Positions 1-64,000 of a stretch of DNA of 64,000 nt are shown one piece after another. The translations under genes and the position numbers were made by a program. Within the stretch, counting starts at the first letter, position 1; every line of letters starts with the position of its first letter. Source of the DNA: Stagnimonas aquatica (GTDB taxonomy: Bacteria; Pseudomonadota; Gammaproteobacteria; Nevskiales; Nevskiaceae); NCBI RefSeq assembly GCF_003730135.1, contig NZ_RJVO01000006.1:1-64000 (forward strand). Reading direction: 5' to 3'. The notes below the pieces were generated by a model that was not told where the DNA came from, did no database searches, and saw only the letters and a list, made by a program, of their open reading frames with translations.

Positions 1-122
1 TCGCCTGGGAGATGAACACCCGCCCCCGCAAAACCCTCGGGTGGAAGACTCCCGCCGAAGTCTTCTTCAACAAATGCTTCGAACAACGCGATCAAAACAA
101 CCGTGTTGCACTTGATGCTTGA
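1..122 (+). CDS. IS30-family transposase, C-terminal fragment (cut by window edge)
   Basis: Only the last 39 codons are visible, read in the frame that begins at base 3 and ends in TGA at 120-122. The residues TRPRKTLGWKTPAEVF match the conserved C-terminal tail of IS30-family DDE transposases, which comes after the catalytic core. The rest of the gene lies upstream of the window, so intactness cannot be judged. The right inverted repeat of the IS probably lies at or just after the stop codon (about 105-130), but it cannot be paired with a left end here. It borders the dispersed repeat that starts at 129. Confidence 0.8.
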   Translation, partial: AWEMNTRPRKTLGWKTPAEVFFNKCFEQRDQNNRVALDA

Positions 123-128
123 ATCCGC

Positions 129-292
129 CAAGCAAAAGAAAGCAGGCCCCTGCGTAGCGCCCCCTTTGGGGGCAAGCCTGCGATGCTCGGTCTCCGGGGG
201 ACGCCGGCGAACTCGGCGCCCTATAGGCGCCTCAGACAGGCGCCGGCTTCCATCCCCCCGGAGACCTCCGCTTCTCGGCGCTACGAAGGGGA
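129..292 (-). repeat. Dispersed chromosomal repeat, intact copy 1
   Basis: Non-coding repeat of about 165 bp. Its reverse complement matches, end to end, the composite of 449-509 plus 37632-37738: a CCCCTTCGTAGCGCCGAG start, a GGCGCCTATAGGGCGCC palindromic core and a CCTGCTTTCTTTTGCTT end. The core 207-238 is identical over 32 nt to the rejoined second copy. It is an uninterrupted reference for the site into which the prophage inserted. Such G/C-rich dyad repeats ending in a TTTCTTTTGCTT tract are common dispersed elements in high-GC gammaproteobacteria; no function is assigned. Confidence 0.75.
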
Positions 293-448
293 CCGGAACA
301 TCTACAGCACGGCGGTCTTCGCCCGCCGCCACATCTACAGCAGGCGCGCGCTTCGCTCGCGCGAGGTCGGCGGAGCCGACGAGCCTGTCCGCTTTTGATG
401 TGGCTTTTGATGTGGCTGTGGCTGCTGATGTGGCTTTTGACTTGCCCT
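293..448. other. Non-coding spacer between two inverted repeat copies
   Basis: No credible gene. It contains two near copies of ACATCTACAGCA (about 298 and 331), a short G/C hairpin around 345-365, and an imperfect tandem array of GCTTTTGATGTG-like units at 391-441. Short open frames across it have arginine/proline-rich compositions typical of non-coding high-GC DNA. Confidence 0.5.
391..441. repeat. Short tandem repeat, GCTTTTGATGTG-like units
   Basis: The unit GCTTTTGATGTG occurs twice back to back from 391 and degenerates into GGCTGTGGCTGCTGATGTGG before a third GCTTTTGA at 433-440. It is small and imperfect; it may vary in copy number between strains, but nothing in the sequence shows a role. 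Confidence 0.5.
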
Positions 449-509
449 CCCCTTCGTAGCGCCGAGAAGCGCAGGACCAAAGGGGGATAACAGCGAGCGC
501 ATGTCTGAG
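449..509 (+). repeat. Dispersed repeat copy 2, left part (split by prophage)
   Basis: It starts CCCCTTCGTAGCGCCGAG, as the reverse complement of copy 1 does, and runs to TGTCTGAG at 502-509, where homology to copy 1 stops and prophage DNA begins. The remainder of the copy resumes at 37632. Copies 1 and 2 are in opposite orientation. Confidence 0.75.
505..509. repeat. Target-site duplication CTGAG, left
   Basis: CTGAG immediately precedes the TG dinucleotide at 510-511 and is repeated at 37632-37636 right after the terminal CA. A 5-bp duplication with TG/CA ends is what Mu-type transposition produces. The intact repeat copy 1 has a single CTGAG at this place. Confidence 0.85.
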
Positions 510-660
510 TGGAGGGAGACACTAGAAATGAGATACCGAGAAAAAGCGCGAAAAAGCGGGAAATAAAAAGCGTGTCAAAGACTTAGCCTCGTTTCAGCCG
601 AAAAGATCGTGACGGATGGTTTGATGCGGATTTCCAGGCTGGCGACGGATGATTTGCGCC
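510..660. promoter_or_regulatory. Prophage left end with candidate transposase-binding repeats
   Basis: Non-coding left terminus. It holds three direct AAAAAGCG octamers (541, 551 and 565), a GACGGATG(G/A)TTTG direct repeat at 611-623 and 644-656, and GTTTGATGCGG followed by ATTTCC at 619-635. The last is repeated in inverted orientation near the right end (37575-37593, with a 2-nt insertion). Mu ends carry several transposase sites, so these are the likely recognition elements. This is inference from repetition and position. Confidence 0.55.
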
Positions 661-799
661 AATTACCGGTAAACGAGAACCCTTAACTGGAAAAACACAG
701 CGGTCGAATTTCCGCCACTAAGGGCGTACGCTAGTCAGGCGGGCGTGACACGGTGACCAATCTACCGGCCGTAGCACAGGTGAAAGCCTGGAGCGCCAT
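661..799. other. Non-coding stretch of the prophage left arm
   Basis: It lies between the end repeats and the terminator of the leftward operon. No open frame with coding character and no further clear repeat was seen. Confidence 0.4.
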
Positions 800-836
800 G
801 CGGGGTTTCCGTCCTTGGACGGGTGGTAGGCCCCGC
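800..836. terminator. Nested hairpin ending the leftward late operon
   Basis: Outer stem GCGGGG (800-805) with CCCCGC (831-836); inner stem CCGTCC (809-814) with GGACGG (817-822) around a 2-nt loop. It lies 10 bp beyond the stop of the F-like gene, where a terminator is expected. There is no clear U-tract, so intrinsic termination is inferred from structure and position. Confidence 0.5.
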
Positions 837-846
837 CGCCCGCACA

Positions 847-2100
847 CTATTCCTTGAGCAGTTGCCGCAGAGTGCGAACGCGCTTGGCGGCGTCACGCGA
901 GAGCCGGCGATAGCTGGTGAGAAACAGTCCGGCGCCGGTCATGGTCGACTTGACCACCGCAACGTAGCCGGGCTCTTCATCGAGAACAAACAGCATTGAC
1001 CGGTCGGTGTCCCGAACCGAGCGACCGAGGTCCACCACGCGCGGAATCGACAGGTAATCCGCCGTGGTCAGCTCTGGGTGGCGGCCGACTTGCTTCGCCA
1101 TAGTCTCTGCGGAAATCTGCACAACGTGAGTCGTCGCGCCTATCGCTTCCGCCTGAGCGTCTTTCAGCACCGCGATAGGCATGGTGCCCTCGGGCTTGTC
1201 CAGCCAGGCGCGCAGCGTGTCGCCCTGTGCCCATCGGCTGATAATCGACTTCGCCAGCGGCTCGGCGACTGAGTCCAGCTTGTCAGTCAGCACCCGGGCC
1301 AGACTTGCTTTGCGCGCAGCCGCGCCTGGGGCCACCGCGAAGCCAGGAGTGATGCCCTTCGGAATCAGCTCGGTCTTGCCAGTGCGCCGATTCTTCCACT
1401 CGATCAGAACATCTTTCGGAGGAGTCGTCTGGGCCGGGATAGGCCTGCGGATCAGACGGCCGGTCGGCAACCCCGTCTTGGCATCCAGCTCCTGAACGCC
1501 GGGCGATGGAACCCCGTTCTTGACCAGCTTCTCATACTCGCGCTGCCCGACTTGGCGGTTATTGCACCGGCAGCCGTAGCCGCCTGGGCACGGATGGCTC
1601 ACCCACCAAGGATCATCCGCCGGCAGTAAAGTGCCGTGCCACGCGAGGTGCTCCTCGCGGTGGTGAATGCTCGGCCCTACGGTCCTCAGCAGATATGGCA
1701 AGACGCGCTTGGTGCGCCGGATGCGCTCCCACTGACCGGCGCTGTAGGCGGTGCGTAGGTTGGTCTGATAGATCGTGCGTAGCCGGCCTGGGGAGGACAA
1801 GTCGGTCTGCGCGATCTCTCCTGTCTCCGGGTCCACTACCTCGCGACTGCCCCACCAGCCTTTCTTCTCGAGTTCCGGCCGCAGGCGGGCACGCCACTGG
1901 TCGAACGTAAAGCCTTCTTGAAGGGTGCTTAAAAGGCTCGTTTGAACGTCAGCAAGAACATCCAGTTCGGTCACCTTGGCGACCGTGAAACTGGTCTGAT
2001 GCTCTTCGTTCCAGACGTCACGGTGGTCGAAGCCGATCTTCAGCTTTTTGGCGGCGAAGTAGGCGACCGCCTCCTTGGGAATGGGAACCGGCGGGGTCAC
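847..2100 (-). CDS. Mu F-like minor head protein
   Basis: 417 residues. The central block WHGTLLPADDPWW followed by HPCPGGYGCRCNNRQV is the hallmark of the phage Mu protein F family (minor head/head morphogenesis), with clustered cysteines and a histidine. In Mu, F is a minor capsid component near the portal needed for head assembly. It is the last gene of the leftward late operon and its start overlaps the G-like gene by 4 bp. In Mu the order is portal-F-G; here it is portal-G-F. The C-terminal third has no motif I recognise. Confidence 0.88.
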   Translation of the reverse strand: MTPPVPIPKEAVAYFAAKKLKIGFDHRDVWNEEHQTSFTVAKVTELDVLADVQTSLLSTLQEGFTFDQWRARLRPELEKKGWWGSREVVDPETGEIAQTDLSSPGRLRTIYQTNLRTAYSAGQWERIRRTKRVLPYLLRTVGPSIHHREEHLAWHGTLLPADDPWWVSHPCPGGYGCRCNNRQVGQREYEKLVKNGVPSPGVQELDAKTGLPTGRLIRRPIPAQTTPPKDVLIEWKNRRTGKTELIPKGITPGFAVAPGAAARKASLARVLTDKLDSVAEPLAKSIISRWAQGDTLRAWLDKPEGTMPIAVLKDAQAEAIGATTHVVQISAETMAKQVGRHPELTTADYLSIPRVVDLGRSVRDTDRSMLFVLDEEPGYVAVVKSTMTGAGLFLTSYRRLSRDAAKRVRTLRQLLKE

Positions 2101-2624
2101 TGGATAAGCTCGGCGAAGAAGTCGAGCGTCGCCTCGGTGAGATCAACCCGATTCTGTTCAGAGACTCCCAAGTAAGGGCGCGGCGGAATTTCAGAGCCGG
2201 GATGATTGACTCGTTTCACCGGATGGTCGAAACCAGGGATCGCCAAGCCTTTCCCATTCTTCGCCTCGATCACATGCGGCGCAGTAGTGCCACCTTCTTG
2301 GTGGATGCGCGCGTAGACACGGTTACTTCCGATCAGCATGGAATCGCCATCGACGCTGCTGGTGATGCTGCCCAACAGCAAGCCGCTGTCCATCAGCAGA
2401 CTTTGACCGCCAGCGCGCGTGGCTGCGTACCTATCGCTCCAGGCCGGCCAGGGCGTGCCATCCGGGCCAGGGCCACCCGCTTCAATGCGCTCGCGGGTCT
2501 GGGATTCGATCATCGCCGCCAAGCCCTGGAGCAGCTCCAAGCGGTCGAAGTCAGCCAGGCGGTTCAGCCTGGCTTGAGCCATATCCAGTTGGCTGATGTC
2601 CAGCTCTAGCAGCGCGCCGCTCAT
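2097..2624 (-). CDS. Mu G-like virion morphogenesis protein
   Basis: 175 residues. The stretch around GPDGTPWPAWSDRYAATRAGG followed by LLMDSGLLLGSI is typical of the phage virion morphogenesis (tail completion, Mu gpG) family: a substrate-like W-x-x-L/W segment, then an L-x-D-S/T-G-x-L motif. The protein is expected to act late, in head completion or head-tail joining. The start overlaps the end of the portal gene by 4 bp and the stop overlaps the F-like start, indicating translational coupling. Confidence 0.85.
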   Translation of the reverse strand: MSGALLELDISQLDMAQARLNRLADFDRLELLQGLAAMIESQTRERIEAGGPGPDGTPWPAWSDRYAATRAGGQSLLMDSGLLLGSITSSVDGDSMLIGSNRVYARIHQEGGTTAPHVIEAKNGKGLAIPGFDHPVKRVNHPGSEIPPRPYLGVSEQNRVDLTEATLDFFAELIQ

Positions 2625-4207
2625 CCGAGGAGGTCGGTGCCATCACCAAGGCCGCGTGCTTCGAACGTCTTGGTCGCCAGCGCGGCTTGCAGCGCCGTGG
2701 TGTCGATCACTTCGCCCAGCGAAGGCAGGCGCGCCAGGAACTCGTCGGCGGAGCTGCAATCGGCGGCCAGCCGCTCAATGGGCGAGAGGATGGGCTCCAT
2801 CTGCGCCTGCCAGTCCGACAAGCCGGCGTCCACCAGCTTGTCGAGCTCGTCACCACGACCATCGGCCGCATTCAAGGCACGGCGCAGGGCTTGGTTCTGC
2901 GCCAGCGCCTGATTAAGAGCGACTTCGGCTGGCACCTGTCCTGCAGGTGCCCGCAACAGCTTCACCGACTTGCTATTGCCAGGGTCCGGCAATCCCAGCT
3001 TGTCGCGGACCACACTTTGTTCCACCTCCAACCCCATCGGAACCAACACTCTCAACGATTCCACCAAGAGCTTGGTGTCTTCGAACTTGGGCACCTTGAT
3101 GACGATGCGCGGGTAGCCATTGCGCGGCTGAACCCCGAAGTTGAGGTCAATCAACGGCCGAACCAGATCACGATTCAGCGTTTGTCCCATGCCCTTCGCA
3201 TCCGACGCGAGAATGTCGAGCCGGACGTCGTTGTGGACTTTGGCTTGAGCCAGGCTGCCGCCATTATCCGTGGTCATGGTCTGACCCAGAATGACCTTCG
3301 ACGTCTGCTTGTCGAGGTAATCGCACAAGCGCTCGAACACGTCGGCTCCGCCCCCGGCACCCTTCATGGCGTCGACGAACTCGATGCGCATGGAGTCCGG
3401 CAGCACCGCCGCCGCATCAGACCCGATATTTGCGACGGCTCTCTTCAGCACAGCGACATCGTCGCGAGAGGCATTAGGGCCATAGCGACCAAGCCGGAGG
3501 GGCATGCCGAAAACCTCGGCAAAGGCCATCCAGTCGGTCAGTGCAAGCAGCTTGCAGAGCAAGCCGAAGCCACCCACACGGGCATAGGCATTGCGGATTG
3601 GAAGACCCGACTTGATCCTTGGCCGGTGCAGCAGAAACTTGAAGGGCTGCAGAGCGAGGCCTTCCACCGGCGCAGCGATGTCTTTCAGGCGCAGCTCTCG
3701 GTGGGTCTCGCGGTCCCAGAAGAACCAGCGTTGATCCCTGGCGATGAACCCCTTCGGCCACCACTGTCGCTCGCTAGTGTCCCAGTCGATCTCGCTGACT
3801 GCGTAGGACTTGCCGAGCGCATCCTGCAGGTCTTCCACCAAATCTTCGGCGGATGGCGACGACATCACATCGCGGACCAGGTCCGCGTGCTTCTGGTGCT
3901 CTGGGGCGTCTGACTTGGCCTCGACCAGAATCTCCAAGCCAGAGAGCGCGCGCTTGCGGCTACCCAGCACACCCAGGTAGTGCTGATCGCGTTCTTCGAC
4001 ATCTTCCGCCAGGGTCAGAAAGCGATCCGCGTCGCCGATGACCGCCGAGTCGAGAATTTCGGCCAGCTCGAAGGGCGTCATGCCGGTGGCGACGCTCTCG
4101 AACCAGGCCCGGCGGACTCCCTCCATCGACGGCGTGGCGATCTCGCGAGTCAGATCGTTCTTGCGAATGGGCTGGCCATCCGGCCCAACAATGCGCGACT
4201 CGCCCAT
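2621..4207 (-). CDS. Portal protein, Mu gp29 / DUF935 type
   Basis: 528 residues, the usual size for the DUF935 portal family of Mu-like phages. It should form the dodecameric ring through which DNA enters and leaves the capsid. Family-like segments include SRKRALSGLEILVEAKS in the first quarter and GQTMTTDNGGSLAQAKVHND in the middle, the latter characteristic of DUF935 proteins. It shares a 1-nt junction with the terminase gene upstream (both meet at 4207) and overlaps the G-like gene downstream. Confidence 0.9.
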   Translation of the reverse strand: MGESRIVGPDGQPIRKNDLTREIATPSMEGVRRAWFESVATGMTPFELAEILDSAVIGDADRFLTLAEDVEERDQHYLGVLGSRKRALSGLEILVEAKSDAPEHQKHADLVRDVMSSPSAEDLVEDLQDALGKSYAVSEIDWDTSERQWWPKGFIARDQRWFFWDRETHRELRLKDIAAPVEGLALQPFKFLLHRPRIKSGLPIRNAYARVGGFGLLCKLLALTDWMAFAEVFGMPLRLGRYGPNASRDDVAVLKRAVANIGSDAAAVLPDSMRIEFVDAMKGAGGGADVFERLCDYLDKQTSKVILGQTMTTDNGGSLAQAKVHNDVRLDILASDAKGMGQTLNRDLVRPLIDLNFGVQPRNGYPRIVIKVPKFEDTKLLVESLRVLVPMGLEVEQSVVRDKLGLPDPGNSKSVKLLRAPAGQVPAEVALNQALAQNQALRRALNAADGRGDELDKLVDAGLSDWQAQMEPILSPIERLAADCSSADEFLARLPSLGEVIDTTALQAALATKTFEARGLGDGTDLLG

Positions 4208-5862
4208 CAGAACACTCCTCGGCGGGCTTTGAAGCCAGCGGTAACTCGAACATCGCGGCCACCGACGTCATCGTCTTCCGGCCGCATGCGCATGGCGCCG
4301 GTTCGCGAGCGAGCGTCAACGGAGACGGACTCGTAAGCCGCTGGCTGGTAAGGGTCTTGCTCGCTGGCAAACCACATCAGGCAGTAGGCGATGGCCGCAT
4401 CGCCGTGTCGCTTCTTCTGCCCAGTCTCCTTCGGCACCATCGGCACACCGTTGGTGATGCGGACCTGCCGCAAGTCCTCGACGATCAGATCGTCGGCCGG
4501 CACCGCCAACGAGCCGTCCTCTAATGCCTTGCGCAACTTGGGCATGTTGAGTTCGTAGAAGCCCTGGCTGAGCTTGATCTGGTGGATGCGCTCGTGACCG
4601 AACTCGTCGGCAATACCTTCCGCCAGGTCGGCGCCATTGCCACCGGCATCCAGGGCGCCAGCGGAGAAGCGCGGCAGGCCCTTGATGATGAACCTGACGA
4701 TCTGCCGTTGCTGGGCAAACGGCACGTTGTGCAGCTCAACGATGAAGGGTGGGCGGCGACGCAGGTCGGCGCCGATTTCTGATGGGATCAGCGTAGTGCT
4801 GTCGCCGCTACGCGCGAAATCCTCGCCGAGAACATGGGAACGCTCTGGGTCGAGCTTCTTCAACAGGGGTGCGATCTCTCGCGCCAGCCAGTCGTCGATC
4901 TCCATTTCGCGAAGGATCACGGGCTTCAAGCTGAAGGCCCCGTCTTTTTCCAGACGCACCACAGGAATGGACTTGTCGACGCAGCTTTCGATCAGCACCC
5001 GAGAGAGATACTGCGCGGCACTCTTGCGAGGAATCGCGTCGAGCTCCTCCTGCATGGCCTCTGTGTCGGAGCCGTAGCTGCGGCGGATACGGCGGTACCA
5101 TTCGGCCTTGTCGGCCTCGGTTGGCACGCGGCCACGGCTTCTGGCCAGGCGCTCATAAAGCCCATTGGCGACCGCATCATCGAAAGTGACTTTGTGGATG
5201 GCGTAGTCGTAGACACCCGCCCGAATCTCAGTGATGAGCTGGTTGAACGGATTGTCGGCGCCGTTGTGGCTACTGATGATGCGAATAACGCCAAAGCCGA
5301 TCAGCAGCGCGTTGACGGCCTTCATCACCTCCAGAACTTGCTTGTGGAAGGCAGCTTCATCGATCACCACGCGCCCCTGAAGGCCGCGGATGTTCGCCGG
5401 GTTCGACGACAATGCCTCGATACGATTGCCGGTGACAGGGTCAACCAAGCGGTAGCCCGATTGCGTCTGCTTCTGGCCCCTTTCATCAACCTCGTCGTAC
5501 TCGAAGCGCTGCACCAGAGCACCAGCGCCGATCAGCTTGTCGCGGAACATCGCGCAGGTCGCGATGAACTCCCGACCTTTCGACTTGGTGTCGCCGATGT
5601 AGAACGTGTTGTCGCCGCCTTGGCTACGGGCGGTATGCGCCACGATGACCGAGTCAAATGCCTCGGCAAAGGTGATGCCGGTGCGGCGGCCTTTCTCGGC
5701 CAGCTTCAGCGGCGACTGGTCATTAATCCAATCTAGTTGGTGCTGCATGAGAAAGCCGTCGGTAGACGGATCGACATCCTCCAGCACCGAGCGCAGCTCG
5801 GGAGGAATGTCTTGCAGCAACTCGCGGGTGGACAGCTCCGCAACAACCCGGGTATCGAGCAT
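4207..5862 (-). CDS. Terminase large subunit, Mu gp28 type
   Basis: 551 residues. The packaging ATPase/nuclease that pumps DNA into the prohead; in Mu it packages headful from a pac site at the left end. Visible motifs: a divergent Walker A around residues 57-64 (EKGRRTGI), Walker B VVIDEA at about 165-170, and a C-terminal nuclease-like segment beginning GEDFARSGD. The protein belongs with the Mu gp28-like terminases. It overlaps the small-terminase candidate upstream by a single base. Confidence 0.92.
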   Translation of the reverse strand: MLDTRVVAELSTRELLQDIPPELRSVLEDVDPSTDGFLMQHQLDWINDQSPLKLAEKGRRTGITFAEAFDSVIVAHTARSQGGDNTFYIGDTKSKGREFIATCAMFRDKLIGAGALVQRFEYDEVDERGQKQTQSGYRLVDPVTGNRIEALSSNPANIRGLQGRVVIDEAAFHKQVLEVMKAVNALLIGFGVIRIISSHNGADNPFNQLITEIRAGVYDYAIHKVTFDDAVANGLYERLARSRGRVPTEADKAEWYRRIRRSYGSDTEAMQEELDAIPRKSAAQYLSRVLIESCVDKSIPVVRLEKDGAFSLKPVILREMEIDDWLAREIAPLLKKLDPERSHVLGEDFARSGDSTTLIPSEIGADLRRRPPFIVELHNVPFAQQRQIVRFIIKGLPRFSAGALDAGGNGADLAEGIADEFGHERIHQIKLSQGFYELNMPKLRKALEDGSLAVPADDLIVEDLRQVRITNGVPMVPKETGQKKRHGDAAIAYCLMWFASEQDPYQPAAYESVSVDARSRTGAMRMRPEDDDVGGRDVRVTAGFKARRGVF

Positions 5863-6404
5863 TAGCCACCGCCCCCGAGTTCCTTGCGCAGGCGGTTGGC
5901 CTGCTCGGCGGTCAGGCCGACAGCCCTGCCTGCCTTGTCGATCCGCTCACGGGCACGTCTCTCTCCCTCGGCGATCAGCTCCCGCTCCCGCTCTGCCGAA
6001 ATGCGGGCTCCGTTCTCAATGGCCAAGAAGCTGCGCGAGATCGCCGCGAACGCCTTCACGTCGATGGGGTTGCCTGCATCGCTCGCCTCGCGCATGTCGT
6101 CGGCGGCCTGGTAGGCAAGCAGCCGCAGAGTCTCCTGCAACAGCTTGCCGACCTGGCTTTCCGGGTTGCTTCCGAGCTCTTGAATCCAGGCCTCTTGAAT
6201 GGCCTTGGCTTCGCGGGCTCGGTCCGCCCAGCGGCGGAGCTTCTGCTGCGCGCGATGTAGAGATGAGATGGTGGGTGGTTCGACATCCGCCGCCGCGATC
6301 TGCTCCCGGATTTCGTCCAGGGTGGGTCCGCCATCGGCAAGTTGCTCTTTCACCCGCTCACGAAGATCGGGCGGCAAGCGGTCCACCTTGCTCTTGCGGC
6401 CCAT
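5862..6404 (-). CDS. Small terminase candidate, Mu gp27 / DUF3486
   Basis: 180 residues. The opening GRKSKVDRLPPDLRERV and the following helical region PTLDEIREQI are characteristic of DUF3486 (Mu gp27) proteins, which sit directly before the large terminase and are thought to be the DNA-recognition subunit. The C-terminal half is rich in charged helix (ERERELIAEGERRARERIDKA). It ends in a Gly run. Only 7 bp separate it from the preceding gene. Confidence 0.85.
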   Translation of the reverse strand: MGRKSKVDRLPPDLRERVKEQLADGGPTLDEIREQIAAADVEPPTISSLHRAQQKLRRWADRAREAKAIQEAWIQELGSNPESQVGKLLQETLRLLAYQAADDMREASDAGNPIDVKAFAAISRSFLAIENGARISAERERELIAEGERRARERIDKAGRAVGLTAEQANRLRKELGGGG

Positions 6405-6411
6405 CGGACTG

Positions 6412-6720
6412 TCAGCCCAGCGCCGAGGCGCGCTTGACCCCCGGCACCTCGGCGGTGCCTTCGGCGACGTCCAGGCCGCGCGAGGTCAGTGAAGCGACCA
6501 CTGCCGAGCCCACCACCTCCAGAATCAGCAGGCCTTGCTCCTGCAACCAGGCCAGCTCGGTATGCATCTGATCCCGGCTTAGAGCGTGCTGATGTTCAGC
6601 ACGTAGGCCATCACGAAGAATCGCGCTGTTCGCGCGATAGTCCGGCTTGGTGGCGGCGAGCAGGCGCAAGGTCTGCAATCGACGCTCCTCGGTTACAACC
6701 TGAGCGTAGGTCTTGCTCAC
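6412..6720 (-). CDS. Phage winged-helix protein, Mu gp26-like
   Basis: 102 residues. It has the layout of a small ArsR-like winged helix: ERRLQTLRLLAA, a helical middle, then LQEQGLLILE and a short C-terminal extension. Similar proteins are found between gp25 and gp27 in Mu-like phages; their role is unknown. It overlaps the upstream gp25-like gene by 4 bp and precedes the terminase genes. Assignment rests on size, order and overall pattern. Confidence 0.7.
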   Translation of the reverse strand: MSKTYAQVVTEERRLQTLRLLAATKPDYRANSAILRDGLRAEHQHALSRDQMHTELAWLQEQGLLILEVVGSAVVASLTSRGLDVAEGTAEVPGVKRASALG

Positions 6721-7148
6721 GAACCTTTCTCCATCAAGTAATTGTTGATGCGCAGAGTCGTCTCGCTGGTGTGCTTGAGCGCGGTGTCGACCTTGCCCAA
6801 CAGAGTGCTGAGCTCTGCGATGCTCTCCTGCACCCCTTGCATGTCCCTGTGACTCGGAAGATTGCGCACCCGCTCATCCAAGGTAGCCAGCCGCGTGTCG
6901 ATGCCTGCCAACTTGCGCTGGTTCTCTTGCTCGGTGCTATTGGTGTTTTTGACCAGGTCGTCGATTCGCCGATGCACAGCGGTCTCGACGCCGCGAAGCG
7001 CCTGCGCCTGCGCAGCGCGCTCCCGCTCCTGACTCCCCTGGAGCTTCTCCAACTTCTCAGCCGACTTGTCGCGGCGATGAAAAATGAAGGTGAGAACGCT
7101 CACCAGCAGAGAGAGTGCAGCAATCGACGAGGCAATCAGCGGAGTCAT
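6717..7148 (-). CDS. DUF2730 membrane coiled-coil protein, Mu gp25-like
   Basis: 143 residues from the ATG at 7148, which overlaps the stop of the zinc-finger gene (ATGA). This start was preferred over an upstream in-frame one because it leaves a clean N-terminal transmembrane segment at residues 4-23 (LIASSIAALSLLVSVLTFIF). The rest is strongly helical and coiled-coil-like. DUF2730 proteins occupy this position in Mu-like phages; function unknown. Confidence 0.78.
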   Translation of the reverse strand: MTPLIASSIAALSLLVSVLTFIFHRRDKSAEKLEKLQGSQERERAAQAQALRGVETAVHRRIDDLVKNTNSTEQENQRKLAGIDTRLATLDERVRNLPSHRDMQGVQESIAELSTLLGKVDTALKHTSETTLRINNYLMEKGS

Positions 7149-7378
7149 GGCCGCCCCCTGGCCGCAAGTAGCTTCGAGCGTTTGTCCTCGACGCGGGCAC
7201 ATTCGATGCAACGGCGCGCGGTCGGTATCGCGACCAGGCGCTCGGGATCAATGGCGTCACCACAGCCCTTGCAAATTCCATCGGAAGGCTGTGCGTCGAG
7301 GCTACAGGACAGCTTGGCCATCGCCTCGTCGCGCTGGATCTGCTCGCGCTCCTGCGCGATGTCTACCGGGTCGCTCAA
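7145..7378 (-). CDS. TraR/DksA-type zinc-finger protein
   Basis: 77 residues. A C4 zinc finger is visible: C36-x2-C39 (ICKGCG) and C57-x2-C60 (RCIEC), spaced as in TraR/DksA proteins. TraR-like proteins bind the RNA polymerase secondary channel and mimic DksA plus ppGpp; in Mu-like phages the role is not established. It overlaps its neighbours by 4 bp on both sides, within the lysis-to-terminase stretch of the late operon. Confidence 0.87.
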   Translation of the reverse strand: MSDPVDIAQEREQIQRDEAMAKLSCSLDAQPSDGICKGCGDAIDPERLVAIPTARRCIECARVEDKRSKLLAARGRP

Positions 7379-7965
7379 GGCACGCCCCCATCGTGTTCCA
7401 GGTGCCAGTCGATCAGGGCTTCGAGCTGGCCTCGGGCTTCGGTGGCGAGTTCGGCGTTGTCGATGTGGTTGTCGAGTAGCGCTTTTCCATCGACTCGCCC
7501 AGCAGATACGGCCTCGGCGGCCGCACCAACAGCGAAGCCGGCGGACGACGACAGATCGGCTCGCTCGGGATCACTGGCGGCGTCCCACACGCGCACAAAG
7601 CCAGGGCCAAAAGAAGCGTCGCAAACACCAGGCGCAGTGCTAGAAGCCCCCGGCTTTTGTAGGGGGATGATCTCGGAGACTGCATGCGGCACCTCCTGCC
7701 GGATGGTTCGGTAAACAACGCGGGATTGCTTTCGGGCCTCGCCCAGCGCCAACTCCAGGCGCTGGTTCTCGTCGGCTGCCGCCTTGGCCTCGGCCTGATG
7801 GCGGCGCAGGCGCTCGCCTAGCAGTTGCGCAGACGCCTCCTCCGACTTGAGTTGGCGGCTCGTGGCACTGGCCAGCGCCTTGTCGGCCCCCGCGCTGTAG
7901 CCGAGTCCATAGATCGTGCCGGCCAAAACAACGATGGCGGTGTAAAAGGCGATGCGCAGCGTCAT
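7375..7965 (-). CDS. Rz-like inner-membrane spanin
   Basis: 196 residues with one N-terminal transmembrane segment (about residues 5-25) followed by a charged, coiled-coil periplasmic region, the layout of i-spanins. It should pair with the outer-membrane lipoprotein encoded out of frame inside it (7413-7718) to fuse inner and outer membranes in the last step of lysis. It follows the endolysin and holin candidates. Sequence identity to known Rz proteins cannot be judged by eye; topology and the nested partner support the call. Confidence 0.75.
   Translation of the reverse strand: MTLRIAFYTAIVVLAGTIYGLGYSAGADKALASATSRQLKSEEASAQLLGERLRRHQAEAKAAADENQRLELALGEARKQSRVVYRTIRQEVPHAVSEIIPLQKPGASSTAPGVCDASFGPGFVRVWDAASDPERADLSSSAGFAVGAAAEAVSAGRVDGKALLDNHIDNAELATEARGQLEALIDWHLEHDGGVP
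7413..7718 (-). CDS. Rz1-like outer-membrane spanin lipoprotein, nested in Rz
   Basis: Up to 101 residues in another frame, wholly inside the Rz-like gene. It has a hydrophobic signal (LRLVFATLLLALAL) ending in a lipobox-like LCAC-G, then a Pro-rich mature part (GTPPVIPSEPICRRPPASLL), as in Rz1 proteins. The true start may be the ATG at 7685 (MQSPRSS) rather than 7718. Nested Rz/Rz1 pairs are known from lambda and many other phages. Confidence 0.72.
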   Translation of the reverse strand: MFTEPSGRRCRMQSPRSSPYKSRGLLALRLVFATLLLALALCACGTPPVIPSEPICRRPPASLLVRPPRPYLLGESMEKRYSTTTSTTPNSPPKPEASSKP

Positions 7966-8267
7966 GGAGACTGCCCTTGGCTAGGCGCGCCGAGGTAGCG
8001 CGAGGAGATGTACTTTTTGGCGACCTCGACACCGCCGACGGTTCCGCCGTACACCAGCCACAGCAAAGGGTCGTCGGGCATCGTGGCCAGCATCTTTCGG
8101 GTGAAGACGTAGACGTAGAGCAGATAGCAGCCCTTGCTCAGAGACAGCGTGCCGTCCGGCGAGAGCACCAGGTCGGGGATGCGGCGCAGCCCCATCACCA
8201 GGGCCAGCAAGGCATCGAGCAGGGCATGGACGAACAGCGCCACACGAATCGAGAGCGGGCACTTCAT
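7962..8267 (-). CDS. Putative holin (small membrane protein)
   Basis: 101 residues from the ATG at 8267, which overlaps the stop of the lytic transglycosylase gene (ATGA). It has one or two hydrophobic segments (about residues 8-25 and 68-82), a moderately charged middle and a polar tail. Position between endolysin and spanins and size fit a holin or antiholin. I recognise no family, so the function is inferred from context. Confidence 0.55.
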   Translation of the reverse strand: MKCPLSIRVALFVHALLDALLALVMGLRRIPDLVLSPDGTLSLSKGCYLLYVYVFTRKMLATMPDDPLLWLVYGGTVGGVEVAKKYISSRYLGAPSQGQSP

Positions 8268-8821
8268 TGCCGGAAGCCCAAGGCCCGCACACCGTCCACA
8301 TATTCCTGGTTGATGTAGCGCACACCGTCCTTGCGCGGCGAGCCGGCGTTGTAAGCGGCAATAACGCCGTCCCAGCCCAGCGATGCGAAGTGCTTGCGCG
8401 AGAGCGCGCGCAGATAGGCGCACCCGGAGTTGACGCCAGCCAAGGGGTCGCAAAGGGCGCTGAGATAGCCCTTGAAGCCCTGTTCACGGGCCAGTGACCC
8501 CATCACCTGCATGAGCCCGTAGCTGGTCTGCTGAGCCACCCATTCGGTGTTGGGAGTGATGCCAGGCAGGCCAGAGAAATCCGAGGGCGCCTTATCCAGC
8601 GACATGTCTGCTGGGCGGCAGTTATAGGCGCGAAGCAGGCGGTTATCCCAGAGCCAACGAAAGTCCGGCTCGTAGCGCGTCGCCCAAGTGTTAAGTCCGG
8701 ATTCCTTGCGGCAGATCGCCAGCACCAGGTCGTAGGGCAGCGCGAAGTCTGCCGCGCCTCGCTGGATCACACGGGCCAGTGCGTCGGTTGGTTGCGGCAG
8801 GTTTGAGCTGGGCGAAGTCAT
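8264..8821 (-). CDS. Phage endolysin, lytic transglycosylase (SLT) fold
   Basis: 185 residues from the ATG at 8821. The SLT/lysozyme-like pattern is clear: catalytic Glu40 in CRKESGLN, then SYGLMQVMGSLAREQG and AAYNAGSP, the three conserved blocks of the family. It cleaves the glycan strands of peptidoglycan at lysis. An in-frame ATG at 8881 would place the start inside the conserved late-promoter element, so 8821 (or 8851) is preferred. No signal peptide, so export depends on the neighbouring holin candidate. First gene of the leftward late operon. Confidence 0.85.
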   Translation of the reverse strand: MTSPSSNLPQPTDALARVIQRGAADFALPYDLVLAICRKESGLNTWATRYEPDFRWLWDNRLLRAYNCRPADMSLDKAPSDFSGLPGITPNTEWVAQQTSYGLMQVMGSLAREQGFKGYLSALCDPLAGVNSGCAYLRALSRKHFASLGWDGVIAAYNAGSPRKDGVRYINQEYVDGVRALGFRQ

Positions 8822-8856
8822 GCACGGCAGGATGGCCGTGCGTCCGGTCATTCTCG

Positions 8857-8893
8857 ATGCCGGAAATGTTTCGCCCCGCATGGTGCGGGGCGA
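8857..8893 (-). promoter_or_regulatory. Late-operon control element, leftward copy
   Basis: Read on the minus strand: TCGCCCCGC, a 5-nt loop, GCGGGGCG, then AAACATTTCCGGCAT. The same element, with a 6-nt loop, lies on the plus strand at 20087-20124. Each copy ends about 36 bp before the first start codon of a late operon (8821 here). The 8-bp dyad would suit an activator of the Mor/C type, or form an RNA hairpin that blocks read-through from upstream; the 15-mer after it is identical in both. Promoter function is inferred. Confidence 0.7.
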
Positions 8894-8907
8894 CGGGAGT
8901 CAGGCTA

Positions 8908-8921
8908 CGCGGCTAGCCGCG
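8908..8921. terminator. Perfect 14-bp palindrome after the repressor operon
   Basis: CGCGGCTAGCCGCG lies 17 bp beyond the stop of the exported-protein gene on the minus strand and just before the late control element. It may help to end the lysogenic transcript before the late operon. There is no U-tract, so an operator role is equally possible. Confidence 0.35.
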
Positions 8922-8937
8922 AGGTGGTCAAACAGCG

Positions 8938-9420
8938 TTAACGGCGTGTGGCTCGCTTCCGCACCGAGCCATACCCATCGGACGTCGCTTGCAGCCGCAT
9001 TGCATCGGTCTCGAATGCAGGGCTGTCGAGCTGTTTTTGGGTCGGTTGGGCAACCAGCACGTCGAAGACCAAGTCGGGCTCCGCGACGAAGTGCGCGAGA
9101 ATCTTCACGGCGATGGCCCGGCAGCTTGATCCCTTCGACCGCAAGCTCGCGTAACTGCCATCGTGCCTGTACTCGACACAGCGCCATGAAAGCGAGTCAG
9201 CGTCGGCTCGATCATTGCCGATCAACTCCAACTGGGCACCCTCTACGCCGGGAATCCCCCACCGTTCTCGGCGCAAGCCCCTATCGCTGCGATCCACCGT
9301 CGACACAGAGACGTTGAGTCCTTTGAGGACGCTCTCGGCGGAGATCCGCTGTTCGATCTCGGCTTGAGCCACTATCGGCATCAGGCAGGCGAGCGACAGC
9401 GCTGCTGCAATTGCTCTCAT
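8938..9420 (-). CDS. Small exported protein, co-transcribed with the repressor
   Basis: 160 residues from the ATG at 9420; a GTG at 9432 overlaps the repressor stop and could also be used. The N-terminus MRAIAAALSLACLMPIVAQA is a convincing signal peptide ending in an AQA signal-peptidase I site. The mature protein has two cysteines that could form a disulfide and a basic tail (SVRKRATRR). No family recognised. Lying directly behind the repressor, it should be made in the lysogen, which suggests a lysogenic-conversion or superinfection-exclusion protein. That role is inference. Confidence 0.7.
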   Translation of the reverse strand: MRAIAAALSLACLMPIVAQAEIEQRISAESVLKGLNVSVSTVDRSDRGLRRERWGIPGVEGAQLELIGNDRADADSLSWRCVEYRHDGSYASLRSKGSSCRAIAVKILAHFVAEPDLVFDVLVAQPTQKQLDSPAFETDAMRLQATSDGYGSVRKRATRR

Positions 9421-9428
9421 GGTCGGGC

Positions 9429-10202
9429 TCACCGGTCCCGTCCTTGGCGCACGACACGCCCGATGATCTCCGAGTGGCCCGACTCCAGGTCGGCCGGGAT
9501 GATCTCGAACGGCGGGAACTCCTCCGACAACTTGCTGGTGGCCTGTATGCGCCCGTTAGGCAGCATCTGCAGGTACTTCACCATCAGCAGGCTGTCGGTG
9601 CGCAGCGCGTACATATCGCCTTCGCCGACGGTCTTCTTTGAGCGGTCCACCATCACCGTGTCTTTGGCCTGCAACTCCGGGTACATCGAGATGCCTGCTA
9701 CGGGAAACTCCGCCAGGTCGATGATGCTGAGCTCGGGTCGGCCGTCGAAGTATTCGCGCCGATAGAAGTTCCACTTTTTCGGCGTTGTCAAAAACTCCCG
9801 GCCCGCTCCGCCGGCCAATGGGATGTCGTAGTACGGCACCCACACGTAGGCCCCAGACCGAACCAGATCCAGCGCCGCCTCCACGCTCAACGACTCCGAG
9901 GCGTACTTGCGGGCACGGCTAGCGATCTCGGCGAAGTCGCCGCGCGTCAGCGTCCAGGCGACATCCTCGTCGCGCAGATCCACCTCCTGCGGCGGCCATG
10001 TCCCACGGCCCAGGATCAGGTAATCGAGACTCACGCCCCGCTCCAAGGCGACCTGCATGCACTCGTCGAACGGAATGCTGTTCCGGTTTCGCCAGCTCGC
10101 TGGCGTAGAGACCCCGACGCCGAGCGGGCGCGCAAGGGCACTGTCGGAACTCACGCCGAGCACAACTTGCAATCTGTCTAGGACTTCACCGGCATTCGAC
10201 AT
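9429..10202 (-). CDS. CI/LexA-like phage repressor with S24 peptidase domain
   Basis: 257 residues from the ATG at 10202 (MSNAGEVLDRL). N-terminal helix-turn-helix (about 5-65) of the phage CI type, including STPASWRNRNSIPFDEC. The C-terminal S24 domain has Ser172 in AGISMYP and Lys209 in MVKY, the Ser-Lys dyad of LexA-type self-cleavage; AG at 130-131 or 133-134 may be the cleavage site. This suggests RecA-dependent induction. Upstream in-frame starts (ATG 10223, TTG 10280) would run through the operator region. It differs from Mu's own c repressor, which lacks a peptidase domain. Confidence 0.88.
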   Translation of the reverse strand: MSNAGEVLDRLQVVLGVSSDSALARPLGVGVSTPASWRNRNSIPFDECMQVALERGVSLDYLILGRGTWPPQEVDLRDEDVAWTLTRGDFAEIASRARKYASESLSVEAALDLVRSGAYVWVPYYDIPLAGGAGREFLTTPKKWNFYRREYFDGRPELSIIDLAEFPVAGISMYPELQAKDTVMVDRSKKTVGEGDMYALRTDSLLMVKYLQMLPNGRIQATSKLSEEFPPFEIIPADLESGHSEIIGRVVRQGRDR

Positions 10203-10231
10203 AGCGCAATAAACCTCTTGCATTGCGTCTA

Positions 10232-10273
10232 TACGTTTCGTATTGTTATCGCACTTGTTCAATACAAAACGTA
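10232..10273. promoter_or_regulatory. Divergent early/lysogenic operator: 14-bp inverted repeat
   Basis: TACGTTTCGTATTG (10232-10245) and CAATACAAAACGTA (10260-10273) are inverted copies with one mismatch and a 14-bp spacer. The left arm contains the palindrome TACG-TTT-CGTA. The block lies between the repressor start (10202) and the start of the Ner-like gene (10280), exactly where repressor and Ner would compete for the divergent promoters. Which protein binds which site cannot be read from sequence. Confidence 0.65.
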
Positions 10274-10279
10274 AAGACA

Positions 10280-10519
10280 ATGCACCCAGCGGACATCAAG
10301 GCGGCGCTTGAGAAGGCAGGGAAACCCCCGTCCAGGGTTGCCCGCGCGCTCAAGCTCCGGCCGTCGACGGTGAGCCAGGTGATTCATGACAAGGGCAAAA
10401 GCCGCCGAGTCGCCGGGTACATCTCGGACGCCATTGGCATCCCGGTTTCCCAACTCTGGCCAGGCAGCTACCCGGCCTTGGAGTTGGCGGAAATCCGGGG
10501 AACTCGGAGGGCCGCTTGA
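10280..10519 (+). CDS. ner: Ner-like DNA-binding regulator
   Basis: 79 residues. It follows the pattern of Mu Ner: HPADIKAALEKAG, a helix-turn-helix VARALKLRPSTVSQVIHD, and a closing VSQLWPGSYP that parallels the IWPQRY end of Ner. Ner shuts down early and repressor transcription during lytic growth. It is the first gene of the rightward early operon and starts 7 bp after the inverted-repeat operator. The ribosome site is weak (AAAGAC). Confidence 0.82.
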   Translation: MHPADIKAALEKAGKPPSRVARALKLRPSTVSQVIHDKGKSRRVAGYISDAIGIPVSQLWPGSYPALELAEIRGTRRAA

Positions 10520-10520
10520 C

Positions 10521-11024
10521 ATGCCTAGTGTACGCGCGCCCCGGCCTGGGTCACTTGCAAACGGACGCTCCCGTTTTTCCAGCCAGGGCGACCTTTTTTC
10601 CTGTTTGGATGCCCTAGACGAGCGCCCGCGCTTTGTCGACCTGGACGTCGACCAGGAACTACGTGGCGCCATCGTCCACGCGATCCGCGAAGCACTGAAC
10701 CGCCAGTCCGACCCCCTAAGCCGGGAACGCATCGCCGACCGCATGAACCAGTTGCTGCCTGGTCTGCGTCATCGAATCACCGAGCGCCGCCTGAATAGCT
10801 GGACGGCCAAGAGCAAGGAATACAGCGAGTTCCCGGCCCGATTTATCCCCGCCTTCTGCGCCGCCGTGGAATGCGACGAACCCCTGCGCGTGCTCGCCCG
10901 CGCCCTCCGCCAGGACGTGGTGGATGCCCACGCCCTGGCCGCCAAAAGCCTAGGCGAAAACCTCATTCAAGACGCGGCGCTGAAGACCCAGCGCCGCCTG
11001 CTGCTGACCCGACTCGGAGCCTGA
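10521..11024 (+). CDS. Early phage protein of unknown function
   Basis: 167 residues from the ATG at 10521, two bases after the Ner-like stop. The first 30 residues are low in secondary structure; the rest is helical with a DNA-binding-like stretch (RERIADRMNQLLPGL, then ITERRLNSWTAKSK) in which a regulator-like helix pair may lie. No family recognised. Position between the Ner-like gene and the transposase operon suggests an early regulatory role. Confidence 0.6.
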   Translation: MPSVRAPRPGSLANGRSRFSSQGDLFSCLDALDERPRFVDLDVDQELRGAIVHAIREALNRQSDPLSRERIADRMNQLLPGLRHRITERRLNSWTAKSKEYSEFPARFIPAFCAAVECDEPLRVLARALRQDVVDAHALAAKSLGENLIQDAALKTQRRLLLTRLGA

Positions 11025-11025
11025 A

Positions 11026-12000
11026 GTGCGCAAGAACGAACTAGCCAAAAGCCGCGACGTTGCGGCATTTGAACTAAACCCCGCTCAGATGGGGCAACTC
11101 GCGGAGATAGCTCGCGCCGATCTGCAGGGCAGCGACGAAACCCTGGCGGCCCTGGGTGCCGAGGAGCTTGGCCGGGCCGAGATGAGCGTTCTGCGCGCTG
11201 GGGCTTACTTCCTCAAGCTCAAAGAGCAGGCTGGGCACGGCGGCTTTATTCAGGCGCTCAATAGCGTCGGGGTCTCCCCGGATCGCGCCCAGCGATCCAT
11301 GCAGATGGCTCGCTATGTCGCCTCACTGCCGGCCGATCAGGCGCGCCGCATTGCCGCTCTGCCGCGCAGCAAGGTGCTACCCCTAGTGAACGCCGACCAG
11401 GAAGTGGTCGGCGAACTGCTGGAGCAAGGGGCGCTGGACGGTGAGCAGCCACTCTCGGTGCGGGAGTTGCAAGACCGCCTTCGCAAGTCGGAGGCAGAGA
11501 AGGCCACCCTCAAGACCCGCCTGGAAACTGCCCAAGCCGAGAAAATCCGTCTGGCGCGCGAGCGCAGTCGAGTCCTCGCCGAAGAAGACCTTCCGGCATT
11601 TGCCCTTGAAGCCCGGCAGGAAGCCCTGGCCCTCACCGAGCAAATGGGCTTTGGGCTCGACAGCCTGCAAGACATCGTCGAGCAAAACCTCCTCCAGCGG
11701 GTCAAGCACCCTGAGGCAGACCGCTTTCAGCCCTTGGCAGCCGGCACCACCTTCCACGCGTTGGCGGCCGTGCATGCCCGCGCCGGCCTGCTGCTCAGCC
11801 GACTGCAAGCACATTTCGGCGAGGCCATCGCAGACCCCGACGTGAAGTATTCGCTGTCGCCGGCTGAAGCGCAGCTATTCATCGCCGGACGCGAGCGCCT
11901 GCTAAGTCAGCAGCAGGCCGACGCCAAGACGCGCGCCAACAAACGCGCCAATGACACCCCTGGCAAGCCCGGCCGCAAGCGCGGGCCAGCCTCGCGCTGA
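11026..12000 (+). CDS. Early phage coiled-coil protein (DUF3102-like)
   Basis: 324 residues, probably starting at GTG 11026. The N-terminal half resembles the DUF3102 type found before transposase genes in some Mu-like phages: RAGAYFLKLKEQAGHGGFI and a following helical domain. Residues about 150-190 form a charged coiled coil (LRKSEAEKATLKTRLETAQ). The C-terminus is basic (KRANDTPGKPGRKRGPASR) and could contact DNA. Function unknown; it directly precedes the transposase gene by 8 bp. Confidence 0.6.
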   Translation: MRKNELAKSRDVAAFELNPAQMGQLAEIARADLQGSDETLAALGAEELGRAEMSVLRAGAYFLKLKEQAGHGGFIQALNSVGVSPDRAQRSMQMARYVASLPADQARRIAALPRSKVLPLVNADQEVVGELLEQGALDGEQPLSVRELQDRLRKSEAEKATLKTRLETAQAEKIRLARERSRVLAEEDLPAFALEARQEALALTEQMGFGLDSLQDIVEQNLLQRVKHPEADRFQPLAAGTTFHALAAVHARAGLLLSRLQAHFGEAIADPDVKYSLSPAEAQLFIAGRERLLSQQQADAKTRANKRANDTPGKPGRKRGPASR

Positions 12001-12008
12001 GCTGAAGC

Positions 12009-13799
12009 ATGGCCGCCGTCCTCCCTTTCAAGCCCCGCGAGCTGATGCTCGCGCCGCTGGACCCGCTGGATGCTCTCTCCGCCGAGGCCCGTGCCGAGGC
12101 GCAGCGTTGCCTGGGGCTGATTCGGCCTGCCTTGCAGCGCATGGCGCAGGGCGTCAGCAAGCGGGCGGCGGCAGCCTGGCTCGCGCAACAGGGGGGCGAC
12201 ATGCCCAGCCTGCCCACATTGCAGCGCTGGCTCGCCGCCTATGAGCGCGACGGGTTGGTCGGCCTCGCGCCCAAATACAAGGGGCGCGTTCGAAAGGAGT
12301 ACGGCTGGGAGGCAACGGCACTGGAACTGTTCGGCAATCGGCCGACACAGCCGCACTACTCGACGGTGGCCATGTGGCTGCGCGAGAAGCACGGCTTCGA
12401 AAACGCAGCGGACCACCTGGTGCGCCGCTACCTGCAGAGCCTGCCCAGCAACCTCACCGAAACCGCGCCTGGCCGCCTGGGGCGCCACTACTACCAGCAG
12501 AACGTGAAGCCCTACGTACTGCGAGACAACACCGTGCTGCCGGTCGGCTTCATCTACGAGGGCGACGGACATTGCTGCGACGTCTACGTGGCCTCTCCCC
12601 GCACCGGCAACGCCTACCGCCCGGAGCTCACCGTGTGGGTGGACGTGCGCAGTCACTTCGTCGTCGGCTGGTACTTGAGCGAGAGCGAATCGGCCAATAC
12701 CACGCTGTTCTCCCTCAGCCACGCGCTGCTGAGGCATGACCATGTGCCGGCCATGCTGCACGCCGACGTCGGCTCCGGTTACGTCGCCAAGACCATCAGC
12801 GACCAGCGCACCGGCTTTCTGGCGCGCTTCTCCATCGAGCCAATCTACGCGCTGCCGGGCAATGCCAAGGGGAAGGGCCTTATCGAAGGGTTCTGGCGCT
12901 GGTTTGAAGAACGGTGCGGCAAGCAGTTCCCCACCTTCTGCGGGCACGACCGCACCGACGACTATCTGCGGCACCTCAGCCGCAAGGTGGAACGCGGGCT
13001 GATCCGGCTGCCGACGCTGGCGCAATACGCCGACGCCTGCCGGGAGTACTTCGACTTCTACAACCGCAACCACCAGAAGAATCTGGGCTGCGCGCCGAAG
13101 GACTTGTGGGCAGAGCTCAACCGGGTGCCGGTAGAAACACCGGCGGCGGCGATCATGCGGCCCTGCGAAAAGCGGATGGTGCGGCGCTGGGGTATCGCAC
13201 TGCATAACCGCATCTACCGGAGCGGCGATCTGGCGCGCTACGAGGGACGCGAGGTCAACGTCCGGTACGACCTGCACAACGACATGGTCGTCTGGATCGA
13301 AGACGCCAAGGGGCGCCTGATCGGCGAGGCCAAGCTGGTGGAGAAGCACCCCTGGCTGCCCGACTCCCGTATCGAGGAGGCGCAGCAGAAGCGCCTGGAA
13401 GGCCAGGCTCAGCGCCTGGAAAACAAGCTGGTGGAGTTCCAGGGGCGCGCCAAGGCGCCGCTCACTGGCGCCGCCATGCTGGACGCCCTCGACGACGTCC
13501 ATTTCCTCAGCGCCACGCCGAGCACCCCGGCGCCGGTCAGCTACCTGCGGCCCATCGACCCCGAGATCAGCGAGCGCGTCACCGAGGCCATCGCCGAAGC
13601 CGGGCAGCACGAAGAAACCCCCACCGAGCGCTACCAGCGTTGGGTGAACGCCGAGGCCGAGCTGGCTGCCGGCCAAGCACTCCCCCCCGAGCTACAGACC
13701 TGGTTCGACACCTACCAGACCAGCAGCGAATGGCGCTCGTTCGACCGACTCAGATCCACCTTCGGCGCCGTCTCCGGCGTCGTCTTTCCGTCGCCCTGA
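12009..13799 (+). CDS. MuA-like DDE transposase
   Basis: 596 residues. Order: N-terminal helical DNA-binding domains (1-150, with a helix-turn-helix around 45-80), an RNase-H-like catalytic core with D186 (YEGDGH), D253 (HADVGSG) and E293 (LIEGFW), and a Mu-type C-terminal domain with a beta-barrel (RYEGREVNVRYD) and a helical tail. It catalyses strand transfer for integration and replicative transposition and pairs with the next gene's ATPase. The D-D-E spacing (67 and 40 residues) is usual for the family; MuA itself is longer (663 residues). Confidence 0.95.
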   Translation: MAAVLPFKPRELMLAPLDPLDALSAEARAEAQRCLGLIRPALQRMAQGVSKRAAAAWLAQQGGDMPSLPTLQRWLAAYERDGLVGLAPKYKGRVRKEYGWEATALELFGNRPTQPHYSTVAMWLREKHGFENAADHLVRRYLQSLPSNLTETAPGRLGRHYYQQNVKPYVLRDNTVLPVGFIYEGDGHCCDVYVASPRTGNAYRPELTVWVDVRSHFVVGWYLSESESANTTLFSLSHALLRHDHVPAMLHADVGSGYVAKTISDQRTGFLARFSIEPIYALPGNAKGKGLIEGFWRWFEERCGKQFPTFCGHDRTDDYLRHLSRKVERGLIRLPTLAQYADACREYFDFYNRNHQKNLGCAPKDLWAELNRVPVETPAAAIMRPCEKRMVRRWGIALHNRIYRSGDLARYEGREVNVRYDLHNDMVVWIEDAKGRLIGEAKLVEKHPWLPDSRIEEAQQKRLEGQAQRLENKLVEFQGRAKAPLTGAAMLDALDDVHFLSATPSTPAPVSYLRPIDPEISERVTEAIAEAGQHEETPTERYQRWVNAEAELAAGQALPPELQTWFDTYQTSSEWRSFDRLRSTFGAVSGVVFPSP

Positions 13800-13826
13800 C
13801 CCTGCCGCACCTACCGAGGATTCCCC

Positions 13827-14582
13827 ATGAAAGCACGCGTCGCCCCCACTCGTAACGTCCGCCGCCTCGCCGAGGTGGCCGACATGCTCACCCGTCGTGC
13901 CCCCGGCCTTCCCGGTGTCGCCATCGTCGATGGCGAAACCGGCTTCGGGAAAACCACCGCCATCAATTGGCTGGTCAACCAGGTGGAAGGCATCGGCATC
14001 TACGTCCGCGCCCGCAAGACCTGGCGGGTGGCCAGCATGCTCAAGGCGATTCTGGCCGAGCTGCACATCAAGCCGCGCGGCAGCGCCGACGACATGCTCG
14101 ACGACGTGGTGATGGCCCTACGCGAAGCCAAGCGCCCGCTGTTCATCGACGAGATGAACAACATCGTGCGCCGCCCCGACATGGTCGAGGTCGTGCGCGA
14201 CATCATCGACCTGAGCAACCAGGCGGTGATCCTGATTGGCTATACCGGCCTACTGACCGAACTCAGCTCTCATCGCCAGCTCACCCGCCGCGTACTGCAA
14301 CAGGTGACCTTCGAAGCTGCCGACCTGGCGGACGCCCGCGCGGTCGCGAGCAACTGCGAGGTGGAGGTGCGTGACGACTTGCTGGAGCGGGTGCTCAAGT
14401 CGGCGCGCGGCAGCATCGGCGAGCTGACCATCGGCCTGGCACGCATCGAGGCCTTCGCGGTCAGCCGCGGGCTCAAGTCGGTGGGCTCCAGCGATTGGGG
14501 CAAGCGCGACGAGTTCTTCACCGGCAGCCAGACCAGCACCACCTACGGCGCCACCGTCACGCCGATTGGGGCTGCGCGGTGA
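13827..14582 (+). CDS. MuB-like AAA+ ATPase, target selector
   Basis: 251 residues. Walker A GETGFGKT at 36-43 and Walker B FIDEMNN near 105 mark an AAA+ ATPase of the MuB/TniB group. It binds target DNA in an ATP-dependent way, delivers it to the transposase and gives target immunity. It follows the transposase gene by 27 bp, with AGGATT before the ATG. It is shorter than MuB (312), as in other non-Mu members. Confidence 0.92.
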   Translation: MKARVAPTRNVRRLAEVADMLTRRAPGLPGVAIVDGETGFGKTTAINWLVNQVEGIGIYVRARKTWRVASMLKAILAELHIKPRGSADDMLDDVVMALREAKRPLFIDEMNNIVRRPDMVEVVRDIIDLSNQAVILIGYTGLLTELSSHRQLTRRVLQQVTFEAADLADARAVASNCEVEVRDDLLERVLKSARGSIGELTIGLARIEAFAVSRGLKSVGSSDWGKRDEFFTGSQTSTTYGATVTPIGAAR

Positions 14583-15031
14583 GGGCAACCAAAGACACCG
14601 CCATGCGAGCACGCCAGCTCCTGGCTGTCTTCCAGGCGGGCGAGCGCCTGCCGCAGAACCACCAGGACATGGCCCAACTGTTGGCGGAGGTTTTCGGGCG
14701 CAAGCCCAAGCCGCAGCCCCTCAACAACCAGCCGCTGCCGCTGGCCAGCGCGCGCGGAAAGATGTGGACGTCCATGCGAATCCAGCGGGACTTCACCGCC
14801 CAATCGGTCGCCGCCGCCAGCGAGACCGAGGTGCAGGCGGTACGCAAGTACATCAAGGCTCTGATAGCGGCCGGCTACGTGCGCCTGGAGCGTCAAACCA
14901 GCTTCGAGGTGGGTGACCACAGCGCCTACTCACTGCTGCGCAACACCGGCCCCTACGCGCCGCGTGTCCGGAGCCGGGGCTGTGCCATCTACGACGTCAA
15001 CCTCAATCAGGAGGTGACCCGTGACGACTGA
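14579..15031 (+). CDS. Early phage winged-helix protein, unknown function
   Basis: 150 residues if the GTG at 14579, overlapping the ATPase stop, is used; an ATG at 14603 is the alternative. The centre (WTSMRIQRDFTAQSVAA, then TEVQAVRKYIKALIAAGYV) has a winged-helix look of the kind used for replication or regulatory proteins. It ends with a polar tail and overlaps the next gene. Not recognised more precisely. Confidence 0.6.
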   Translation: MRATKDTAMRARQLLAVFQAGERLPQNHQDMAQLLAEVFGRKPKPQPLNNQPLPLASARGKMWTSMRIQRDFTAQSVAAASETEVQAVRKYIKALIAAGYVRLERQTSFEVGDHSAYSLLRNTGPYAPRVRSRGCAIYDVNLNQEVTRDD

Positions 15032-15386
15032 GGCACCCTGGATTGCAGTCCTGCGCGAGTACGTAAAGGCGCACGGGCTGAAGCCCGCCGGCAAGAAGAT
15101 CGGCTACAGCGGCAGCGCTGTCAGCGCTGCGCTCAACGACAAGTACGGCGTGAACGGCTTCCCCGGAAACCTGGAACGCATGCAGACCGCCGTTGAAGGG
15201 GCCTTGATGGGCTCTCGCGTGGACTGCCCGGTCGTCGGTGACATCCCCCGCAATGCCTGCATCGCCAACCAGCGCCGTGCCAGCGACCCCCGGGCCACCA
15301 ACCCCATGCGCATGGCGCTGAGCGAGGCCTGCCAGAAATGCCCCCATGCCACCACCACCGGCGTCGCCGGAAAGGAGCGTTGCTGA
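15021..15386 (+). CDS. Small helix-turn-helix protein with Cys-rich tail
   Basis: 121 residues from the GTG at 15021. The N-terminal half has a helix-turn-helix (KKIGYSGSAVSAALNDKYG) followed by GNLERMQTAVEGAL. The C-terminal half holds Cys residues in CPVVGDIPRNAC and CQKCPH that could bind a metal. Proteins of this layout recur in Mu-like early regions. A role in regulation is likely but not shown. AAAGGAG precedes the next start. Confidence 0.62.
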   Translation: MTTEAPWIAVLREYVKAHGLKPAGKKIGYSGSAVSAALNDKYGVNGFPGNLERMQTAVEGALMGSRVDCPVVGDIPRNACIANQRRASDPRATNPMRMALSEACQKCPHATTTGVAGKERC

Positions 15387-15526
15387 TGAAAGCCCTGATG
15401 AACCTACTGCGGCATGCCTGGCTGCACTTCCGCTACCGGCGGGCCGCCGTGATTCCCATCCCGACAGACCTCTGTGTGGTGCGTCCGCGCCGCCGCTACG
15501 AGGTGCTGTGCAACCCCAACCTTTAA
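15386..15526 (+). CDS. Very small basic phage protein
   Basis: 46 residues. The ATG shares its A with the previous stop (TGATG) and is preceded by AAAGGAG at a good distance, so it is probably translated. It has an amphipathic N-terminus (MNLLRHAWLHFRYRRAAV) and many arginines. No family recognised. Confidence 0.5.
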   Translation: MKALMNLLRHAWLHFRYRRAAVIPIPTDLCVVRPRRRYEVLCNPNL

Positions 15527-15539
15527 CCCGAGCAACACA

Positions 15540-16157
15540 ATGAACCAAATCGCAGAGAAACACGGCTGCTGGCCCGATGCCGCCGGTCGGCTTGTCCCCA
15601 AGGAACTCGTCAAACCCATCGACCGGCTGCGCGACGAGTTGGTGCGCGCCCTGATTGGCCAGGGCGAGCAGATCGCCGCTCAGATCGCCGCCTACAAGGC
15701 CGGCGCGTTCGCCGACATTGCCAGCTTCGTCGAGCTGAGCCTCGAGCAGTACGGTGTGAAGGTCGGCGGCCGAAAGGGCAACCTGACCCTGACCAGCTTC
15801 GACGGCAAGTACAAGATCACCCGCTCGGTGCAGGAGTCCATCAGCTTCGACGAACGCCTGCAGGCGGCGAAGGAACTGATCGACGAGTGCATCCAGACCT
15901 GGACGGAAGGCAGCCGGCCGGAGATCCGCGCGCTCATCAACGATGCCTTCCAGGTGGACAAGGAAGGGAAGATCAGCACCGGCCGTGTGCTGGGGCTCAA
16001 GCGACTGGAGATCAGCGACGAAAAGTGGACGCGTGCGATGAAGGCCATTGCCGACAGCGTGCGCACCGACACCAGCACCACCTACATCCGCCTCTACCAG
16101 CGAGTGGGCGACACCGAACGCTACGAGCCCATCTCGCTCGACATGGCGGTGCTGTGA
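15540..16157 (+). CDS. DUF3164 family phage protein
   Basis: 205 residues. The sequence (WPDAAGRLVPKELVKPIDRLRDELV, split here as typical family features: an N-terminal W-x-D/N-A-x-G motif, a helical middle, then the SFDGKYKI and DEKWTRAMKAIADS blocks) is characteristic of DUF3164, a conserved early protein of Mu-like and related phages. Function unknown. It overlaps the next gene by one base (TGATG). Confidence 0.82.
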   Translation: MNQIAEKHGCWPDAAGRLVPKELVKPIDRLRDELVRALIGQGEQIAAQIAAYKAGAFADIASFVELSLEQYGVKVGGRKGNLTLTSFDGKYKITRSVQESISFDERLQAAKELIDECIQTWTEGSRPEIRALINDAFQVDKEGKISTGRVLGLKRLEISDEKWTRAMKAIADSVRTDTSTTYIRLYQRVGDTERYEPISLDMAVL

Positions 16158-16630
16158 TGACGCCCACTGCTGACCTAGTGGTACTGGCGATGTTCACGCT
16201 ATCCGTTGGCGTGCTGCTCGGCCTGTATCTCGGCATGCGTTGGGCGATGGTGGGCCAGGACGGCACCCCGTTCGCCAACCTCGCCGAGGTGGGCCAAGGC
16301 ATGCACCTGCTGCTGGCGCGGACACAATTTCTGGACGCCGCCCAGCCCGACGAGCTCGAAGCCATCCGCAAGCTGCAGTCCAGCGCTAGCAGGCGAGCAC
16401 CCATGTTCAGACCTCGCCAGCGCGTTCGCTGCCGAAACACGGGCCTGATCTACCGAATCGTCGACTGGCCGCGCCGCTGCTTGTTCGAGGCAACTGCCTT
16501 GCCGGCCTATACCTTTACGGCCGAGAGCGGCGGCGACATCACGCTCTGGGTAATTCCGCAGGCGGACATGGAGGACGGGCGGTTCACCCCGGTTGGTGAC
16601 GCCGTGCCCACAGCGGTGGGCGAGTTCTGA
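16157..16630 (+). CDS. Phage membrane-anchored protein, unknown
   Basis: 157 residues. The first 25 form a transmembrane helix (LVVLAMFTLSVGVLLGLYLG). A soluble part follows, with a short beta-rich segment (RQRVRCRNTGLIYRIVDWP) similar to small SH3-like phage proteins. It starts one base inside the previous stop. No known family; early-region position only. Confidence 0.55.
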   Translation: MTPTADLVVLAMFTLSVGVLLGLYLGMRWAMVGQDGTPFANLAEVGQGMHLLLARTQFLDAAQPDELEAIRKLQSSASRRAPMFRPRQRVRCRNTGLIYRIVDWPRRCLFEATALPAYTFTAESGGDITLWVIPQADMEDGRFTPVGDAVPTAVGEF

Positions 16631-16635
16631 TCTTC

Positions 16636-16974
16636 GTGTCCACCCTCGACCGCCAGTCCCTGCTCGCCGCCCTGTCGCGCCACGTTGGCCGCGACCGGGG
16701 CGTGACAGCGCGGGCGCTGGTGGTCGAAATTTGCGGCACCTGGTCGGCGGCGGGGGAGCGCCACCTTCGCGAGCTGGTGGAGGCGCTGCGCCAGGACGGC
16801 ATCGCCGTCTGCGCGGACCCCAGCAACGGCTACCACATCGCCGCGACAGCCGAGGAGCTGCAAGCCTCGATACAGTTTCTACGGCAGCGGGCGCTCACCA
16901 GCCTGCGCCAGATCCGCCAGCTCAAGCGCCTGGCCCAGCCCGACCTGGGCGGCCAGCGGCGCCTGCTGCTGTAG
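16636..16974 (+). CDS. Small winged-helix phage protein
   Basis: 112 residues from a GTG start. The block HLRELVEALRQDGIAVCADP followed by NGYHIA has the form of a winged helix with a beta-hairpin wing, a pattern seen in many small phage regulatory proteins. The C-terminal third is a charged helix (RALTSLRQIRQLKRLAQ). Specific role unknown. Confidence 0.6.
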   Translation: MSTLDRQSLLAALSRHVGRDRGVTARALVVEICGTWSAAGERHLRELVEALRQDGIAVCADPSNGYHIAATAEELQASIQFLRQRALTSLRQIRQLKRLAQPDLGGQRRLLL

Positions 16975-16989
16975 CGCAAGGGAGCCCCC

Positions 16990-17613
16990 ATGCACTGCAT
17001 CTGTCCGGCCTGCGGTTTCAATGCGCCGCTGCTGTCCTTCACCAGCGAGGCTGCCGCCCACCGGTTTGCCGAGCTGACCCTCCGCGTGCCACCGGCGCTG
17101 GGCAACGTCCTGCAGCTCTATCTGCACCTCTTCGCGCCCGCCAAGCACAGGATGACCTTCGAGAAGGCATGCCGCGTGCTGGAGCCGCTCCTGGTGGTGA
17201 TCGAGACCGGCAACGTCCGCTATGCCAAGCGCGACTGGTCAGTGAGCCACGCCCAGTTGGCCGAGGCCTTGGGCTACATGGTCGGCCGCCGTGCGGAGCT
17301 CGAACTGCCGCTGCGCAACCACAACTATCTGGCCAAGGTGCTGAGCAGCGCCGCCAACAAGCTGGAGGCGGCCACCGAGGCGCAGCAGATCCAGCAGAAG
17401 CGCGAGCCACCAGCCCCGACGCCGGTGGCTCCAACCGCCGATGAGCAGAAGGTCATCGCCCGGCGAAAGGCTGTCGAGGAGCTCGGTGCCGAGCTCGCTG
17501 CCGCCAAGCGGCTCCGGTTGGAGGTGACCCGCGACCAGCTTGCCGACCACCTATTTGCTGCAGGCCACACCAAGGCCGACATCGAGTTCGCGCTCGACAA
17601 GGTGCTGCCATGA
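16990..17613 (+). CDS. Early phage protein with N-terminal zinc-finger motif
   Basis: 207 residues. It starts MHCICPACGF, a C-x-C-x2-C cluster that could bind zinc. The middle is helical (HAQLAEALGYMVGRRAELE), with a Pro-rich linker near 140 and a charged C-terminal helix. Similar proteins appear between DUF3164 and GemA genes in Mu-like phages; function unknown. It overlaps the next gene by 4 bp. Confidence 0.6.
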   Translation: MHCICPACGFNAPLLSFTSEAAAHRFAELTLRVPPALGNVLQLYLHLFAPAKHRMTFEKACRVLEPLLVVIETGNVRYAKRDWSVSHAQLAEALGYMVGRRAELELPLRNHNYLAKVLSSAANKLEAATEAQQIQQKREPPAPTPVAPTADEQKVIARRKAVEELGAELAAAKRLRLEVTRDQLADHLFAAGHTKADIEFALDKVLP

Positions 17614-17810
17614 CTCGCGATGAGATCGAGCACTGGGTGCGGAGCTGCCTACGCAAGGCGCGCTACAGCAATTCCCACAAAGCCGAGGTGGGGCGGAGCC
17701 GTTGCCAGCGCCAGCGCCCCGATACCGCGTTGCGCATTTACCCCTGCGACTACTGCTACGGCTGGCACCTGACCAAGGTCGCCGCCAATCCCGAGAGGAT
17801 CGAATCATGA
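17610..17810 (+). CDS. Small zinc-ribbon phage protein
   Basis: 66 residues. It has Cys14, a basic middle and the block YPCDYCYGWHLTK, a C-x2-C...H arrangement seen in many small phage zinc-ribbon proteins. It overlaps both neighbours by 4 bp (ATGA), so it belongs to the early operon. Function unknown. Confidence 0.6.
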   Translation: MTRDEIEHWVRSCLRKARYSNSHKAEVGRSRCQRQRPDTALRIYPCDYCYGWHLTKVAANPERIES

Positions 17811-18004
17811 GAGTGTGGGTTTTCGACGAGGCGAAGCTCGACCAGGCCCTGCTGACCTGGTCGGACGAGTTGGGCGCACTGCTGCCCGAGGAATCGCGGC
17901 AGATCACCGAAGCGATCCGCCGCTTCCTCACCTCCGAGGCCGCCCTCAAATTGCGCGTGCGAGAGTGCGAGCCGCCGCCGAGCAGCGACGACGAAAGCCA
18001 CTGA
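17807..18004 (+). CDS. Small early phage protein, unknown
   Basis: 65 residues. Mostly helical and acidic (FDEAKLDQALLTWSDELG) with a disordered C-terminus. The start overlaps the preceding stop (ATGA). No family recognised; kept because of tight operon packing and sensible composition. Confidence 0.55.
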   Translation: MRVWVFDEAKLDQALLTWSDELGALLPEESRQITEAIRRFLTSEAALKLRVRECEPPPSSDDESH

Positions 18005-18016
18005 GACCGCCCCGCC

Positions 18017-18694
18017 GTGGCCACCAAAGACCCGCGCCAGACCGAGCTTGCCCGCATTCATATCCTGAAGGCGGCGCTCATTGGCACCCGAGAGTTCGAC
18101 GCCGAGGACTACGCCAATGTGGTCTGGGTTCACGGGCGCCAGCACTCCAGCAAAGACCTGGACGGCCACGGCCGTCGCCAGGTGATCGAGCATCTGCAGG
18201 CGCGCCTCAAGGCCATTGACCCCAAGCACCCGAAGCTGGCGCGCTTCCAGGGGCAGCCCAAGAACATCGGCGCCCGTGGGCGCGGCGAGCTGGAAAAGAT
18301 CGAGGCGCTGCTCACCGACGCGGGTCTGGGCTGGAACTACGCCCACTCGCTGGCCAAGCGCATGTACCGCCGCGACCGGGTGCAACTCTGCGCCGACGGC
18401 CAACTGGTGGGCATCGTCGCCGCCTTGCACAAGGCCGCGCTCAAGCGCCTGGCCACCGACCTGGAGCAACTGCTCGGCTACTCCTGGGCCGACTACGGCG
18501 CGCACCTGGCGGCCTGGCTGTTTGACTTCGACACCCTTCACCGGCGGTTCGATGCCTACCCCGAGGTCATGAGCAAGGTGCTGCGCTGGTGCCGTGGCGA
18601 CTTGGCCGTCGTCTGCCAGTGGCCCGTCGACCAGGACAAGCCGAGCTGCTGCAGCGGTTGCTTCCAAGTCTCGCTGTCGCAGGTCCGTGCGTGA
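18017..18694 (+). CDS. gemA: GemA regulatory protein (Mu gp16 family)
   Basis: 225 residues. The opening ELARIHILKAALIG, the central LDGHGRRQVIEHL and GWNYAHSLAKRM are hallmark segments of the GemA family. In Mu, GemA modulates host gene expression and DNA topology and lies just before mor, as here. The stop overlaps the GTG of the next gene. Confidence 0.88.
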   Translation: MATKDPRQTELARIHILKAALIGTREFDAEDYANVVWVHGRQHSSKDLDGHGRRQVIEHLQARLKAIDPKHPKLARFQGQPKNIGARGRGELEKIEALLTDAGLGWNYAHSLAKRMYRRDRVQLCADGQLVGIVAALHKAALKRLATDLEQLLGYSWADYGAHLAAWLFDFDTLHRRFDAYPEVMSKVLRWCRGDLAVVCQWPVDQDKPSCCSGCFQVSLSQVRA

Positions 18695-19158
18695 CTGACG
18701 ATCTGGCCAAGGTCGATATCAACCGCCTGATCGCGCCCCAGTTGCGCAAGATCGCGGCCACCATCGGCCTGCCAGACACCCTCAAGCTGCTGCGCAAGCG
18801 CGGCGGCACCAAGACCCATGTGCCTCAAGGCCCAGAGGCACGGCTCTTCCCCGATGTGCTCGAAGACGACAAGGCGCGCAACCTGGCGCGGCTGTTCACC
18901 GGGCACCAGTACCTGACGCTCCCAAAGGCCGACAAGATTCTCCAGGAACTCCGCGACCAGCAGATCCGCGCCGAGGTTGAGCAAGGGCGCAAACTGCAGG
19001 CCCAGGCGCTTCACTACCAGCTCACCGAGCGCCAGATTCTCAACATCCGCCGTGGCGACCGGGGCGACAAGTTCAGGAGCGTCCGCGACGTGGAGACGCG
19101 CCGGGAGTTGCAGACCGATTTGTTCGACTCCGCCACTCCGAACCGGGCACGGCAATGA
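18691..19158 (+). CDS. mor: Mor/C-like late transcription activator
   Basis: 155 residues from the GTG at 18691. The C-terminal half has the Mor-type pattern: a helix EVEQGRKLQAQALHYQLTE followed by RQILNIRRG as recognition region. In Mu, Mor switches on middle transcription and its paralogue C switches on late genes. Here only one such gene is seen, so it may directly activate both late operons. Its gene is the last of the early cluster, again as in Mu. An extended N-terminus (about 1-60) is less family-like. Confidence 0.78.
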   Translation: MTDDLAKVDINRLIAPQLRKIAATIGLPDTLKLLRKRGGTKTHVPQGPEARLFPDVLEDDKARNLARLFTGHQYLTLPKADKILQELRDQQIRAEVEQGRKLQAQALHYQLTERQILNIRRGDRGDKFRSVRDVETRRELQTDLFDSATPNRARQ

Positions 19159-19291
19159 AAGCGCCCGTTAAAGCCCCCTTAAAGCTGACCTGCAAGGCCC
19201 CTGTGGCGCTTTCCCCCCATCAGTCCCCCTCCCAATGGATTGCGCGACTCCTGCGCGCTGCCAGGGGCTAGTTGTATTCAGGAGGTTGCCA
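19159..19291 (+). promoter_or_regulatory. Intergenic region after mor with phased repeats
   Basis: It holds TTAAAGC twice (19168-19174 and 19179-19185, 11 bp apart, so on the same helix face) and an AAAGCGCC/GGCGCTTT inverted pair about 40 bp apart spanning this block. A strong ribosome site, CAGGAGG, at 19280-19286 serves the gene at 19292. It may be a middle promoter; the sequence alone does not show this. Confidence 0.4.
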
Positions 19292-19732
19292 ATGCCCGCA
19301 AAGACCAGCCGCAGACAGCCAGACCTGTTTGGAGTTCCTCCGCGCCGTCCGGCCCGTGTGCTGATGCACGTCCACGACGCGGGGCATCTGCCGGGAGGTC
19401 GGAAGGGCGCCGAGATGCAGATAACCGTTCGAGGGAATATCCGCGGCTTCGACGTGATCGAGTCAGCGGTCGAGAACGCCTACGCAAAGCTGCGCGGTGA
19501 CTCCGACTACGCCACCCTCAATATGGAGGATGCCGACGGCAACATCCTAATCAGTGAGGACGACGAAGACAGAGGGGAGTACTGGCTTAAAGACAAGCTG
19601 ATTAGTGCGGCAATTGTTTCGGCCTCTCCGAGATCGGCATCAAGCATTTCCACCCAGGCCACGCCACCAAGGCAGTGCAAACTCTGTGGAGACGAAATCA
19701 AACCCGGCTGGATTCATGGGTGCGGATCATGA
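19292..19732 (+). CDS. Phage protein of unknown function with C-terminal zinc-knuckle
   Basis: 146 residues from the ATG at 19292, preceded by CAGGAGG at ideal distance. The N-terminal 40 residues are basic and unstructured; a beta-alpha-rich middle (MQITVRGNIRGFDVIE, then SAVENAYAKL) follows; the end has CKLCGDEIKPGWIHGC, resembling a TraR-like or zinc-knuckle motif. Between the activator gene and the late operon; function unknown. Confidence 0.6.
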   Translation: MPAKTSRRQPDLFGVPPRRPARVLMHVHDAGHLPGGRKGAEMQITVRGNIRGFDVIESAVENAYAKLRGDSDYATLNMEDADGNILISEDDEDRGEYWLKDKLISAAIVSASPRSASSISTQATPPRQCKLCGDEIKPGWIHGCGS

Positions 19733-19777
19733 GGCCCAACGCCCAAGCTCACCGGAAAACCGGCCAGGGGCCGAACC

Positions 19778-20038
19778 ATGAATAAGAGCGCGCAGGACGA
19801 GAGGCCGGGTTTTCCGGTGGAGCACCTAGTTGGGCCTGAGCCACGCTGGACGTTTGCCTGCACTCGCTGCGCGTGGATAGGCAGCGACCCGCGCAGCACA
19901 TTTATGCACGGATTCTGCGATTGCCCGGAGTGTGGAAATTCATGCACGACCGACGAGCCCAGCTACGAGCCTCGCGCTGGATGCCTTGACGGCAGCGCGC
20001 CCGGCTTCGATCCGATTTGGCCGCCCAACGCTAATTAG
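19778..20038 (+). CDS. Small Cys-rich phage protein
   Basis: 86 residues. Cys residues occur as C-x2-C (FACTRCAW), C-x-C-x2-C (FCDCPECGNSC) and one near the end, compatible with one or two zinc sites. It begins 45 bp after the previous gene; no strong ribosome site. No family recognised. Its AT-richer neighbourhood hints at an independent cargo gene. Confidence 0.5.
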   Translation: MNKSAQDERPGFPVEHLVGPEPRWTFACTRCAWIGSDPRSTFMHGFCDCPECGNSCTTDEPSYEPRAGCLDGSAPGFDPIWPPNAN

Positions 20039-20086
20039 CCCGCGTTTGACCCACCGCCGCCCCCACCCGTAACCTCGTTGCACTGA

Positions 20087-20124
20087 TCGCCCCGCCACCG
20101 AGCGGGGCGAAACATTTCCGGCAT
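20087..20124 (+). promoter_or_regulatory. Late-operon control element, rightward copy
   Basis: TCGCCCCGC, loop CACCGA, GCGGGGCG, then AAACATTTCCGGCAT. It matches the leftward copy (8857-8893, minus strand) except for loop length and sequence. It ends 36 bp before the protease start at 20161. Same arrangement and distance at both late operons point to a shared promoter/activator site; a -10 near GCATAC (20121-20126) would place the dyad centre near -35. Inference. Confidence 0.72.
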
Positions 20125-20160
20125 ACCCGGGAAGCAGGCCGGCCAAGACACTGGCGGCCT

Positions 20161-21156
20161 ATGAAGCGCAACCGCCTAGCCCTCTGCAGCGAGATTCCGG
20201 ACCACGGCCCCGGCAAGGTGCCGTCCGAGCTCAAGTGCATTCCCGCGCCCGACGCCGAGGGCAAGGTTCGGGGCCGCGATGGCCGTAGCTGGTTCTTCGA
20301 CCAGCCGGAGCTGGTGCTGCGCAACAGTCCAGACCGCATCGCCATCGACATCAACCACTCCACCGACCTGGCTGCGCCACGCGGCGAGGAAGCGCCGGCT
20401 GCCGGCTGGATCAACGGCCGCGAGTTAGAGCTGCGGGACGGCGCTATCTGGGGCAAGCCCCGCTGGAACGCCCGTGGCACCGCCGCCGTTGAGGGCGAGG
20501 AGTACGCCTTTATCTCCCCGGTCTTCGACTACGACGGCGCCGGCCGGATCGTGCGGCTCGTCCGCGTATCGCTCACCAACAACCCGAACCTCGACCTGGC
20601 GCTGAACGCGGCTGTCCTCGACCAGGACGTGGACGACTACCCCCCGGAGACACTGACCATGAAGAACCTGCTCAAGGAGCTGGGCCTGCCGGAAACCGCT
20701 GGCGAAGCCGAGGCCCTCGTCGCCCTCAACTCGCTGAAAACCCAGCACCAGACGGCGCTCAACGCCGCGCAGACGCCGGACCTCAACAAGTACGTCCCGC
20801 GCGCCGACTACGACGCGATGCAGACCCGGGCGCTCAACGCCGAGCAGTCGATTGCCGACAAGGCGCGTACCGACCGCGAGAAGGCGGCCGACCAGGAGCT
20901 CGATGCGGCGCAGAAGGCCGGCAAGATCACGCCGGCCTCGCGCGAGTTCTATCGCGCCACCTGCATGGCTGAGGGCGGCCTGGAGAAGTTCCGCGACTTC
21001 CTGAAGTCCGCGCCCGCCATCGTCGAGCCGGGAACCACCGTCTCCGACGAACTGCCCACCGGCCAGAAGACCGCGCTCAACGCGCAGCAGAAGGCCGTGG
21101 CGCTGTCGCTGGGCCTCAGCGAAGAGCAGTTCCTCAAGGGCGCGAAGCAGCAGTAA
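20161..21156 (+). CDS. Mu I-like prohead protease with fused scaffold
   Basis: 331 residues. The protease half (1-160) has His66 in DINHSTDL and Ser137 in VSLTNNPNL, matching the active-site segments of Mu I-type prohead proteases. The C-terminal half is Ala/Glu/Lys-rich helix typical of a scaffold, ending EEQFLKGAKQQ. It processes the scaffold and itself as the head matures. First gene of the rightward late operon, 36 bp after the conserved element. Confidence 0.88.
   Translation: MKRNRLALCSEIPDHGPGKVPSELKCIPAPDAEGKVRGRDGRSWFFDQPELVLRNSPDRIAIDINHSTDLAAPRGEEAPAAGWINGRELELRDGAIWGKPRWNARGTAAVEGEEYAFISPVFDYDGAGRIVRLVRVSLTNNPNLDLALNAAVLDQDVDDYPPETLTMKNLLKELGLPETAGEAEALVALNSLKTQHQTALNAAQTPDLNKYVPRADYDAMQTRALNAEQSIADKARTDREKAADQELDAAQKAGKITPASREFYRATCMAEGGLEKFRDFLKSAPAIVEPGTTVSDELPTGQKTALNAQQKAVALSLGLSEEQFLKGAKQQ
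20659..21156 (+). CDS. Nested scaffold protein (Mu Z-like), internal start
   Basis: In frame inside the protease gene, the ATG at 20659 (codon 167, MKNLLKELGLPE) is preceded by CGGAGA at 20645-20650, a good ribosome site. It would give a 165-residue scaffold without the protease domain, exactly at the domain boundary. Mu makes scaffold Z from within gene I in the same way. Expression is inferred from the start signals and analogy. Confidence 0.6.
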   Translation: MKNLLKELGLPETAGEAEALVALNSLKTQHQTALNAAQTPDLNKYVPRADYDAMQTRALNAEQSIADKARTDREKAADQELDAAQKAGKITPASREFYRATCMAEGGLEKFRDFLKSAPAIVEPGTTVSDELPTGQKTALNAQQKAVALSLGLSEEQFLKGAKQQ

Positions 21157-21198
21157 CGCCGCCAATCCGCCCGCACCCAACCCCTAGGAGTCCCGCGC

Positions 21199-21591
21199 AT
21201 GACCGCACTCGCCCAATCCCGCCAGACGCCGGAGCGTCTCGGCAACATCCTCTCCATCACGATGGCTGCCGGCGCGCATGGCTTCCTGGGCGGCATGGCT
21301 CAGGTGAACGCGACCGGCGGCGGCGATGCCGCCACGGCGACCGCAGCCAACAAGACCGTTGGCGTCTTCATGGCCGATGCCGGCCCCGGCGAAGCGGCCA
21401 ACGTCAAGAAGGGCATCTTCGCGTTCGCCAACAGCGCCGGTGCCGACGAGATCACCAAGGCCAACATCGGTGCCACCTGCTACGTGGTCGATGACCAGAC
21501 GGTGGCCAAAACCAGCGACACCAACGCACGGCCGGCAGCCGGCAAGGTCTTCGACGTCGACGAGTACGGCGTCTGGGTGGACTTCCGCTAG
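21199..21591 (+). CDS. Head decoration-type protein (putative)
   Basis: 130 residues with a DUF2190/gpD-like composition: Ala/Gly-rich, few charges, and a beta-rich end (YVVDDQTVAKT to VFDVDEYGVWVDF). Genes between scaffold and major head protein in Mu-like phages often encode capsid cement or decoration proteins. Preceded by AGGAG before the ATG. Assigned by position and style, not by motif. Confidence 0.65.
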   Translation: MTALAQSRQTPERLGNILSITMAAGAHGFLGGMAQVNATGGGDAATATAANKTVGVFMADAGPGEAANVKKGIFAFANSAGADEITKANIGATCYVVDDQTVAKTSDTNARPAAGKVFDVDEYGVWVDFR

Positions 21592-21653
21592 CCCGCCCCT
21601 CACCCAGCGTCCCACCTCTCCCTCTTTCGCCGTAGCTTCTATAGGAGCGCCCT

Positions 21654-22562
21654 ATGTCCCGAGTCGCCGTTTCGCCGCAGTTGATGACTGCGATTTTTCA
21701 GGGTTTCAAGGCCCTTTATCTGAAGGGTTTCGAGGCACAGGAGGCCTTGTACCAGTCGCTGGTGATGGTCGTGCCCTCCAACACTAGCAAGGAGGTTTAC
21801 GGCTGGCTGGGTCAATCCACGGGCTTCCGTGAGTGGATCGGCGACCGGGTTATCCAGGCTTTGACCACCCATGACTTCTCGATTGCCAACAAGCACTTCG
21901 AGAACACCGTGGGCGTGAATCGCAATCAAGTCGAGGACGATGAATATGGCGTCCTCAATCCGGTGTTCGAGCAGCTCGGCATGGACGCCAAAGCCCACCC
22001 TAACCAGGTGATCTTCGAGCTGCTCAAGGCTGGCCGCACCACACTTTGCTACGACGGCGTGCCGTTCTTCTCGGCAAATCATCCGACCACCAATGCGAAG
22101 GGCGGCAAGATCACCCAGAGCAACCTCACGACCGAAGTCGGTGGCAAGCCCACTTGGTATGTGTTCGACACCACCAAGGCGATCAAGCCGATCATCTGGC
22201 AGGTGCGCAAGCCCTACGACTTCGTGCGCAAAGACCAGAAGGAAGACGACATCGTCTTCTTCAACAACCAGGCGGTGTACGGCGCCGATGCCCGCGTCAA
22301 TGCTGGCTTCGCGCTCTGGCAACTCGCCCATGCCTGCGACAAGGACTTGACCAGCGCCAACTTCAAGGCGGTGCGCACGGCCATGCGCCAGCTCAAGGGC
22401 GACAACGGTCGGCCCCTGGCAGTGCGCCCGGTGGAGATTCACGTTCCCACCGCCCTCGAGTCGGCAGCCGAACTGCTGTTCGACAAGGCCACCATCAATG
22501 GTGGCGAGACCAACGAGCTGTACAAGGCCGCCAAGGTTGTGGTGAACCCCTACCTCGACTAA
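21654..22562 (+). CDS. Major head protein, Mu gpT type
   Basis: 302 residues, the usual length. Segments FQGFKALYLKGFE near the N-terminus, KEVYGWLGQSTGFREWIGDR, and SANHPTTNAKGG are highly characteristic of the Mu-like major head subunit family. It forms the icosahedral shell. It carries the start context AGGAGCGCCCT before the ATG. A non-coding gap with two hairpins follows, perhaps to set its expression apart from tail genes. Confidence 0.95.
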   Translation: MSRVAVSPQLMTAIFQGFKALYLKGFEAQEALYQSLVMVVPSNTSKEVYGWLGQSTGFREWIGDRVIQALTTHDFSIANKHFENTVGVNRNQVEDDEYGVLNPVFEQLGMDAKAHPNQVIFELLKAGRTTLCYDGVPFFSANHPTTNAKGGKITQSNLTTEVGGKPTWYVFDTTKAIKPIIWQVRKPYDFVRKDQKEDDIVFFNNQAVYGADARVNAGFALWQLAHACDKDLTSANFKAVRTAMRQLKGDNGRPLAVRPVEIHVPTALESAAELLFDKATINGGETNELYKAAKVVVNPYLD

Positions 22563-22592
22563 CCAATACCCCGAGAGAGAGCCCTGTGATAG

Positions 22593-22616
22593 CCGCCAGG
22601 TCCGTGAGCCTGGCGG
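22593..22616. terminator. Stem-loop after the major head gene
   Basis: CCGCCAGG (22593-22600) pairs with CCTGGCGG (22609-22616) around an 8-nt loop. No U-tract follows. With the larger hairpin at 22667 it may attenuate or protect the 3' end of the head mRNA. Confidence 0.45.
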
Positions 22617-22666
22617 GCGGTGAGGGCCAGTAAAGGCCGCCGATCACGGTAGCGGCAGCCACCCGA

Positions 22667-22698
22667 TGGCCCCGGCCGGAATGAGCCGGCCGGGGCCA
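22667..22698. terminator. Strong 13-bp hairpin between head and tail genes
   Basis: TGGCCCCGGCCGG and CCGGCCGGGGCCA are perfectly complementary around the loop AATGAG. It lies 105 bp after the major head stop and 26 bp before the next gene. No U-tract, so partial termination or RNA protection is the likely role. Confidence 0.55.
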
Positions 22699-22723
22699 GC
22701 GTCATCAACGAGACCCCGAACCC

Positions 22724-23026
22724 ATGCAGCTCACCGGCACCTTCTGGACCCAAAAGGAAACCGTCGCCGCCGCCGAAAGCGCGGTGGTCGAGCTGGTTCA
22801 CGGCGGCCCGTCGAGCATCGCAGTGGCGAGTGAGCCTACGGGCACCGCCATCGTCAGCTACACGCTGGACGATCCAAGCGATAACGACGCCAAATGGTTC
22901 CAGCTCGGCACCAATCTGGCGGGTGCCAGCAACTGCTTTTCTCCTGGGCGGCCGGCGCGCGGCTTCAAGGTCGCTGCCGCTGTCGCAGGCTGCGACGTCA
23001 CTGTCCTGCAGCCCGAGCGCGTATGA
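22724..23026 (+). CDS. Phage structural protein of unknown role
   Basis: 100 residues, beta-rich, starting MQLTGTFWTQ. It sits between the major head gene and the gp36-like gene, where small capsid- or connector-associated proteins are found. Its stop overlaps the next ATG. No family recognised. Confidence 0.6.
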   Translation: MQLTGTFWTQKETVAAAESAVVELVHGGPSSIAVASEPTGTAIVSYTLDDPSDNDAKWFQLGTNLAGASNCFSPGRPARGFKVAAAVAGCDVTVLQPERV

Positions 23027-23475
23027 GCTACGCAACCTACAGCGACCTGGTCGAGCGTGAGTCGGAAGACACCATCTACGCCGCTGCCGACAACGACCGC
23101 GATGGCGAGCTGAGCGCGGCGGAGCTGTTGGCCATCGACAAGGCGCTGGCCGACGCCACCGGCGAGATGAACAGCTACATCGGCCAGCGCCACGACCTGC
23201 CGTTGCCGACCGCGCCGGTTTGGGCCGCGCAGATCTGTATCGACATCGCCCTGTACCGCCTATCGCGCATGGCCGATGCGCTGACCAACGAACTGCGGCA
23301 GCGGTATGCCGATGCCGTCGCCTTCCTCAAGCGCGTCTCCAAGGGCGAGGCCGGCCTGGGCCTGGCAGCCGAGGCGACGCCGCCCATCACCGCCGCCGGT
23401 GAGATTCGCGGCGGCGAGATTCTGGTCGAGTCGCAGCCGCGACTGTTCGGGCGCAACCGGCGCGGGGTGCGCTGA
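23023..23475 (+). CDS. DUF1320 head-tail connector protein, Mu gp36-like
   Basis: 150 residues from ATG 23023 (MSYATYSDLVERE). The family pattern is clear: an N-terminal Y-x-D-L, a helical middle with SYIGQRHDLPLP, CIDIALYRL and RYADAVAFLKRVSKGE. An EF-hand-like DNDRDGELS (about residues 23-31) is embedded. DUF1320 proteins act at the head-tail junction of Mu-like phages. Overlaps its neighbours by 4 and 1 bp. Confidence 0.88.
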   Translation: MSYATYSDLVERESEDTIYAAADNDRDGELSAAELLAIDKALADATGEMNSYIGQRHDLPLPTAPVWAAQICIDIALYRLSRMADALTNELRQRYADAVAFLKRVSKGEAGLGLAAEATPPITAAGEIRGGEILVESQPRLFGRNRRGVR

Positions 23476-24005
23476 TGGACTTGCCCAGCTACCGCGCAGG
23501 ACTGGTGACGGCCATCAAGGCCATCGTTCCGGACAAGGTTGCTGTGCAGGCCCACCCGGGCCGTTTCGATCTGGCTCAGCTCAAGACCTACGCGCTCAAG
23601 GCGCCGTGCGTCCTGGTTGCCCTGCTAAACCTGCCGCTGGCCGGTGGCGCAATGGTGTCCGGTCCCATCGAGGCCGCCGCCTACCTGCTGACCAAGAACG
23701 TGCGCGGGGCCAGCCATGACGAGGCCAACCTTCGCCTCTCCGATGGCCTGCTGCAGGTCATGGCTCTGCAAGGCCTAAACGGCGTGGCCTGCGGCGGCAT
23801 CCGCTGGGGAAATCTCTACAACGGTGCCTTGGGTGACGAGGGCGTCTCGCTCTCTGCCATCGCATTCCGCCAGTCACTGAGTCTGGACATGCCCGAGCAG
23901 GGCGATCTGGGCGACTTCACCACGCTGTTCGCGCTCTTCGATGTTGCCAATGACGGCAAGCCCGAAGCCGAAAGCACCATCTCCATCGAGGGGCCATCCG
24001 CATGA
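23475..24005 (+). CDS. DUF1834 tail protein, Mu gp37-like
   Basis: 176 residues. The layout (short N-terminal helices, then LVALLNLPLAGGAMVSGPIE-like hydrophobic core) and its position between the gp36-like protein and the sheath match DUF1834 of Mu-like phages. It is thought to be a tail-completion or terminator-type protein. Stop overlaps the sheath ATG by 4 bp. Confidence 0.8.
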   Translation: MDLPSYRAGLVTAIKAIVPDKVAVQAHPGRFDLAQLKTYALKAPCVLVALLNLPLAGGAMVSGPIEAAAYLLTKNVRGASHDEANLRLSDGLLQVMALQGLNGVACGGIRWGNLYNGALGDEGVSLSAIAFRQSLSLDMPEQGDLGDFTTLFALFDVANDGKPEAESTISIEGPSA

Positions 24006-25480
24006 GCGAGATCCAGTTCAACAGCATCCCCGTCAACCTCAATGTGCCGGGGCAGTACGCCGAGTTCGACCCCAGCCGCGCGAATACCGGCGCGGTCACC
24101 GTCCCGCAGCGCACGCTGCTGATCGGCCAGCAGTTGGCCGGTGCCACGGCGGTCGCTGGCCAGCCGCGCCGCGTGTTCAGCCCTGACGAGGTTGGCGCGC
24201 TCTGCGGCCGTGGCTCGCAGATTCACCACATGGCCAAGCGCCTGCTGGCCGCCGATGCCTTGACGCCGGCCTACATCCTGCCGCTGGCCGACAAAGCGGC
24301 CGGCACTAAGAGCAGCCGAACGCTGACGGTCACCGGGCCGAGCACGGCGGCCGGCACCGTGGTGCTCTACGTCGGCGAACGCCGCTACGCCGTGGGAGTG
24401 AGCTCCGGCATGAGCGCCATCGCCGTGGCCGCTGCGATCATCGCCGCCGTCAACGCCGACGCGGATCGCTACCTGGACGCCGCCGTCGACGGCGCCGATG
24501 CGTTCAAGGTCGTGCTGAGCGCGCGGCACAAGGGCATCGACGCCGGCAATGTGCGGGTCACCCTGAACCGCTACGACGGCGAGACGCTGCCGCTGGGCGT
24601 CGGCGTGGCCATCGGCGCGCTCACGGCCGGCACGGGCGACCCGGACCTCACCGACGCTATCGCCGCGCTCGGGGACCAGTGGTACACCACCTGGGTTCTG
24701 GGTGGCACCGACGGCGCCAACCTGGCGCTGGTTAAGGCGGAGCTGGCCGACCGTTTCGGCCCGCTGCGCCAGCTCGACGCCTATGCCTATGCCGGCATCA
24801 ACCTCGACGCCGCTGCCGCCATCACCCTCGCCACGGGCCAGAACAGTCCCTGGCTGAGCCTGGTGGACTGCGCCGACGTGCTCACGCCGACCTGGGCAAC
24901 GGCGGCCCACGTCGCGGGCTGCGATACCGCCGAGCCGGACCCGGGTCGGCCGCGCCAGACGTTGCCGCTCACCGGTGTGGTGGCCACCGCCGAGGCGCTG
25001 GGGCGCCGCACGTTCGCGCAGCGCAACCAGTTGATCGAGGGCGGCGTCAGCACGCTCAAGGTGGATGCCGATGGCACGGTGCGCATTGAGCGGCTCACCA
25101 CCACCTACCGCACCAACACTTACGGCGTCACCGACAAGGCGTACTTCGACACCGAGACCCTGCATCTGCTGGCCAACCTGCGCTACACGTTGCGGAGCCG
25201 CTTCGCGCTCAAGTATCCGCGCCACAAGTTGGGCGCGGATGGCAGCACTGGCCCCAACGTCATGACGCCGGCCATCGCGCGGGCGGAGATCGTCAGCCTC
25301 TACATCGACACCTGGATGGAGCAGGGCTGGGTGGAAGGCGGCGAGGCGCTGACCCAGTTCATCGCCGAGCTGGTGGTGGAGCGCGACGGCACCGACCCCA
25401 ACCGCCTCAACTCCCGGCTGCCGCCGGACCTCATCAACCAACTGCGCGTGTCCGCGTCGCAGATCCAGTTCATCCGCTAA
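24002..25480 (+). CDS. Contractile tail sheath protein, Mu gpL-like
   Basis: 492 residues, a normal sheath length. Family marks: SIPVNLNVPGQYAEFDPSRA at the N-terminus and, near the C-terminus, MTPAIARAEIVSLY and FIAELVVERDGTDPNRLN, which are typical of Mu-type tail sheath proteins. It polymerises around the tube and contracts at infection. It precedes the tube gene. Confidence 0.94.
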   Translation: MSEIQFNSIPVNLNVPGQYAEFDPSRANTGAVTVPQRTLLIGQQLAGATAVAGQPRRVFSPDEVGALCGRGSQIHHMAKRLLAADALTPAYILPLADKAAGTKSSRTLTVTGPSTAAGTVVLYVGERRYAVGVSSGMSAIAVAAAIIAAVNADADRYLDAAVDGADAFKVVLSARHKGIDAGNVRVTLNRYDGETLPLGVGVAIGALTAGTGDPDLTDAIAALGDQWYTTWVLGGTDGANLALVKAELADRFGPLRQLDAYAYAGINLDAAAAITLATGQNSPWLSLVDCADVLTPTWATAAHVAGCDTAEPDPGRPRQTLPLTGVVATAEALGRRTFAQRNQLIEGGVSTLKVDADGTVRIERLTTTYRTNTYGVTDKAYFDTETLHLLANLRYTLRSRFALKYPRHKLGADGSTGPNVMTPAIARAEIVSLYIDTWMEQGWVEGGEALTQFIAELVVERDGTDPNRLNSRLPPDLINQLRVSASQIQFIR

Positions 25481-25491
25481 GGAGCCCCGAC

Positions 25492-25848
25492 ATGGCACAA
25501 CTTTTGGGCCGCGCCCGCATCCGTGTAAACGGCAAAGAGCTGCTGACGCTGCCTGGCGCCGTACTCACTCCGGGCGGCGAGAAGCGCACGCCCGTGGTCG
25601 GCAGCAATGGGGTGCATGGCTACACCACGGAAATCGTGCCGCCCAAGCTCACCTGCAAGCTCAGCCAGACCGCTGGCATGGACGTCACGGCCGTCGATGC
25701 CATCAAGGACGCGAGCGGGCTCTGGGAGGGCGATGACGGCTTGAAGTTCGCACTCACCGAGATGTTCTGTCAGGGCGAGAGCACGCTGTCGGAAAAGGGC
25801 GGTGAGATCGACGCCAGCTTTAGCGCCAAAGACTGCAAGCGCATCTAG
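25492..25848 (+). CDS. Tail tube protein, Mu gpM-like
   Basis: 118 residues, the usual length. Starts MAQLLGRARIRVNGKEL, with GAVLTPGGEKRTPVVGSNGV, as in Mu-like tail tube proteins, and a beta-rich remainder. It forms the inner tube. Preceded by AGGAGCC. The chaperone genes follow after 8 bp. Confidence 0.93.
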   Translation: MAQLLGRARIRVNGKELLTLPGAVLTPGGEKRTPVVGSNGVHGYTTEIVPPKLTCKLSQTAGMDVTAVDAIKDASGLWEGDDGLKFALTEMFCQGESTLSEKGGEIDASFSAKDCKRI

Positions 25849-25856
25849 GAGATCGC

Positions 25857-26198
25857 ATGAAAGAAGCTACCCAGAAGCGCTTGGCGGTGCACGGCTTCAG
25901 CCTGACGGCCGAAGGTCACATCGCTGGCAGGCTCAAGACTGGCATCAAGATCGGCGAGACGTTGCACAAGAACTTCGTGCTGCGCGAGGCCCTGGGCGAA
26001 GACCTGTTCGCCGCCGAGTTGGAGGCCGATGCTTCCCGGCCACTGACCTACAACGCCGCGCTGCTCTGTCGGCAGTTGGTCCTCACCGGTGACTACACCG
26101 GGCCGTACAGCCTGGACATGATCGGCAAGCTCAAGTCCGGCGACCTCCTGATCCTGCGACAGGCCCAGGTGGAGGCCGAGAAGCTGGGGGAAGGCTGA
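25857..26198 (+). CDS. Tail assembly chaperone (Mu gp41-like), unshifted form
   Basis: 113 residues, with the gp41-type feature set: a beta-rich N-terminus (GFSLTAEGHIAGRLKTG) and the LVLTGDYTGPYSLDMIGKL segment. It lies between tube and tape-measure genes, the fixed place of tail chaperones. Its last codons run over GGGGG and the stop at 26196-26198 touches a hairpin, so part of the product is probably made as a -1 frameshifted, longer form. Confidence 0.85.
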   Translation: MKEATQKRLAVHGFSLTAEGHIAGRLKTGIKIGETLHKNFVLREALGEDLFAAELEADASRPLTYNAALLCRQLVLTGDYTGPYSLDMIGKLKSGDLLILRQAQVEAEKLGEG

Positions 26199-26338
26199 CC
26201 CGCCGAAAGGCGGGTCTCCTGGATGCCGTGCTCGTCATCGCACATCACACCGGCTGGTCCGAGAGCGACATCCTGGCGCTGCCCAATAGCCGGCGGCGGC
26301 ACTACCTGCAGAGACTGCTGCGCAAGGGTGGCCAATGA
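25857..26338 (+). CDS. Frameshifted tail chaperone (gp41-gp42-type fusion)
   Basis: Slipping back one base at the GGGGG run (26186-26190) opens a reading frame that continues to TGA at 26336-26338, overlapping the tape-measure ATG at 26335. The added residues include LLDAVLVIAHHTGWSESDIL and end LQRLLRKGGQ, which look like a second tail-chaperone domain. The frame has no ATG of its own. Programmed frameshifts at this position are conserved in tailed phages, Mu included. Inference from sequence arrangement. Confidence 0.68.
26186..26215 (+). promoter_or_regulatory. Probable -1 frameshift signal: slippery G-run plus hairpin
   Basis: The codons CTG GGG GAA contain five consecutive Gs (26186-26190). 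Seven bases later a perfect hairpin begins: ACCCGCC (26198-26204), loop GAAA, GGCGGGT (26209-26215). A slippery run followed at this distance by a stable GNRA-type stem-loop is the classic layout. The heptamer is not a textbook X-XXY-YYZ site. Confidence 0.65.
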
Positions 26339-28113
26339 CCGAGATGACGGTCGCCTTGCGGCTGTTGCTGGAAGGGCGGCAATTCGATTCGGGGTTCGGC
26401 CAGGCCGGTCGCACGCGTGACCGCTTCGTCCGCGACACGCGTCGAGACTTCTCGTCCATTAACAGGTTGCTGCGCGAAACCCGCAACCAGCTCGCAACCA
26501 TCGGTGTCGGCTTCGGTGGGTACCAGATTGCCCGCCAGTCGGCGCAGCTCGACAAGGGCCTGATCCAGCTCCGCCAGACCGCCGGAGCGACGCGGGAAGC
26601 TTCGCGGAGCTTGCGGGCCGATCTGTTCGCGATGTCGCGAGAGACCGGCCAGAGTCTGGATGCCTTGAAGGGTGGCATGGATGCCCTCGTACAGTCCGGC
26701 CTCACCTGGGCGCAGGCGGTGGCCACAATCCGGGCCGTCAATCCCGCCTCGGCGATCACCGGCGCGGCGCCGGACGTGCTCTCGCGCTCGCTGGTGGTGG
26801 CCTCAAACAGCTACAACCTCGACCTGGCGCAACCCGGCCTGGCCACCAAGCTGCTGGAGCAGATGACCGTCGCCGGTCGACTCGGCAACGCCGAGCTCGA
26901 GAACCTGGCCAGCATCTTCCCGCGCGTCGGGGTAAACGCGCGCAAGGCCAACCTGGAGTTCGCCCAGACTCTGGCCTATGTGGAAGCTCTCTCCCAGGTG
27001 GAGATGAACCCCGAGCGTCTGGCTACCCTGGCGGAAAGCACCCTGCGGCTGTTCACCAACGAGAGCTACAAGAAGGCGGCTCAGAAGGCTACCGGCGTTC
27101 CGTTCTACACGCCGGCCGGCGCCGCGCGTAATCCGCTGGACACGCTGAACGACATCTCCAAGGCCTATCAGCAACTCACCACCGATCAAGCCCGCAACCG
27201 CTACATCGACCGTGCGTTCGGAAAGACCGACCTCGATACGCAGCGGGGCATCGCCATGCTGCTATCGAGCGACTCGCTGACCAAGGTGCGGACCATGACC
27301 GAGCAGGTCCGCGAGTCTGCCGGCATCTTCGAGCACGATCTGCCGGAGGCGCTCGATAACGCGGTCGATCAAGCCGGCCGCATGAAGTCGGTGATGCGCG
27401 AGGTGGGCGATGCGCTGGCCCAGCCCATCAACAAGGCGTTCGCCGACCTGGTGTCCTGGCAGCTCAATCCGAACTCCAAGGGGGGGCTCGACCTGAAGCC
27501 GACCACCGTGGCGGCGGTGACCGTCGCCGAGGTGCTCGCGCTCGGCGCGCTGGCCACCGGTGCACAAAGCGTGCTTGGCAAGTTGCCGGGCGTTGTAGGA
27601 AAGATGCTGGGTGGCAGTGTTTCAACGGCGGCGGGTGTGGCGCAGGGCCAGTTGATCGAGAAGGCCGGCCTCGGCACGGCCGTCTTCGTTACCAACTGGC
27701 CAGCCAGCCTCGGCGGCGGTCAGGGTGGTGCCGGCGAGACCGCCGCCGCTGCCGCTGGTGGCGCGGCGGCAGCCCGTGCGGGTGGAGGGCTGACCGCCGC
27801 CATGATCGGTAACGCCGCTCTGTGGACGGCCGGTCTACTGGCCGCCGGTGCCGGCGGCTGGGAGATCGGCTCCGCGATCTATCGCGCCACCGACGAGACC
27901 GAGTTCATGAACAACCTCGGCGGCGCCATTGCCTTGGCGCTGTCCCGGTTCGGCAATGTGGAGGCCTACAACGCCGTCGAGCGCGAGCTGAACGGCCGCA
28001 TCGAGATCCAGATCGACGAAACCGGCCGCGCCCGGGTCGGCGCCATCACCGCTAGCGGTGGCCTCGATCTCAACGTGGCCACCGGCATGACCGTCTTCGG
28101 GTCTCCGCCATGA
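26335..28113 (+). CDS. Tail tape-measure protein
   Basis: 592 residues. Long helical N-terminal half (coiled-coil candidate at about 20-100), a Tail-tape-measure core with ALVQSGLTWAQAVATIRAVN and NLASIFPRVGVNARKANLEF, then a Gly/Ala-rich hydrophobic stretch (about 450-520). It sets tail length and is ejected with DNA. It follows the chaperone pair. Being fairly short, it predicts a short tail, given that length scales with tape measure size. Confidence 0.9.
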   Translation: MTEMTVALRLLLEGRQFDSGFGQAGRTRDRFVRDTRRDFSSINRLLRETRNQLATIGVGFGGYQIARQSAQLDKGLIQLRQTAGATREASRSLRADLFAMSRETGQSLDALKGGMDALVQSGLTWAQAVATIRAVNPASAITGAAPDVLSRSLVVASNSYNLDLAQPGLATKLLEQMTVAGRLGNAELENLASIFPRVGVNARKANLEFAQTLAYVEALSQVEMNPERLATLAESTLRLFTNESYKKAAQKATGVPFYTPAGAARNPLDTLNDISKAYQQLTTDQARNRYIDRAFGKTDLDTQRGIAMLLSSDSLTKVRTMTEQVRESAGIFEHDLPEALDNAVDQAGRMKSVMREVGDALAQPINKAFADLVSWQLNPNSKGGLDLKPTTVAAVTVAEVLALGALATGAQSVLGKLPGVVGKMLGGSVSTAAGVAQGQLIEKAGLGTAVFVTNWPASLGGGQGGAGETAAAAAGGAAAARAGGGLTAAMIGNAALWTAGLLAAGAGGWEIGSAIYRATDETEFMNNLGGAIALALSRFGNVEAYNAVERELNGRIEIQIDETGRARVGAITASGGLDLNVATGMTVFGSPP

Positions 28114-29192
28114 GCTGGCGCGACCAACTGCGCCCCGGCGCCTTCCGGCAGGTGCCGTTTCTGGTGGATCGGCACGATGCCGATTGGGCTCGCAGCGTGG
28201 CCGTGCATGAGTACCCGGGCCAGAACCTGCCCGACACCGAAGACCTCGGCGAACTCGCCACCACCTTTGACGTCGACGCCTACGTTTTGGGCGATGACTA
28301 CATGACGCAGCGTGACGCCCTGGTCGCGGCGCTGAGCGAGCCGGGCGCCGGCAGCCTGGTGCACCCCTACCTCGGCACGGTGCTTGTCGTGGTGATGGGC
28401 GTTCGGCTGCGGGAAGGCAATCGCGAGGGCGGCCTGGCCCGCTTCTCCATCCGTTTCATCCGCACGGCCGCCATCGTGCCCGCCGTAGAGGTGGACACGC
28501 AGGAGGCCGTCCGCGAGACCGCCGACCTTGCCCAGACGGCCAGCGAGCCGCAGTTCAGCCGCCGGTGGCCGAGCGCGGCGGCGGTACGCGGAGCGGTTCA
28601 ACGGGCCATCAACCGCGTTTTTGGCCCCTTGGAATCCCTGATTGGAGCGGCCGAGGACTGGCGCGACACCCTCCAGTCCATCATCAACCAGCCGGCCGCG
28701 ATCTGGGCACGGCTGACAACGGACCTCAAGCGCATTCGCGCGCTGGCCGACTTCCGCCGGCTCTGGTCGTTCTACGACGACTCCAGCGAGGCGAGCCATC
28801 TGCTGTCCGAGCAGATGCAGGTGTCGGCGGTGATCGCCGCCTGCGCCTGGTCGGCGGAGCAGACCTGGCCGAGCTACGACGAGGCCGAGGCGGTGCGCAG
28901 CGAGCTGCTCGAGCAGCTCGACCGAATCGCCGAGTCGGCCGACGACACCCTGTACGACGCCCTGGTCGCGCTGCGCGCCGCCGTGGCCAGCGACATCGAG
29001 CGCCGCTCTGCCGACTTGGCCCGCCTGGCGCGCTACACCCCGCCGGAGACCGCGCCCGCCCTGGTGCTGGCCCACCGGCTCTACGGCCCCACCGCGCTCG
29101 AGTCGCGCAGCGACGACCTGGTCGCGCGCAACCGCCTCCCGCACCCGCTGTTCGTCGCCGGTGGCGTCGAGCTGGAGGTGCTGAGTGACTGA
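28110..29192 (+). CDS. DNA circulation/tail protein N (Mu gpN-like)
   Basis: 360 residues. The start SWRDQLRPGAFRQVPF and HEYPGQNLPDTEDLG are the signature of the DNA circularisation protein N-terminal domain found in Mu gpN. The family belongs to the tail-baseplate junction. The C-terminal half is helical with no motif. It overlaps both neighbours. Confidence 0.9.
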   Translation: MSWRDQLRPGAFRQVPFLVDRHDADWARSVAVHEYPGQNLPDTEDLGELATTFDVDAYVLGDDYMTQRDALVAALSEPGAGSLVHPYLGTVLVVVMGVRLREGNREGGLARFSIRFIRTAAIVPAVEVDTQEAVRETADLAQTASEPQFSRRWPSAAAVRGAVQRAINRVFGPLESLIGAAEDWRDTLQSIINQPAAIWARLTTDLKRIRALADFRRLWSFYDDSSEASHLLSEQMQVSAVIAACAWSAEQTWPSYDEAEAVRSELLEQLDRIAESADDTLYDALVALRAAVASDIERRSADLARLARYTPPETAPALVLAHRLYGPTALESRSDDLVARNRLPHPLFVAGGVELEVLSD

Positions 29193-30225
29193 GCAGACCC
29201 TGACGCTGCAGGTCGGTGCGCAGCGCTACAGCAAGTGGAAGTCCATCGAGATCAATCGCGGCATCGAGCAGCTCGCCGGAGCGTTCTCGCTGACCTGCGC
29301 CGACGCCTGGGCTCTGAGCGGGCAGCCGCTGCCGGACCTGCGTGGCCAGCGCTGCACCGTGCGCCTCAACGATGCCCCGATCATCACCGGCTATATCGAG
29401 GCGGTAGAGGCGGCCTACGACAAGCAAAGCCACGAGCTGACGATCCGCGGCCGCGACGCCACCGGCGACCTGGTCGATTGCGCCGCCCTCGTCGACGGCC
29501 AGGGCTGGCAGTCCACCAGCCTGCTGCGCATGGCGCGCGACCTGTGCCGCCCGTTCGGGATCTCGGTCTCGATGTCGCTGCCGGCGTCGCTGACGGCAGA
29601 TACCCCGTTCCGCGCCGGCCGCATCTCGCCGGGAGAGACCGTGGCCGAGGTGCTGGGGCGCGCGGCGGCGGTCGCGGGCTGCCTGCTGGTTTCCGATGGC
29701 CTCGGCGGCCTGTACATCACCCGGGCCGGCAGCGCCCGCGCCCGCACGCGCCTCGAGCGCGGCATCAACATCCTCAGCGGCCAGGGCAGTGACGACGACA
29801 GCAACCGATTCGCCCGCTACCAGGTGATCGGCCAATCGGCTGGCGACGACGCCGACCAGCAGATTCTGGCCAGCGCCACCGACAAGGGCGTGCGCGCCAG
29901 TCGTGTCACCGTGCTGCAGGTCTCCGACGACGTCGACGCCGACAAGGCGCAGCAGTACGCCCGCTGGGCCGCCGCCACCGGGCTGGCGCGCAGCCGCCGG
30001 GCCAGCGTCGTCGTTGCCGGTTGGCTCGACGGTGACCGGCCCTGGTGGCCCAACACGTTGGTCACCATCCACGACGACTACCTACGCCTCGACGGGGACT
30101 ACCTGATTGCCGGCGTCTCGCACCGCATCGACCGCCGCGCCGGCAAGGTCACCGTGCTCGAGCTGGCGCCGCCGGGCGCCTACACGCCCGCGCCGGTGAT
30201 CGACCTCGACGAGGAGAGCGCCTGA
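29185..30225 (+). CDS. Baseplate hub protein, Mu gpP-like
   Basis: 346 residues. Mu gpP/late control D type: LQVGAQRYSKWKSIEINRG and SFSLT-like beta repeats at the N-terminus, GYIEAVEAAYDKQSHELTIR, and the DGDYLIAGVSHR-like block near the C-terminus. It forms the central hub that carries the spike. The stop overlaps the spike gene start by one base. Confidence 0.92.
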   Translation: MTEQTLTLQVGAQRYSKWKSIEINRGIEQLAGAFSLTCADAWALSGQPLPDLRGQRCTVRLNDAPIITGYIEAVEAAYDKQSHELTIRGRDATGDLVDCAALVDGQGWQSTSLLRMARDLCRPFGISVSMSLPASLTADTPFRAGRISPGETVAEVLGRAAAVAGCLLVSDGLGGLYITRAGSARARTRLERGINILSGQGSDDDSNRFARYQVIGQSAGDDADQQILASATDKGVRASRVTVLQVSDDVDADKAQQYARWAAATGLARSRRASVVVAGWLDGDRPWWPNTLVTIHDDYLRLDGDYLIAGVSHRIDRRAGKVTVLELAPPGAYTPAPVIDLDEESA

Positions 30226-30854
30226 TGCGCCCCGCCGATCTGCTCCGCGTGCTGGCGCCTATCCAGCGCCGTATCCGCGCGCTGGCGGCACGTACCACGG
30301 TCGCCCGAGCCGCCGATGCCGGCGCCAGCCAGCGCGTGCAGATCACCGTCCTGGCCGGCGAGCGGCTGGACGACGTGGTGCGCGTCCAGAACTTCGGCCT
30401 CAGTGCCAATCCGCCGGCCGGCAGCACCGCGCTGCTCATCAGCATCGGCGGGAGTCGTACCCATTGCGTCGTGATTGGCGCCGACCACGAATCCCGGCCG
30501 CGCGATCTCGCGCCGGGCGAGTCGCAGCACTACAACCAGTGGGGCGATTGCGTGTATCTGCAGGAGAACGGCGAGGCGCTCATCAAAGCCCGCGCGAAGG
30601 TGATCTGCGACGCGCCGCTGACCCACGTGCTCGGCGATGCCGAGATCGACGGCAACCTGCTGGTGCGCGGCGACATCACCGGCCTGGGCAACATCGCAGT
30701 TGCCGGCACCGGCTACGTCGAGGGTGGACTTGAGTCGGCCACGTCGATCACCGATCCGGCCGGGACGATGGCCGAAATGCGTTCGGTGTTCAACAGCCAT
30801 ACCCAGCCGGTGAGCGGCGGGGTCGCGCAGGCGCCGGCGGTGCCGATGTCATGA
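30225..30854 (+). CDS. Baseplate spike protein, Mu gp45-like (gpV type)
   Basis: 209 residues. N-terminal OB-fold-like part with ERLDDVVRVQNFGLSANPP and an HYNQWGDCVYLQENG block, then a repetitive beta-helix region (GDAEIDGNLLVRGDITGLGNI), the usual layout of phage spike proteins that pierce the outer membrane. The end VSGGVAQAPAVPMS is typical for the family. Confidence 0.9.
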   Translation: MRPADLLRVLAPIQRRIRALAARTTVARAADAGASQRVQITVLAGERLDDVVRVQNFGLSANPPAGSTALLISIGGSRTHCVVIGADHESRPRDLAPGESQHYNQWGDCVYLQENGEALIKARAKVICDAPLTHVLGDAEIDGNLLVRGDITGLGNIAVAGTGYVEGGLESATSITDPAGTMAEMRSVFNSHTQPVSGGVAQAPAVPMS

Positions 30855-31417
30855 CCGACCTCGCTCTACAGATCATCGACGGGCACCAGGTCTCACCGGT
30901 GCTCTGGCGCGGCGATCTGATCGCCGACGACTCGCTGCGCGGCGCCGTGCTGGTGTCACTGTTCACCGACGCCGAGGCGAGCGCCGAGCAGCTCCAGGAG
31001 GCCGGCCTCGATGCCAGCCCGGCCGAGCGGCGTGGATGGTGGGGCGACGTGGCCGCCAGCGCCAGCGGCGACCGCATTGGCTCCCGATTGTGGCTGCTGG
31101 CGCGCCGCAAGCGCCTGGCCAGCGTGCTACCGGAAGCCAAGCGCCACGCCGAGGACGCCCTGGCCTGGCTGGTGTCGGACGGCCTGGCGCAGACCGTCAC
31201 CGTCACGCCCTCGCTGGGCGACGCCGACGAGCTGCTGCTCGACGTCGAGATCGCGCGCCCGGCCGGCGCGTTGCGCTACCGAGTGAGCACCGTCTGGGCC
31301 GCCAACTTTGCCGCTTCACCCATCGCCGCTGCCGAAGACGAAGCCGCTGCCGTGGCAGCGGCGGCTGCCGTTATCGAGCACGTCTGGTTTGTCGAAATCC
31401 CCGAGATCACCGAATGA
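30851..31417 (+). CDS. Baseplate wedge protein, Mu gp46 / GP46 family
   Basis: 188 residues. GP46 traits: SPVLWRGDLIADDSL, RRGWWGDVAASASGDRIGSRLWLLARRK and LPEAKRHAEDALAWL, all typical for the family. It is the gp25-like wedge component near the gp47 baseplate J protein. In Mu gp46 is followed directly by gp47; here two fibre genes intervene. Stop overlaps the next ATG. Confidence 0.92.
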   Translation: MTDLALQIIDGHQVSPVLWRGDLIADDSLRGAVLVSLFTDAEASAEQLQEAGLDASPAERRGWWGDVAASASGDRIGSRLWLLARRKRLASVLPEAKRHAEDALAWLVSDGLAQTVTVTPSLGDADELLLDVEIARPAGALRYRVSTVWAANFAASPIAAAEDEAAAVAAAAAVIEHVWFVEIPEITE

Positions 31418-33648
31418 GCGACCCGAACGAAAGCCTCAAAGAAAGTGCCGACCGCATCAAGAGCGTCGCCGACGGCCTGGCGGACTGGTGGCGCGGAGAC
31501 GAGACCCACGAAACGAACAATGGCACTGATGATCTGCCGTCGCCCGCAAATCTGCTGCGCCAGCTGCAGCAGCAGGTAAATGAAGAGGTCGGTGATCTCA
31601 ACGCTGCGAGAGCGGAGGCCGTGTCTGCAAGCATGATTGCGGTCAACGCCCGCGACGCCTCTTTGTTGTTTCGGGGTGTCTGGGCCACCCCGGCCGCAGC
31701 ACTCGGTAACGGCGTCCAGAGTGTCGTGATTGCCAGCGCTACGGGGTCCGACGGTAGTTACGACGCCGTGTTCGCAGGCGGAGGCGGCGGCTCTGGGGCG
31801 CAGGGAAAGATCGTCAAGTCGGGAGCGACGGCGGTCTACGTTCCGACCGCTGTCGGTGCTGGCTACACCACTGCGCCTACGGTCTCGGCGGCGGGCTTGA
31901 CCCTGACTGCTTCGGCCGTCATTGGCCCGAACGTCAATGTCGGCGAGCTGTTCTCCTCACCGGACCCGGCTGCGACAAATCGCCTCCAGTTGTACCGCGT
32001 GGACGCCGGCCCGGTGGCGGTCAAAGTGGGCACGCCCTACGCCAGCTCCGCGCAGCTAGACGAGCTGGGTGCGAATAGCGGTGGCGTCTACACCTACTCG
32101 GGCGTGGACGATCTGTTTCCAGTGCTGGTCGATCTATACGGCCGCAAGCTCATTTCAGTCAGCCGCACGCACGGCACTGTGCAGATCCGGCTGGCCGAGG
32201 ACGATCCGGGGGTCGCGGCAGCGGCTACGCGAACACTCGGGGTAGCGCTGCCCGCGCTCTGGCGGATCGAACAGGCCGACAACAGCGAAACGGTGCTGCT
32301 CGCTGACCTATGGGGTCGCAAGCTGCTACGCCTAGATCACGTCGAGCGGGCTCTTTATGCCTATGGCGCGAAGGTCGGTGGCGGCGAGTCGCTGACGGTA
32401 CGCGCCCCGACGCCGCTGGACCCGGTCACTGCTCCGCTGCGCGGCCAGATCGATGCCTCGATTGGCACCGGGCAGTCGCTCTCCGTGGGTGCTACCGCAC
32501 AGCCCGCGATCTCCCTGACGCAGCCCTACGCCAACATCACGTTCGGCAGTGGCCCTAAATCCAGCAAGGCCGGCAGCACCGGCAACAACAACAGCCCCGG
32601 CACGTCGAGCGTAAAGCCGCTCGTCGAGGACAATCTTGCCGCCGACGGCGGCTCGAACCGAGGGGAAACCTACTGTTCGGGCCTTGCCAACAGCGCCTGC
32701 GACTACTACGCCATTGAGAACGGTGGCGACCCGACCAGCCTGGTGGTGTTCGCGTCAACGGCGGGCCACGGCGGGTATCGACTGGATGAACTCGATTTCG
32801 GCGCGAGCTGGAGCCAGGTCTGGAAAGATCACGTACAGCAATTCGCGGCCCGTTGCGCTGGCCTGGGCAAGGTTGGCCGCATTCAGGCAATCCCCTACGT
32901 CCAGGGCGAGGCTGACAGCGCCGCACCGGGGAACTACGCCGCGTACTACAACCGGCTGCTGGCGTTCCAGGCCGATGCCGAGGCCTATGTGCAAGCGCAG
33001 GTGAATCTCGATACGCGACGCGTACCGTTCATCTTGTACCAGACCGGCAGCAGCACGATCACGAACGACGGCGACGTCGTGCAGGCGCAACTTCAGCTCT
33101 GCATCGACTACCCCGACCGATTCCGGCTCGCAGGCCCGATCTACCAGATGCCGAGGACCGACGGTACGCACCTGTCCGCAGCGGGATACCGCTGGATGGG
33201 TCGTCAGTTCGGCAGGGACTTCAAGCACCTCGTCGTAGATAGGGTGCGCTCGCAGTTCATCCGTCCGGTCTCCGCCACGATCCGTGGCGCGGTCGTGCTA
33301 GTTCGTTTCGATTCGCTCTATCCGTTGATCCTCGACCACGGGGCGCTTGCCAGCACGCTGAACTCCGGGTTCCAGGTGCGCGCCGACGGCAGCGCCGTGG
33401 CGATCAATTCGGTGCGTGTTGTCGATGGCCGCACCGTGCGCATCGAGCTGTCCGCGACGCCCTCTGGCTCGGCGGCGCTACAGGTGCGCTACGCGCTGGA
33501 CAACCTCGGCACCGGGCTCTCCATCAACAACGGCGGCAGCGGCAACCTCCGCGATCTCGATCCCGAGGTCTGGACCGTGGGCGGCGTTGACTACCCGATG
33601 TTCCGCCTGACCCCTCATTTCAAGATGCCGGTTACCCGGCTGGCTTAG
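31414..33648 (+). CDS. Tail fibre/spike with SASA-type esterase domain
   Basis: 744 residues. N-terminal 1-90 helical; a Gly-rich beta part near 115-180; internal duplication near 230-310 (LVDLYGRKLIS and LADLWGRKLLR); then an SGNH esterase domain with Ser355 in GTGQSLSVG, a QGEAD block at 497-501 and Asp583/His586 in TDGTHLS, as in sialate-O-acetylesterase-like (SASA) enzymes. A C-terminal beta domain follows. It probably deacetylates host surface glycans at adsorption. Inserted between gp46 and gp47, which is unusual. Confidence 0.8.
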   Translation: MSDPNESLKESADRIKSVADGLADWWRGDETHETNNGTDDLPSPANLLRQLQQQVNEEVGDLNAARAEAVSASMIAVNARDASLLFRGVWATPAAALGNGVQSVVIASATGSDGSYDAVFAGGGGGSGAQGKIVKSGATAVYVPTAVGAGYTTAPTVSAAGLTLTASAVIGPNVNVGELFSSPDPAATNRLQLYRVDAGPVAVKVGTPYASSAQLDELGANSGGVYTYSGVDDLFPVLVDLYGRKLISVSRTHGTVQIRLAEDDPGVAAAATRTLGVALPALWRIEQADNSETVLLADLWGRKLLRLDHVERALYAYGAKVGGGESLTVRAPTPLDPVTAPLRGQIDASIGTGQSLSVGATAQPAISLTQPYANITFGSGPKSSKAGSTGNNNSPGTSSVKPLVEDNLAADGGSNRGETYCSGLANSACDYYAIENGGDPTSLVVFASTAGHGGYRLDELDFGASWSQVWKDHVQQFAARCAGLGKVGRIQAIPYVQGEADSAAPGNYAAYYNRLLAFQADAEAYVQAQVNLDTRRVPFILYQTGSSTITNDGDVVQAQLQLCIDYPDRFRLAGPIYQMPRTDGTHLSAAGYRWMGRQFGRDFKHLVVDRVRSQFIRPVSATIRGAVVLVRFDSLYPLILDHGALASTLNSGFQVRADGSAVAINSVRVVDGRTVRIELSATPSGSAALQVRYALDNLGTGLSINNGGSGNLRDLDPEVWTVGGVDYPMFRLTPHFKMPVTRLA

Positions 33649-33657
33649 GAGATTTCG

Positions 33658-34425
33658 ATGCAGAGCAACTTTTTCCGCCTCCCGTTCGGTGTCGATTTCC
33701 CCGGTGCATCGAAGATCGCCGAGGCCGATGCGTCGCCGCTCGCCGTGCCGGGGCTCCGCGCGAACGCGGCCGTCTACGATCAGTGGGAGTTCGGTGGCGA
33801 CGACGGGAGCCTGACCGGGCTCGTCAACGCGCAGGCGCTAACCGCGTCGGGAACCGGAATAACGCTGCCGACTTACGCCGCGAACTACATGACCATCGCG
33901 AGCGGAGCGACACACGGACTGTCGCCGGCAGGCATCACCGACAGCAACAACTGGACTGTCGGCGGGGTGTTTCGTTACACACAGCCGGCTGAGGCGGCGG
34001 TGTCCAAAATGTATGCGGTCAGCTCGACCGACACCGCCGGGCTCGGTGGTATGGCAATTTTTGATACGCCAACAGAGCGTTCAATTCGCTTTTTGACGCG
34101 CGGGATCGCCACGACCGACTCTGTTGCTCTCGACGCTGATGTCGCGGACGGGGACTGGATTTTTATCGCGATCTCCGAGTCCGCCGATCATCGAATTGCG
34201 TTCGTCGGTGGGCACTCTCCGGTTCGGCGCGATGGTGTGAAAACGGTGAGAACGGGCGGATTGGTCAGTGTCGGCAATAACACCTACCAGCAGGCCAACT
34301 ATCTCACCGGACCGGCTGTAGCCGCCTTCGTCATCGTCCCGGCTGCGCTCGATGCCGACGGGCTGCAGCAGCTCTATCTGGAGACCCGCGCGCGCATGAA
34401 GCAGCGTGGAATCACGGTGTTCTGA
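33658..34425 (+). CDS. Fibre-associated LamG-like protein (putative)
   Basis: 255 residues. The beta-rich sequence with YDQWEFGGDDGSLTGLVN, NWTVGGVFRYTQ and the closing LQQLYLETRARMKQRGI resembles concanavalin/LamG-like receptor-binding modules in phage fibre loci. Part of the gene (about 34020-34220) is clearly more A/T-rich than its neighbours, suggesting separate acquisition. Preceded by AGGAGATTTCG. Function inferred. Confidence 0.65.
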   Translation: MQSNFFRLPFGVDFPGASKIAEADASPLAVPGLRANAAVYDQWEFGGDDGSLTGLVNAQALTASGTGITLPTYAANYMTIASGATHGLSPAGITDSNNWTVGGVFRYTQPAEAAVSKMYAVSSTDTAGLGGMAIFDTPTERSIRFLTRGIATTDSVALDADVADGDWIFIAISESADHRIAFVGGHSPVRRDGVKTVRTGGLVSVGNNTYQQANYLTGPAVAAFVIVPAALDADGLQQLYLETRARMKQRGITVF

Positions 34426-35478
34426 ATGGCGCTCTCTCGCCCCTCACTTAGCGACCTGGTCGCCGGCGTCCGCAGCGACGTCGAGACCCGCGTCGCCGGC
34501 AGCACGCCCGGCGTGCGCCGCTCCATCCTCGGCGCGCTGGCCACCGCTCTAGCCGGCGCCGTCCACGGGGTCTACGGCGCGCTTTCCGCACGCGCCAGCC
34601 AGTCGGTTCCGTACACCGCCACCGGCATCGATCTGGAGGGCTGGGCGAGCATCTGGGGCGTCACCCGCAAGCAGCCCACCGGCGCCAGCGGCACGGCGAC
34701 GGCGACCGGGGCCAGCGGCGTGCTGATCCCGGCCGGCACCCGGCTGCAGAGCGCAGCGGGCGCGGTCTACAGCGTGGACGTCGATGTCTCGACGGTGGCC
34801 GGTGCCGCCGTCCTGCAACTCACGGCGGTCGAGGTGGGTAGCCTCGGCAATCAGCCGGCCGGCGCCGTGCTGACCTGGGTCAACACGCCAACCGGGCTGG
34901 CCAGCACCGCCACCGTCGATGCCGACGGCCTCGCGGGTGGCGCCAATCTCGAAAGCGACGATGGCCTGCGCGCCAGGCTGCTGGCGCGCATCCAGGCGCC
35001 GGGTCACGGCGGCAACGCCGCCGACTACCTCAACTGGGCGTTGGAGGTGCCGGCGATCACCCGGGCCTGGGTGTTCCCGCTCTACGACGGCCCGGGCACC
35101 GTGCGCCTGTACGTGGCCAACGACGCCTACACCGGCGCAGAGCTGGCGGCTGGCGGCGATGTGACGGCGGCGCAGGCCTATATCGACGCGCTCAAGCCGG
35201 TGACCGCCGACGTCGAGGTGGTCGCGCCGACAGCGGCGCCGATTGACCTCACGCTGTCGATCACTCCGGACACCGCCGAGACGCGCGCGGCGGTCGAAGC
35301 GGCGCTGCAGGAGCTGCTACTGCGCGAGCCAGTGCCGGAGGGCGGGCTGTCGCTCAATCGGCTGATCGTCACCATCGGCTCGGCCGGCCTAGACGACTTC
35401 GAGATGACCTCACCGGTGGCCGCCCCCAGCGCCGACGTCGGCGAGCTGCTCACGCTCGGGGAGATCACCTGGGTATGA
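34426..35478 (+). CDS. Baseplate J-like protein, Mu gp47
   Basis: 350 residues. Strong family marks: PSLSDLVAGVRSDVETR, then YTATGIDLEGWASIWGVTR and GGANLESDDGLRARLLARIQ followed by AADYLNWALEVP. It is the gp47/baseplate J protein that links wedges to hub. The start follows the previous stop directly. It overlaps the gp48-like gene by 4 bp. Confidence 0.93.
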   Translation: MALSRPSLSDLVAGVRSDVETRVAGSTPGVRRSILGALATALAGAVHGVYGALSARASQSVPYTATGIDLEGWASIWGVTRKQPTGASGTATATGASGVLIPAGTRLQSAAGAVYSVDVDVSTVAGAAVLQLTAVEVGSLGNQPAGAVLTWVNTPTGLASTATVDADGLAGGANLESDDGLRARLLARIQAPGHGGNAADYLNWALEVPAITRAWVFPLYDGPGTVRLYVANDAYTGAELAAGGDVTAAQAYIDALKPVTADVEVVAPTAAPIDLTLSITPDTAETRAAVEAALQELLLREPVPEGGLSLNRLIVTIGSAGLDDFEMTSPVAAPSADVGELLTLGEITWV

Positions 35479-36011
35479 GTACCGCGAACGCCTTCGCTGC
35501 CCAGCTCGCCGCGCTGTTGCCACGTGGCCAGCTCTGGGCGGGCCTGTTGGGGAGCCCGCTGTTCCGAAACGTCCTGCAGGCCTGCGGCGACGCCCTGGCG
35601 CGCGTCCAGGGCGACATCGACCGCCTGCCGGTCGAGGCCGATCCGCGCACCACCGCCGATCTGCTGGTGGAGTGGGAGAGCACCGTCGGCCTTCCCGATG
35701 GCTGCCTGGCGGATGGGGGCTCCATCGAGCAACGCCGCGCCGCCGTGGTCTCGCGCCTGGTCGCGACCGGCGGCGCCTCCGAGGACTATTTCCTGGGGCT
35801 CGCTGCGGCCTACGGCTACACAGGGGCAATCAGCTACCCAGCACTGCACACCTGGCGCTTCGAGACCCCTACCGAGGTTGCCCTTATCAACGCGACCTGC
35901 AACGGCAACTGCAACGACGCGCTGCAAAGCTACGGAAACGAGCAGCTCGAATGCCTGCTTAATCGAGCCAAGCCGGCGCACACCGTCCTCGAAATCGCTT
36001 ACGGAGTCTGA
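35475..36011 (+). CDS. Baseplate/tail protein, Mu gp48 / DUF2313
   Basis: 178 residues. FAAQLAALLPRGQLW at the start, RVQGDIDRLPVEADPRTTADLLVEWE (split region) and NEQLECLLNRAKPAHTVL at the end are signatures of DUF2313 (YmfQ/gp48), a baseplate periphery protein. It follows gp47 as in Mu. Confidence 0.9.
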   Translation: MSTANAFAAQLAALLPRGQLWAGLLGSPLFRNVLQACGDALARVQGDIDRLPVEADPRTTADLLVEWESTVGLPDGCLADGGSIEQRRAAVVSRLVATGGASEDYFLGLAAAYGYTGAISYPALHTWRFETPTEVALINATCNGNCNDALQSYGNEQLECLLNRAKPAHTVLEIAYGV

Positions 36012-36015
36012 CCCC

Positions 36016-36570
36016 ATGCGTCGCATATCAGCCCCTTACACTGCACCTGGAAACCGATTCCAGGATGCCGTTCCCGGTACTAGCCAGAAGGCGACTTTCT
36101 TCGTCGCCAACTGGTTCAACGACGTCCAGGAGAGCCTGCTCTTTCCCATTGAGGCGTCCGGCCGCACGCCTAGCGCTGACCCCAATCAGTTGTTCTGCGC
36201 GATGGTGGATCTGATCTACCCGGTCGGCTCCTATCGGCTGTCCGAGGCCGAGGACTCCCCAGCCGTGGTCTACACCTGGCAGACCTGGGTGGAGGTCGCT
36301 GGCCGTGTGCTGGTCGGCCTCGACGCGGCGCAGACGGAGTTCAACGTCGTGGGGAAGCAGGGCGGTGCCAAGACCCACACCCTGACGGTGGATGAAATGC
36401 CGAATCATGGTCACCCGACCGGAGGCCAGACCGGCCTGGCTGGAACTGGTGATGATCTTTCCCTGCCTGGGCAGGGCACGCCTCAGGAAGTCGGCGCTGT
36501 CGGCGGTGGCCAGCCTCACAACAACCTGCAGCCCTACCGGGTCGTGCGGATGTGGAGGCGCACGGACTGA
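36016..36570 (+). CDS. Tail collar/fibre-tip-like protein
   Basis: 184 residues from the ATG at 36016. The middle LIYPVGSYRLSEAEDSPA and the end MPNHGHPTGG ... HNNLQPYRVVRMWRRTD match phage tail-collar-type receptor-binding proteins, with an N-x-H metal-binding motif typical of fibre tips. In Mu this position holds the tail fibre S gene. It is the last gene of the rightward late operon. Confidence 0.8.
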   Translation: MRRISAPYTAPGNRFQDAVPGTSQKATFFVANWFNDVQESLLFPIEASGRTPSADPNQLFCAMVDLIYPVGSYRLSEAEDSPAVVYTWQTWVEVAGRVLVGLDAAQTEFNVVGKQGGAKTHTLTVDEMPNHGHPTGGQTGLAGTGDDLSLPGQGTPQEVGAVGGGQPHNNLQPYRVVRMWRRTD

Positions 36571-36723
36571 GCCAGACGATTTAAGAGGAAGCGACCCGCA
36601 CCGTGCGCTAACACAGTACGGGCCGCTCATCCACGGCAAGCAACGCCGTAGGCAAGCCCAGGGCTTCCCCACCGTGCACACGGCGAGGAAAGCCTAACAG
36701 TTGTTGGACTTTCGAGACCTACG
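36571..36723. other. Intergenic region before the methylase gene
   Basis: It contains an imperfect hairpin at about 36662-36695 (GGCTTCCCC against GGGAAAGCC-like, around an inner CCGTG/CACGG). It may end the late transcript or leave the methylase under its own promoter. No open frame seen. Confidence 0.4.
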
Positions 36724-37545
36724 ATGCCCGCAGCACCCATCATTCCGTGGATCGGCGGCAAGCGCCGCCTGGCCCCCTTCATCCTGCCGCTGTTTCCAGA
36801 TCACACCTGCTACGTCGAGCCGTTCTGCGGCGCGGCCGCGCTGTTCTTCCTCAAGCCACCCAGCGACGTCGAGGTCATCAACGACATCAACGGCGAGCTG
36901 GTGAACCTCTACCGAGTGATCCAGCACCACCTCGAGGAGTTCGTGCGCCAGTTCAAGTGGGCGCTCACCAGCCGCAAGGTCTTCGAGTGGGAGCAAGCCA
37001 AGGCCCCCGAAACTCTGACCGATATCCAGCGAGCGGCCCGGTTCTACTACCTCCAGCGCAATGCCTTCGGCGGCCGCGTCGACGGCCAGAGCTTCGGCTA
37101 CGCCACCACAAGCCCGCCGCGACTGAACCTGCTGCGCATCGAGGAGGAGCTGAGCGCAGCCCATCTGCGGCTGTCCCCGGCCTACATCGAGAACCTACCC
37201 TGGACCGGCTGCCTGGACCGCTACGACCGCCCGCATTCCCTGTTCTACTGCGACCCGCCCTATTGGCAGACGGAGGGGTACGGCGTCGATTTTGGCTTCG
37301 AGCACTACCTGGAGATGGCGCGCCGGATGCGCACGATGGCCGGCACCATGATCGTCTCGATCAACGACCACCCCGCGATCCGGGAGGTGTTCCAGGACTT
37401 CCCCATGCGCCAGGTGGACATCACTTACACGGTGGGCGGCGGCGGGGAGGGCAGCCAGGCTGCCAAGGAACTGGTGATCGGCAACTGGCGCGGCGGCTGG
37501 CCAGCGCCGAAGCCACTGCAGCAGCAGATCGGGCTCTATGGCTGA
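36724..37545 (+). CDS. DNA adenine-N6 methyltransferase, D12 (Dam) class
   Basis: 273 residues. IIPWIGGKRRL at the N-terminus, the SAM-binding motif VEPFCGAAALFF at 31-42 and the catalytic DPPY at 177-180 identify a D12-class adenine methyltransferase. No restriction partner is nearby, so it most likely modifies phage DNA against host restriction. It is at the right end, the place of the mom DNA-modification gene in Mu, although the chemistry is different. Confidence 0.93.
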   Translation: MPAAPIIPWIGGKRRLAPFILPLFPDHTCYVEPFCGAAALFFLKPPSDVEVINDINGELVNLYRVIQHHLEEFVRQFKWALTSRKVFEWEQAKAPETLTDIQRAARFYYLQRNAFGGRVDGQSFGYATTSPPRLNLLRIEEELSAAHLRLSPAYIENLPWTGCLDRYDRPHSLFYCDPPYWQTEGYGVDFGFEHYLEMARRMRTMAGTMIVSINDHPAIREVFQDFPMRQVDITYTVGGGGEGSQAAKELVIGNWRGGWPAPKPLQQQIGLYG

Positions 37546-37631
37546 GCTATTCGATAGCCTGCGCCGACGCCGCCGGAAATCGCCGCATCAAACTATGCGT
37601 CAAAACGCCTCAAACCAAATGTCGCGCTACA
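37546..37631. promoter_or_regulatory. Prophage right end with phased transposase-site candidates
   Basis: Read inward on the minus strand, TTTGA-N-GC(G/A) occurs three times: 37606-37614, 37596-37604 and 37584-37592, spaced 10 and 12 bp, about one helical turn. The innermost one continues as GTTTGATGCGG-CG-ATTTCC, matching the left end at 619-635 in inverted orientation. The end itself is CA at 37630-37631. Confidence 0.6.
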
Positions 37632-37636
37632 CTGAG
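37632..37636. repeat. Target-site duplication CTGAG, right
   Basis: CTGAG directly follows the terminal CA of the prophage and repeats 505-509. Confidence 0.85.
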
Positions 37637-37738
37637 GCGCCTATAGGGCGCCGAGTTCGCGAGCGGCCCCTTTGGGCCGAGCATCGCAGGGCAGTCCGCA
37701 AAGCGGACCGCTACGCAGGGGCCTGCTTTCTTTTGCTT
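37632..37738 (+). repeat. Dispersed repeat copy 2, right part
   Basis: It continues the split repeat: CTGAGGCGCCTATAGGGCGC core, GGCCCCTTTGGGCCGAGCAT, then CGCTACGCAGGGGCCTGC and TTTCTTTTGCTT. All blocks occur in inverted order in copy 1 (129-238). Confidence 0.75.
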
Positions 37739-37766
37739 ACTTTTCTTTGCAGGAGCAAAGAAAAGT
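37739..37766. terminator. 12-bp hairpin, bidirectional terminator candidate
   Basis: ACTTTTCTTTGC pairs with GCAAAGAAAAGT around the loop AGGA. A second small stem (TCGCC/GGCGA) with an A-run follows at about 37770-37788. The structure could end the leftward transcript of the gene at 37944. This hairpin is commonly joined to the preceding repeat type in related genomes. Confidence 0.5.
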
Positions 37767-37943
37767 GAGTCGCCAATAGGCGAAAAAAAGCTATCAAGCC
37801 CTGCACAGCCAGCAGAGCGCGAACGCGCGAACCACCAGCACCGCACACCAGCAAACCAAGGCGAAGACCAAGCACTCCGCTACACCCCCCCACAAGGCAG
37901 AGGGATACCGAATCACAAAGCGAGGAAGCCCCTTCCCAGCAGG
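37767..37943. other. Host intergenic sequence
   Basis: No gene. Short C/A-rich stretches; nothing else supported. Confidence 0.4.
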
Positions 37944-39146
37944 CTACCGTCCAGCCCCCTGCCCCTCCTCCTCCGGCGGCGCATACCCCAACTTGGGCGG
38001 CACGAAGTGATGCGGCTTGGCCGGCGTCCGCTCCCAGCCCAGTGGCGGCGGCGGCGCATCCGGGAACACCGACTGCAAGGGCAGCCGCGCCAGGCCCTCG
38101 GCGCTCAGCGAGCCGAAGTACAGCCAGGGGCCGGACTCCTCAACGCTGGTGATCGGCGCATAAGCGTCCTTGCCCTCGTACTGAAGGTTGGCGATCACCT
38201 TGCCGTCGATATCCAGCCCCAGCACCCAGGCCTTGCGCGGCGGTGGCGCGAGCAGCTTGGGCGGCAGGCGCGAGAGCAGCTTCTTGATCCAGGCCGGGCC
38301 GGGCAGGATGGCGTCCAGCAGCGGGTCGCGCGGCGAGTAGAGCGCCACCCAGAAGCGGTCGCGGCCGTTGAAACTGAGGTTGTCGGGCAGACCCGGCAGG
38401 TTGTCGATGAACACCTCGCTGGTGCCGGCCTTCTCGCCCTTGAGCCAGTAGCGGGTGATGCGGTAGGCGCTGGTCTCGTTGACCAGCACATAGGCCTCGT
38501 CCGGCCCCACCGCCACGCCGTTGGCGAATTGCAGGCCGCCGAGCAGCACGCGCGAGGCACCACTGGCCGGGTCGTACTCGATCAAGCGGCCGGTGCCGCG
38601 ATGCTCCAAGACCTCGTACATCATCTGGGCGTAGGGGTAGATGGCGACATCGCTCAGATAGAGCTTGCCGCTCTTCGGTGCCAGATCGACGTCGTCGGCA
38701 AACACCAGGGGCGCGCCGCCGGCTTCGGTGAGCAGGGTCTTGAGCGGCTGGGCCGGCGCCAGACCGAGCAGGCCACGATGGGCATCGGCGATCACCAGCC
38801 CGCCGCCGGGGGCCAGGCTGATCCCCAGCGGCCGGCCACCCTCGACCGTGGCCAGCTCCTGATAGCTGGCGCCGTTGGCCGAGAAGGTGACGATGCGGCC
38901 GTCCAGATAGCCGGCGTAGAGGCGGCCCTCAGCGTCGACGGCGATGCCTTCCGGCCCCAGACCGGCACCCAGGCCCAGGCGTTGCACGGCCTTGAGGCGA
39001 TCATTGGGGGCAAAGACACCGTCGGCGGCAGGGGCCTTGGGCGGGGTCCAGGCCTGCGGCGCAATCGGCGTCGGCCAGAGCAGCAGGTAGGCCAGCACGG
39101 GCAGGACCACCACCAGGCCCAGTAGCTGGGCGATACGTTTCAGCAT
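37944..39146 (-). CDS. Strictosidine synthase-like/SMP-30-like beta-propeller protein
   Basis: 400 residues from the ATG at 39146, preceded by GGGGAGAGA. N-terminal membrane anchor (about 5-25, LLGLVVVLPVLAYLLLW). Six-bladed propeller features include GPEGIAVDAEGRLYAGYLDGR, ANGVAVGPDEAYVLVNETS and the DNLSFNGRDRFWVALYSPR block of the strictosidine synthase/APMAP group. Bacterial members are thought to be lactonase- or hydrolase-like; substrate unknown. Transcribed towards the prophage insertion site. Confidence 0.8.
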   Translation of the reverse strand: MLKRIAQLLGLVVVLPVLAYLLLWPTPIAPQAWTPPKAPAADGVFAPNDRLKAVQRLGLGAGLGPEGIAVDAEGRLYAGYLDGRIVTFSANGASYQELATVEGGRPLGISLAPGGGLVIADAHRGLLGLAPAQPLKTLLTEAGGAPLVFADDVDLAPKSGKLYLSDVAIYPYAQMMYEVLEHRGTGRLIEYDPASGASRVLLGGLQFANGVAVGPDEAYVLVNETSAYRITRYWLKGEKAGTSEVFIDNLPGLPDNLSFNGRDRFWVALYSPRDPLLDAILPGPAWIKKLLSRLPPKLLAPPPRKAWVLGLDIDGKVIANLQYEGKDAYAPITSVEESGPWLYFGSLSAEGLARLPLQSVFPDAPPPPLGWERTPAKPHHFVPPKLGYAPPEEEGQGAGR

Positions 39147-39242
39147 TCTCTCCCCCCTTGTTCGACGCGCGCCGGCACGACCGACCGGCCGCGCAGGGTC
39201 CGGAATCATAGCCGCGCGGCAAGCGGCGGCTCATGCGATAAC

Positions 39243-39258
39243 ATGCGGTAAAACGCAT
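39243..39258. promoter_or_regulatory. ATGCG-N6-CGCAT dyad before the acyl-CoA ligase gene
   Basis: An inverted repeat ATGCG/CGCAT with 6-bp spacer, preceded by another ATGCG (39235). It lies about 30 bp before the start codon at 39287 in the divergent promoter region, so an operator role is possible. No regulator can be named. Confidence 0.35.
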
Positions 39259-39286
39259 TCAATCAATAAGTTCCCTGGAGAACTCA

Positions 39287-40939
39287 ATGCTGGCTGCACA
39301 AACCCCGATCGAACGCCTGCTGGCCCGCGCCACCGAGACGCCGGACGCGCCCTGGCTGTACCAGAGCATCAACAGCGAATGGGGCGCCTACAGCTACGCC
39401 CAGGTGGCCGATCAGGTGTTGCGCATGGCCTCGGCGATCAAGGCGCTGGGTATTCCCAAGGGCGCGGCAATCGGCATCGGCGGCCGCAACACCGCGCACT
39501 GGGTGATGGCCGATCTGGCGATCAGCGCGGTCGGCTGCGTCAGCGTCGGCCTCTACCCCAAGCAGTCCACCGAACACTTGCAGTACATCCTCAAGCACTG
39601 CGAAGCCAAGGCGGTGTTCGTCGGCCCGATGATCGACGCCCAGGAGTTCATGGACGCGCTGCCGGCGGACCTGCTGACCATCGGCTTTCCCTACCCCGAC
39701 GCGCCGAAGTGCCAGCAGGACTGGAACGCGCTGATCGAGCAGCACGGCCGCCTGGACCAGCCGACCCCGCCGGGACCGGACGAGCTGATGACCCTGGTCT
39801 ACACCTCCGGCACCACCGGCTACCCCAAGGGCGTGATGCTGAGCTGGCGCAACGCCGAGTTCACCATCAACGGCCTGCTCAAGGCGATGCCGCCGAAGAA
39901 GGAAGAAATCTTCTTCTCCTACCTGCCCCTCGCCCACATGTTCGAGCGCGGCGCGGTGGAGCTGTCCAGCCTGTACCTGGGCGCCAAGATCTACTTCCTG
40001 GAACACCTGGAAAAGCTGCCCGAACAGCTCGCCTACGTGCGTCCGACCCGCTTCTTCGGCGTGCCCCTGGTCTACACCCGCATCCAGGCCGGCATCCTGC
40101 GCAAGATGCCGCAGGAGAAGCTCGACAAGCTGCTGCGCCTGCCGGTGATCGGCGGGCTGGTGAAGAAGAAGATCAAGAAAGCCGTCGGTCTGGACCGCGC
40201 CTCGCTGATCTTCTCCGGCGCGGCACCGATGCCGACGCCGCTGCTGCAATGGTTTGACAAGCTCGGCATCCAGGTCTTGCAGGGCTACGGCATGACCGAG
40301 AACAGCATCTACGCCAGCGCCAACCTCCCGCAGGCCAACCGCATCGGCTCGGTGGGCCGCGAGATGCCGGGCGCCAATACCAAGATCAGCGGCGACGGCG
40401 AGATCCTCTACAAGCATCCGGGCGTGATGCTGGGCTACTACAAGGAGCCCGAGAAGACCAAGGAAACCTTCACCGAGGACGGCTACCTGCGTACCGGCGA
40501 CCGTGGCCGCCTGGATGCCGAGGGCTATCTCTACATCACCGGTCGCGTGAAGGACATCTTCAAGACCATGAAGGGCAAGTATGTCGCCCCGGCCCCCATC
40601 GAGGGCGCGCTGGCGCGCAATACCGACATCGACCAGCTCTGCTTCGTCGGCAGCGAGCTGAAGCAGCCGATCATGCTGGTCAGCCTCAATGACGCCGGCC
40701 GCCTGAAGCCGCGTGCCGAAATCGAGGCGGCGCTGATCGCCGACATGGAAGCGGTCAATGCCAACCTGGAGCCACACGAGGCCATCGCCAAGATCGTGGT
40801 GGTCAAGGAGCCCTGGACCATCGACAACGGCCTGATGACCCCGACCATGAAGGTCAAGCGTCCGCAGGTCGAGCAGCGTTACTGCGATCTCATCCGCAAG
40901 GAAGGCGAGACCCGCAGCAAGGTCGCCTGGGAAGCCTAA
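39287..40939 (+). CDS. AMP-dependent acyl-CoA synthetase
   Basis: 550 residues. The P-loop-like YTSGTTGYPKG at 172-182, the GYGMTEN motif in the middle and the YLRTGDRGRLDAEGYLYITGR hinge block identify an ANL-superfamily ligase; the set matches the long-chain fatty-acyl-CoA synthetase branch. It activates a carboxylic acid to acyl-AMP and then acyl-CoA. The substrate cannot be read from sequence. Preceded by TGGAGAA; the next gene's start overlaps its stop (TAATG). Confidence 0.9.
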   Translation: MLAAQTPIERLLARATETPDAPWLYQSINSEWGAYSYAQVADQVLRMASAIKALGIPKGAAIGIGGRNTAHWVMADLAISAVGCVSVGLYPKQSTEHLQYILKHCEAKAVFVGPMIDAQEFMDALPADLLTIGFPYPDAPKCQQDWNALIEQHGRLDQPTPPGPDELMTLVYTSGTTGYPKGVMLSWRNAEFTINGLLKAMPPKKEEIFFSYLPLAHMFERGAVELSSLYLGAKIYFLEHLEKLPEQLAYVRPTRFFGVPLVYTRIQAGILRKMPQEKLDKLLRLPVIGGLVKKKIKKAVGLDRASLIFSGAAPMPTPLLQWFDKLGIQVLQGYGMTENSIYASANLPQANRIGSVGREMPGANTKISGDGEILYKHPGVMLGYYKEPEKTKETFTEDGYLRTGDRGRLDAEGYLYITGRVKDIFKTMKGKYVAPAPIEGALARNTDIDQLCFVGSELKQPIMLVSLNDAGRLKPRAEIEAALIADMEAVNANLEPHEAIAKIVVVKEPWTIDNGLMTPTMKVKRPQVEQRYCDLIRKEGETRSKVAWEA

Positions 40940-41364
40940 TGCACCTGCGCCCCGCCGGCCCGGACGATGCGCCGGCGCTGGCGCGGCTGTCGGGCGAATT
41001 CGGCTACTCCGAGGAGGTCGCACCCCTGCGCGAGCGCCTGTTCGCGCTGCTGCGGCAGGCCGACCAGACGCTCTGGCTGGCGGAAGAGGATGGCGAGGTG
41101 TTGGGCTGGATGAACGCCCGCATCAACCACCAACTGGAATCACCGCCACATGCCGAGATCACCGGTCTGGTGGTCACTGCCCAAAGACGCAGCCAGGGCA
41201 TCGGCGCGGCGCTGGTGGCGCAGGCGGAGCACTGGGCGCGCGAGCGTGGCTTGGGCGAGCTGCGGGTGCGCTCCCGTCTGGAGCGCACCCTCGCGCACGC
41301 CTTCTACCGCCGTCAGGGCTACGCCGAGCTGAAATCCCAGCGTTGTTTCGGCAAGGCTCTCTGA
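40939..41364 (+). CDS. GNAT-family N-acetyltransferase
   Basis: 141 residues. The acetyl-CoA-binding block VVTAQRRSQGIGAALVAQAEHWARE (motif A, Q/R-x-x-G-x-G/A) and the C-terminal ERTLAHAFYRRQGYAE are typical of GNAT enzymes. Its start overlaps the ligase stop, so the two are co-transcribed. The acetyl acceptor is unknown. Confidence 0.88.
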   Translation: MHLRPAGPDDAPALARLSGEFGYSEEVAPLRERLFALLRQADQTLWLAEEDGEVLGWMNARINHQLESPPHAEITGLVVTAQRRSQGIGAALVAQAEHWARERGLGELRVRSRLERTLAHAFYRRQGYAELKSQRCFGKAL

Positions 41365-41367
41365 GCC

Positions 41368-44300
41368 TCAGTTGCCGCCCAGGATCAACGTGTAACTGGC
41401 GCGCACCGCACTCGCCTCCTCGTCAGCGATGCCGACACCCAGGTTGATGGCGCTGCGGCCGTCGTCCGCGAGGCGCGACAGATTGAAGCCCAGCGCCCCT
41501 TCACCGCGATACCCCGCCACGCCGCCAGTGATGGCGAACTGCCCCGGCTTGAGCACCACCGGACTCGGCATCGTCGCCATGGCGATGGCGGTGCCGCTGT
41601 AGGCCAGCTTGGCGGCCTTGCTGAGATCGCCACGCAGACTGCCAATGCCCTCGTTGAGCTGGCCAACGGTCGCCGCGTCGTCGGCGCGAATGCCGCGCGC
41701 CACCCGGGTGATACGCCGGCTCTGGGTGCTGCTGCCGACACTCACGGTGTTCGCCTCCTCGGCGACACTGCCATTGCCCAGCGCGACACTGTTGTCGCCG
41801 CTGGCCACCGCGTTGTTGCCAATGGCGACCGCGAAGTTGCCGCTGGCCACGGCGTTGTCGCCCAGGGCCGTGGTGTTGGTGCCGGTCGCCTGCGCACCGG
41901 TGCCCACCGCCACCGAACTGCGCGCCACCGCGTTGTTGCCGATGGCCACCGAATTGCTCTGCATGGCCACCGAGTTGTTGCCGATGGCGACCGCACCGTC
42001 CGACTGCGTCTGCGCGCCGCTGCCGAGCGTCACCGTGTTGCTGCCGGCGGTGCTGGCGCCCTCGCCCAGGGCGACGGCATCGCTGGCGCCGTCGGCCACC
42101 TCGACATTGCCCATACCCACCACGCGCTCGAGTTCCTGCTGAGCGGCGGCCAGGCCCTCCATGCCCTGCTCGACCGCATCGAGACGGGCGCCCTGCTCGG
42201 CCTGGCCAGTCTGTAGCGCGTCGATCTCGCTCTCGGCGGTGCTGATGCGGCTGTCCTGCACCACGGCGGCGGCGTTGAGTGCGGCGACATTGGTCTCGGT
42301 ATTGGTGGCGCGCTGGCGCAGCTCCAGAATCTCCTGGTCGACGTTGCCGCCACCGCCGCCACCACCCGCCTCCAGGGCGCTCAGACGCTGATCCTGCAAG
42401 ACGTCGTTGCTGCTGAGCTGGGCGAGCGCGGTTTCTGCACCGCCCAGGCGTCCGCCGTGATCGGCCAGCGCCGCCTCGGCACCGTCGAGTCGCAGGCCGA
42501 AGCCCGAGACGCTGGTCTGAAGGCCGCCAAAGCCAGTCTCCAGCGCGCCCAGTCGGTTCCGGATCGGGCTCAGGTCGATGGCACCGCCAACGCCGGCAAT
42601 CGCCGCCTCCAACTGCGACAGATTGACGGCGTCGGTCGCGCTTTCGCCGGCGGCGACGTTGACCAGCCGGCGCTGCAGCTTGTCGGAGCCGATGGAGAAG
42701 GTGTTGGACTCGGTCGCCAGTGCACCGAAGCCCAGTGCCACCGCGTTCTGCACGCCGTCGGCAACACGGGCCTGGTAACCGATGGCGATGCTGCGCGCGG
42801 CGTCGTTGCCGACCCTTGCGGCGGAGATCGCCAGCACCTGGTCGGTTTCGCCATCGCCATCAATGTCGAGCGGCTCGTCGAGATCGTCGGCGCCACCGAT
42901 GGCGATACCGTAGTCCGCGCCAGCCAGCACCGCAGCGCCGTTGCCGCTGGCCATCGAGCCTTCCGCGACGGCGGTCGCGCCACTGCCCTGGGCCAGGCTG
43001 TGGCTGCCCAGTGCCGCCGCCGAGGTGCCCAAGGCCAGCGAACGGGAGCCGCCGGCCTCGCTGTCGTTGCCAAGCGCTACGCTGCCAGCCTGATTGGCGC
43101 GGCTCCCGGCGCCCATCGCCAGCGCATCCTGCTCGTCCGCAATCGCGCCCGCGCCCAAGGCCACACTGCGCGCGGAGGAGGCCCGGCTCGCCTGCCCCAG
43201 GGCGATGCTGCCGGCCCCGGCGGCGACCGCCTCGGCGCCGACCGCCGTTGCCAGCTCGCCGTCGGCGCGGCTGTAGGCGCCCAGCGCGGTGCTGAATCGC
43301 AGGCCGGCGCTGGCAAGCGTGCCGAAGGCCGCGCTGGCCTGTCCGCCCGCGAAGCTGGCAAAGCCGACGGCGCTGCTGTCCTGCTCGCGGGCAACGCTGC
43401 TCGCCCCGAGAGCAAGGCTGGCGTTGCCAATCGCCTGACTGGCGCGGCCTAGCGCCGTCGCCTCCTGCCCGTTGGCCGTGCTGGCCTGGCCAACGGCGGT
43501 GGAGCTGTTGCCCAGCACCTGGGCATTGGCACCGAGCGCGGTGCTGTGGTCGCCCACGGCCGCCGCCTGACGCCCGTAAGCCGCGCTCGCCGTACCCAAC
43601 GCTGCGCTGCTGAAGCCGCTGGCGGTGGCGGAGGCGCCGCTGGCCACACTGAGGCGGCCGACCGCGACCGAAGCGGTGCCCGTGGCCTGTGCCACGGCGC
43701 CAATCGCGCTGCTGGAAATGCCACTCGCCTCGGCACCGAAGCCGAGGGCGGTGGAGTCGCTGCCGGTGGCGCGTGCAAAGCCGCCGAGAGCTGCGCTGTT
43801 CTGCTGCGCGGCATTCGCGCCGGAACCCACGGCGACGCCGTAGCTGCGCGCCGCCGTAGCGTCACGTCCGATGGCAACCGTATCGGCCTGCAGGCCGCTG
43901 GCGTCAGCCCCGATGGCAACCGCACCGTTGGCGCCGTCGGCCACCAGAGTGCCGCTGCCGATGGCGATGGCCTCCTGCGCCCCCGAACCACCTTCGCTGC
44001 CGATCACCGCACCGGTGCCGGCGCCAATGACCAGCGAGGACGCGGCGCCACTACTGGTGCTGCCCAGCACCCGGGCGAAATGGCCCAGCGCCACCGACTG
44101 CGCGCCATCGACCTGCAACTGGTAGCCGATGGCAGTGGCGAATTCGCCGGTGATGAAGATGCCGCTGCCGATGCCGTGGGCCCGCGTGGCGGTGCTCGCC
44201 AGCGTGATCTCGTGACCAATCGCCTCGCCCTCGCGGACATGGACCTGGTTGCCGATGCCGGTGATCCGCACCCCGTCGGCGAGCGCCAGGTTGCCGACAC

Positions 44301-45150
44301 CGAGGATCGTGCCGTTTTCGCTGTCGACCCGATTACCCCAGCCGAAGGTCAGCGAGTCCTCGTCCGAAGTCACGGTGTTGTGCGAACCAAACACCGAATT
44401 GAAACGGCTGACGGTATTGAAGCTGCCGAAGACGTCGGCGGAGTTCACGACGTTGCCGATGCCAATCGCCGTGCCTGCATTCTCGATCTGATTATCGACC
44501 CCGATGGCGATCATCGGCGCGCCGGCAAACTCGCTGACGCCGAGGATGTTTCCCGAGCCGATGGCAATGCTGTCGTCGCTCTGCGTCTGGTTGCCGCGAC
44601 CGATGGCCAGCGAGCGCTCGCCGCGGGCGCCGTTGGCCACACCGAAAGCCACCGCATCCCGGCCGTCGGCGAGGTTGCTCGCGCCCACCGCGCTGGCGTT
44701 GAGGCCTTGCGCCTCGTTTCCGAAACCAGCGGCGAGACTGTTGATGCTGCGAGCCACATTGCCGCGCCCGAGCGCCGCACTGTTCTGACCCGCCGCGCTG
44801 TTGCCGGTGCCGACCGCGACGCCTTGAAAGCCGTTTGCGGTGTTGCCGTTGCCGACTGCGACCGCACGGATTTCTCCCGCCCGATTGCCGTTGCCGAGAC
44901 CGACCGCCCCGGTGGCGGACACGTTGTTGTCGATACCGACCGCGACCGCGTCCTGACCACTGGCACGATTGCTCACGCCGCAGGCAAACGCGCCGGCACC
45001 GGTCGCGGTGCTGCCAAAACTCTGCCCGCCGTCTTCGAACGAGGCGTCGCAAACCGTGCCCGCATGGGCGGCGCCCAGGTGAAACAGGCTCGCGGCAGCC
45101 AGGGCAAGCGCGGTCTTGCGCAGGGAAACAGCGGGAATTTCGAGGGTCAT
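41368..45150 (-). CDS. YadA-type trimeric autotransporter adhesin
   Basis: 1260 residues from the ATG at 45150 (GGAGATC upstream). Signal peptide to about residue 30; a very long head of 14-residue left-handed-roll repeats with A-x-G and S-x-A-x-G motifs (about 60-840); neck motifs ATDAVNLSQL and DDAATVGQLN; a coiled-coil stalk; and a C-terminal four-strand YadA anchor (about 1190-1260). It should trimerise in the outer membrane and adhere to surfaces. An EF-hand-like DIDGDGETD is inserted near the end of the head. The last residue is Asn, not the usual aromatic. Confidence 0.92.
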   Translation of the reverse strand: MTLEIPAVSLRKTALALAAASLFHLGAAHAGTVCDASFEDGGQSFGSTATGAGAFACGVSNRASGQDAVAVGIDNNVSATGAVGLGNGNRAGEIRAVAVGNGNTANGFQGVAVGTGNSAAGQNSAALGRGNVARSINSLAAGFGNEAQGLNASAVGASNLADGRDAVAFGVANGARGERSLAIGRGNQTQSDDSIAIGSGNILGVSEFAGAPMIAIGVDNQIENAGTAIGIGNVVNSADVFGSFNTVSRFNSVFGSHNTVTSDEDSLTFGWGNRVDSENGTILGVGNLALADGVRITGIGNQVHVREGEAIGHEITLASTATRAHGIGSGIFITGEFATAIGYQLQVDGAQSVALGHFARVLGSTSSGAASSLVIGAGTGAVIGSEGGSGAQEAIAIGSGTLVADGANGAVAIGADASGLQADTVAIGRDATAARSYGVAVGSGANAAQQNSAALGGFARATGSDSTALGFGAEASGISSSAIGAVAQATGTASVAVGRLSVASGASATASGFSSAALGTASAAYGRQAAAVGDHSTALGANAQVLGNSSTAVGQASTANGQEATALGRASQAIGNASLALGASSVAREQDSSAVGFASFAGGQASAAFGTLASAGLRFSTALGAYSRADGELATAVGAEAVAAGAGSIALGQASRASSARSVALGAGAIADEQDALAMGAGSRANQAGSVALGNDSEAGGSRSLALGTSAAALGSHSLAQGSGATAVAEGSMASGNGAAVLAGADYGIAIGGADDLDEPLDIDGDGETDQVLAISAARVGNDAARSIAIGYQARVADGVQNAVALGFGALATESNTFSIGSDKLQRRLVNVAAGESATDAVNLSQLEAAIAGVGGAIDLSPIRNRLGALETGFGGLQTSVSGFGLRLDGAEAALADHGGRLGGAETALAQLSSNDVLQDQRLSALEAGGGGGGGNVDQEILELRQRATNTETNVAALNAAAVVQDSRISTAESEIDALQTGQAEQGARLDAVEQGMEGLAAAQQELERVVGMGNVEVADGASDAVALGEGASTAGSNTVTLGSGAQTQSDGAVAIGNNSVAMQSNSVAIGNNAVARSSVAVGTGAQATGTNTTALGDNAVASGNFAVAIGNNAVASGDNSVALGNGSVAEEANTVSVGSSTQSRRITRVARGIRADDAATVGQLNEGIGSLRGDLSKAAKLAYSGTAIAMATMPSPVVLKPGQFAITGGVAGYRGEGALGFNLSRLADDGRSAINLGVGIADEEASAVRASYTLILGGN

Positions 45151-45460
45151 CGTGATCTCCGTTCTGAACAGGCAGGTGTGCACGCGGCCTTTCCGCCCGC
45201 ACACCCTCCCTATTCAGAACGGGATCGCTGTCGCGATCCCCTCAGACCGATCACTCTCGGTTGTGTGGTCGCTCACATTTCGCCGAGGGCCAGGTCGGCT
45301 CTCCATTCGGTATTCCCGGCGTGTTCGAGCCCCATCGATGGCGACTCCGGTTTACAGAGCGGTGCCGAGGTCGCTTCGGCGGCCATCCCCCGGGAGCTGA
45401 GTGCCCAGCGAATCGGCAGAGCCTGGCGCCGTACAGGCCTCGCCTCGGGCATGTCGTCGC
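45151..45460. promoter_or_regulatory. Adhesin upstream region with hairpin
   Basis: GGGATCGC (45221-45228) and GCGATCCC (45233-45240) form a perfect 8-bp stem with loop TGTC, about 70 bp upstream of the adhesin start. It could be a leader hairpin or operator. The rest of the interval, to the VWA gene stop at 45461, shows no gene. Confidence 0.4.
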
Positions 45461-46420
45461 TTAGTCCGTGGGTACGCGGATCAGCTTCACGCCGGCCTTC
45501 ACGCCCGCGACCCAGCCTTCGCCCTCGGGACGCAGGGTCATTGGCGCGCCGTACCCCTGCAAGTGACAGCGCGGATAGTCGATGAAGAAACTGCCGGTCG
45601 GCTCGTAGTGCCAACCCGCGCAACTCGTGTCGGCCAGGCACTGCGCCTGGCAGTCCTGGGCAGTCCGGTCGACGGCGAATTCGATGACCCGGGCGCCGCT
45701 CTCGGCGCTGACGCCGTCAATCTGTTCGCCCGTCGACCATTCCAGCGCATGGCCGGGGATCCATTGCTCGGCCGTCTTCACCGCCACCGGCTTGCCGGCG
45801 GACACGGCTTCTAGGGCGCGGTTGAGCTCGCCGGCATTGCGGGCCTCCAGGAACTGGCCGCCAGTGCTGCTGGCGAGACACTGCAACTGCTGACGGGCCG
45901 GGCCTTCCGGCAGGTCGAAGCCGATCACATGGGCGGTGAAGTCCACGCCCGAGGCCTCCAACTCCTTGCCGAGCGCACAGGGGTCGGCCTTGCAGGTCTC
46001 CTCGCCATCGCTGACCAGAATCACCGTCGCCTTGCGCTCGGTGGACTTCAACTGCTCGGCGGCCAGCCGCACGCTGGCGGTGATCGGCGTCATGCCCTTG
46101 ACCTGAAGGCCATCGACGCGCTGCAGAAAGACGGCAGCATTCATCGGCTGCGGCGACTGGATCAGTTCGATGTCGGCACAATCCCCCTTGCGCCGATGGC
46201 CGTAGGCAATCAGGCCAAGCGACTGGCCCGCCGGCCAGGTCTTGAGCATGGTCGCCACCGCCTGCCGCGCGATCTCCACCTTGGGCCTGCCCCCGATCTG
46301 TCCCCACATCGACCCGGAGGCGTCGAGGACTAGGATCGAGGAACCGCCATCCGTAGCGGCCGAAAACAGGGGGAAGGCCAGCAGCGCCGAAGCCAGCAGC
46401 CCGGAGATGGAACGGGTCAT
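45461..46420 (-). CDS. Secreted VWA-domain protein with PAN/apple-like end
   Basis: 319 residues. Signal peptide 1-21; a von Willebrand A domain with a complete MIDAS: D33-A-S35-G-S37, T111 and D138 in SDGEE; then a Cys-rich C-terminal domain (CQAQCLADTSCAGWHYEP) like PAN/apple modules. Such proteins bind proteins or glycans at the cell surface or in the periplasm. The gene may be transcribed separately from the downstream adhesin. Partner unknown. Confidence 0.82.
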   Translation of the reverse strand: MTRSISGLLASALLAFPLFSAATDGGSSILVLDASGSMWGQIGGRPKVEIARQAVATMLKTWPAGQSLGLIAYGHRRKGDCADIELIQSPQPMNAAVFLQRVDGLQVKGMTPITASVRLAAEQLKSTERKATVILVSDGEETCKADPCALGKELEASGVDFTAHVIGFDLPEGPARQQLQCLASSTGGQFLEARNAGELNRALEAVSAGKPVAVKTAEQWIPGHALEWSTGEQIDGVSAESGARVIEFAVDRTAQDCQAQCLADTSCAGWHYEPTGSFFIDYPRCHLQGYGAPMTLRPEGEGWVAGVKAGVKLIRVPTD

Positions 46421-46475
46421 GGGAAGAATCCGGAGGAAGCAAGACGGAAACGGCGGTCACGCCGCATGCTGCGGC

Positions 46476-47360
46476 TCAGTCGCCGCCGAAGAGCTTGCCG
46501 AAAGCCTTGTCGAGCACTTTGTCGACCGCGCGATCAGTGGCGGAATCGACCTCCGCCTCGGCGCGCCCCTGCACGCGGTCCTGCTGGCGCTCGACCTTCT
46601 GGCCGAAGACGCCGCCCAGAGGGTTGCCGGAGGCCGCGCCGCCAGCACCGCCGAGGGCGCCAAGACCAGACAAGCCGGCCGGCATCTGCATCGGCTCCGC
46701 CGGCAACTCGAAGCGAGCGGCCGCAGGCTTGCTGGTACTCAGGCTCAACACCCGGAATTCGTCACCGACTCTCAGCAGACCAAGACCGCGACGCTGGAAC
46801 TCGGCCTGCAACTGCAAGCTGCCCTCCGGTTCGACGATTCCGGCCGCCGCCTGCATCGCAGTGCCGAAGGCACTCAGGGCCTCGGTCATCTCACGGGCCG
46901 TGGTGTTGGCGGTCAACACCATCTCCTTGGACTGCCGATCACCGCTGCGGGTGGTGTAGTCGAGCCGATAGACCTCGCCACGCAGGCCGGCCACCGTTTC
47001 GCTGCGGCCGGTGGCGCTCAGGCCGTGATAGGCCGCGACGTCATCGAGACCATCGCGCGGCGCACCCTGGGCGGCCATCTGCCCGGCCATCTTCATCATC
47101 GCGCCCATCTCCATGACGAAGGGCTGGCCATCCATGTCGCCCACGGTGTAGGCCTTGCCGTCACGGAAGATCAGGTAGCCTTGGCCGGCAGCGGCGCCCG
47201 TCGAAGCCTGCATGCGCAGCCGAGCGCCATCGAATTCGAGCCCGGCGCGGGCGCGGTCACTGCCCAAGCCGCTTTCGATCTGCGCGCTGCCAGCCGCCAG
47301 TGCCATCGGCGCAGCGAAGACCGCCAGGCCGAATACCAGTGCATTGAGGTTGCGGTTCAT
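46476..47360 (-). CDS. Exported protein of unknown function
   Basis: 294 residues from the ATG at 47360, with GGGAG 8 bp upstream (the ATG at 47366 is too close). Signal peptide 1-24 ending ALA. The mature protein has a Met-rich segment (MEMGAMMKMAGQM) and a Gly/Ala/Leu-rich linker near 220-240, and ends in a charged amphipathic helix (VDKVLDKAFGKLF). No family recognised. Divergent from the sigma factor gene (80 bp apart), so possibly under its control. Confidence 0.65.
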   Translation of the reverse strand: MNRNLNALVFGLAVFAAPMALAAGSAQIESGLGSDRARAGLEFDGARLRMQASTGAAAGQGYLIFRDGKAYTVGDMDGQPFVMEMGAMMKMAGQMAAQGAPRDGLDDVAAYHGLSATGRSETVAGLRGEVYRLDYTTRSGDRQSKEMVLTANTTAREMTEALSAFGTAMQAAAGIVEPEGSLQLQAEFQRRGLGLLRVGDEFRVLSLSTSKPAAARFELPAEPMQMPAGLSGLGALGGAGGAASGNPLGGVFGQKVERQQDRVQGRAEAEVDSATDRAVDKVLDKAFGKLFGGD

Positions 47361-47439
47361 GAACATCACTCCCAAGGTGGTCGGCGAGCTTGATAGCGCC
47401 GTCACAACACAAGAACGAGATCGCCAGCAAAATCCCCTC

Positions 47440-48006
47440 ATGAGCACCGAGGATCCGCTTCAGGCCGAATTCGACGAAGCGCCGCTGCAAGCCGCAGCGG
47501 CGCAGCTCGCGCCCTTGTTCTACGCCGACCTCAAGCGTCTGGCCCGGCGCCTGCGCCACGGCGTCGGCCGTGGCTCGGAGACTTTGCAGACCACGGCGCT
47601 CATCCACGAGGCCTACCTCAAGCTGCACACCACCCCGGCCTGGAACGACCGCCGGCACTTTCTGCGCGCGGCGGCGCTGGCGATGCGCCAGGTACTGGTC
47701 GACGACGCCCGTGCGCGGCTGACCGGACGGCGCAATCAGGGCGAAGCCACGCTGCCACTGGAAGCAGCCGAGCAGGTCGCCGCCGAGGCGCCTGACGATC
47801 AGGTGCTTGCGATTGATGAGGCGCTACAGCGGCTCGCCAAGTTCAGTCCCCGTCTCGCCCGGACCGTCGAGTGCCGCTACTTTGCCGGCTACACCGAGCC
47901 CGAAGCGGCGGAGGCGCTGGGCGTGGGCATCGCCACCGTGCAACGAGATTGGGTGAAGGCGCGGGCCTGGTTGTACCGGGAACTGAGCGACAGCCTCGGG
48001 AGCTAG
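47440..48006 (+). CDS. ECF sigma factor (kinase-linked type)
   Basis: 188 residues. Region 2 includes LQTTALIHEAYLKLH (49-63), DRRHFLRAAALAMRQVLVDDARAR; region 4 includes YFAGYTEPEAAEALGVGIATVQRDWVKARAWLYREL. This matches the ECF group genomically linked to Ser/Thr kinases (ECF43), in which a region-2 threonine is phosphorylated to allow core binding; Thr51/Thr52 lie at that place. No anti-sigma gene is near, but a kinase gene is convergent. Its TAG stop is provided by the end of a MITE-like element. Confidence 0.85.
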   Translation: MSTEDPLQAEFDEAPLQAAAAQLAPLFYADLKRLARRLRHGVGRGSETLQTTALIHEAYLKLHTTPAWNDRRHFLRAAALAMRQVLVDDARARLTGRRNQGEATLPLEAAEQVAAEAPDDQVLAIDEALQRLAKFSPRLARTVECRYFAGYTEPEAAEALGVGIATVQRDWVKARAWLYRELSDSLGS

Positions 48007-48270
48007 GGCGAATCGGCACTCATTGCATCGCTGCGTTGCGAGTCAAAACCGCGCAGTGCGAGGCGCGAGACGCCGCGCAGGTTGGAACCTGGGCAAGTCT
48101 CGCAACGATGCAATGCGCGGTTTTGGCCGCAAGCCTTCTGGGCCGGACTGTTTTGGCGCATCGCCACGTCAGCAAGTCCTTCAATACCGACGTATTGCGC
48201 AGACTCGCTTCCTCGCGCTGCGCCAAAACAGCCTCGGCCGCAGCGATGCAATGAGTGCCGATTCGCCCTA
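48004..48270. mobile_element. MITE-like element, 267 bp, perfect 32-bp inverted ends
   Basis: The first 32 bases (48004-48035, TAGGGCGAATCGGCACTC...) are exactly the reverse complement of the last 32 (48239-48270). Nested inverted blocks occur inside (AAAACCGCGC with GCGCGGTTTT; CTGTTTTGGCGCA with TGCGCCAAAACAG). No open frame of interest, so a non-autonomous element or BIME-like repeat. The terminal TAG on each strand is the stop codon of the flanking gene. No clear target duplication. Confidence 0.72.
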
Positions 48271-50685
48271 AGGCTGAACTTGCCTTCGCAGGGCGTTGAC
48301 CTGCTCCTGGTAGGTGGCGGCCTGCTGGCCGGCGCCGGCCAGCACCTGATCGGCGGCGTCCAGACGCCGGAGCGCGCCGCGCGACTGCCCGGCCGCCTGC
48401 AACCGTCGGGCTTGAGCCAGATGCGTGATTGCCATCAGCAGATGCGAATCACCAAATTGCTCGTGCGTGCGCTTTTCGAGTTCGGCCAGCGTGCCGCGCG
48501 CCGCTTCGGCCTGCCCCATCACCGCCTGGGCCTCGCCCAATCCAGCCATCGCCGCCAGGGCGTTGAGGCTGTTTTCGCCGGCGTACTGCCGGGCCAGGGC
48601 CACTGCCTCTTCCAATAGCGGCAACGCCTGCTCGGCCTGCCCCAGGCGGAGCTGCAACTTGCCCAGATTGTTCAGCAGCGCCGCCAGGGCCGCCGAGGGG
48701 CCAAACAGCGTCCGCCGCACTGTCAGGGCACGGCGGTACAGCGCCTCCGCCTCGGCAAGGCGCTGCTCGCGGACTTCGACGGCGGCCCAGTTGTTCAGGG
48801 TGTTGAGGGCATCGACGCTTTCGGTCGCCTTGAGCTGCTCCCAGACCCGCCAGGCGCGCTGAAGCTGCTCGCGGGCCTCGGGCAACTGGTTGGCCTGGAA
48901 ATGGGCCACCGCGAGATCATTGAGCAAGGTGCCGCTTTCGGGATGCGCCTCGCCAGAAACGGCGATGCGCTCGGCAACCGCCGCCTGCAAGGTGACGATG
49001 CTCTGCTGGGGGTGCCCCTCGGCGCGCTCCAGTTGCGCCTGCGGACTGCGCGATTCCAGCAGCAGATTGCGATACCGCAGCGGATCGCGCGCCCAGTAGT
49101 CCTGGGCGGCATCGAGCGCGACACGTGCCTCGGGGTAACGACTCATGCGCAGGTAGCACTGGGCAAGATCGAGCTGAACCTTGGCGATGGTCGCCGGCGC
49201 GGCCGGCGGATCACGCCGGAGCAATTGCTCGAACAGCGGCGCGGCACCGGTGTAGTCGTTGAGCCGGAAGTACAACTCGGCCAGCGCCAGCAAGGTATCG
49301 GCGGAAGCCTCGGGATTGGTCTGCAAATACCGTTGAAGACGCTCCGCACCCTTGTCGAGCAATTGCTTCGGCGTCAGCGTCTCGCCACCCGGTGTTTCGC
49401 CAGCGACCCGGAACAGGGTGAGCAAGTAGTCCTTGACGGCGGCGCTGCGTTCGGCCTCCTCGCGCGCGATGTCGCGCTCCAGCGCCGCCCGCCGCGCCAT
49501 CACCGCCATGCCGGCCGCCGCAGCCAGCACCACGACCAGGCCCAGGGCCGCCAGAGAGAAACCGAGTCGGTAGCGACGCAGCAGGCGCCCCAGCAGATAG
49601 CCGGGCGCATCGCCGCGCGCCAGCACTGGCCGGCCATCGAGATGGCGTTGCAGGTCTTCCGCCAGGGCTTCTGCGCTGGCATAGCGCTGGCCAGGCTCGC
49701 GTCGCAGGCACTTGAGGACGATGGCGTCGAGATCGCCGCGCAGCCGTCGCGCAGCGGCGCCGGTCAGCAAGCGGCTGGGCGGCTCCAGATCGTCGCTGGC
49801 CAGTCGATCCAGCGCGCGCTGCAGGCCCTGCCCGCTGAGACTCCAGGGCAGCTGGTCGCTGAGCAGTTGAAAGAGCATCACTCCCAGCGCGAACACATCG
49901 GTGGCCGGCGTCACCAGCCCGCCGCGCAACTGCTCGGGTGCGCAATAGTCCGGGGTCAGCCGCAAGCCGGTGGTCAGCGGCTCGGCCTGCTCGCCGCCGA
50001 GCACCTTGGCGATCCCGAAATCCAGCAGCTTGGGGCGACCGTCCGCCGAGACCAGGACATTGGCCGGCTTGAGGTCGCGATGCACCACCAGGTGCCGATG
50101 CGCGTGCGCCACCGCCACGCAAATCCGCTGGAACAGGCGCAGGCGCTGATCCAGCCCCATCGGCCGGACGTATTGGTCGAGGCGCTCGCCTTGCACCAAT
50201 TCCAGCACCGCATAGAGCCGGCCACGGTGCGCGCCGCCGTCCAGCAGACGGGCAATGTCGGGATGCTCCAGGCGAGCCAGCAGCCGGCGTTCGGCGGCGA
50301 AGCGGCGGAGTTCCTCCGGCTCCTCCGGGCGCGATAGCAACTTCAGTGCCGCCTGCTGCTCGTAGGCGCCGTCGGCCCGCTCCACGCGATAGACCTCGCC
50401 GGAGCCCCCGCGCCCGATCAGCTCCAGCACCCGCCAGCTTCCAACCGCCTCGCCAGCCTGCAATTGCGGGACTGCCGTCGCGGCGAGAAAGTCGCGGCTC
50501 TGCTGCTCGGCGGCCAGCCAGGACTCCAGCTCGCGGCGAAACTCCGGTTCAGGACAATGGCTGTCCAGCCAGGGACCGCGCTCGGCCTCGGGCAGACCCA
50601 GCAACAGATCCAGCCTTTGTTCCAGTAGCGACCATTGCTGAGCAGACAGCTCGGCGGAGCGTGATACGGATTGGGACGGGTTCAT
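48268..50685 (-). CDS. Transmembrane Ser/Thr protein kinase with TPR domain
   Basis: 805 residues from the ATG at 50685. Kinase domain about 85-350: glycine loop GRGGSGEVYRV, Lys115, catalytic HRDLKPAN with Asp204, DFG at 222-224. One transmembrane helix at 375-396, then an extracytoplasmic region of TPR-like helical repeats to the end. It should phosphorylate a cytoplasmic target, most simply the sigma factor at 47440. Stop codon lies inside the MITE-like element. Confidence 0.9.
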   Translation of the reverse strand: MNPSQSVSRSAELSAQQWSLLEQRLDLLLGLPEAERGPWLDSHCPEPEFRRELESWLAAEQQSRDFLAATAVPQLQAGEAVGSWRVLELIGRGGSGEVYRVERADGAYEQQAALKLLSRPEEPEELRRFAAERRLLARLEHPDIARLLDGGAHRGRLYAVLELVQGERLDQYVRPMGLDQRLRLFQRICVAVAHAHRHLVVHRDLKPANVLVSADGRPKLLDFGIAKVLGGEQAEPLTTGLRLTPDYCAPEQLRGGLVTPATDVFALGVMLFQLLSDQLPWSLSGQGLQRALDRLASDDLEPPSRLLTGAAARRLRGDLDAIVLKCLRREPGQRYASAEALAEDLQRHLDGRPVLARGDAPGYLLGRLLRRYRLGFSLAALGLVVVLAAAAGMAVMARRAALERDIAREEAERSAAVKDYLLTLFRVAGETPGGETLTPKQLLDKGAERLQRYLQTNPEASADTLLALAELYFRLNDYTGAAPLFEQLLRRDPPAAPATIAKVQLDLAQCYLRMSRYPEARVALDAAQDYWARDPLRYRNLLLESRSPQAQLERAEGHPQQSIVTLQAAVAERIAVSGEAHPESGTLLNDLAVAHFQANQLPEAREQLQRAWRVWEQLKATESVDALNTLNNWAAVEVREQRLAEAEALYRRALTVRRTLFGPSAALAALLNNLGKLQLRLGQAEQALPLLEEAVALARQYAGENSLNALAAMAGLGEAQAVMGQAEAARGTLAELEKRTHEQFGDSHLLMAITHLAQARRLQAAGQSRGALRRLDAADQVLAGAGQQAATYQEQVNALRRQVQP

Positions 50686-50747
50686 GCCGCCATTGCAGCA
50701 GCCCCTCGTGCCAACCGCCAGTCCTCGCCGGAGCGCCCCCTGGGCGG

Positions 50748-51863
50748 CTAAGTCAGGGACAGGATGTAGCCCACCTCCGGCGGAGCGTGGCCATCGAGCA
50801 CCTCGCGATAGGTCTTCTCCACCGCCGCCACCCCCTGCCGCTGCACCACCCGCATCCAGGCCCCCACCGACAGCAGGAACGGCCGCCAGGCCTGGGCGTA
50901 GCGCTCTTCCAGACCGACGGCGCCCCAATCCTTCTGGCGCTTGCGCAGTTGCGTGGGCGCGAAGAAGAACTCCGGTCGCGGCCAAGGCAACTGATGCTGG
51001 GTCTCGCGCTGCCGCCAGTGGGTACCACCCACCATGCAGCTATAGCGCAGGCGCTCGCCAAACTGTGCATGCACAGCGCGCAACAGGCCGCCGTCGCCGG
51101 CCATGTCGATGAACACGGTCGGGCGGCCGCCCCCCAAGGCCGGCAACTGCTCGTAGGCCAGCACCCGGTCGTAGTAGCCACTGCGCTGGCAAAACCCGAC
51201 ATTGGCGGCCGAGGTCAGGCCAATCACCTCGCCACGACGGCGGCGGCGCAGCAGCGAGGCCAGGCCCAGGGCGGTCTTGCTGGAGGCGCTGGACAGCAGC
51301 AGTTGCTCGGCGCCAAAAGCCGCCTGCTCGTCGAGAAAATCGTCGATCAGGAAAGCGGTCATGAACAGCGGCCGCAGCAAGGCCTGCTCGCTCTCACGGG
51401 CGGGGAAATAGCCGGGGTCGCGCAGCACCCGGCTGAGGCTGCTGTAGACCGGGGCCAGCTTGGCACGCAAAGGCGAAACATCCTGAATGCTGCGCTCGCT
51501 GACCTTGCCGGCGAGCAGGCGCAGATGGGTGGACATCGGCAGGTAACCGAACAGGCGCTCGCCCTCGCGCACCTGCGGATGCCGGGAGGCGATCACGTCG
51601 GCGAAGCCCCAGACCGGGATCCGGCCCCAGCCCTCGGCAGCCGGGAAAAACTGCCAATAGGACATCGCCTCGCCGAACACCGCGTAGCTGATGTTGTTGG
51701 CGGTGAAGGCGAACTTGTCGATGCGCAACTGCACTTCGTCCGCCTGCAGGGGCACGCCCAAGGGGTCTGCGGCAGGCAGGAAACGGCAGTCGTTGAGTTT
51801 GTGGCGCGCGACCTCGAAGTCGTAGGCGGCGGCGGGGGCCAGCTGGGGTACCGCAGAGCTCAT
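50748..51863 (-). CDS. DUF2855 family protein
   Basis: 371 residues. The sequence (IDKFAFTANNISYAVFGEAMSYW, then GRIPVWGFADVIASRH and QLLLSSASSKTALGLA) is typical of DUF2855, a medium-chain-reductase-like family without a known reaction; the last block is in the place of a nucleotide-binding turn. Leftward, 62 bp from the kinase start. Possible oxidoreductase. Confidence 0.8.
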   Translation of the reverse strand: MSSAVPQLAPAAAYDFEVARHKLNDCRFLPAADPLGVPLQADEVQLRIDKFAFTANNISYAVFGEAMSYWQFFPAAEGWGRIPVWGFADVIASRHPQVREGERLFGYLPMSTHLRLLAGKVSERSIQDVSPLRAKLAPVYSSLSRVLRDPGYFPARESEQALLRPLFMTAFLIDDFLDEQAAFGAEQLLLSSASSKTALGLASLLRRRRRGEVIGLTSAANVGFCQRSGYYDRVLAYEQLPALGGGRPTVFIDMAGDGGLLRAVHAQFGERLRYSCMVGGTHWRQRETQHQLPWPRPEFFFAPTQLRKRQKDWGAVGLEERYAQAWRPFLLSVGAWMRVVQRQGVAAVEKTYREVLDGHAPPEVGYILSLT

Positions 51864-51972
51864 CGAAAATGGCTCAGTCCATTGAGAACCTGAAGCCTAA
51901 TTCAGTTCTGGCGCGCCCGGAATGCCTCGAACGGGGGATCGCAGGAATTACGGTCAGCTCGCCGCGCCCGGC

Positions 51973-52842
51973 TCAGGCGAACACCACCGTCTTGTTGCCG
52001 TGCACGATCACCCGCTCCTCGACGTGCCAGCGCACCGCGCGCGCCAGCACCTGGCGTTCGAGATCGCGGCCCAGGCGGCGCAGGTCGGGCACGCTGTGGC
52101 GGTGGCTGACGCGACCGACGTCCTGCTCGATGATCGGTCCCTGGTCCAGCTCGGCGGTGACGTAATGGGCGGTGGCGCCGATGAGTTTGACGCCGCGGTC
52201 GTCGGCCTGCTGGTAGGGGTCGGCGCCGGCGAAGGCGGGCAGGAAGGAGTGGTGGATGTTGATGATCTTCATCGGCCAGCGCGCCACGAACTCCGGCGAG
52301 AGGATGCGCATGTAGCGCGCCAGCACCAGAAAGTCGGCCTGCCCTTGCAGCAGCTCCTGCATCCGCGCCTCGGCGGCGGCGTGATTGCTGGCGTCGATGG
52401 CGACGTGCTCGTAGCGCACGCCGAAGCCCTCCACGGCCTCACGCAGGTCGGGGTGGTTGGAGATCACCACCGGAATGTCCACCCTGAGCTCGCCGCGCGA
52501 ATAGCGCCACAGCAGCTCCATCAGCGCGTGGTCGTGCTTGCTGACCAGTACCGCCATGCGCGGCTTGAGCGCCGCGAAGCTGATCCGCCAGTCCATCTGG
52601 TAGGGCCGTGCCACCACTTCGCCGAAGGCGCGCACCAGGGCTTCGCCAGTGACATCCAGGGTCGGGGTCTGAAACTCCAGGCGCAGGAAGAATTTGCCGC
52701 CATAGGCGTCGCTGGAGTGCTGGTCCAGCTCGGTGATGTTGACGCCGTGGTGGTAGAGGAAGTTGGTGACGGCGGCGACGATGCCGGGTTTGTCCGGGCA
52801 GGTGACCTGCAGGCGGGCGGTGGTTTCGGGTGAGGTGGTCAT
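51973..52842 (-). CDS. purU: Formyltetrahydrofolate deformylase PurU
   Basis: 289 residues. N-terminal ACT domain (CPDKPGIVAAVTNFLYHHG, about 14-33) and a C-terminal formyltransferase fold with INIHHSFLPAFAGADPY, KLIGATAHYVT and LDQGPIIEQDV. It hydrolyses 10-formyl-THF to formate and THF, balancing the one-carbon pool. Length and motif order are standard. Confidence 0.95.
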   Translation of the reverse strand: MTTSPETTARLQVTCPDKPGIVAAVTNFLYHHGVNITELDQHSSDAYGGKFFLRLEFQTPTLDVTGEALVRAFGEVVARPYQMDWRISFAALKPRMAVLVSKHDHALMELLWRYSRGELRVDIPVVISNHPDLREAVEGFGVRYEHVAIDASNHAAAEARMQELLQGQADFLVLARYMRILSPEFVARWPMKIINIHHSFLPAFAGADPYQQADDRGVKLIGATAHYVTAELDQGPIIEQDVGRVSHRHSVPDLRRLGRDLERQVLARAVRWHVEERVIVHGNKTVVFA

Positions 52843-52886
52843 GAGCGGGCCGCGCCGGACAAGGGCGTCGGCCTCCAGAGAAGGAT

Positions 52887-54203
52887 TCAGGAAGCGGTGA
52901 CGAGTTTCTTGAGCCGGGCGGCGTCGTCCGGGAACCAGGGGCCGTTGGCCTTCAGCGCTTCGGCCACCACGCGCCGGGCCTCGTCCTCGCGATGCAAGGC
53001 GATCAGCGACTTGGCCTGGCCCTCGGCATTCTTCAGGCGGTTGAGCCCGTAGGCCAGGGTCGCGGCCTGCTCGTAGTACGGCAGCGCCTTCTGGTGCTGG
53101 CCGCGCTTGGACAACAGTCGGGCGTAGCGGTTGGCGTAGACGTAGTCCTCGGGGTAGGCGGCGATCAGCTTCAGCAGCAGCGCGTCGAGCTTGTCGTCGT
53201 TGCCGTTGGCCTCGTAGAACACCCGCAGGTTGTCGGCGGCGTTGCGGTCGGCCTTGGGATTGCTGAACACCCGCGACTCCAGCTTGCGGATCGCGGTGTT
53301 CATCACCGCACTCTCGGCCTTGCTGTCACCCAGCGCGTGGTAGTAGTCGGCGGCCACGAACACTGCGGTGCGGACATCGGCGCAGCCCGGCTTGCTGCCG
53401 AGCACGCGCTCGGCGAGCAGGCGGTCGTAGGGCTTGCGCAGCGGCGCCAGCGCCGCCTGCAAGTCGGCCTTGGGCTGGCCCTCGGTGCACTGCAGAGCGG
53501 TGTCGAGATCGTAGGGACTTTCGCAGTCCAGCCCCGCCTCGGTGGCTTGGTCCAGCGCCGCAAGACAGGCCTGCGGCTGTTTGTCGGCGGCGGCCTTCAG
53601 CAACTCCAGGCGGGCCAGGGAGCGACGGACGGCGACGTCCTTGCCGGCCGCCAGCCGCACCGGCTCCGGCAGCGCCGCGAACCAGGCCAGGCCGCCGGCA
53701 TGATCGCGGCGCGCCAGATAGGAGGCCAGCACTTCCCGCCCGGCCTCGATCCCGGCCTGGCCGCCGCGCTCGGCGCGGCCGCGCAGGACCATCAGCGAAG
53801 TGTTGCGGGCGGTGATCGCGGACAGCTCGGTATAGAACTGCCAGCGGGTGCGCTCGGCGCTGATGCGGCCGATCTCATCACCCTGGCTGTTGAGCACTAC
53901 GTAGCTGGGCAGGGCCTTGACCTGGAACCGCTCCTTCAGCGCCGCTCCTTCGGGCGCGTCGGCATCCACTTCCAGCACCACGCTGTCGCGCTCGACCTTG
54001 GCCCATTCCGGGCCGTTGAGCACGTTCTTCTTCATGTAGTAGCAGGAGTAGCACCAGGGCGCGTGGAAATCGAGCAGCAGCGGCTGGTTGCGGGTCTCGG
54101 CCTGCTTCAGCGCCGCCTCGAAATCGCCGCTCTCGGCGGCCAGCGCCGGCAGCGACAAGCAGAGCAAGCACAGGCTGGCGACGATGCGCGAACATGGATT
54201 CAC
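52887..54203 (-). CDS. Exported thioredoxin-fold protein with helical tail
   Basis: 438 residues from a GTG start (54203, GGAGCTG upstream). Signal peptide 1-22, thioredoxin domain with APWCYSC active site (C51, C54) and the cis-Pro region ALPSYVVLN, then a long helical, TPR-like region. Probably a periplasmic disulfide oxidoreductase. The helical repeats may bind a partner. First in a possible operon with 54214-56782, although read in the same direction as the last member. Confidence 0.8.
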   Translation of the reverse strand: MNPCSRIVASLCLLCLSLPALAAESGDFEAALKQAETRNQPLLLDFHAPWCYSCYYMKKNVLNGPEWAKVERDSVVLEVDADAPEGAALKERFQVKALPSYVVLNSQGDEIGRISAERTRWQFYTELSAITARNTSLMVLRGRAERGGQAGIEAGREVLASYLARRDHAGGLAWFAALPEPVRLAAGKDVAVRRSLARLELLKAAADKQPQACLAALDQATEAGLDCESPYDLDTALQCTEGQPKADLQAALAPLRKPYDRLLAERVLGSKPGCADVRTAVFVAADYYHALGDSKAESAVMNTAIRKLESRVFSNPKADRNAADNLRVFYEANGNDDKLDALLLKLIAAYPEDYVYANRYARLLSKRGQHQKALPYYEQAATLAYGLNRLKNAEGQAKSLIALHREDEARRVVAEALKANGPWFPDDAARLKKLVTAS

Positions 54204-54213
54204 GGGCAGCTCC

Positions 54214-54960
54214 TCAACGCGGCAGCGGCGGCAGGTTCTTGGGCGCGTCCGGCGGCGGCGTTTGGTAGTAGGCGATCCGCACCATGTAGGACTTGCCGGT
54301 GTCCGGATCGCGGACGTTGGAGATGCCGCGAAACTCCTTGAGATCGCGGGTTTCCGGATCGTAGAGCAGCTGCAACTCTGGCGCGATGTAGCGCAGCAGC
54401 GAGTCGGGCTGGATCAGCAGCCGCACCACCCGGCGTCCCTCGAAGCTGTCTTCATTGAGCTTGCGGGCCTGGAAGCGGAACGCATCGAGCTCGCCTGCCA
54501 CGGCGATGCGGAAGTTGATCGCCTCGCCGGCGATCAACGCCGGCAGCTTGTTCTGCAGCAGGCAGTGAAAGCCAGCGTCGGCAACCATCAGGCCCTCCTT
54601 GGCGATGGTCTTGCGCTTTTCGGTGCCGGACTTCCGGTACATCTGTATGCCATCGGCGGTGCTGGCGGTGATGGCCTCGACGTAGCCCTGCTTGACCAGC
54701 TCGGTGCGAAACACCGGCACATAGCAGTCGGGGCGGAGATCCAGCGACTTGGTGCCCAGCAGCGAGCCATCCGCGGCGACGTAGCGAACCCGGCTGCCCA
54801 CCTGTTTGCCCGCCTCGAAGACCGGGTCCTGCACCTCGGTGTAGAGATACTTGCCGGAATCGAGGTCGTAGGCATACCCGTAGAAGGGCTGGTCCTGCGC
54901 CGAGGCCTGAAGACGGCCGGCAAACGCGAGCGCCAAAAGGACAAATAGCAGACGGCTCAT
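54214..54960 (-). CDS. Exported protein of unknown function
   Basis: 248 residues. Signal peptide 1-21 (LLFVLLALAFAGRLQASA). The mature part is beta-rich (FYGYAYDLDSGKYLYTEV) with a single HCLLQ segment and ends Pro-rich. No family recognised. Its start overlaps the stop of the MBL gene (ATGA). Confidence 0.65.
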   Translation of the reverse strand: MSRLLFVLLALAFAGRLQASAQDQPFYGYAYDLDSGKYLYTEVQDPVFEAGKQVGSRVRYVAADGSLLGTKSLDLRPDCYVPVFRTELVKQGYVEAITASTADGIQMYRKSGTEKRKTIAKEGLMVADAGFHCLLQNKLPALIAGEAINFRIAVAGELDAFRFQARKLNEDSFEGRRVVRLLIQPDSLLRYIAPELQLLYDPETRDLKEFRGISNVRDPDTGKSYMVRIAYYQTPPPDAPKNLPPLPR

Positions 54961-56006
54961 ACATCGCTCGGCAAAGACAGGGGAGCGAAATCATAGCCGC
55001 TGCCGAACAGGGGTATATCGAAAGCCCGTTCTGGCAAACCAGCCTCCTGGCGCAGGCGGCGCAGGGTCTCCGGCGCCTCCTGCTGGCCGTCGTCGGCCAG
55101 CTCGAAGGTGCCGAAATGGATCGCCAGCGCAGCGGCGGCGCGCAAGTCGCCAGCGGCGCGCAGCGCCTCGGCGGGATCCAGGTGCTGGTAGGCGGTGAGC
55201 CAGCGCGGCTTGTAGGCGCCGATCGGCAGCAGCGCCAGACGCATCGGCCCGAAACGCTCGGCCACCTGCCGGAACTGCGGGCCGTATCCGGTATCGCCGG
55301 CGAAATACACCGGACCGCCGGCGGTCTCCACCACATAGGACAGCCAGAGGCTGCGGTTGCGATCACCGAGGCCGCGCCCGGTCCAGTGCACCGAAGGCGC
55401 GCCCCAGATCTTGCGGCCATTGGCTAGCGTGTGCGACTGCCACCAGTCCAGCTCGACGATGCGCTCCAGTCCGGCAGCACGCAGGGTCCCGGCCTCGCCG
55501 AGGCCGACGATGAATAGCGGATCGTGCGCGGTCTGCAGCCGCTGCAGGGTGGGAAGATCGAGATGGTCGTAGTGGTTGTGGCTGATCAACACCACGTCGA
55601 TGCGCGGCAGGTCCTCGAAGCGCAGCCCCGGCGGCACGTAGCGACGCGGCCCGGCCCAGGACAGCGGGCTGGCACGCTCGCTCCAGATCGGGTCGGTGAG
55701 CAGGTTCTGACCGTCGAACTGGATCAGCACGCTGGCGTGATTGACCACGGTGACCCGCAGGGCGCCCTGCCCGGCCCAGGGCAGCGGCTTGGGCCCCGGC
55801 GGCAAGCCAAGGTCACGCCGCCATTCGCCGGGCTCGCGGGTCAAGGCAAAGCGCAGCAGATCGAGTACGCCCTTGTCGAAGGGCTGGGCGTTGTGAAAAA
55901 GGCGACCGTCGAAGTGGTCGCTGACCGGGCCCTGATAGGCCCCGGCCAGGGCGCAGGCGGCCAGCAACAGGGCGGTTGCCAGCGCGACGGCGCCCCGCCG
56001 CATCAC
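54957..56006 (-). CDS. MBL-fold hydrolase lipoprotein, NAPE-PLD/UlaG-like
   Basis: 349 residues. Lipoprotein-type signal ending LLLAACA. The metal-binding motif SHNHYDHLD (H-x-H-x-D-H), a later VHWTGRGLGDRN and AGDTGYGPQF, and IHFGTF near the end are the zinc ligands of the beta-lactamase fold in the NAPE-PLD-like branch. A phospholipase D-like role in the envelope is possible. Start overlaps the fpr stop by 4 bp. Confidence 0.85.
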   Translation of the reverse strand: MMRRGAVALATALLLAACALAGAYQGPVSDHFDGRLFHNAQPFDKGVLDLLRFALTREPGEWRRDLGLPPGPKPLPWAGQGALRVTVVNHASVLIQFDGQNLLTDPIWSERASPLSWAGPRRYVPPGLRFEDLPRIDVVLISHNHYDHLDLPTLQRLQTAHDPLFIVGLGEAGTLRAAGLERIVELDWWQSHTLANGRKIWGAPSVHWTGRGLGDRNRSLWLSYVVETAGGPVYFAGDTGYGPQFRQVAERFGPMRLALLPIGAYKPRWLTAYQHLDPAEALRAAGDLRAAAALAIHFGTFELADDGQQEAPETLRRLRQEAGLPERAFDIPLFGSGYDFAPLSLPSDV

Positions 56007-56782
56007 TTCTCGACGAAGGCGCGCTCGATCACGTAGTCGCCGGGCGTGCCGATGTGCGGGGAAACCACAAAGCCGCGCCGGTCGAGCAGCTGGCGGCTGT
56101 CTTCGAGCATGCCCGGGCTGCCGCAGATCATCGCGCGGTCGGTTTCCGGGTTGAGCGGCGGCAGGCCGATGTCGGCGGTGAGCTTGTCGCTGTCGAGCAG
56201 CTCGGTGAGGCGGCCGTGGTTACGGAACGGCTCGCGGGTCACCGTCGGGTAGTAGATGAGCTGGTTGCGCACCAGTTCGCCCAGAGCCTCGTCCTTGGGC
56301 AGCTCGTTCTCGATGAAGTCCTTGTAGGCCAGGTCGTTGACCATGCGAACGCCGTGGATCAGCACCACCTTCTCGAAGCGCTCGTAGGTCTCGGGATCGC
56401 GGATGGTGGAAAGGAAGGGCGCGAGGCCGGTGCCGGTGGACAGCAGGTAGAGGTGCTTGGCCGGCTTGAGGTCGTGCAGCACCAGCGTGCCGGTCGGCTT
56501 GACACCCACCAACAGGTTGTCGCCTTCCTTGACGTGCTGCAGGCGCGAAGTGAGCGGGCCGTTCTGCACCTTGATGCTGAAGAACTCCAGCCGATCCTCG
56601 TAGTTGGGGCTGGCGATGGAGTAAGCCCGCAGCAGCGGCTTGCCATTGACCTCCAAACCAATCATCACGAACTGGCCGTTCTCGAAGCGCAACCCCGGAT
56701 CACGGGTGGTGGTGATGGTGAACAGCGAATCGTTCCAGTGGTGGACCTTGAGGATACGTTCGGTGCGGAAGGCGGCGGCCAT
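56003..56782 (-). CDS. fpr: Ferredoxin/flavodoxin-NADP reductase
   Basis: 259 residues. FAD-binding RAYS at 52-55, NADP-binding STGTGLAPF at 115-123, and the C-terminal segment ending ERAFVEK typical of bacterial Fpr. It moves electrons between NADPH and ferredoxin or flavodoxin. First gene of the leftward group down to 52887. The upstream 158 bp to the next gene hold its promoter region; no clear motif was seen. Confidence 0.93.
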   Translation of the reverse strand: MAAAFRTERILKVHHWNDSLFTITTTRDPGLRFENGQFVMIGLEVNGKPLLRAYSIASPNYEDRLEFFSIKVQNGPLTSRLQHVKEGDNLLVGVKPTGTLVLHDLKPAKHLYLLSTGTGLAPFLSTIRDPETYERFEKVVLIHGVRMVNDLAYKDFIENELPKDEALGELVRNQLIYYPTVTREPFRNHGRLTELLDSDKLTADIGLPPLNPETDRAMICGSPGMLEDSRQLLDRRGFVVSPHIGTPGDYVIERAFVEK

Positions 56783-56940
56783 CGTGTTTTACCGGCAGAT
56801 TCGGACAAAAAATCGGCGCGAACCTTACCATCGTTCGCGCCGCTTGGGGGTGCATAACGATAGGAATCCTGTCGCAGCGCAGCATCCTGCGCATGGACTA
56901 GACCGCCGGCATCCGACCCGCCCTGCCCGGTCTGCCGCCG

Positions 56941-57984
56941 CTAGCGCTTGCTGAACAGGTAGTGGCCGACGCCCCATTCATTGCCCCGGGCGTAGCCGAA
57001 GAACTCGGCCACCGCCATGTAGAACATGCGCCAGCGCTGGAACCAGATCGCCGCCTCGGCCTCGCCATAGCCCTGGCGGAAGATCGCCATGATCTCGTCC
57101 TTGCGGGCGTCCATGCCGGCCAGCCAGTGATTGCTGGTCTTCTCGTAGTGGCGGCCATCGACCCACCACTGGCGGTCGAGCTTGACCTCATCCTGGAAGT
57201 TGAGCAGCAGGTTCTCGCTGGGCATGGTGCCGCCGAGGAAGAAGTAGCGCGTCATCCAGTCGGCCTGCTCCTTGTCCTCGAAGTGATAGGCCAGCAGCTT
57301 GTGCACGAAGATGTGCACGAACAACTTCGCATCCGGCTTCATCCAGCGGGCGATCTTCGCCAGCAGCAGGCCGTAATTCTTCATGTGCTCGAACATCTCG
57401 ATGCTGAGGACGCGGTCGAAGCCGCCCGCCAGCTGCTCGGCACTGAAGTCGAACTCGGCAACATTGCCGGTGTGGATACGCAGGTTGTGCAGGCCGCGCT
57501 CACGGGCGCGGTTCTCGATGAACTGACGCTGCCCGTGGGAATTCGACAGCCCGACGATCTGGCTGTTGGGATAGCGCTGCGCCAGCCAGGTGGAGAGCGA
57601 GCCCCAGCCGCAGCCCAGGTCGAGGATGCGCAGGCCGTCCTTCAGCTGGGCGCGCTCGGCATACAGCTCCAGCATCTTCTGCTCGGCCTCGGCCAGAGTC
57701 TCCCGCCCGGTCGGATACAGGCAGCAGGAGTACTTCAGCTGCGGCCCCAGGTGCAGGTGGAAGAACTCCGCCGGCACTTCGTAGTGCTGCTGGTTGGCCG
57801 CCTTGGTCTCGATGGCGATGGGAGAGGCGCGCAGTTCGTCGAGAAAGCCGTTGAAGCGCCGCGAGCGCTCCTCGCCGTCGAGGTTGGCCTCGTCGATCAG
57901 CCGGGTCTTGATGAGCTGCCGCATGCCGTAGCGGGTCAGCGCGTCGGGAATCAGGCCCTTTTCGCAAAGATCAATGACATCCAT
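56941..57984 (-). CDS. Cyclopropane-fatty-acid synthase-like SAM methyltransferase
   Basis: 347 residues. LRILDLGCGWGSLSTWLA is the SAM-binding motif I, QQHYEVPAEFFHLHLGPQLKYSCCLYP the CFA-synthase-type substrate block, and SIEMFEHMKNYG the catalytic-region motif of the Cfa/coclaurine methyltransferase group. It is shorter than classical CfaA (about 380-420) and lacks part of its N-terminal domain. The substrate is likely a lipid, but uncertain. Confidence 0.83.
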   Translation of the reverse strand: MDVIDLCEKGLIPDALTRYGMRQLIKTRLIDEANLDGEERSRRFNGFLDELRASPIAIETKAANQQHYEVPAEFFHLHLGPQLKYSCCLYPTGRETLAEAEQKMLELYAERAQLKDGLRILDLGCGWGSLSTWLAQRYPNSQIVGLSNSHGQRQFIENRARERGLHNLRIHTGNVAEFDFSAEQLAGGFDRVLSIEMFEHMKNYGLLLAKIARWMKPDAKLFVHIFVHKLLAYHFEDKEQADWMTRYFFLGGTMPSENLLLNFQDEVKLDRQWWVDGRHYEKTSNHWLAGMDARKDEIMAIFRQGYGEAEAAIWFQRWRMFYMAVAEFFGYARGNEWGVGHYLFSKR

Positions 57985-58045
57985 GGGGCTCTTGGGTATT
58001 GCCAGGTGAGGTGGGCGGAAAACGTAAGAATCGGCCGCGTGCGGG

Positions 58046-58831
58046 CTAGCTGCGGCGCTTCGGCGGCCAGGGAATCAGGGCACTGGTGCGCGCCACGTAG
58101 TCGGCATAGCCGGGCTTGCGGCGCAGCAGTCCCTCTTCGAGCATGGGGATGCCGGACAGCTTCATCAGCAAACCCGCCATCACCAGCGGCGCGGCGCAGC
58201 TGAGCCAGCCCCAGGGACTGCCCAGCGCCAGCGGCACATAGGCCAGCCAGTGCAGGCATTCGAAGAAATAATTGGGATGGCGCGAGTAGTACCAGAGTCC
58301 CTGGTCGCAGACCTGGCCCTTGTTGTGGGGATGGCGACGGAACTCCTCCATCTGGTTGTCGGCCAGGGTTTCCCCGAGCACGGCCGTGACCCAGATCAGC
58401 ACCGCCAGCACCTGCGCCCAGTTGGGTGCATCGTCGGGCCGGTAGGCGACCGTCAGGAACGCGCTGGCCGACAAGGCCAGCGTGAACAGGTTCTGGAACT
58501 GGAAGAAGCCGAACATCTTGAGGTTGACCTGCGCACCCCACTGGGCGCGGAACTGGGCATACCGCCAGTCCTCGACATGACCCCAGGTGCGACTCCAGAG
58601 GTGACTGCCCAGGCGCAGACCCCAGAGCCCGCCCAGCACCGCGAGCACCAGGCGGGTTTCCGCCGGCGCGCTCCCGACCAGGGCATAGAACACCGCCAGA
58701 CCGCCCAGGCTGAAGGCCCAGATGGCATCGACCACACCGGCGTTGCCGGAGCGGACTTGCAGCAGCCAGGCCAGGGTCTTGGCCAGGACCACCAGGATCA
58801 CGGAAGTCAGAAAAGCTTCGATGGGGGACAC
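58046..58831 (-). CDS. DUF1295 (steroid 5-alpha-reductase-like) membrane protein
   Basis: 261 residues from a GTG at 58831 with GGAG 8 bp upstream. Six or so transmembrane segments and the DQGLWYYSRHPNYFFE block typical of DUF1295. Related proteins reduce or methylate isoprenoid/lipid substrates. Placed just upstream of the Cfa-like gene on the same strand (61 bp between), a frequent pairing in bacteria, which suggests one lipid-modification pathway. Confidence 0.85.
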   Translation of the reverse strand: MSPIEAFLTSVILVVLAKTLAWLLQVRSGNAGVVDAIWAFSLGGLAVFYALVGSAPAETRLVLAVLGGLWGLRLGSHLWSRTWGHVEDWRYAQFRAQWGAQVNLKMFGFFQFQNLFTLALSASAFLTVAYRPDDAPNWAQVLAVLIWVTAVLGETLADNQMEEFRRHPHNKGQVCDQGLWYYSRHPNYFFECLHWLAYVPLALGSPWGWLSCAAPLVMAGLLMKLSGIPMLEEGLLRRKPGYADYVARTSALIPWPPKRRS

Positions 58832-59263
58832 GCGATGACGCTCCGTTGTGCCGCACGGGGCGGCCAAGAACCACAGCGAGAGTACACGGGGGTCTGGCTG
58901 TCCCCAGCGCTTACGGCGCAGTGCCGCCGCCGGATGCGTGCCGGAACAACAGCCGCCAAGAACCGACCCGGGCCAGGCATTGCCGTTCAGCAGACGGCGA
59001 TGCCGACCGACTGCGCCCCGGGCCGCAACGGAAGCCGGTCTTTGGCCAAAGCCGGACGTTGATGGCCGCCGACGCCATCGAGACATTGATCGGATGAGGC
59101 AATATTTCGCAACTATTCATTAAATCCCGGAAAAATCATCTTTCCACGACTAAAAGCGTGCTCCATATCACGCAATAAACTGATCCAGATTCCTGGTTAA
59201 CCCAGCATTCAGCGGCCTCTTGCTGTGATGGCTTGGCTTCATCCAACCCAATCAGGAGTGCCC
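58832..59263. other. Divergent intergenic region (promoter region)
   Basis: No gene. A palindrome with core CTTTGGCCAAAG (59035-59055) may be a terminator-type or operator dyad. Bases 59100-59200 are clearly A/T-rich and probably hold the promoter of the DUF4398 gene; no confident -35/-10 pair was picked. CAGGAG precedes the start at 59264. Confidence 0.45.
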
Positions 59264-59662
59264 ATGAAGAACAATTCAATCCCCAGGTTTTCTGGCAGCT
59301 TCGCGGCGCTTGGCGCCGCTGCTGTCTTGACGTTATCCGCCTGTGCCTCGACGCCTCCACCACCGACCGACGCCCTCAACGCGGCCGAACGGGCGGTCGG
59401 CATCGCCCAGGAGACCGGCGTCAGCGACTACGCCTCACCGGAGCTGAAGAGCGCCCGCGAGAAGCTGGTGCAGGCACGCGAAGCCGTTGCCCGCGAGGAC
59501 ATGGCGGGCGCCGCAGTGCTGGCCGAACAGGCCCGCCTGGATGCCGAACTGGCCGCCGCCAAGACCGCCGCCGCCAAGGCCAAGGCGGTGAATCAGGAAA
59601 TCATCAAGAGCAACGAGACCCTGCGCCAGGAACTCAACCGCAACACCGGAGGCAATCCCTAA
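59264..59662 (+). CDS. DUF4398 lipoprotein
   Basis: 132 residues from the ATG at 59264. Signal with lipobox LSACAS, then a DUF4398 helical domain (ALNAAERAVGIAQETGVSDYASPELKSA region) rich in Ala, Glu, Lys. Thought to be a periplasmic, OmpA-associated envelope protein. The stop and the next start overlap (TAATG). Confidence 0.85.
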   Translation: MKNNSIPRFSGSFAALGAAAVLTLSACASTPPPPTDALNAAERAVGIAQETGVSDYASPELKSAREKLVQAREAVAREDMAGAAVLAEQARLDAELAAAKTAAAKAKAVNQEIIKSNETLRQELNRNTGGNP

Positions 59663-60543
59663 TGAACCACTACCGCAAACTGTCGTTCCGCACCGCGCCG
59701 CTGGCCGCCGCCGCCCTGCTGCTGGCCGCCTGTGGTGCCAACCCGGTCAAGCCCGAAGGCGCCGATCAGGTGCGCGCCGAACTCACCGCCCTGCAGACCA
59801 ATCCGGACTACGCCAGCCGTGCCCCGGTGGCATTGCAGGAGGCGGAGTCGGCGGTGCGCCAGGCCGAGACCCCGACCGCCGACACCGCCGCCGGCAGCCA
59901 GGCGGTCTACGTCGCCGAGCGCAAGGTGGCCATCGCCCGTGCCCAGGCCGAGAAGCGTCTGGCCGAGGATCAGGTACGGACGCTGTCGGACCAGCGCAAT
60001 GCCATCCGCCTGGACGCCCGAACCGCCGAGGCGGAAGCGGCGAAGTCGCAGGCCGAGCAAGCCATCGCCATCGCCCAGGCCCAGCAGCAGGCGGCACTGG
60101 CCGCCCGCAGCGAGGCGGAGGCCGCCAAGGCCGAGGCCGAGGAACTGCGCCGGCAGATGGAAGACCTGCAGGCCAAGCAGACCGACCGCGGTCTGGTGAT
60201 GACGCTCGGCGACGTGCTGTTCGCTACCGGCAAGGCCGACCTCAAGGCCGGTTCGGCGGAGCGCCTCAACAAGCTGGTGGCCTTTCTGGGCAAGTACCCG
60301 GACCGCACGGTGGTGATTGAGGGCCACACCGACAGCACCGGCAGCGAGGCGACCAACCAGCGGCTGTCGCAGCAACGGGCCGAGGCGGTGCGCGCCTATC
60401 TGCTCTCGCAGGGTGTCGCCGCCAACCGGGTCAGCGCGGTCGGCAAGGGCGAGTCGCTGCCGGTGGCGGACAACGCCACCGCCGCCGGCCGGCAGCAGAA
60501 CCGGCGGGTCGAGATCGTGATCTCGAACGTCCTGAGCCGCTAA
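59662..60543 (+). CDS. OmpA-family peptidoglycan-binding lipoprotein
   Basis: 293 residues. Lipobox LLAACG near 22-27, a DUF4398-like helical/coiled-coil middle (about 40-165), and a C-terminal OmpA domain with VLFATGKADLKAGSAERL, VIEGHTDSTGSEATNQRLS, RVSAVGKGESLPVADN and RRVEIVIS, including the Asp/Arg that bind diaminopimelate. It tethers the outer membrane to peptidoglycan. Followed by a terminator. Confidence 0.93.
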   Translation: MNHYRKLSFRTAPLAAAALLLAACGANPVKPEGADQVRAELTALQTNPDYASRAPVALQEAESAVRQAETPTADTAAGSQAVYVAERKVAIARAQAEKRLAEDQVRTLSDQRNAIRLDARTAEAEAAKSQAEQAIAIAQAQQQAALAARSEAEAAKAEAEELRRQMEDLQAKQTDRGLVMTLGDVLFATGKADLKAGSAERLNKLVAFLGKYPDRTVVIEGHTDSTGSEATNQRLSQQRAEAVRAYLLSQGVAANRVSAVGKGESLPVADNATAAGRQQNRRVEIVISNVLSR

Positions 60544-60555
60544 GCCTGCGCAGGC

Positions 60556-60597
60556 AAAAGGCCCGCTGCGGCAACGCGGCGGGCCTTTCTTGTTTTC
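60556..60597 (+). terminator. Intrinsic terminator after the OmpA gene
   Basis: GGCCCGC and GCGGGCC form the main stem, with an inner GCG-GCAA-CGC cap, preceded by AAAA and followed by TTTCTTGTTTT. A classic Rho-independent terminator; the A-tract lets it work for the leftward gene at 60597 as well. Confidence 0.85.
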
Positions 60598-61058
60598 TAA
60601 GCCAGTAGTTGCAGGAGCCGGCCGGCACTGCTGCGAAGGTTTTCCTGCCAGTCGAGCCCGACAATCTCCCTTCCGCTCACCGCATCGCGGAAGGGCATCA
60701 CCTCGCCGCTGCCGATCACCAGCCGGTAGTCGACGGTGACCTCGATACCGGCGGCGAGATCGTCGCCAGCGAATATGAAGCCCAGGTGCCAGAGCGCGGT
60801 CGGCGTGAAGGAGTGATTGACGTAGCACTCGTCGCTCCACTCCGGAGTCAGCGAAAACTGGTCCTCGAACCAGCGCACGCTCGACTCGACCTCGACGGAA
60901 TCCGCCGGGTACTGGCGCAGGCGCGCCTCCGGCCAGACGGTATGGATGTTGTCAGGGGCGACGATGACCCGGCCACGCGCCACCGGCTCGTCGAGGAACA
61001 GACCCTTGCCGGCGCCCGGGATGCGCGAAGGCTCGACCCGGTAACGCGGCAGGATCAT
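60597..61058 (-). CDS. SET-domain protein
   Basis: 153 residues from the ATG at 61058, which overlaps the hslO stop (ATGA). SET features: VEPSRIPGAGKGLFLDEPVARG, YVNHSFTPTALWHL (the N-H-S pseudoknot motif) and EVTVDYRLV (motif with catalytic Tyr region). SET enzymes methylate lysines; bacterial targets are mostly unknown. Linked to hslO by overlap, so likely translated together. Confidence 0.82.
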   Translation of the reverse strand: MILPRYRVEPSRIPGAGKGLFLDEPVARGRVIVAPDNIHTVWPEARLRQYPADSVEVESSVRWFEDQFSLTPEWSDECYVNHSFTPTALWHLGFIFAGDDLAAGIEVTVDYRLVIGSGEVMPFRDAVSGREIVGLDWQENLRSSAGRLLQLLA

Positions 61059-61933
61059 TGCAGCCGGTGTTCGGCGGGCTGGGCCTGCGAGGCCGCGAAC
61101 AGCTCGCGCACCTCGACCTCGCGATAAGCGTATTCCTTGCCGCAGAACTCGCAGGTGACATCCACCCGGCCGCGTTCGATCAGTAGCGGCTTGAGCTCTT
61201 CCTCGCCGAGGCCCAGCAGCATCGCGGAGATCTGCGCGTGGCTGCACTGGCACTGCAGTTGGATCGGCCGGGCCTCGAACACCCGCACGGTGTCTTCCGC
61301 GAACAGACGACGCAACAGGGTTTCGGCCTCGGTGGCCAGCAGTTCCGGTTCTTCCAGGGTCTGCACCAGATGGTGTACGTGAACCCAATCGTCGTCGCTG
61401 CTGTTCTCCGGCAGGCGTTGGAGCATCAAGCCCACGAAGCGGTCCGGCGCGGCACCGAGCCGCACGCGGGTCAGCAATTGCTCGGACTGACCGTAGTAAA
61501 TCTGCAAGGCCTCGGCCAGGGAATCCCCGTACACGCCGACCAGCGCCTGGTAGCGCTCGCCGCCGTGGCGGGGCTCGATCAGGCAAGCCAGGGTGCCGCC
61601 GCCCATGAGTGCCTGGAAATCACCGCTGGCGCCCGGACCACACTTGGCCATGCCGCGCAACTGCAACTGTGAGTCGATCTGCGTCACCAGCAGCTTCAGG
61701 GGCGGCTCGCTGTCCTCGCCGGTCTTGCCCTGGAATTGCAGGTTCAGACGCGCGTCCTGGCGCAGATCAGCCGCCAGCAAAGGGGTCGCCGCCAAGGCAT
61801 GGCCCAACTGCCGGAACACGTCCGGCGGGTAATCCCGCCAGCCCAGCAGATCGGGAATGCCCTCGGTGATCTCGACGGCAAAGCCGCGAACCCCGCGGTT
61901 CTCGATGAGGAACGGCAGCAGACGGTTTGCCAT
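61055..61933 (-). CDS. hslO: Hsp33 redox-regulated chaperone
   Basis: 292 residues from the ATG at 61933 (another at 61963 is possible). Family segments: QLRGMAKCGPGASGDFQALMGGG and PDRFVGLMLQRLPE, and a C-terminal zinc site CQC...CEFC (C-x-C, C-x2-C) that senses oxidation. It holds unfolding proteins during peroxide and heat stress. Followed by the SET gene. Confidence 0.93.
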   Translation of the reverse strand: MANRLLPFLIENRGVRGFAVEITEGIPDLLGWRDYPPDVFRQLGHALAATPLLAADLRQDARLNLQFQGKTGEDSEPPLKLLVTQIDSQLQLRGMAKCGPGASGDFQALMGGGTLACLIEPRHGGERYQALVGVYGDSLAEALQIYYGQSEQLLTRVRLGAAPDRFVGLMLQRLPENSSDDDWVHVHHLVQTLEEPELLATEAETLLRRLFAEDTVRVFEARPIQLQCQCSHAQISAMLLGLGEEELKPLLIERGRVDVTCEFCGKEYAYREVEVRELFAASQAQPAEHRLQ

Positions 61934-62075
61934 CAGAGCTCGGGGAGAAATCGTCGCGAGCATGCCGAGCCGCGAGGAATAGGAGCGCAGAAACCGCAGC
62001 GCACTGAAGTGCGTGAGGATTTCGAGCACCGCATGACGAAGCGGATCGGTAGCGCGGTGGATTTATTCACGAGCT

Positions 62076-63521
62076 CTAGCCGGCCAGCTTTTCTTTCAGG
62101 ATGCGGTTCAGCGCTTCCGGATTCGCCTTGCCCTGCGTGGCCTTCATCGCCTGGCCGACGAAGAAGCCGAACAGCTTGTCCTTGCCGCCACGGTAATCGG
62201 CGACCTGCTGCGGGTTGCCGGCGATGATCGCGTCGATGGCGGCGGCAATCGCACCTTCGTCGGTGATCTGCACCAGACCCTTGGCCTTGATGATCGCGTC
62301 GGCGTCGCCCTCGCCCGCCAGCATCGCCTCGAACACGTCCTTGGCGATCTTGCCGCTGATGGTCTTGTCGGCGATGCGGGCGACCAGGCCGGCCAGTTGC
62401 GTCGCGCTAATCGGCGAGTCCTCGATGGCCTTGCCGGACTTGTTGAGCGCGGCCAGCAGATCGCCGGTCACCCAGTTCGCGCAGGTCTTGGCCTCGGCGC
62501 CGCTGACCTTGACCACGGTCTCGTAGTAGTCGGCCAGCGCGCTTTCGCTGGTCAGCAGGTTGGCGTCGTAGGCGGACAGGCCGTACTGGCTCTCGAAGCG
62601 CGCCTTCTTGGCCGCCGGCAGCTCCGGCATCGAGGCGCGGATGCGCTCCTGGTCGGCGGCGGTGACCACCACCGGCAGCAGGTCGGGATCGGGGAAGTAG
62701 CGGTAGTCGTTGGCGTTTTCCTTCGACCGCATCGCCCGCGTCTCGCCGGTATCCGGATTGAACAGCCGGGTTTCCTGATTGATCTTGCCACCGGCCTCGA
62801 TCACCTCGATCTGGCGCTCGATCTCGTAGTCGATGGCCTGCTGCACGTAGCGGAAGGAGTTGATGTTCTTGGTCTCGGTGCGGGTGCCGAACGGCGCGCC
62901 GGGCTTGCGCACGGAGACGTTGGCGTCGCAGCGGAAGCTGCCTTCCTGCATGTTGCCGTCGCACACGCCCAGCGCCACCACCAGCTGGTGCAGCTTCTTG
63001 AGATAGGCCACCGCCTCGGCGCTGTTGCGGATGTCGGGCTCGGAGACGATCTCGATCAGCGGCGTGCCGGCGCGGTTGAGGTCGATGCCGGTGAAGCCGG
63101 GGAAGGCGTCGTGCAGCGACTTGCCCGCGTCCTCTTCCAGATGCGCGCGGGTGATGCCGATGCGCTTGGCGACGCCATCGACCTCGATGTCGAGATGGCC
63201 TTGCTCGACGATCGGCAGCTCGTACTGGCTGATCTGGTAGCCCTTGGGAAGGTCCGGATAGAAGTAGTGCTTGCGCGCGAACACGCAGGTTTCGGCGATC
63301 TTGGCGTCCACCGACAGGCCGAACTTCACGGCCATCGTCACCGCCTCGCGATTCAGCACCGGCAGCACGCCGGGCAGGCCCAGGGTCACCGCATCCGCCT
63401 GGGTGTTGGGCTCGGCACCGTAGGTGGTCGAGGCACCGGAAAAGATCTTGGTCTTGGTGAGAAGCTGGCAGTGGACTTCGAGTCCGATTACCGCTTCCCA
63501 GCCGGCAGGAATGCTGCTCAT
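62076..63521 (-). CDS. gatB: Asp/Glu-tRNA(Asn/Gln) amidotransferase subunit B
   Basis: 481 residues. The start ([20 protein letters not shown]), [34 protein letters not shown] and [17 protein letters not shown] are signatures of GatB; the C-terminal YqeY-like domain carries the tRNA-binding part. Together with GatA and GatC it converts Glu-tRNA(Gln) or Asp-tRNA(Asn) to the amide form. Three bases separate it from gatA. Confidence 0.97.
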
Positions 63522-63524
63522 GGC

Positions 63525-64000
63525 TTAAAAACCCTTCGGAGTGGCGCGATGGAAATCCGTCGCCAACTGGAACTGATGCGCGACGTTGAGCAGGCGCCCT
63601 TCGTCGAAGTAATTGCCCATCAACTGGAAGCCGACCGGCAGGCCCTCGCTGAAGCCGCAGGGCAGGCTCATCGCCGGAATGCCGGCGAGGTTGGCGGCGA
63701 TGGTGTAGATGTCGTTGAGGTACATCGCCACCGGATCGTCGGACTTGTCGCCGAACGGGAAGGCAACATCGGTGGTGGACGGCGCCAGGATCAGATCCAC
63801 CTCGGTGTAGGCGCGCTTGAAGTCCTCGTAGATCAGCTTGCGGACCTTCTGCGCCTGGAGATAGTAGGCGTCGTAATAGCCGTGGCTGAGCACATAGGTG
63901 CCGATCATGATGCGGCGCTGCACTTCTGCACCGAAGCCTTCGCCACGACTCTTCTTGTACAGCTCTTCCAGATTCCTGGCCTCGACGCTGCGGTGGCCGT
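63525..64000 (-). CDS. gatA: Asp/Glu-tRNA amidotransferase subunit A, C-terminal part
   Basis: The last 158 codons or so are visible; the gene runs off the window. [39 protein letters not shown] and [21 protein letters not shown] are conserved GatA C-terminal segments of the amidase-signature family. It supplies the glutaminase activity. It lies upstream of gatB in one operon. Catalytic Ser-Ser-Lys is outside the window. Confidence 0.95.

Follow-up and report, generated by a model that had tools for sequence, protein, structure and literature searches.

A duplicated element most likely marks two late promoters read by one activator in a Mu-like prophage of Stagnimonas aquatica

In phage Mu, Mor is reported to bind two 5-bp repeats within a 16-bp element that is centered at −43.5 and replaces the −35 element (PMC4390567), and C is reported to bind dyads at Plys, PI, PP, and Pmom (PMC4287176). 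Here, we analyzed a 64,000-nucleotide stretch of Stagnimonas aquatica DNA (the window) that carries a Mu-like prophage with two divergent late operons. As with the C-activated Mu promoters Plys and PI, one phage activator of the Mor/C family would serve several late promoters, located at a lysis gene and at protease I, each with an upstream dyad and a weak −10. Unlike in Mu, the operons diverge, the activator sits in the early operon, a second Mor/C protein was not found in the window, the core sequence differs, and the late genes are probably leaderless or nearly so, whereas Mu has leaders with Shine-Dalgarno-like motifs. The Mor-activated Mu promoter Pm resembles the window in that a 16-bp 5-6-5 element would take the place of the −35 and a hairpin overlaps the activator site. 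The distance from dyad to −10 is 25 bp in the window, peaks at 23 to 24 bp in relatives, and is 22 bp in Pm if TATCCT is its −10. In contrast to Pm, the window hairpin has no T tract, and structural and lysis genes would be controlled directly.

The initial annotation had described two copies of an element, at 8857-8893 (minus strand) and 20087-20124 (plus strand), and both were confirmed. A pattern search of the 3.8-Mb host assembly with GCGGGGCGAAACATTTCCGGCAT, allowing up to three mismatches, returned exactly two matches, at 8857-8879 (minus) and 20102-20124 (plus). The 15-mer alone occurs exactly twice in the window (chance expectation at up to three mismatches, 0.58). The 8-bp arms first described are indeed shared, with 5 (minus) and 6 (plus) nt between them, but the inverted repeat is 10 bp long in the minus copy (3-nt loop) and 9 bp in the plus copy (6-nt loop). 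Likewise, the reported distance of 36 bp to the start codon holds for the plus copy; that of the minus copy is 35 bp. The shared unit is longer than first noted, adding in both copies a TTGACC-N18-TARCCT upstream of the hairpin and a −10-like hexamer 37 nt downstream of the arm. A motif search in related prophages, as had been proposed, recovered recurrences. The duplicated element is real, has just these two copies in the host genome, and was seen again in related phages. The two copies are most likely the matching control halves of a pair of late promoters in a Mu-like prophage, both read by one phage activator. The features of the two promoters and operons are as follows.

8902..8931, minus: P1, sigma70-like TTGACC-N18-TAGCCT upstream of the lysis-operon hairpin (pattern search)
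8871..8893, minus: GC inverted repeat TCGCCCCGCA/TGCGGGGCGA, a hairpin without T tract and possible read-through barrier (sequence; terminator scan negative)
8860..8875, minus: predicted activator site GGCGA-AACATT-TCCGG, lysis-operon late promoter (37-nt spacing; 5-6-5 layout in relatives)
8829..8834, minus: −10-like hexamer CATCCT (37-nt spacing analysis)
8822..8841, minus: 7-bp inverted repeat GCACGGC/GCCGTGC, enclosing the −10 and abutting the ATG (sequence)
8264..8821, minus: SLT-domain lytic transglycosylase, gene 1 of the left late operon, predicted (near-)leaderless (Pfam PF01464, E 1.2e-10)
847..6404, minus: distal left late operon, with TerS, TerL, portal, tail-completion, and minor head proteins (PHROGs)
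18691..19158, plus: late activator of the Mor family, alignment suggesting a GTG start (PF08765, PHROG 836)
19111..19125, plus: QTDLF tail codons, candidate beta-clamp-binding motif (sequence)
20046..20075, plus: P1, sigma70-like TTGACC-N18-TAACCT (pattern search)
20087..20110, plus: GC inverted repeat TCGCCCCGC/GCGGGGCGA (sequence; terminator scan negative)
20106..20121, plus: predicted activator site GGCGA-AACATT-TCCGG, protease-operon late promoter (spacing; dyad layout in relatives)
20147..20152, plus: −10-like hexamer GACACT (37-nt spacing analysis)
20161..21156, plus: Mu I-like head maturation protease, gene 1 of the right late operon, predicted (near-)leaderless (PF10123, E 7.8e-54; PHROG 328)

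Across relatives, the spacing of these elements is fixed. All 11 promoter sites, which come from six phages and several of which are kin by descent, carry a −10-like xAxxxT exactly 37 nt after the arm; the next-best offset reached 3 of 11, and the largest count in 5,000 shuffles was 5. The same hexamer lies at 37 nt in five of five cases comprising four left-operon sites and a third Solimonas copy, and an ATG follows 6 to 9 nt past it in 10 of the 11 sites. The 20-nt spacers share 2 to 9 bases in most pairs (17 in the closest). Promoter sites agree inside each phage and vary from one phage to the next (window, TTTCCGGCAT; Solimonas, TTTCCCCGGCTGTT; 31672 phage, TTTCCACGGTCTT; G052, TTTCCTCGGCTG). 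Because the third Solimonas copy, which lacks the GC dyad and hairpin, has a perfect 16-bp dyad, GGGGA-N6-TCCCC, the activator core is likely GGCGA-AACATT-TCCGG rather than the GC dyad. In the window, the corresponding dyad pairs only at two inner positions per arm (GA/TC), at the same place where the Solimonas dyad is perfect. Using 121 of 134 protease loci as input, we obtained 63 Mu-like candidates. Perfect 5-6-5 dyads, arranged as in the Mor site of Mu, peaked 24 bp upstream of the −10, with 9 cases among the 63 (0.07 expected; no more than 2 in shuffles). When one mismatch was tolerated, the counts were 14 at 24 bp and 11 at 23 bp (1.08 expected at either distance; no more than 7 in shuffles).

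Both window copies have xAxxxT at 37 nt, but as weak hexamers, and a TTGACA-like hexamer 16 to 18 nt before it is absent from both. A strict promoter scan reported none at either copy, P1 included. By the core and spacing rules used, there was no third promoter in the window resembling the third Solimonas copy. The view that the window encodes a single Mor-like protein held up, in that a profile search from the window sequence returned no second Mor-family ORF at E ≤ 1e-3. The earlier proposal that one element governs both late operons is supported; counterparts recur in related prophages, and the pattern is in keeping with a single Mor-like activator in each phage. The genes that follow the window's two sites, an SLT lysin and protease I, also count for the promoter reading.

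From the duplication, fixed spacing, recurrence in relatives, gene context, and activator family, all read from the sequence, we infer binding, activation, start site, leaderless translation, and hairpin role. We hold it quite probable that each copy forms the upstream half of an activator-dependent late promoter, and that the two promoters belong to one Mu-like prophage and correspond to Plys and PI of Mu. The one Mor-family activator (18691-19158) would bind the core in place of a −35 element and bring host sigma70 RNA polymerase to the weak −10 (CATCCT or GACACT) 25 bp downstream, with RNA starting at the start codon or 1 to 2 nt before it. Because the activator-bound core would recruit polymerase at both copies, one early protein would fire the lysis/terminase/portal operon leftward and the protease/capsid/tail operon rightward. 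The GC hairpin overlaps the upstream half-site; it would be a separate feature, most likely a barrier to read-through, given that Mu Pm likewise has a terminator-like hairpin over its Mor site.

When 24 kb of the prophage was compared with phage records for near DNA matches, there was none, and scanning viral contigs with single proteins yielded 2, 2, and 3 loci. In each scan one locus was a contig (IMGVR 2881719674) that has 100% identity to the window across the query and so is not an independent copy. The element pattern with two mismatches gave 30 matches in 27 of 194 related genomes (reversed control, 13). Among the 28 matches outside the window, only that in Solimonas flava (G040) has the hairpin in its flanks; the other 27 exceed the reversed control about twofold.

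The sequences around the hairpin raise other readings. P1 might be the real start, with RNA beginning at the GC hairpin and two further hairpins before the AUG controlling stability or translation. The pattern TTGAC[CG]-N16-19-TANN[AC]T has only two matches in bases 1 to 38000, both at the elements, and a P1-like pair (TTGAC-17/18-TAnnnT) lies upstream of five of seven GC hairpins (shuffles, 15 of 20,000), its −10 ending 8 to 12 nt before the hairpin. However, P1 is missing from both Solimonas hairpin copies and from all four hairpin-less copies. In the window clade, RNA folding is strong for the leaders of the two window copies and of L005 (z = −5.1, −4.5, and −4.5), with one three-hairpin layout in unlike sequences, and the stretch after the first hairpin, taken alone, still scores z = −4.4, −3.7, and −3.5; this counts against the promoter model, as a pure DNA site needs no folding. 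The 31672 I leader has z = −2.9. In contrast, z is only −2.0, −2.0, and −2.3 for the complete leaders of the 31672 lysis copy and of both Solimonas copies with a hairpin, 0.9 and −0.2 for those of G052 I and G043 I, and −1.5 to 1.2 for the stretch after the first hairpin at the remaining eight sites. Rfam gave five matches in bases 1 to 40000, all under family thresholds. A structured leader does not account for the xAxxxT that all 11 sites carry at 37 nt, and we regard it as unlikely.

Less probable still is that the hairpin simply terminates transcription of the upstream gene, with the 15-mer as its tail. Both hairpins lie 45 to 49 bp past the stop codon of an upstream reading frame, the Mu Pm sequence places a terminator-like hairpin over the Mor site, and a P. 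citronellolis prophage has two sites with a GC hairpin and T-rich tail just upstream. Nevertheless, the window hairpins lack a T tract, a scan for terminator-like sites found none at either copy, and termination accounts for neither the conserved 15-mer nor the fixed downstream spacing. Nor is this a host-wide terminator type: CGCCCCGC-N3-8-GCGGGGCG occurs at just four places in the genome, two of them these copies. A further reading, in line with the initial annotation, takes the GC dyad itself as the operator of a dimeric activator. Its 8-bp stem is identical in all seven hairpin copies from four phages, several of which were found by patterns requiring the stem, but the arms are separated by 4, 5, or 6 nt, and the G052 and G043 copies, like the third Solimonas copy, keep the core and 37-nt spacing without it, making this reading very improbable. 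Flipping of the module by recombination at the element, also raised earlier, we consider barely credible. The copies are inverted and 11 kb apart, and P. citronellolis and Marinobacter prophages have a collinear module between two copies of their own site as direct repeats. However, the repeats are short promoter cores, and flipping is not supported: four phages retain the inverted layout (this prophage and three others, whose proteases are 45 to 50% identical to the window's), and the collinear one persists in five loci, which come from Pseudomonas, Marinobacter, Algicola, and a viral contig.

Under the preferred reading, two activator-dependent late promoters, the gap from −10 to ATG is 7 and 8 nt in the window, which only suggests leaderless late mRNA at these promoters. 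To compare protease genes, 134 loci were entered, of which 130 had a candidate ATG and 77 were non-redundant; 23 of 70 loci (short or weak matches), 4 of 80 in a second set, and 2 of 4 new ones were omitted, and 4 of 40 phage records were fetched. A −10-like hexamer lies 6 to 8 nt before the ATG in 53 of the 77 genes, versus 121 of 766 control ORFs, which include spurious frames. Shine-Dalgarno-like motifs precede 19 of 77 versus 477 of 766, and an inverted repeat with the −10 precedes 17 of 77 versus 5 of 766. These relatives suggest that late genes in such phages begin without a leader; the first genes of both window late operons are probably leaderless. At the left promoter of G052 the spacing is kept, but the first frame starts elsewhere, giving no leaderless start; the repeat enclosing the −10 is absent, by eye, from the 31672 lysis copy; and Mu lys and I have leaders with Shine-Dalgarno-like motifs. 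Among the papers listed, titles and abstract openings did not link Mu late promoters to leaderless mRNA.

The longer activator ORF (18589-19158) matches PF08765 (E 1.6e-07, above cut-off) and PHROG 836, late transcriptional activator (E 3.1e-22). Against PDB chains, its sequence profile matched Mu C (E 1.3e-07) and Mu Mor (E 7.8e-04). The structural model (mean pLDDT 71) aligned with Mu Mor 1rr7 (Z 6.0, rmsd 4.0, 48 aligned) and 9l0x_I (Z 5.6, rmsd 7.5, 78 aligned), both tied with other HTH proteins. Structures of Mu C and Mor exist (PDB 9l0x, 9vw8, and 9l0y); a literature search did not find a paper on them. Ten residues from the C-terminal end, in a tail modeled at low confidence (block mean pLDDT 44 to 52 from residue 121 on), the activator has QTDLF, close to the reported beta-clamp-binding consensus QL(S/D)LF (PMC9690074). 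This motif was noticed first and counted afterwards in new samples. A QxxLF tail was found in 14 of 26 Mor/C activators, Mu C included, versus 22 of 935 ORFs; in a second sample, made up of the 26 best-scoring new loci from a list exceeding 100 matches, the strict tail was present in 7 of the 26 Mor proteins and many lacked a tail.

The resemblance to the clamp motif hints at possible replication-coupled late transcription. Tentatively, and with the odds against it, Mor/C late activators, Mu C included, could be tethered through this tail to host sliding clamps left on phage DNA as it replicates. Late promoters, making leaderless mRNAs, would then be active only on templates undergoing replication, in a host-clamp analogue of late transcription in T4. 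The likeness to T4 late promoters and their sliding clamp gp45 is a candidate one, consisting of a C-terminal clamp-type motif in a late regulator; here, candidate clamp binding would involve the host rather than a phage clamp, and a DNA-binding activator rather than a sigma factor with a co-activator. Titles and abstract openings did not tie Mu or other phage activators to the sliding clamp.

From a raw repeat, the analysis derives a late-promoter code (dyad, 23 to 25 bp, xAxxxT, ATG) that can be tested in a group of Mu-like phages, and it suggests a leaderless start for a phage head gene. Such phages may tie late expression to DNA replication, and the clamp tail, if functional, would offer a simple mechanism by which late expression follows replication in transposable phages.

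The window begins with a Mu-like prophage, which is laid out as follows.

From 8821 leftwards, minus strand: SLT lysin, spanin, TerS, TerL, portal, tail-completion and minor head protein
From 10280, minus strand: repressor
From about 11 kb, plus strand: MuA-like and MuB-like transposition proteins, DUF3164 and the Mor-family protein
From 20161, plus strand: Mu I-like protease, major head protein, sheath, tape measure and baseplate

The left phage end is out of sight because the contig begins at or inside the left prophage end (1 to 850). A DNA methyltransferase gene (36724 to 37545; PHROG 56) lies at the right end.

The duplicated element that the initial annotation placed ahead of both late operons was confirmed at both positions (8857 to 8893, minus; 20087 to 20124, plus), and a search of the whole host genome found no further copy at ≤3 mismatches. 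The motif search that it had proposed for related prophages, conducted with patterns and proteins, extended the GC-hairpin element to three more phages.

IMGVR 3300037539, with a protease 78% identical to that of the window
Solimonas flava DSM 18980 prophage
IMGVR 3300031672 (31672 below)

In the Solimonas and 31672 phages, as in the window, the protease gene is preceded by one copy and an SLT-type lysis gene by another, which points the opposite way. Two prophages from the same host family (G052 and G043) carry CGAANNNTTTCC at the element's place without the GC hairpin, in G052 before both operons. A third late-promoter-like copy lies at about 18056 (plus) of the Solimonas prophage locus, about 8 kb past the protease gene; it has a perfect GGGGAAACATTTCCCC without the GC hairpin and recalls Mu PP. 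No such third copy was found in the window. Candidate extra copies of other phages' own activator sites (L079, 2556 and 15188; L075, 2555; L097, 16081 and 19098; L083, 14719) agree at 17 to 22 of 24 bases, and some of them have leaderless-type starts.

Eleven sites from six phages were aligned on the base that follows the arm. The -10-like hexamer xAxxxT starts exactly 37 nt downstream of the arm in 11/11 sites, which are partly non-independent because protease-type promoters have GACACT-like hexamers in common by descent; the runner-up offset reached 3/11, and the maximum at any offset in 5,000 shuffles of the downstream sequence was 5. When only the four sites of left operons and the third Solimonas copy were counted, the result was 5/5. 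An ATG follows 6 to 9 nt past the hexamer in 10 of the 11 sites, the exception being the G052 left site, where the reading frame begins elsewhere.

The same start signal was counted in 77 nonredundant protease genes and 766 control open reading frames (ORFs), a contrast that may be inflated or deflated because of spurious frames among the controls: xAxxxT lay 6 to 8 nt before the ATG in 53/77 versus 121/766 (Fisher p = 4e-22), a Shine-Dalgarno-like motif occurred in 19/77 versus 477/766 (p = 3e-10), and an inverted repeat abutting the ATG accompanied such a hexamer in 17/77 versus 5/766 (p = 7e-15). In the minus copy of the window, a perfect 7-bp repeat surrounds CATCCT and ends at the ATG. 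We infer that the late starts would be leaderless, unlike Mu lys and I, which have leaders.

Among 63 nonredundant promoter candidates of Mu-like protease genes, picked for xAxxxT 6 to 9 nt before the ATG (121 loci entered), perfect 5-6-5 dyads peak at 24 bp upstream of the -10 (9 versus 0.07 expected per offset; shuffle maximum, 2). When one mismatch was allowed, 24 bp had 14 dyads and 23 bp had 11, with a single locus counted at both offsets (1.08 expected; shuffle maximum, 7). With the ATG taken as +1, we computed a center of about -44.5 for these dyads, compared with -43.5 for the 16-bp 5-6-5-type element bound by Mu Mor, as stated in a portion of PMC4390567. The tail of the core agrees within each phage and varies from phage to phage; the window core, GGCGA-AACATT-TCCGG, pairs at the inner GA/TC only, one base pair further out than the relatives' dyads. 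These results support the earlier reading of the element copies as late promoters but place the predicted activator core in GGCGA-AACATT-TCCGG rather than in the GC dyad, which the third Solimonas copy lacks.

All seven copies that have the GC hairpin share an identical 8-bp stem (loop, 4 to 6 nt), a constancy due partly to selection because several copies came from patterns demanding the stem; the Solimonas and 31672 protease copies were met without that demand. We prefer to regard the hairpin as a putative read-through barrier because the Mu Pm hairpin overlaps the Mor site and two P. citronellolis prophage sites have a GC hairpin and T-rich tail just upstream. The Mu Pm hairpin has a T tract, whereas a terminator scan found none after the hairpin at either window copy. 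It is possible that phages of the window clade have a second promoter, whose leader would be structured and poorly translated. TTGAC-N17/18-TAnnnT lies 8 to 12 nt before the hairpin in 5/7 hairpin copies (15/20,000 shuffles) and is absent from the other 4 of the 11 sites; RNA from it would start at the hairpin or a few nucleotides before. The window pairs and the predicted leaders (L005 is a window-clade relative) are as follows.

8902 to 8931, minus strand: TTGACC-N18-TARCCT promoter-like pair, 6 to 7 bp after the upstream frame's stop codon, just before the GC hairpin
20046 to 20075, plus strand: TTGACC-N18-TARCCT promoter-like pair, placed likewise 6 to 7 bp after the stop codon and just before the GC hairpin
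8816 to 8898, minus strand: three-hairpin leader fold, strong in the window clade only
20083 to 20166, plus strand: three-hairpin leader fold, strong in the window clade only
L005, 6385 to 6462: three-hairpin leader fold, strong in the window clade only

The leader folds scored z = -5.1, -4.5, and -4.5 (two window copies and L005), and the part past the first hairpin alone scored -4.4, -3.7, and -3.5. The same part at the other eight sites gave -1.5 to 1.2, and the full-length leaders of the hairpin copies in the 31672 and Solimonas phages gave -2.0, -2.9, -2.0, and -2.3.

TerL and portal lie on the strand opposite the early genes and protease in the window, Solimonas, 31672 (halves read across two loci plus a sister contig), and G052 phages. 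They lie upstream of the protease on the same strand in four loci (L079, L075, L070, and L140), as do portal and MuF in L083. The TerL/portal module has moved in evolution; the layouts compared gave no sign of switching at the element, and the suggestion that the module flipped there by recombination is not supported.

A profile search covering all ORFs of ≥60 codons brought up no Mor-family protein of the window other than the activator proposed to serve both operons. In the helix-turn-helix region, this activator (18691 to 19158) and that of L005 are nearly identical, and the L005 site is identical to the window's. QxxLF C-terminal tails, like the beta-clamp-binding motif, were seen in many Mor/C activators. 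The window tail, QTDLF, is like the bacterial clamp motif QL(S/D)LF, which is said to occur at C termini (part of PMC9690074); the ends of Mu C and Mu Mor read QPDLFSPETPK and QPSLL, respectively. Searching 369 same-class genomes gave 26 Pfam-Mor proteins, of which 14 have Q..L[FL] in the last 25 residues (shuffled mean, 0.4; ORFs, 22/935), or 13/25 without the window protein (Fisher p = 7e-14). The best 26 new loci of >100 phylum-search matches gave 7/26 (shuffled mean, 0.4), and 13/1,914 distinct tails matched among nonoverlapping ORFs of phage loci, Mor proteins left in. In T4, the late regulators work through clamp motifs at their C termini, according to PMC9690074, and an excerpt of PMC4461284 has Mu late genes expressed once phage replication is under way. 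The Mor/C tail resembles, and is a candidate for, a beta-clamp-binding motif, and it may possibly have partners other than the clamp.
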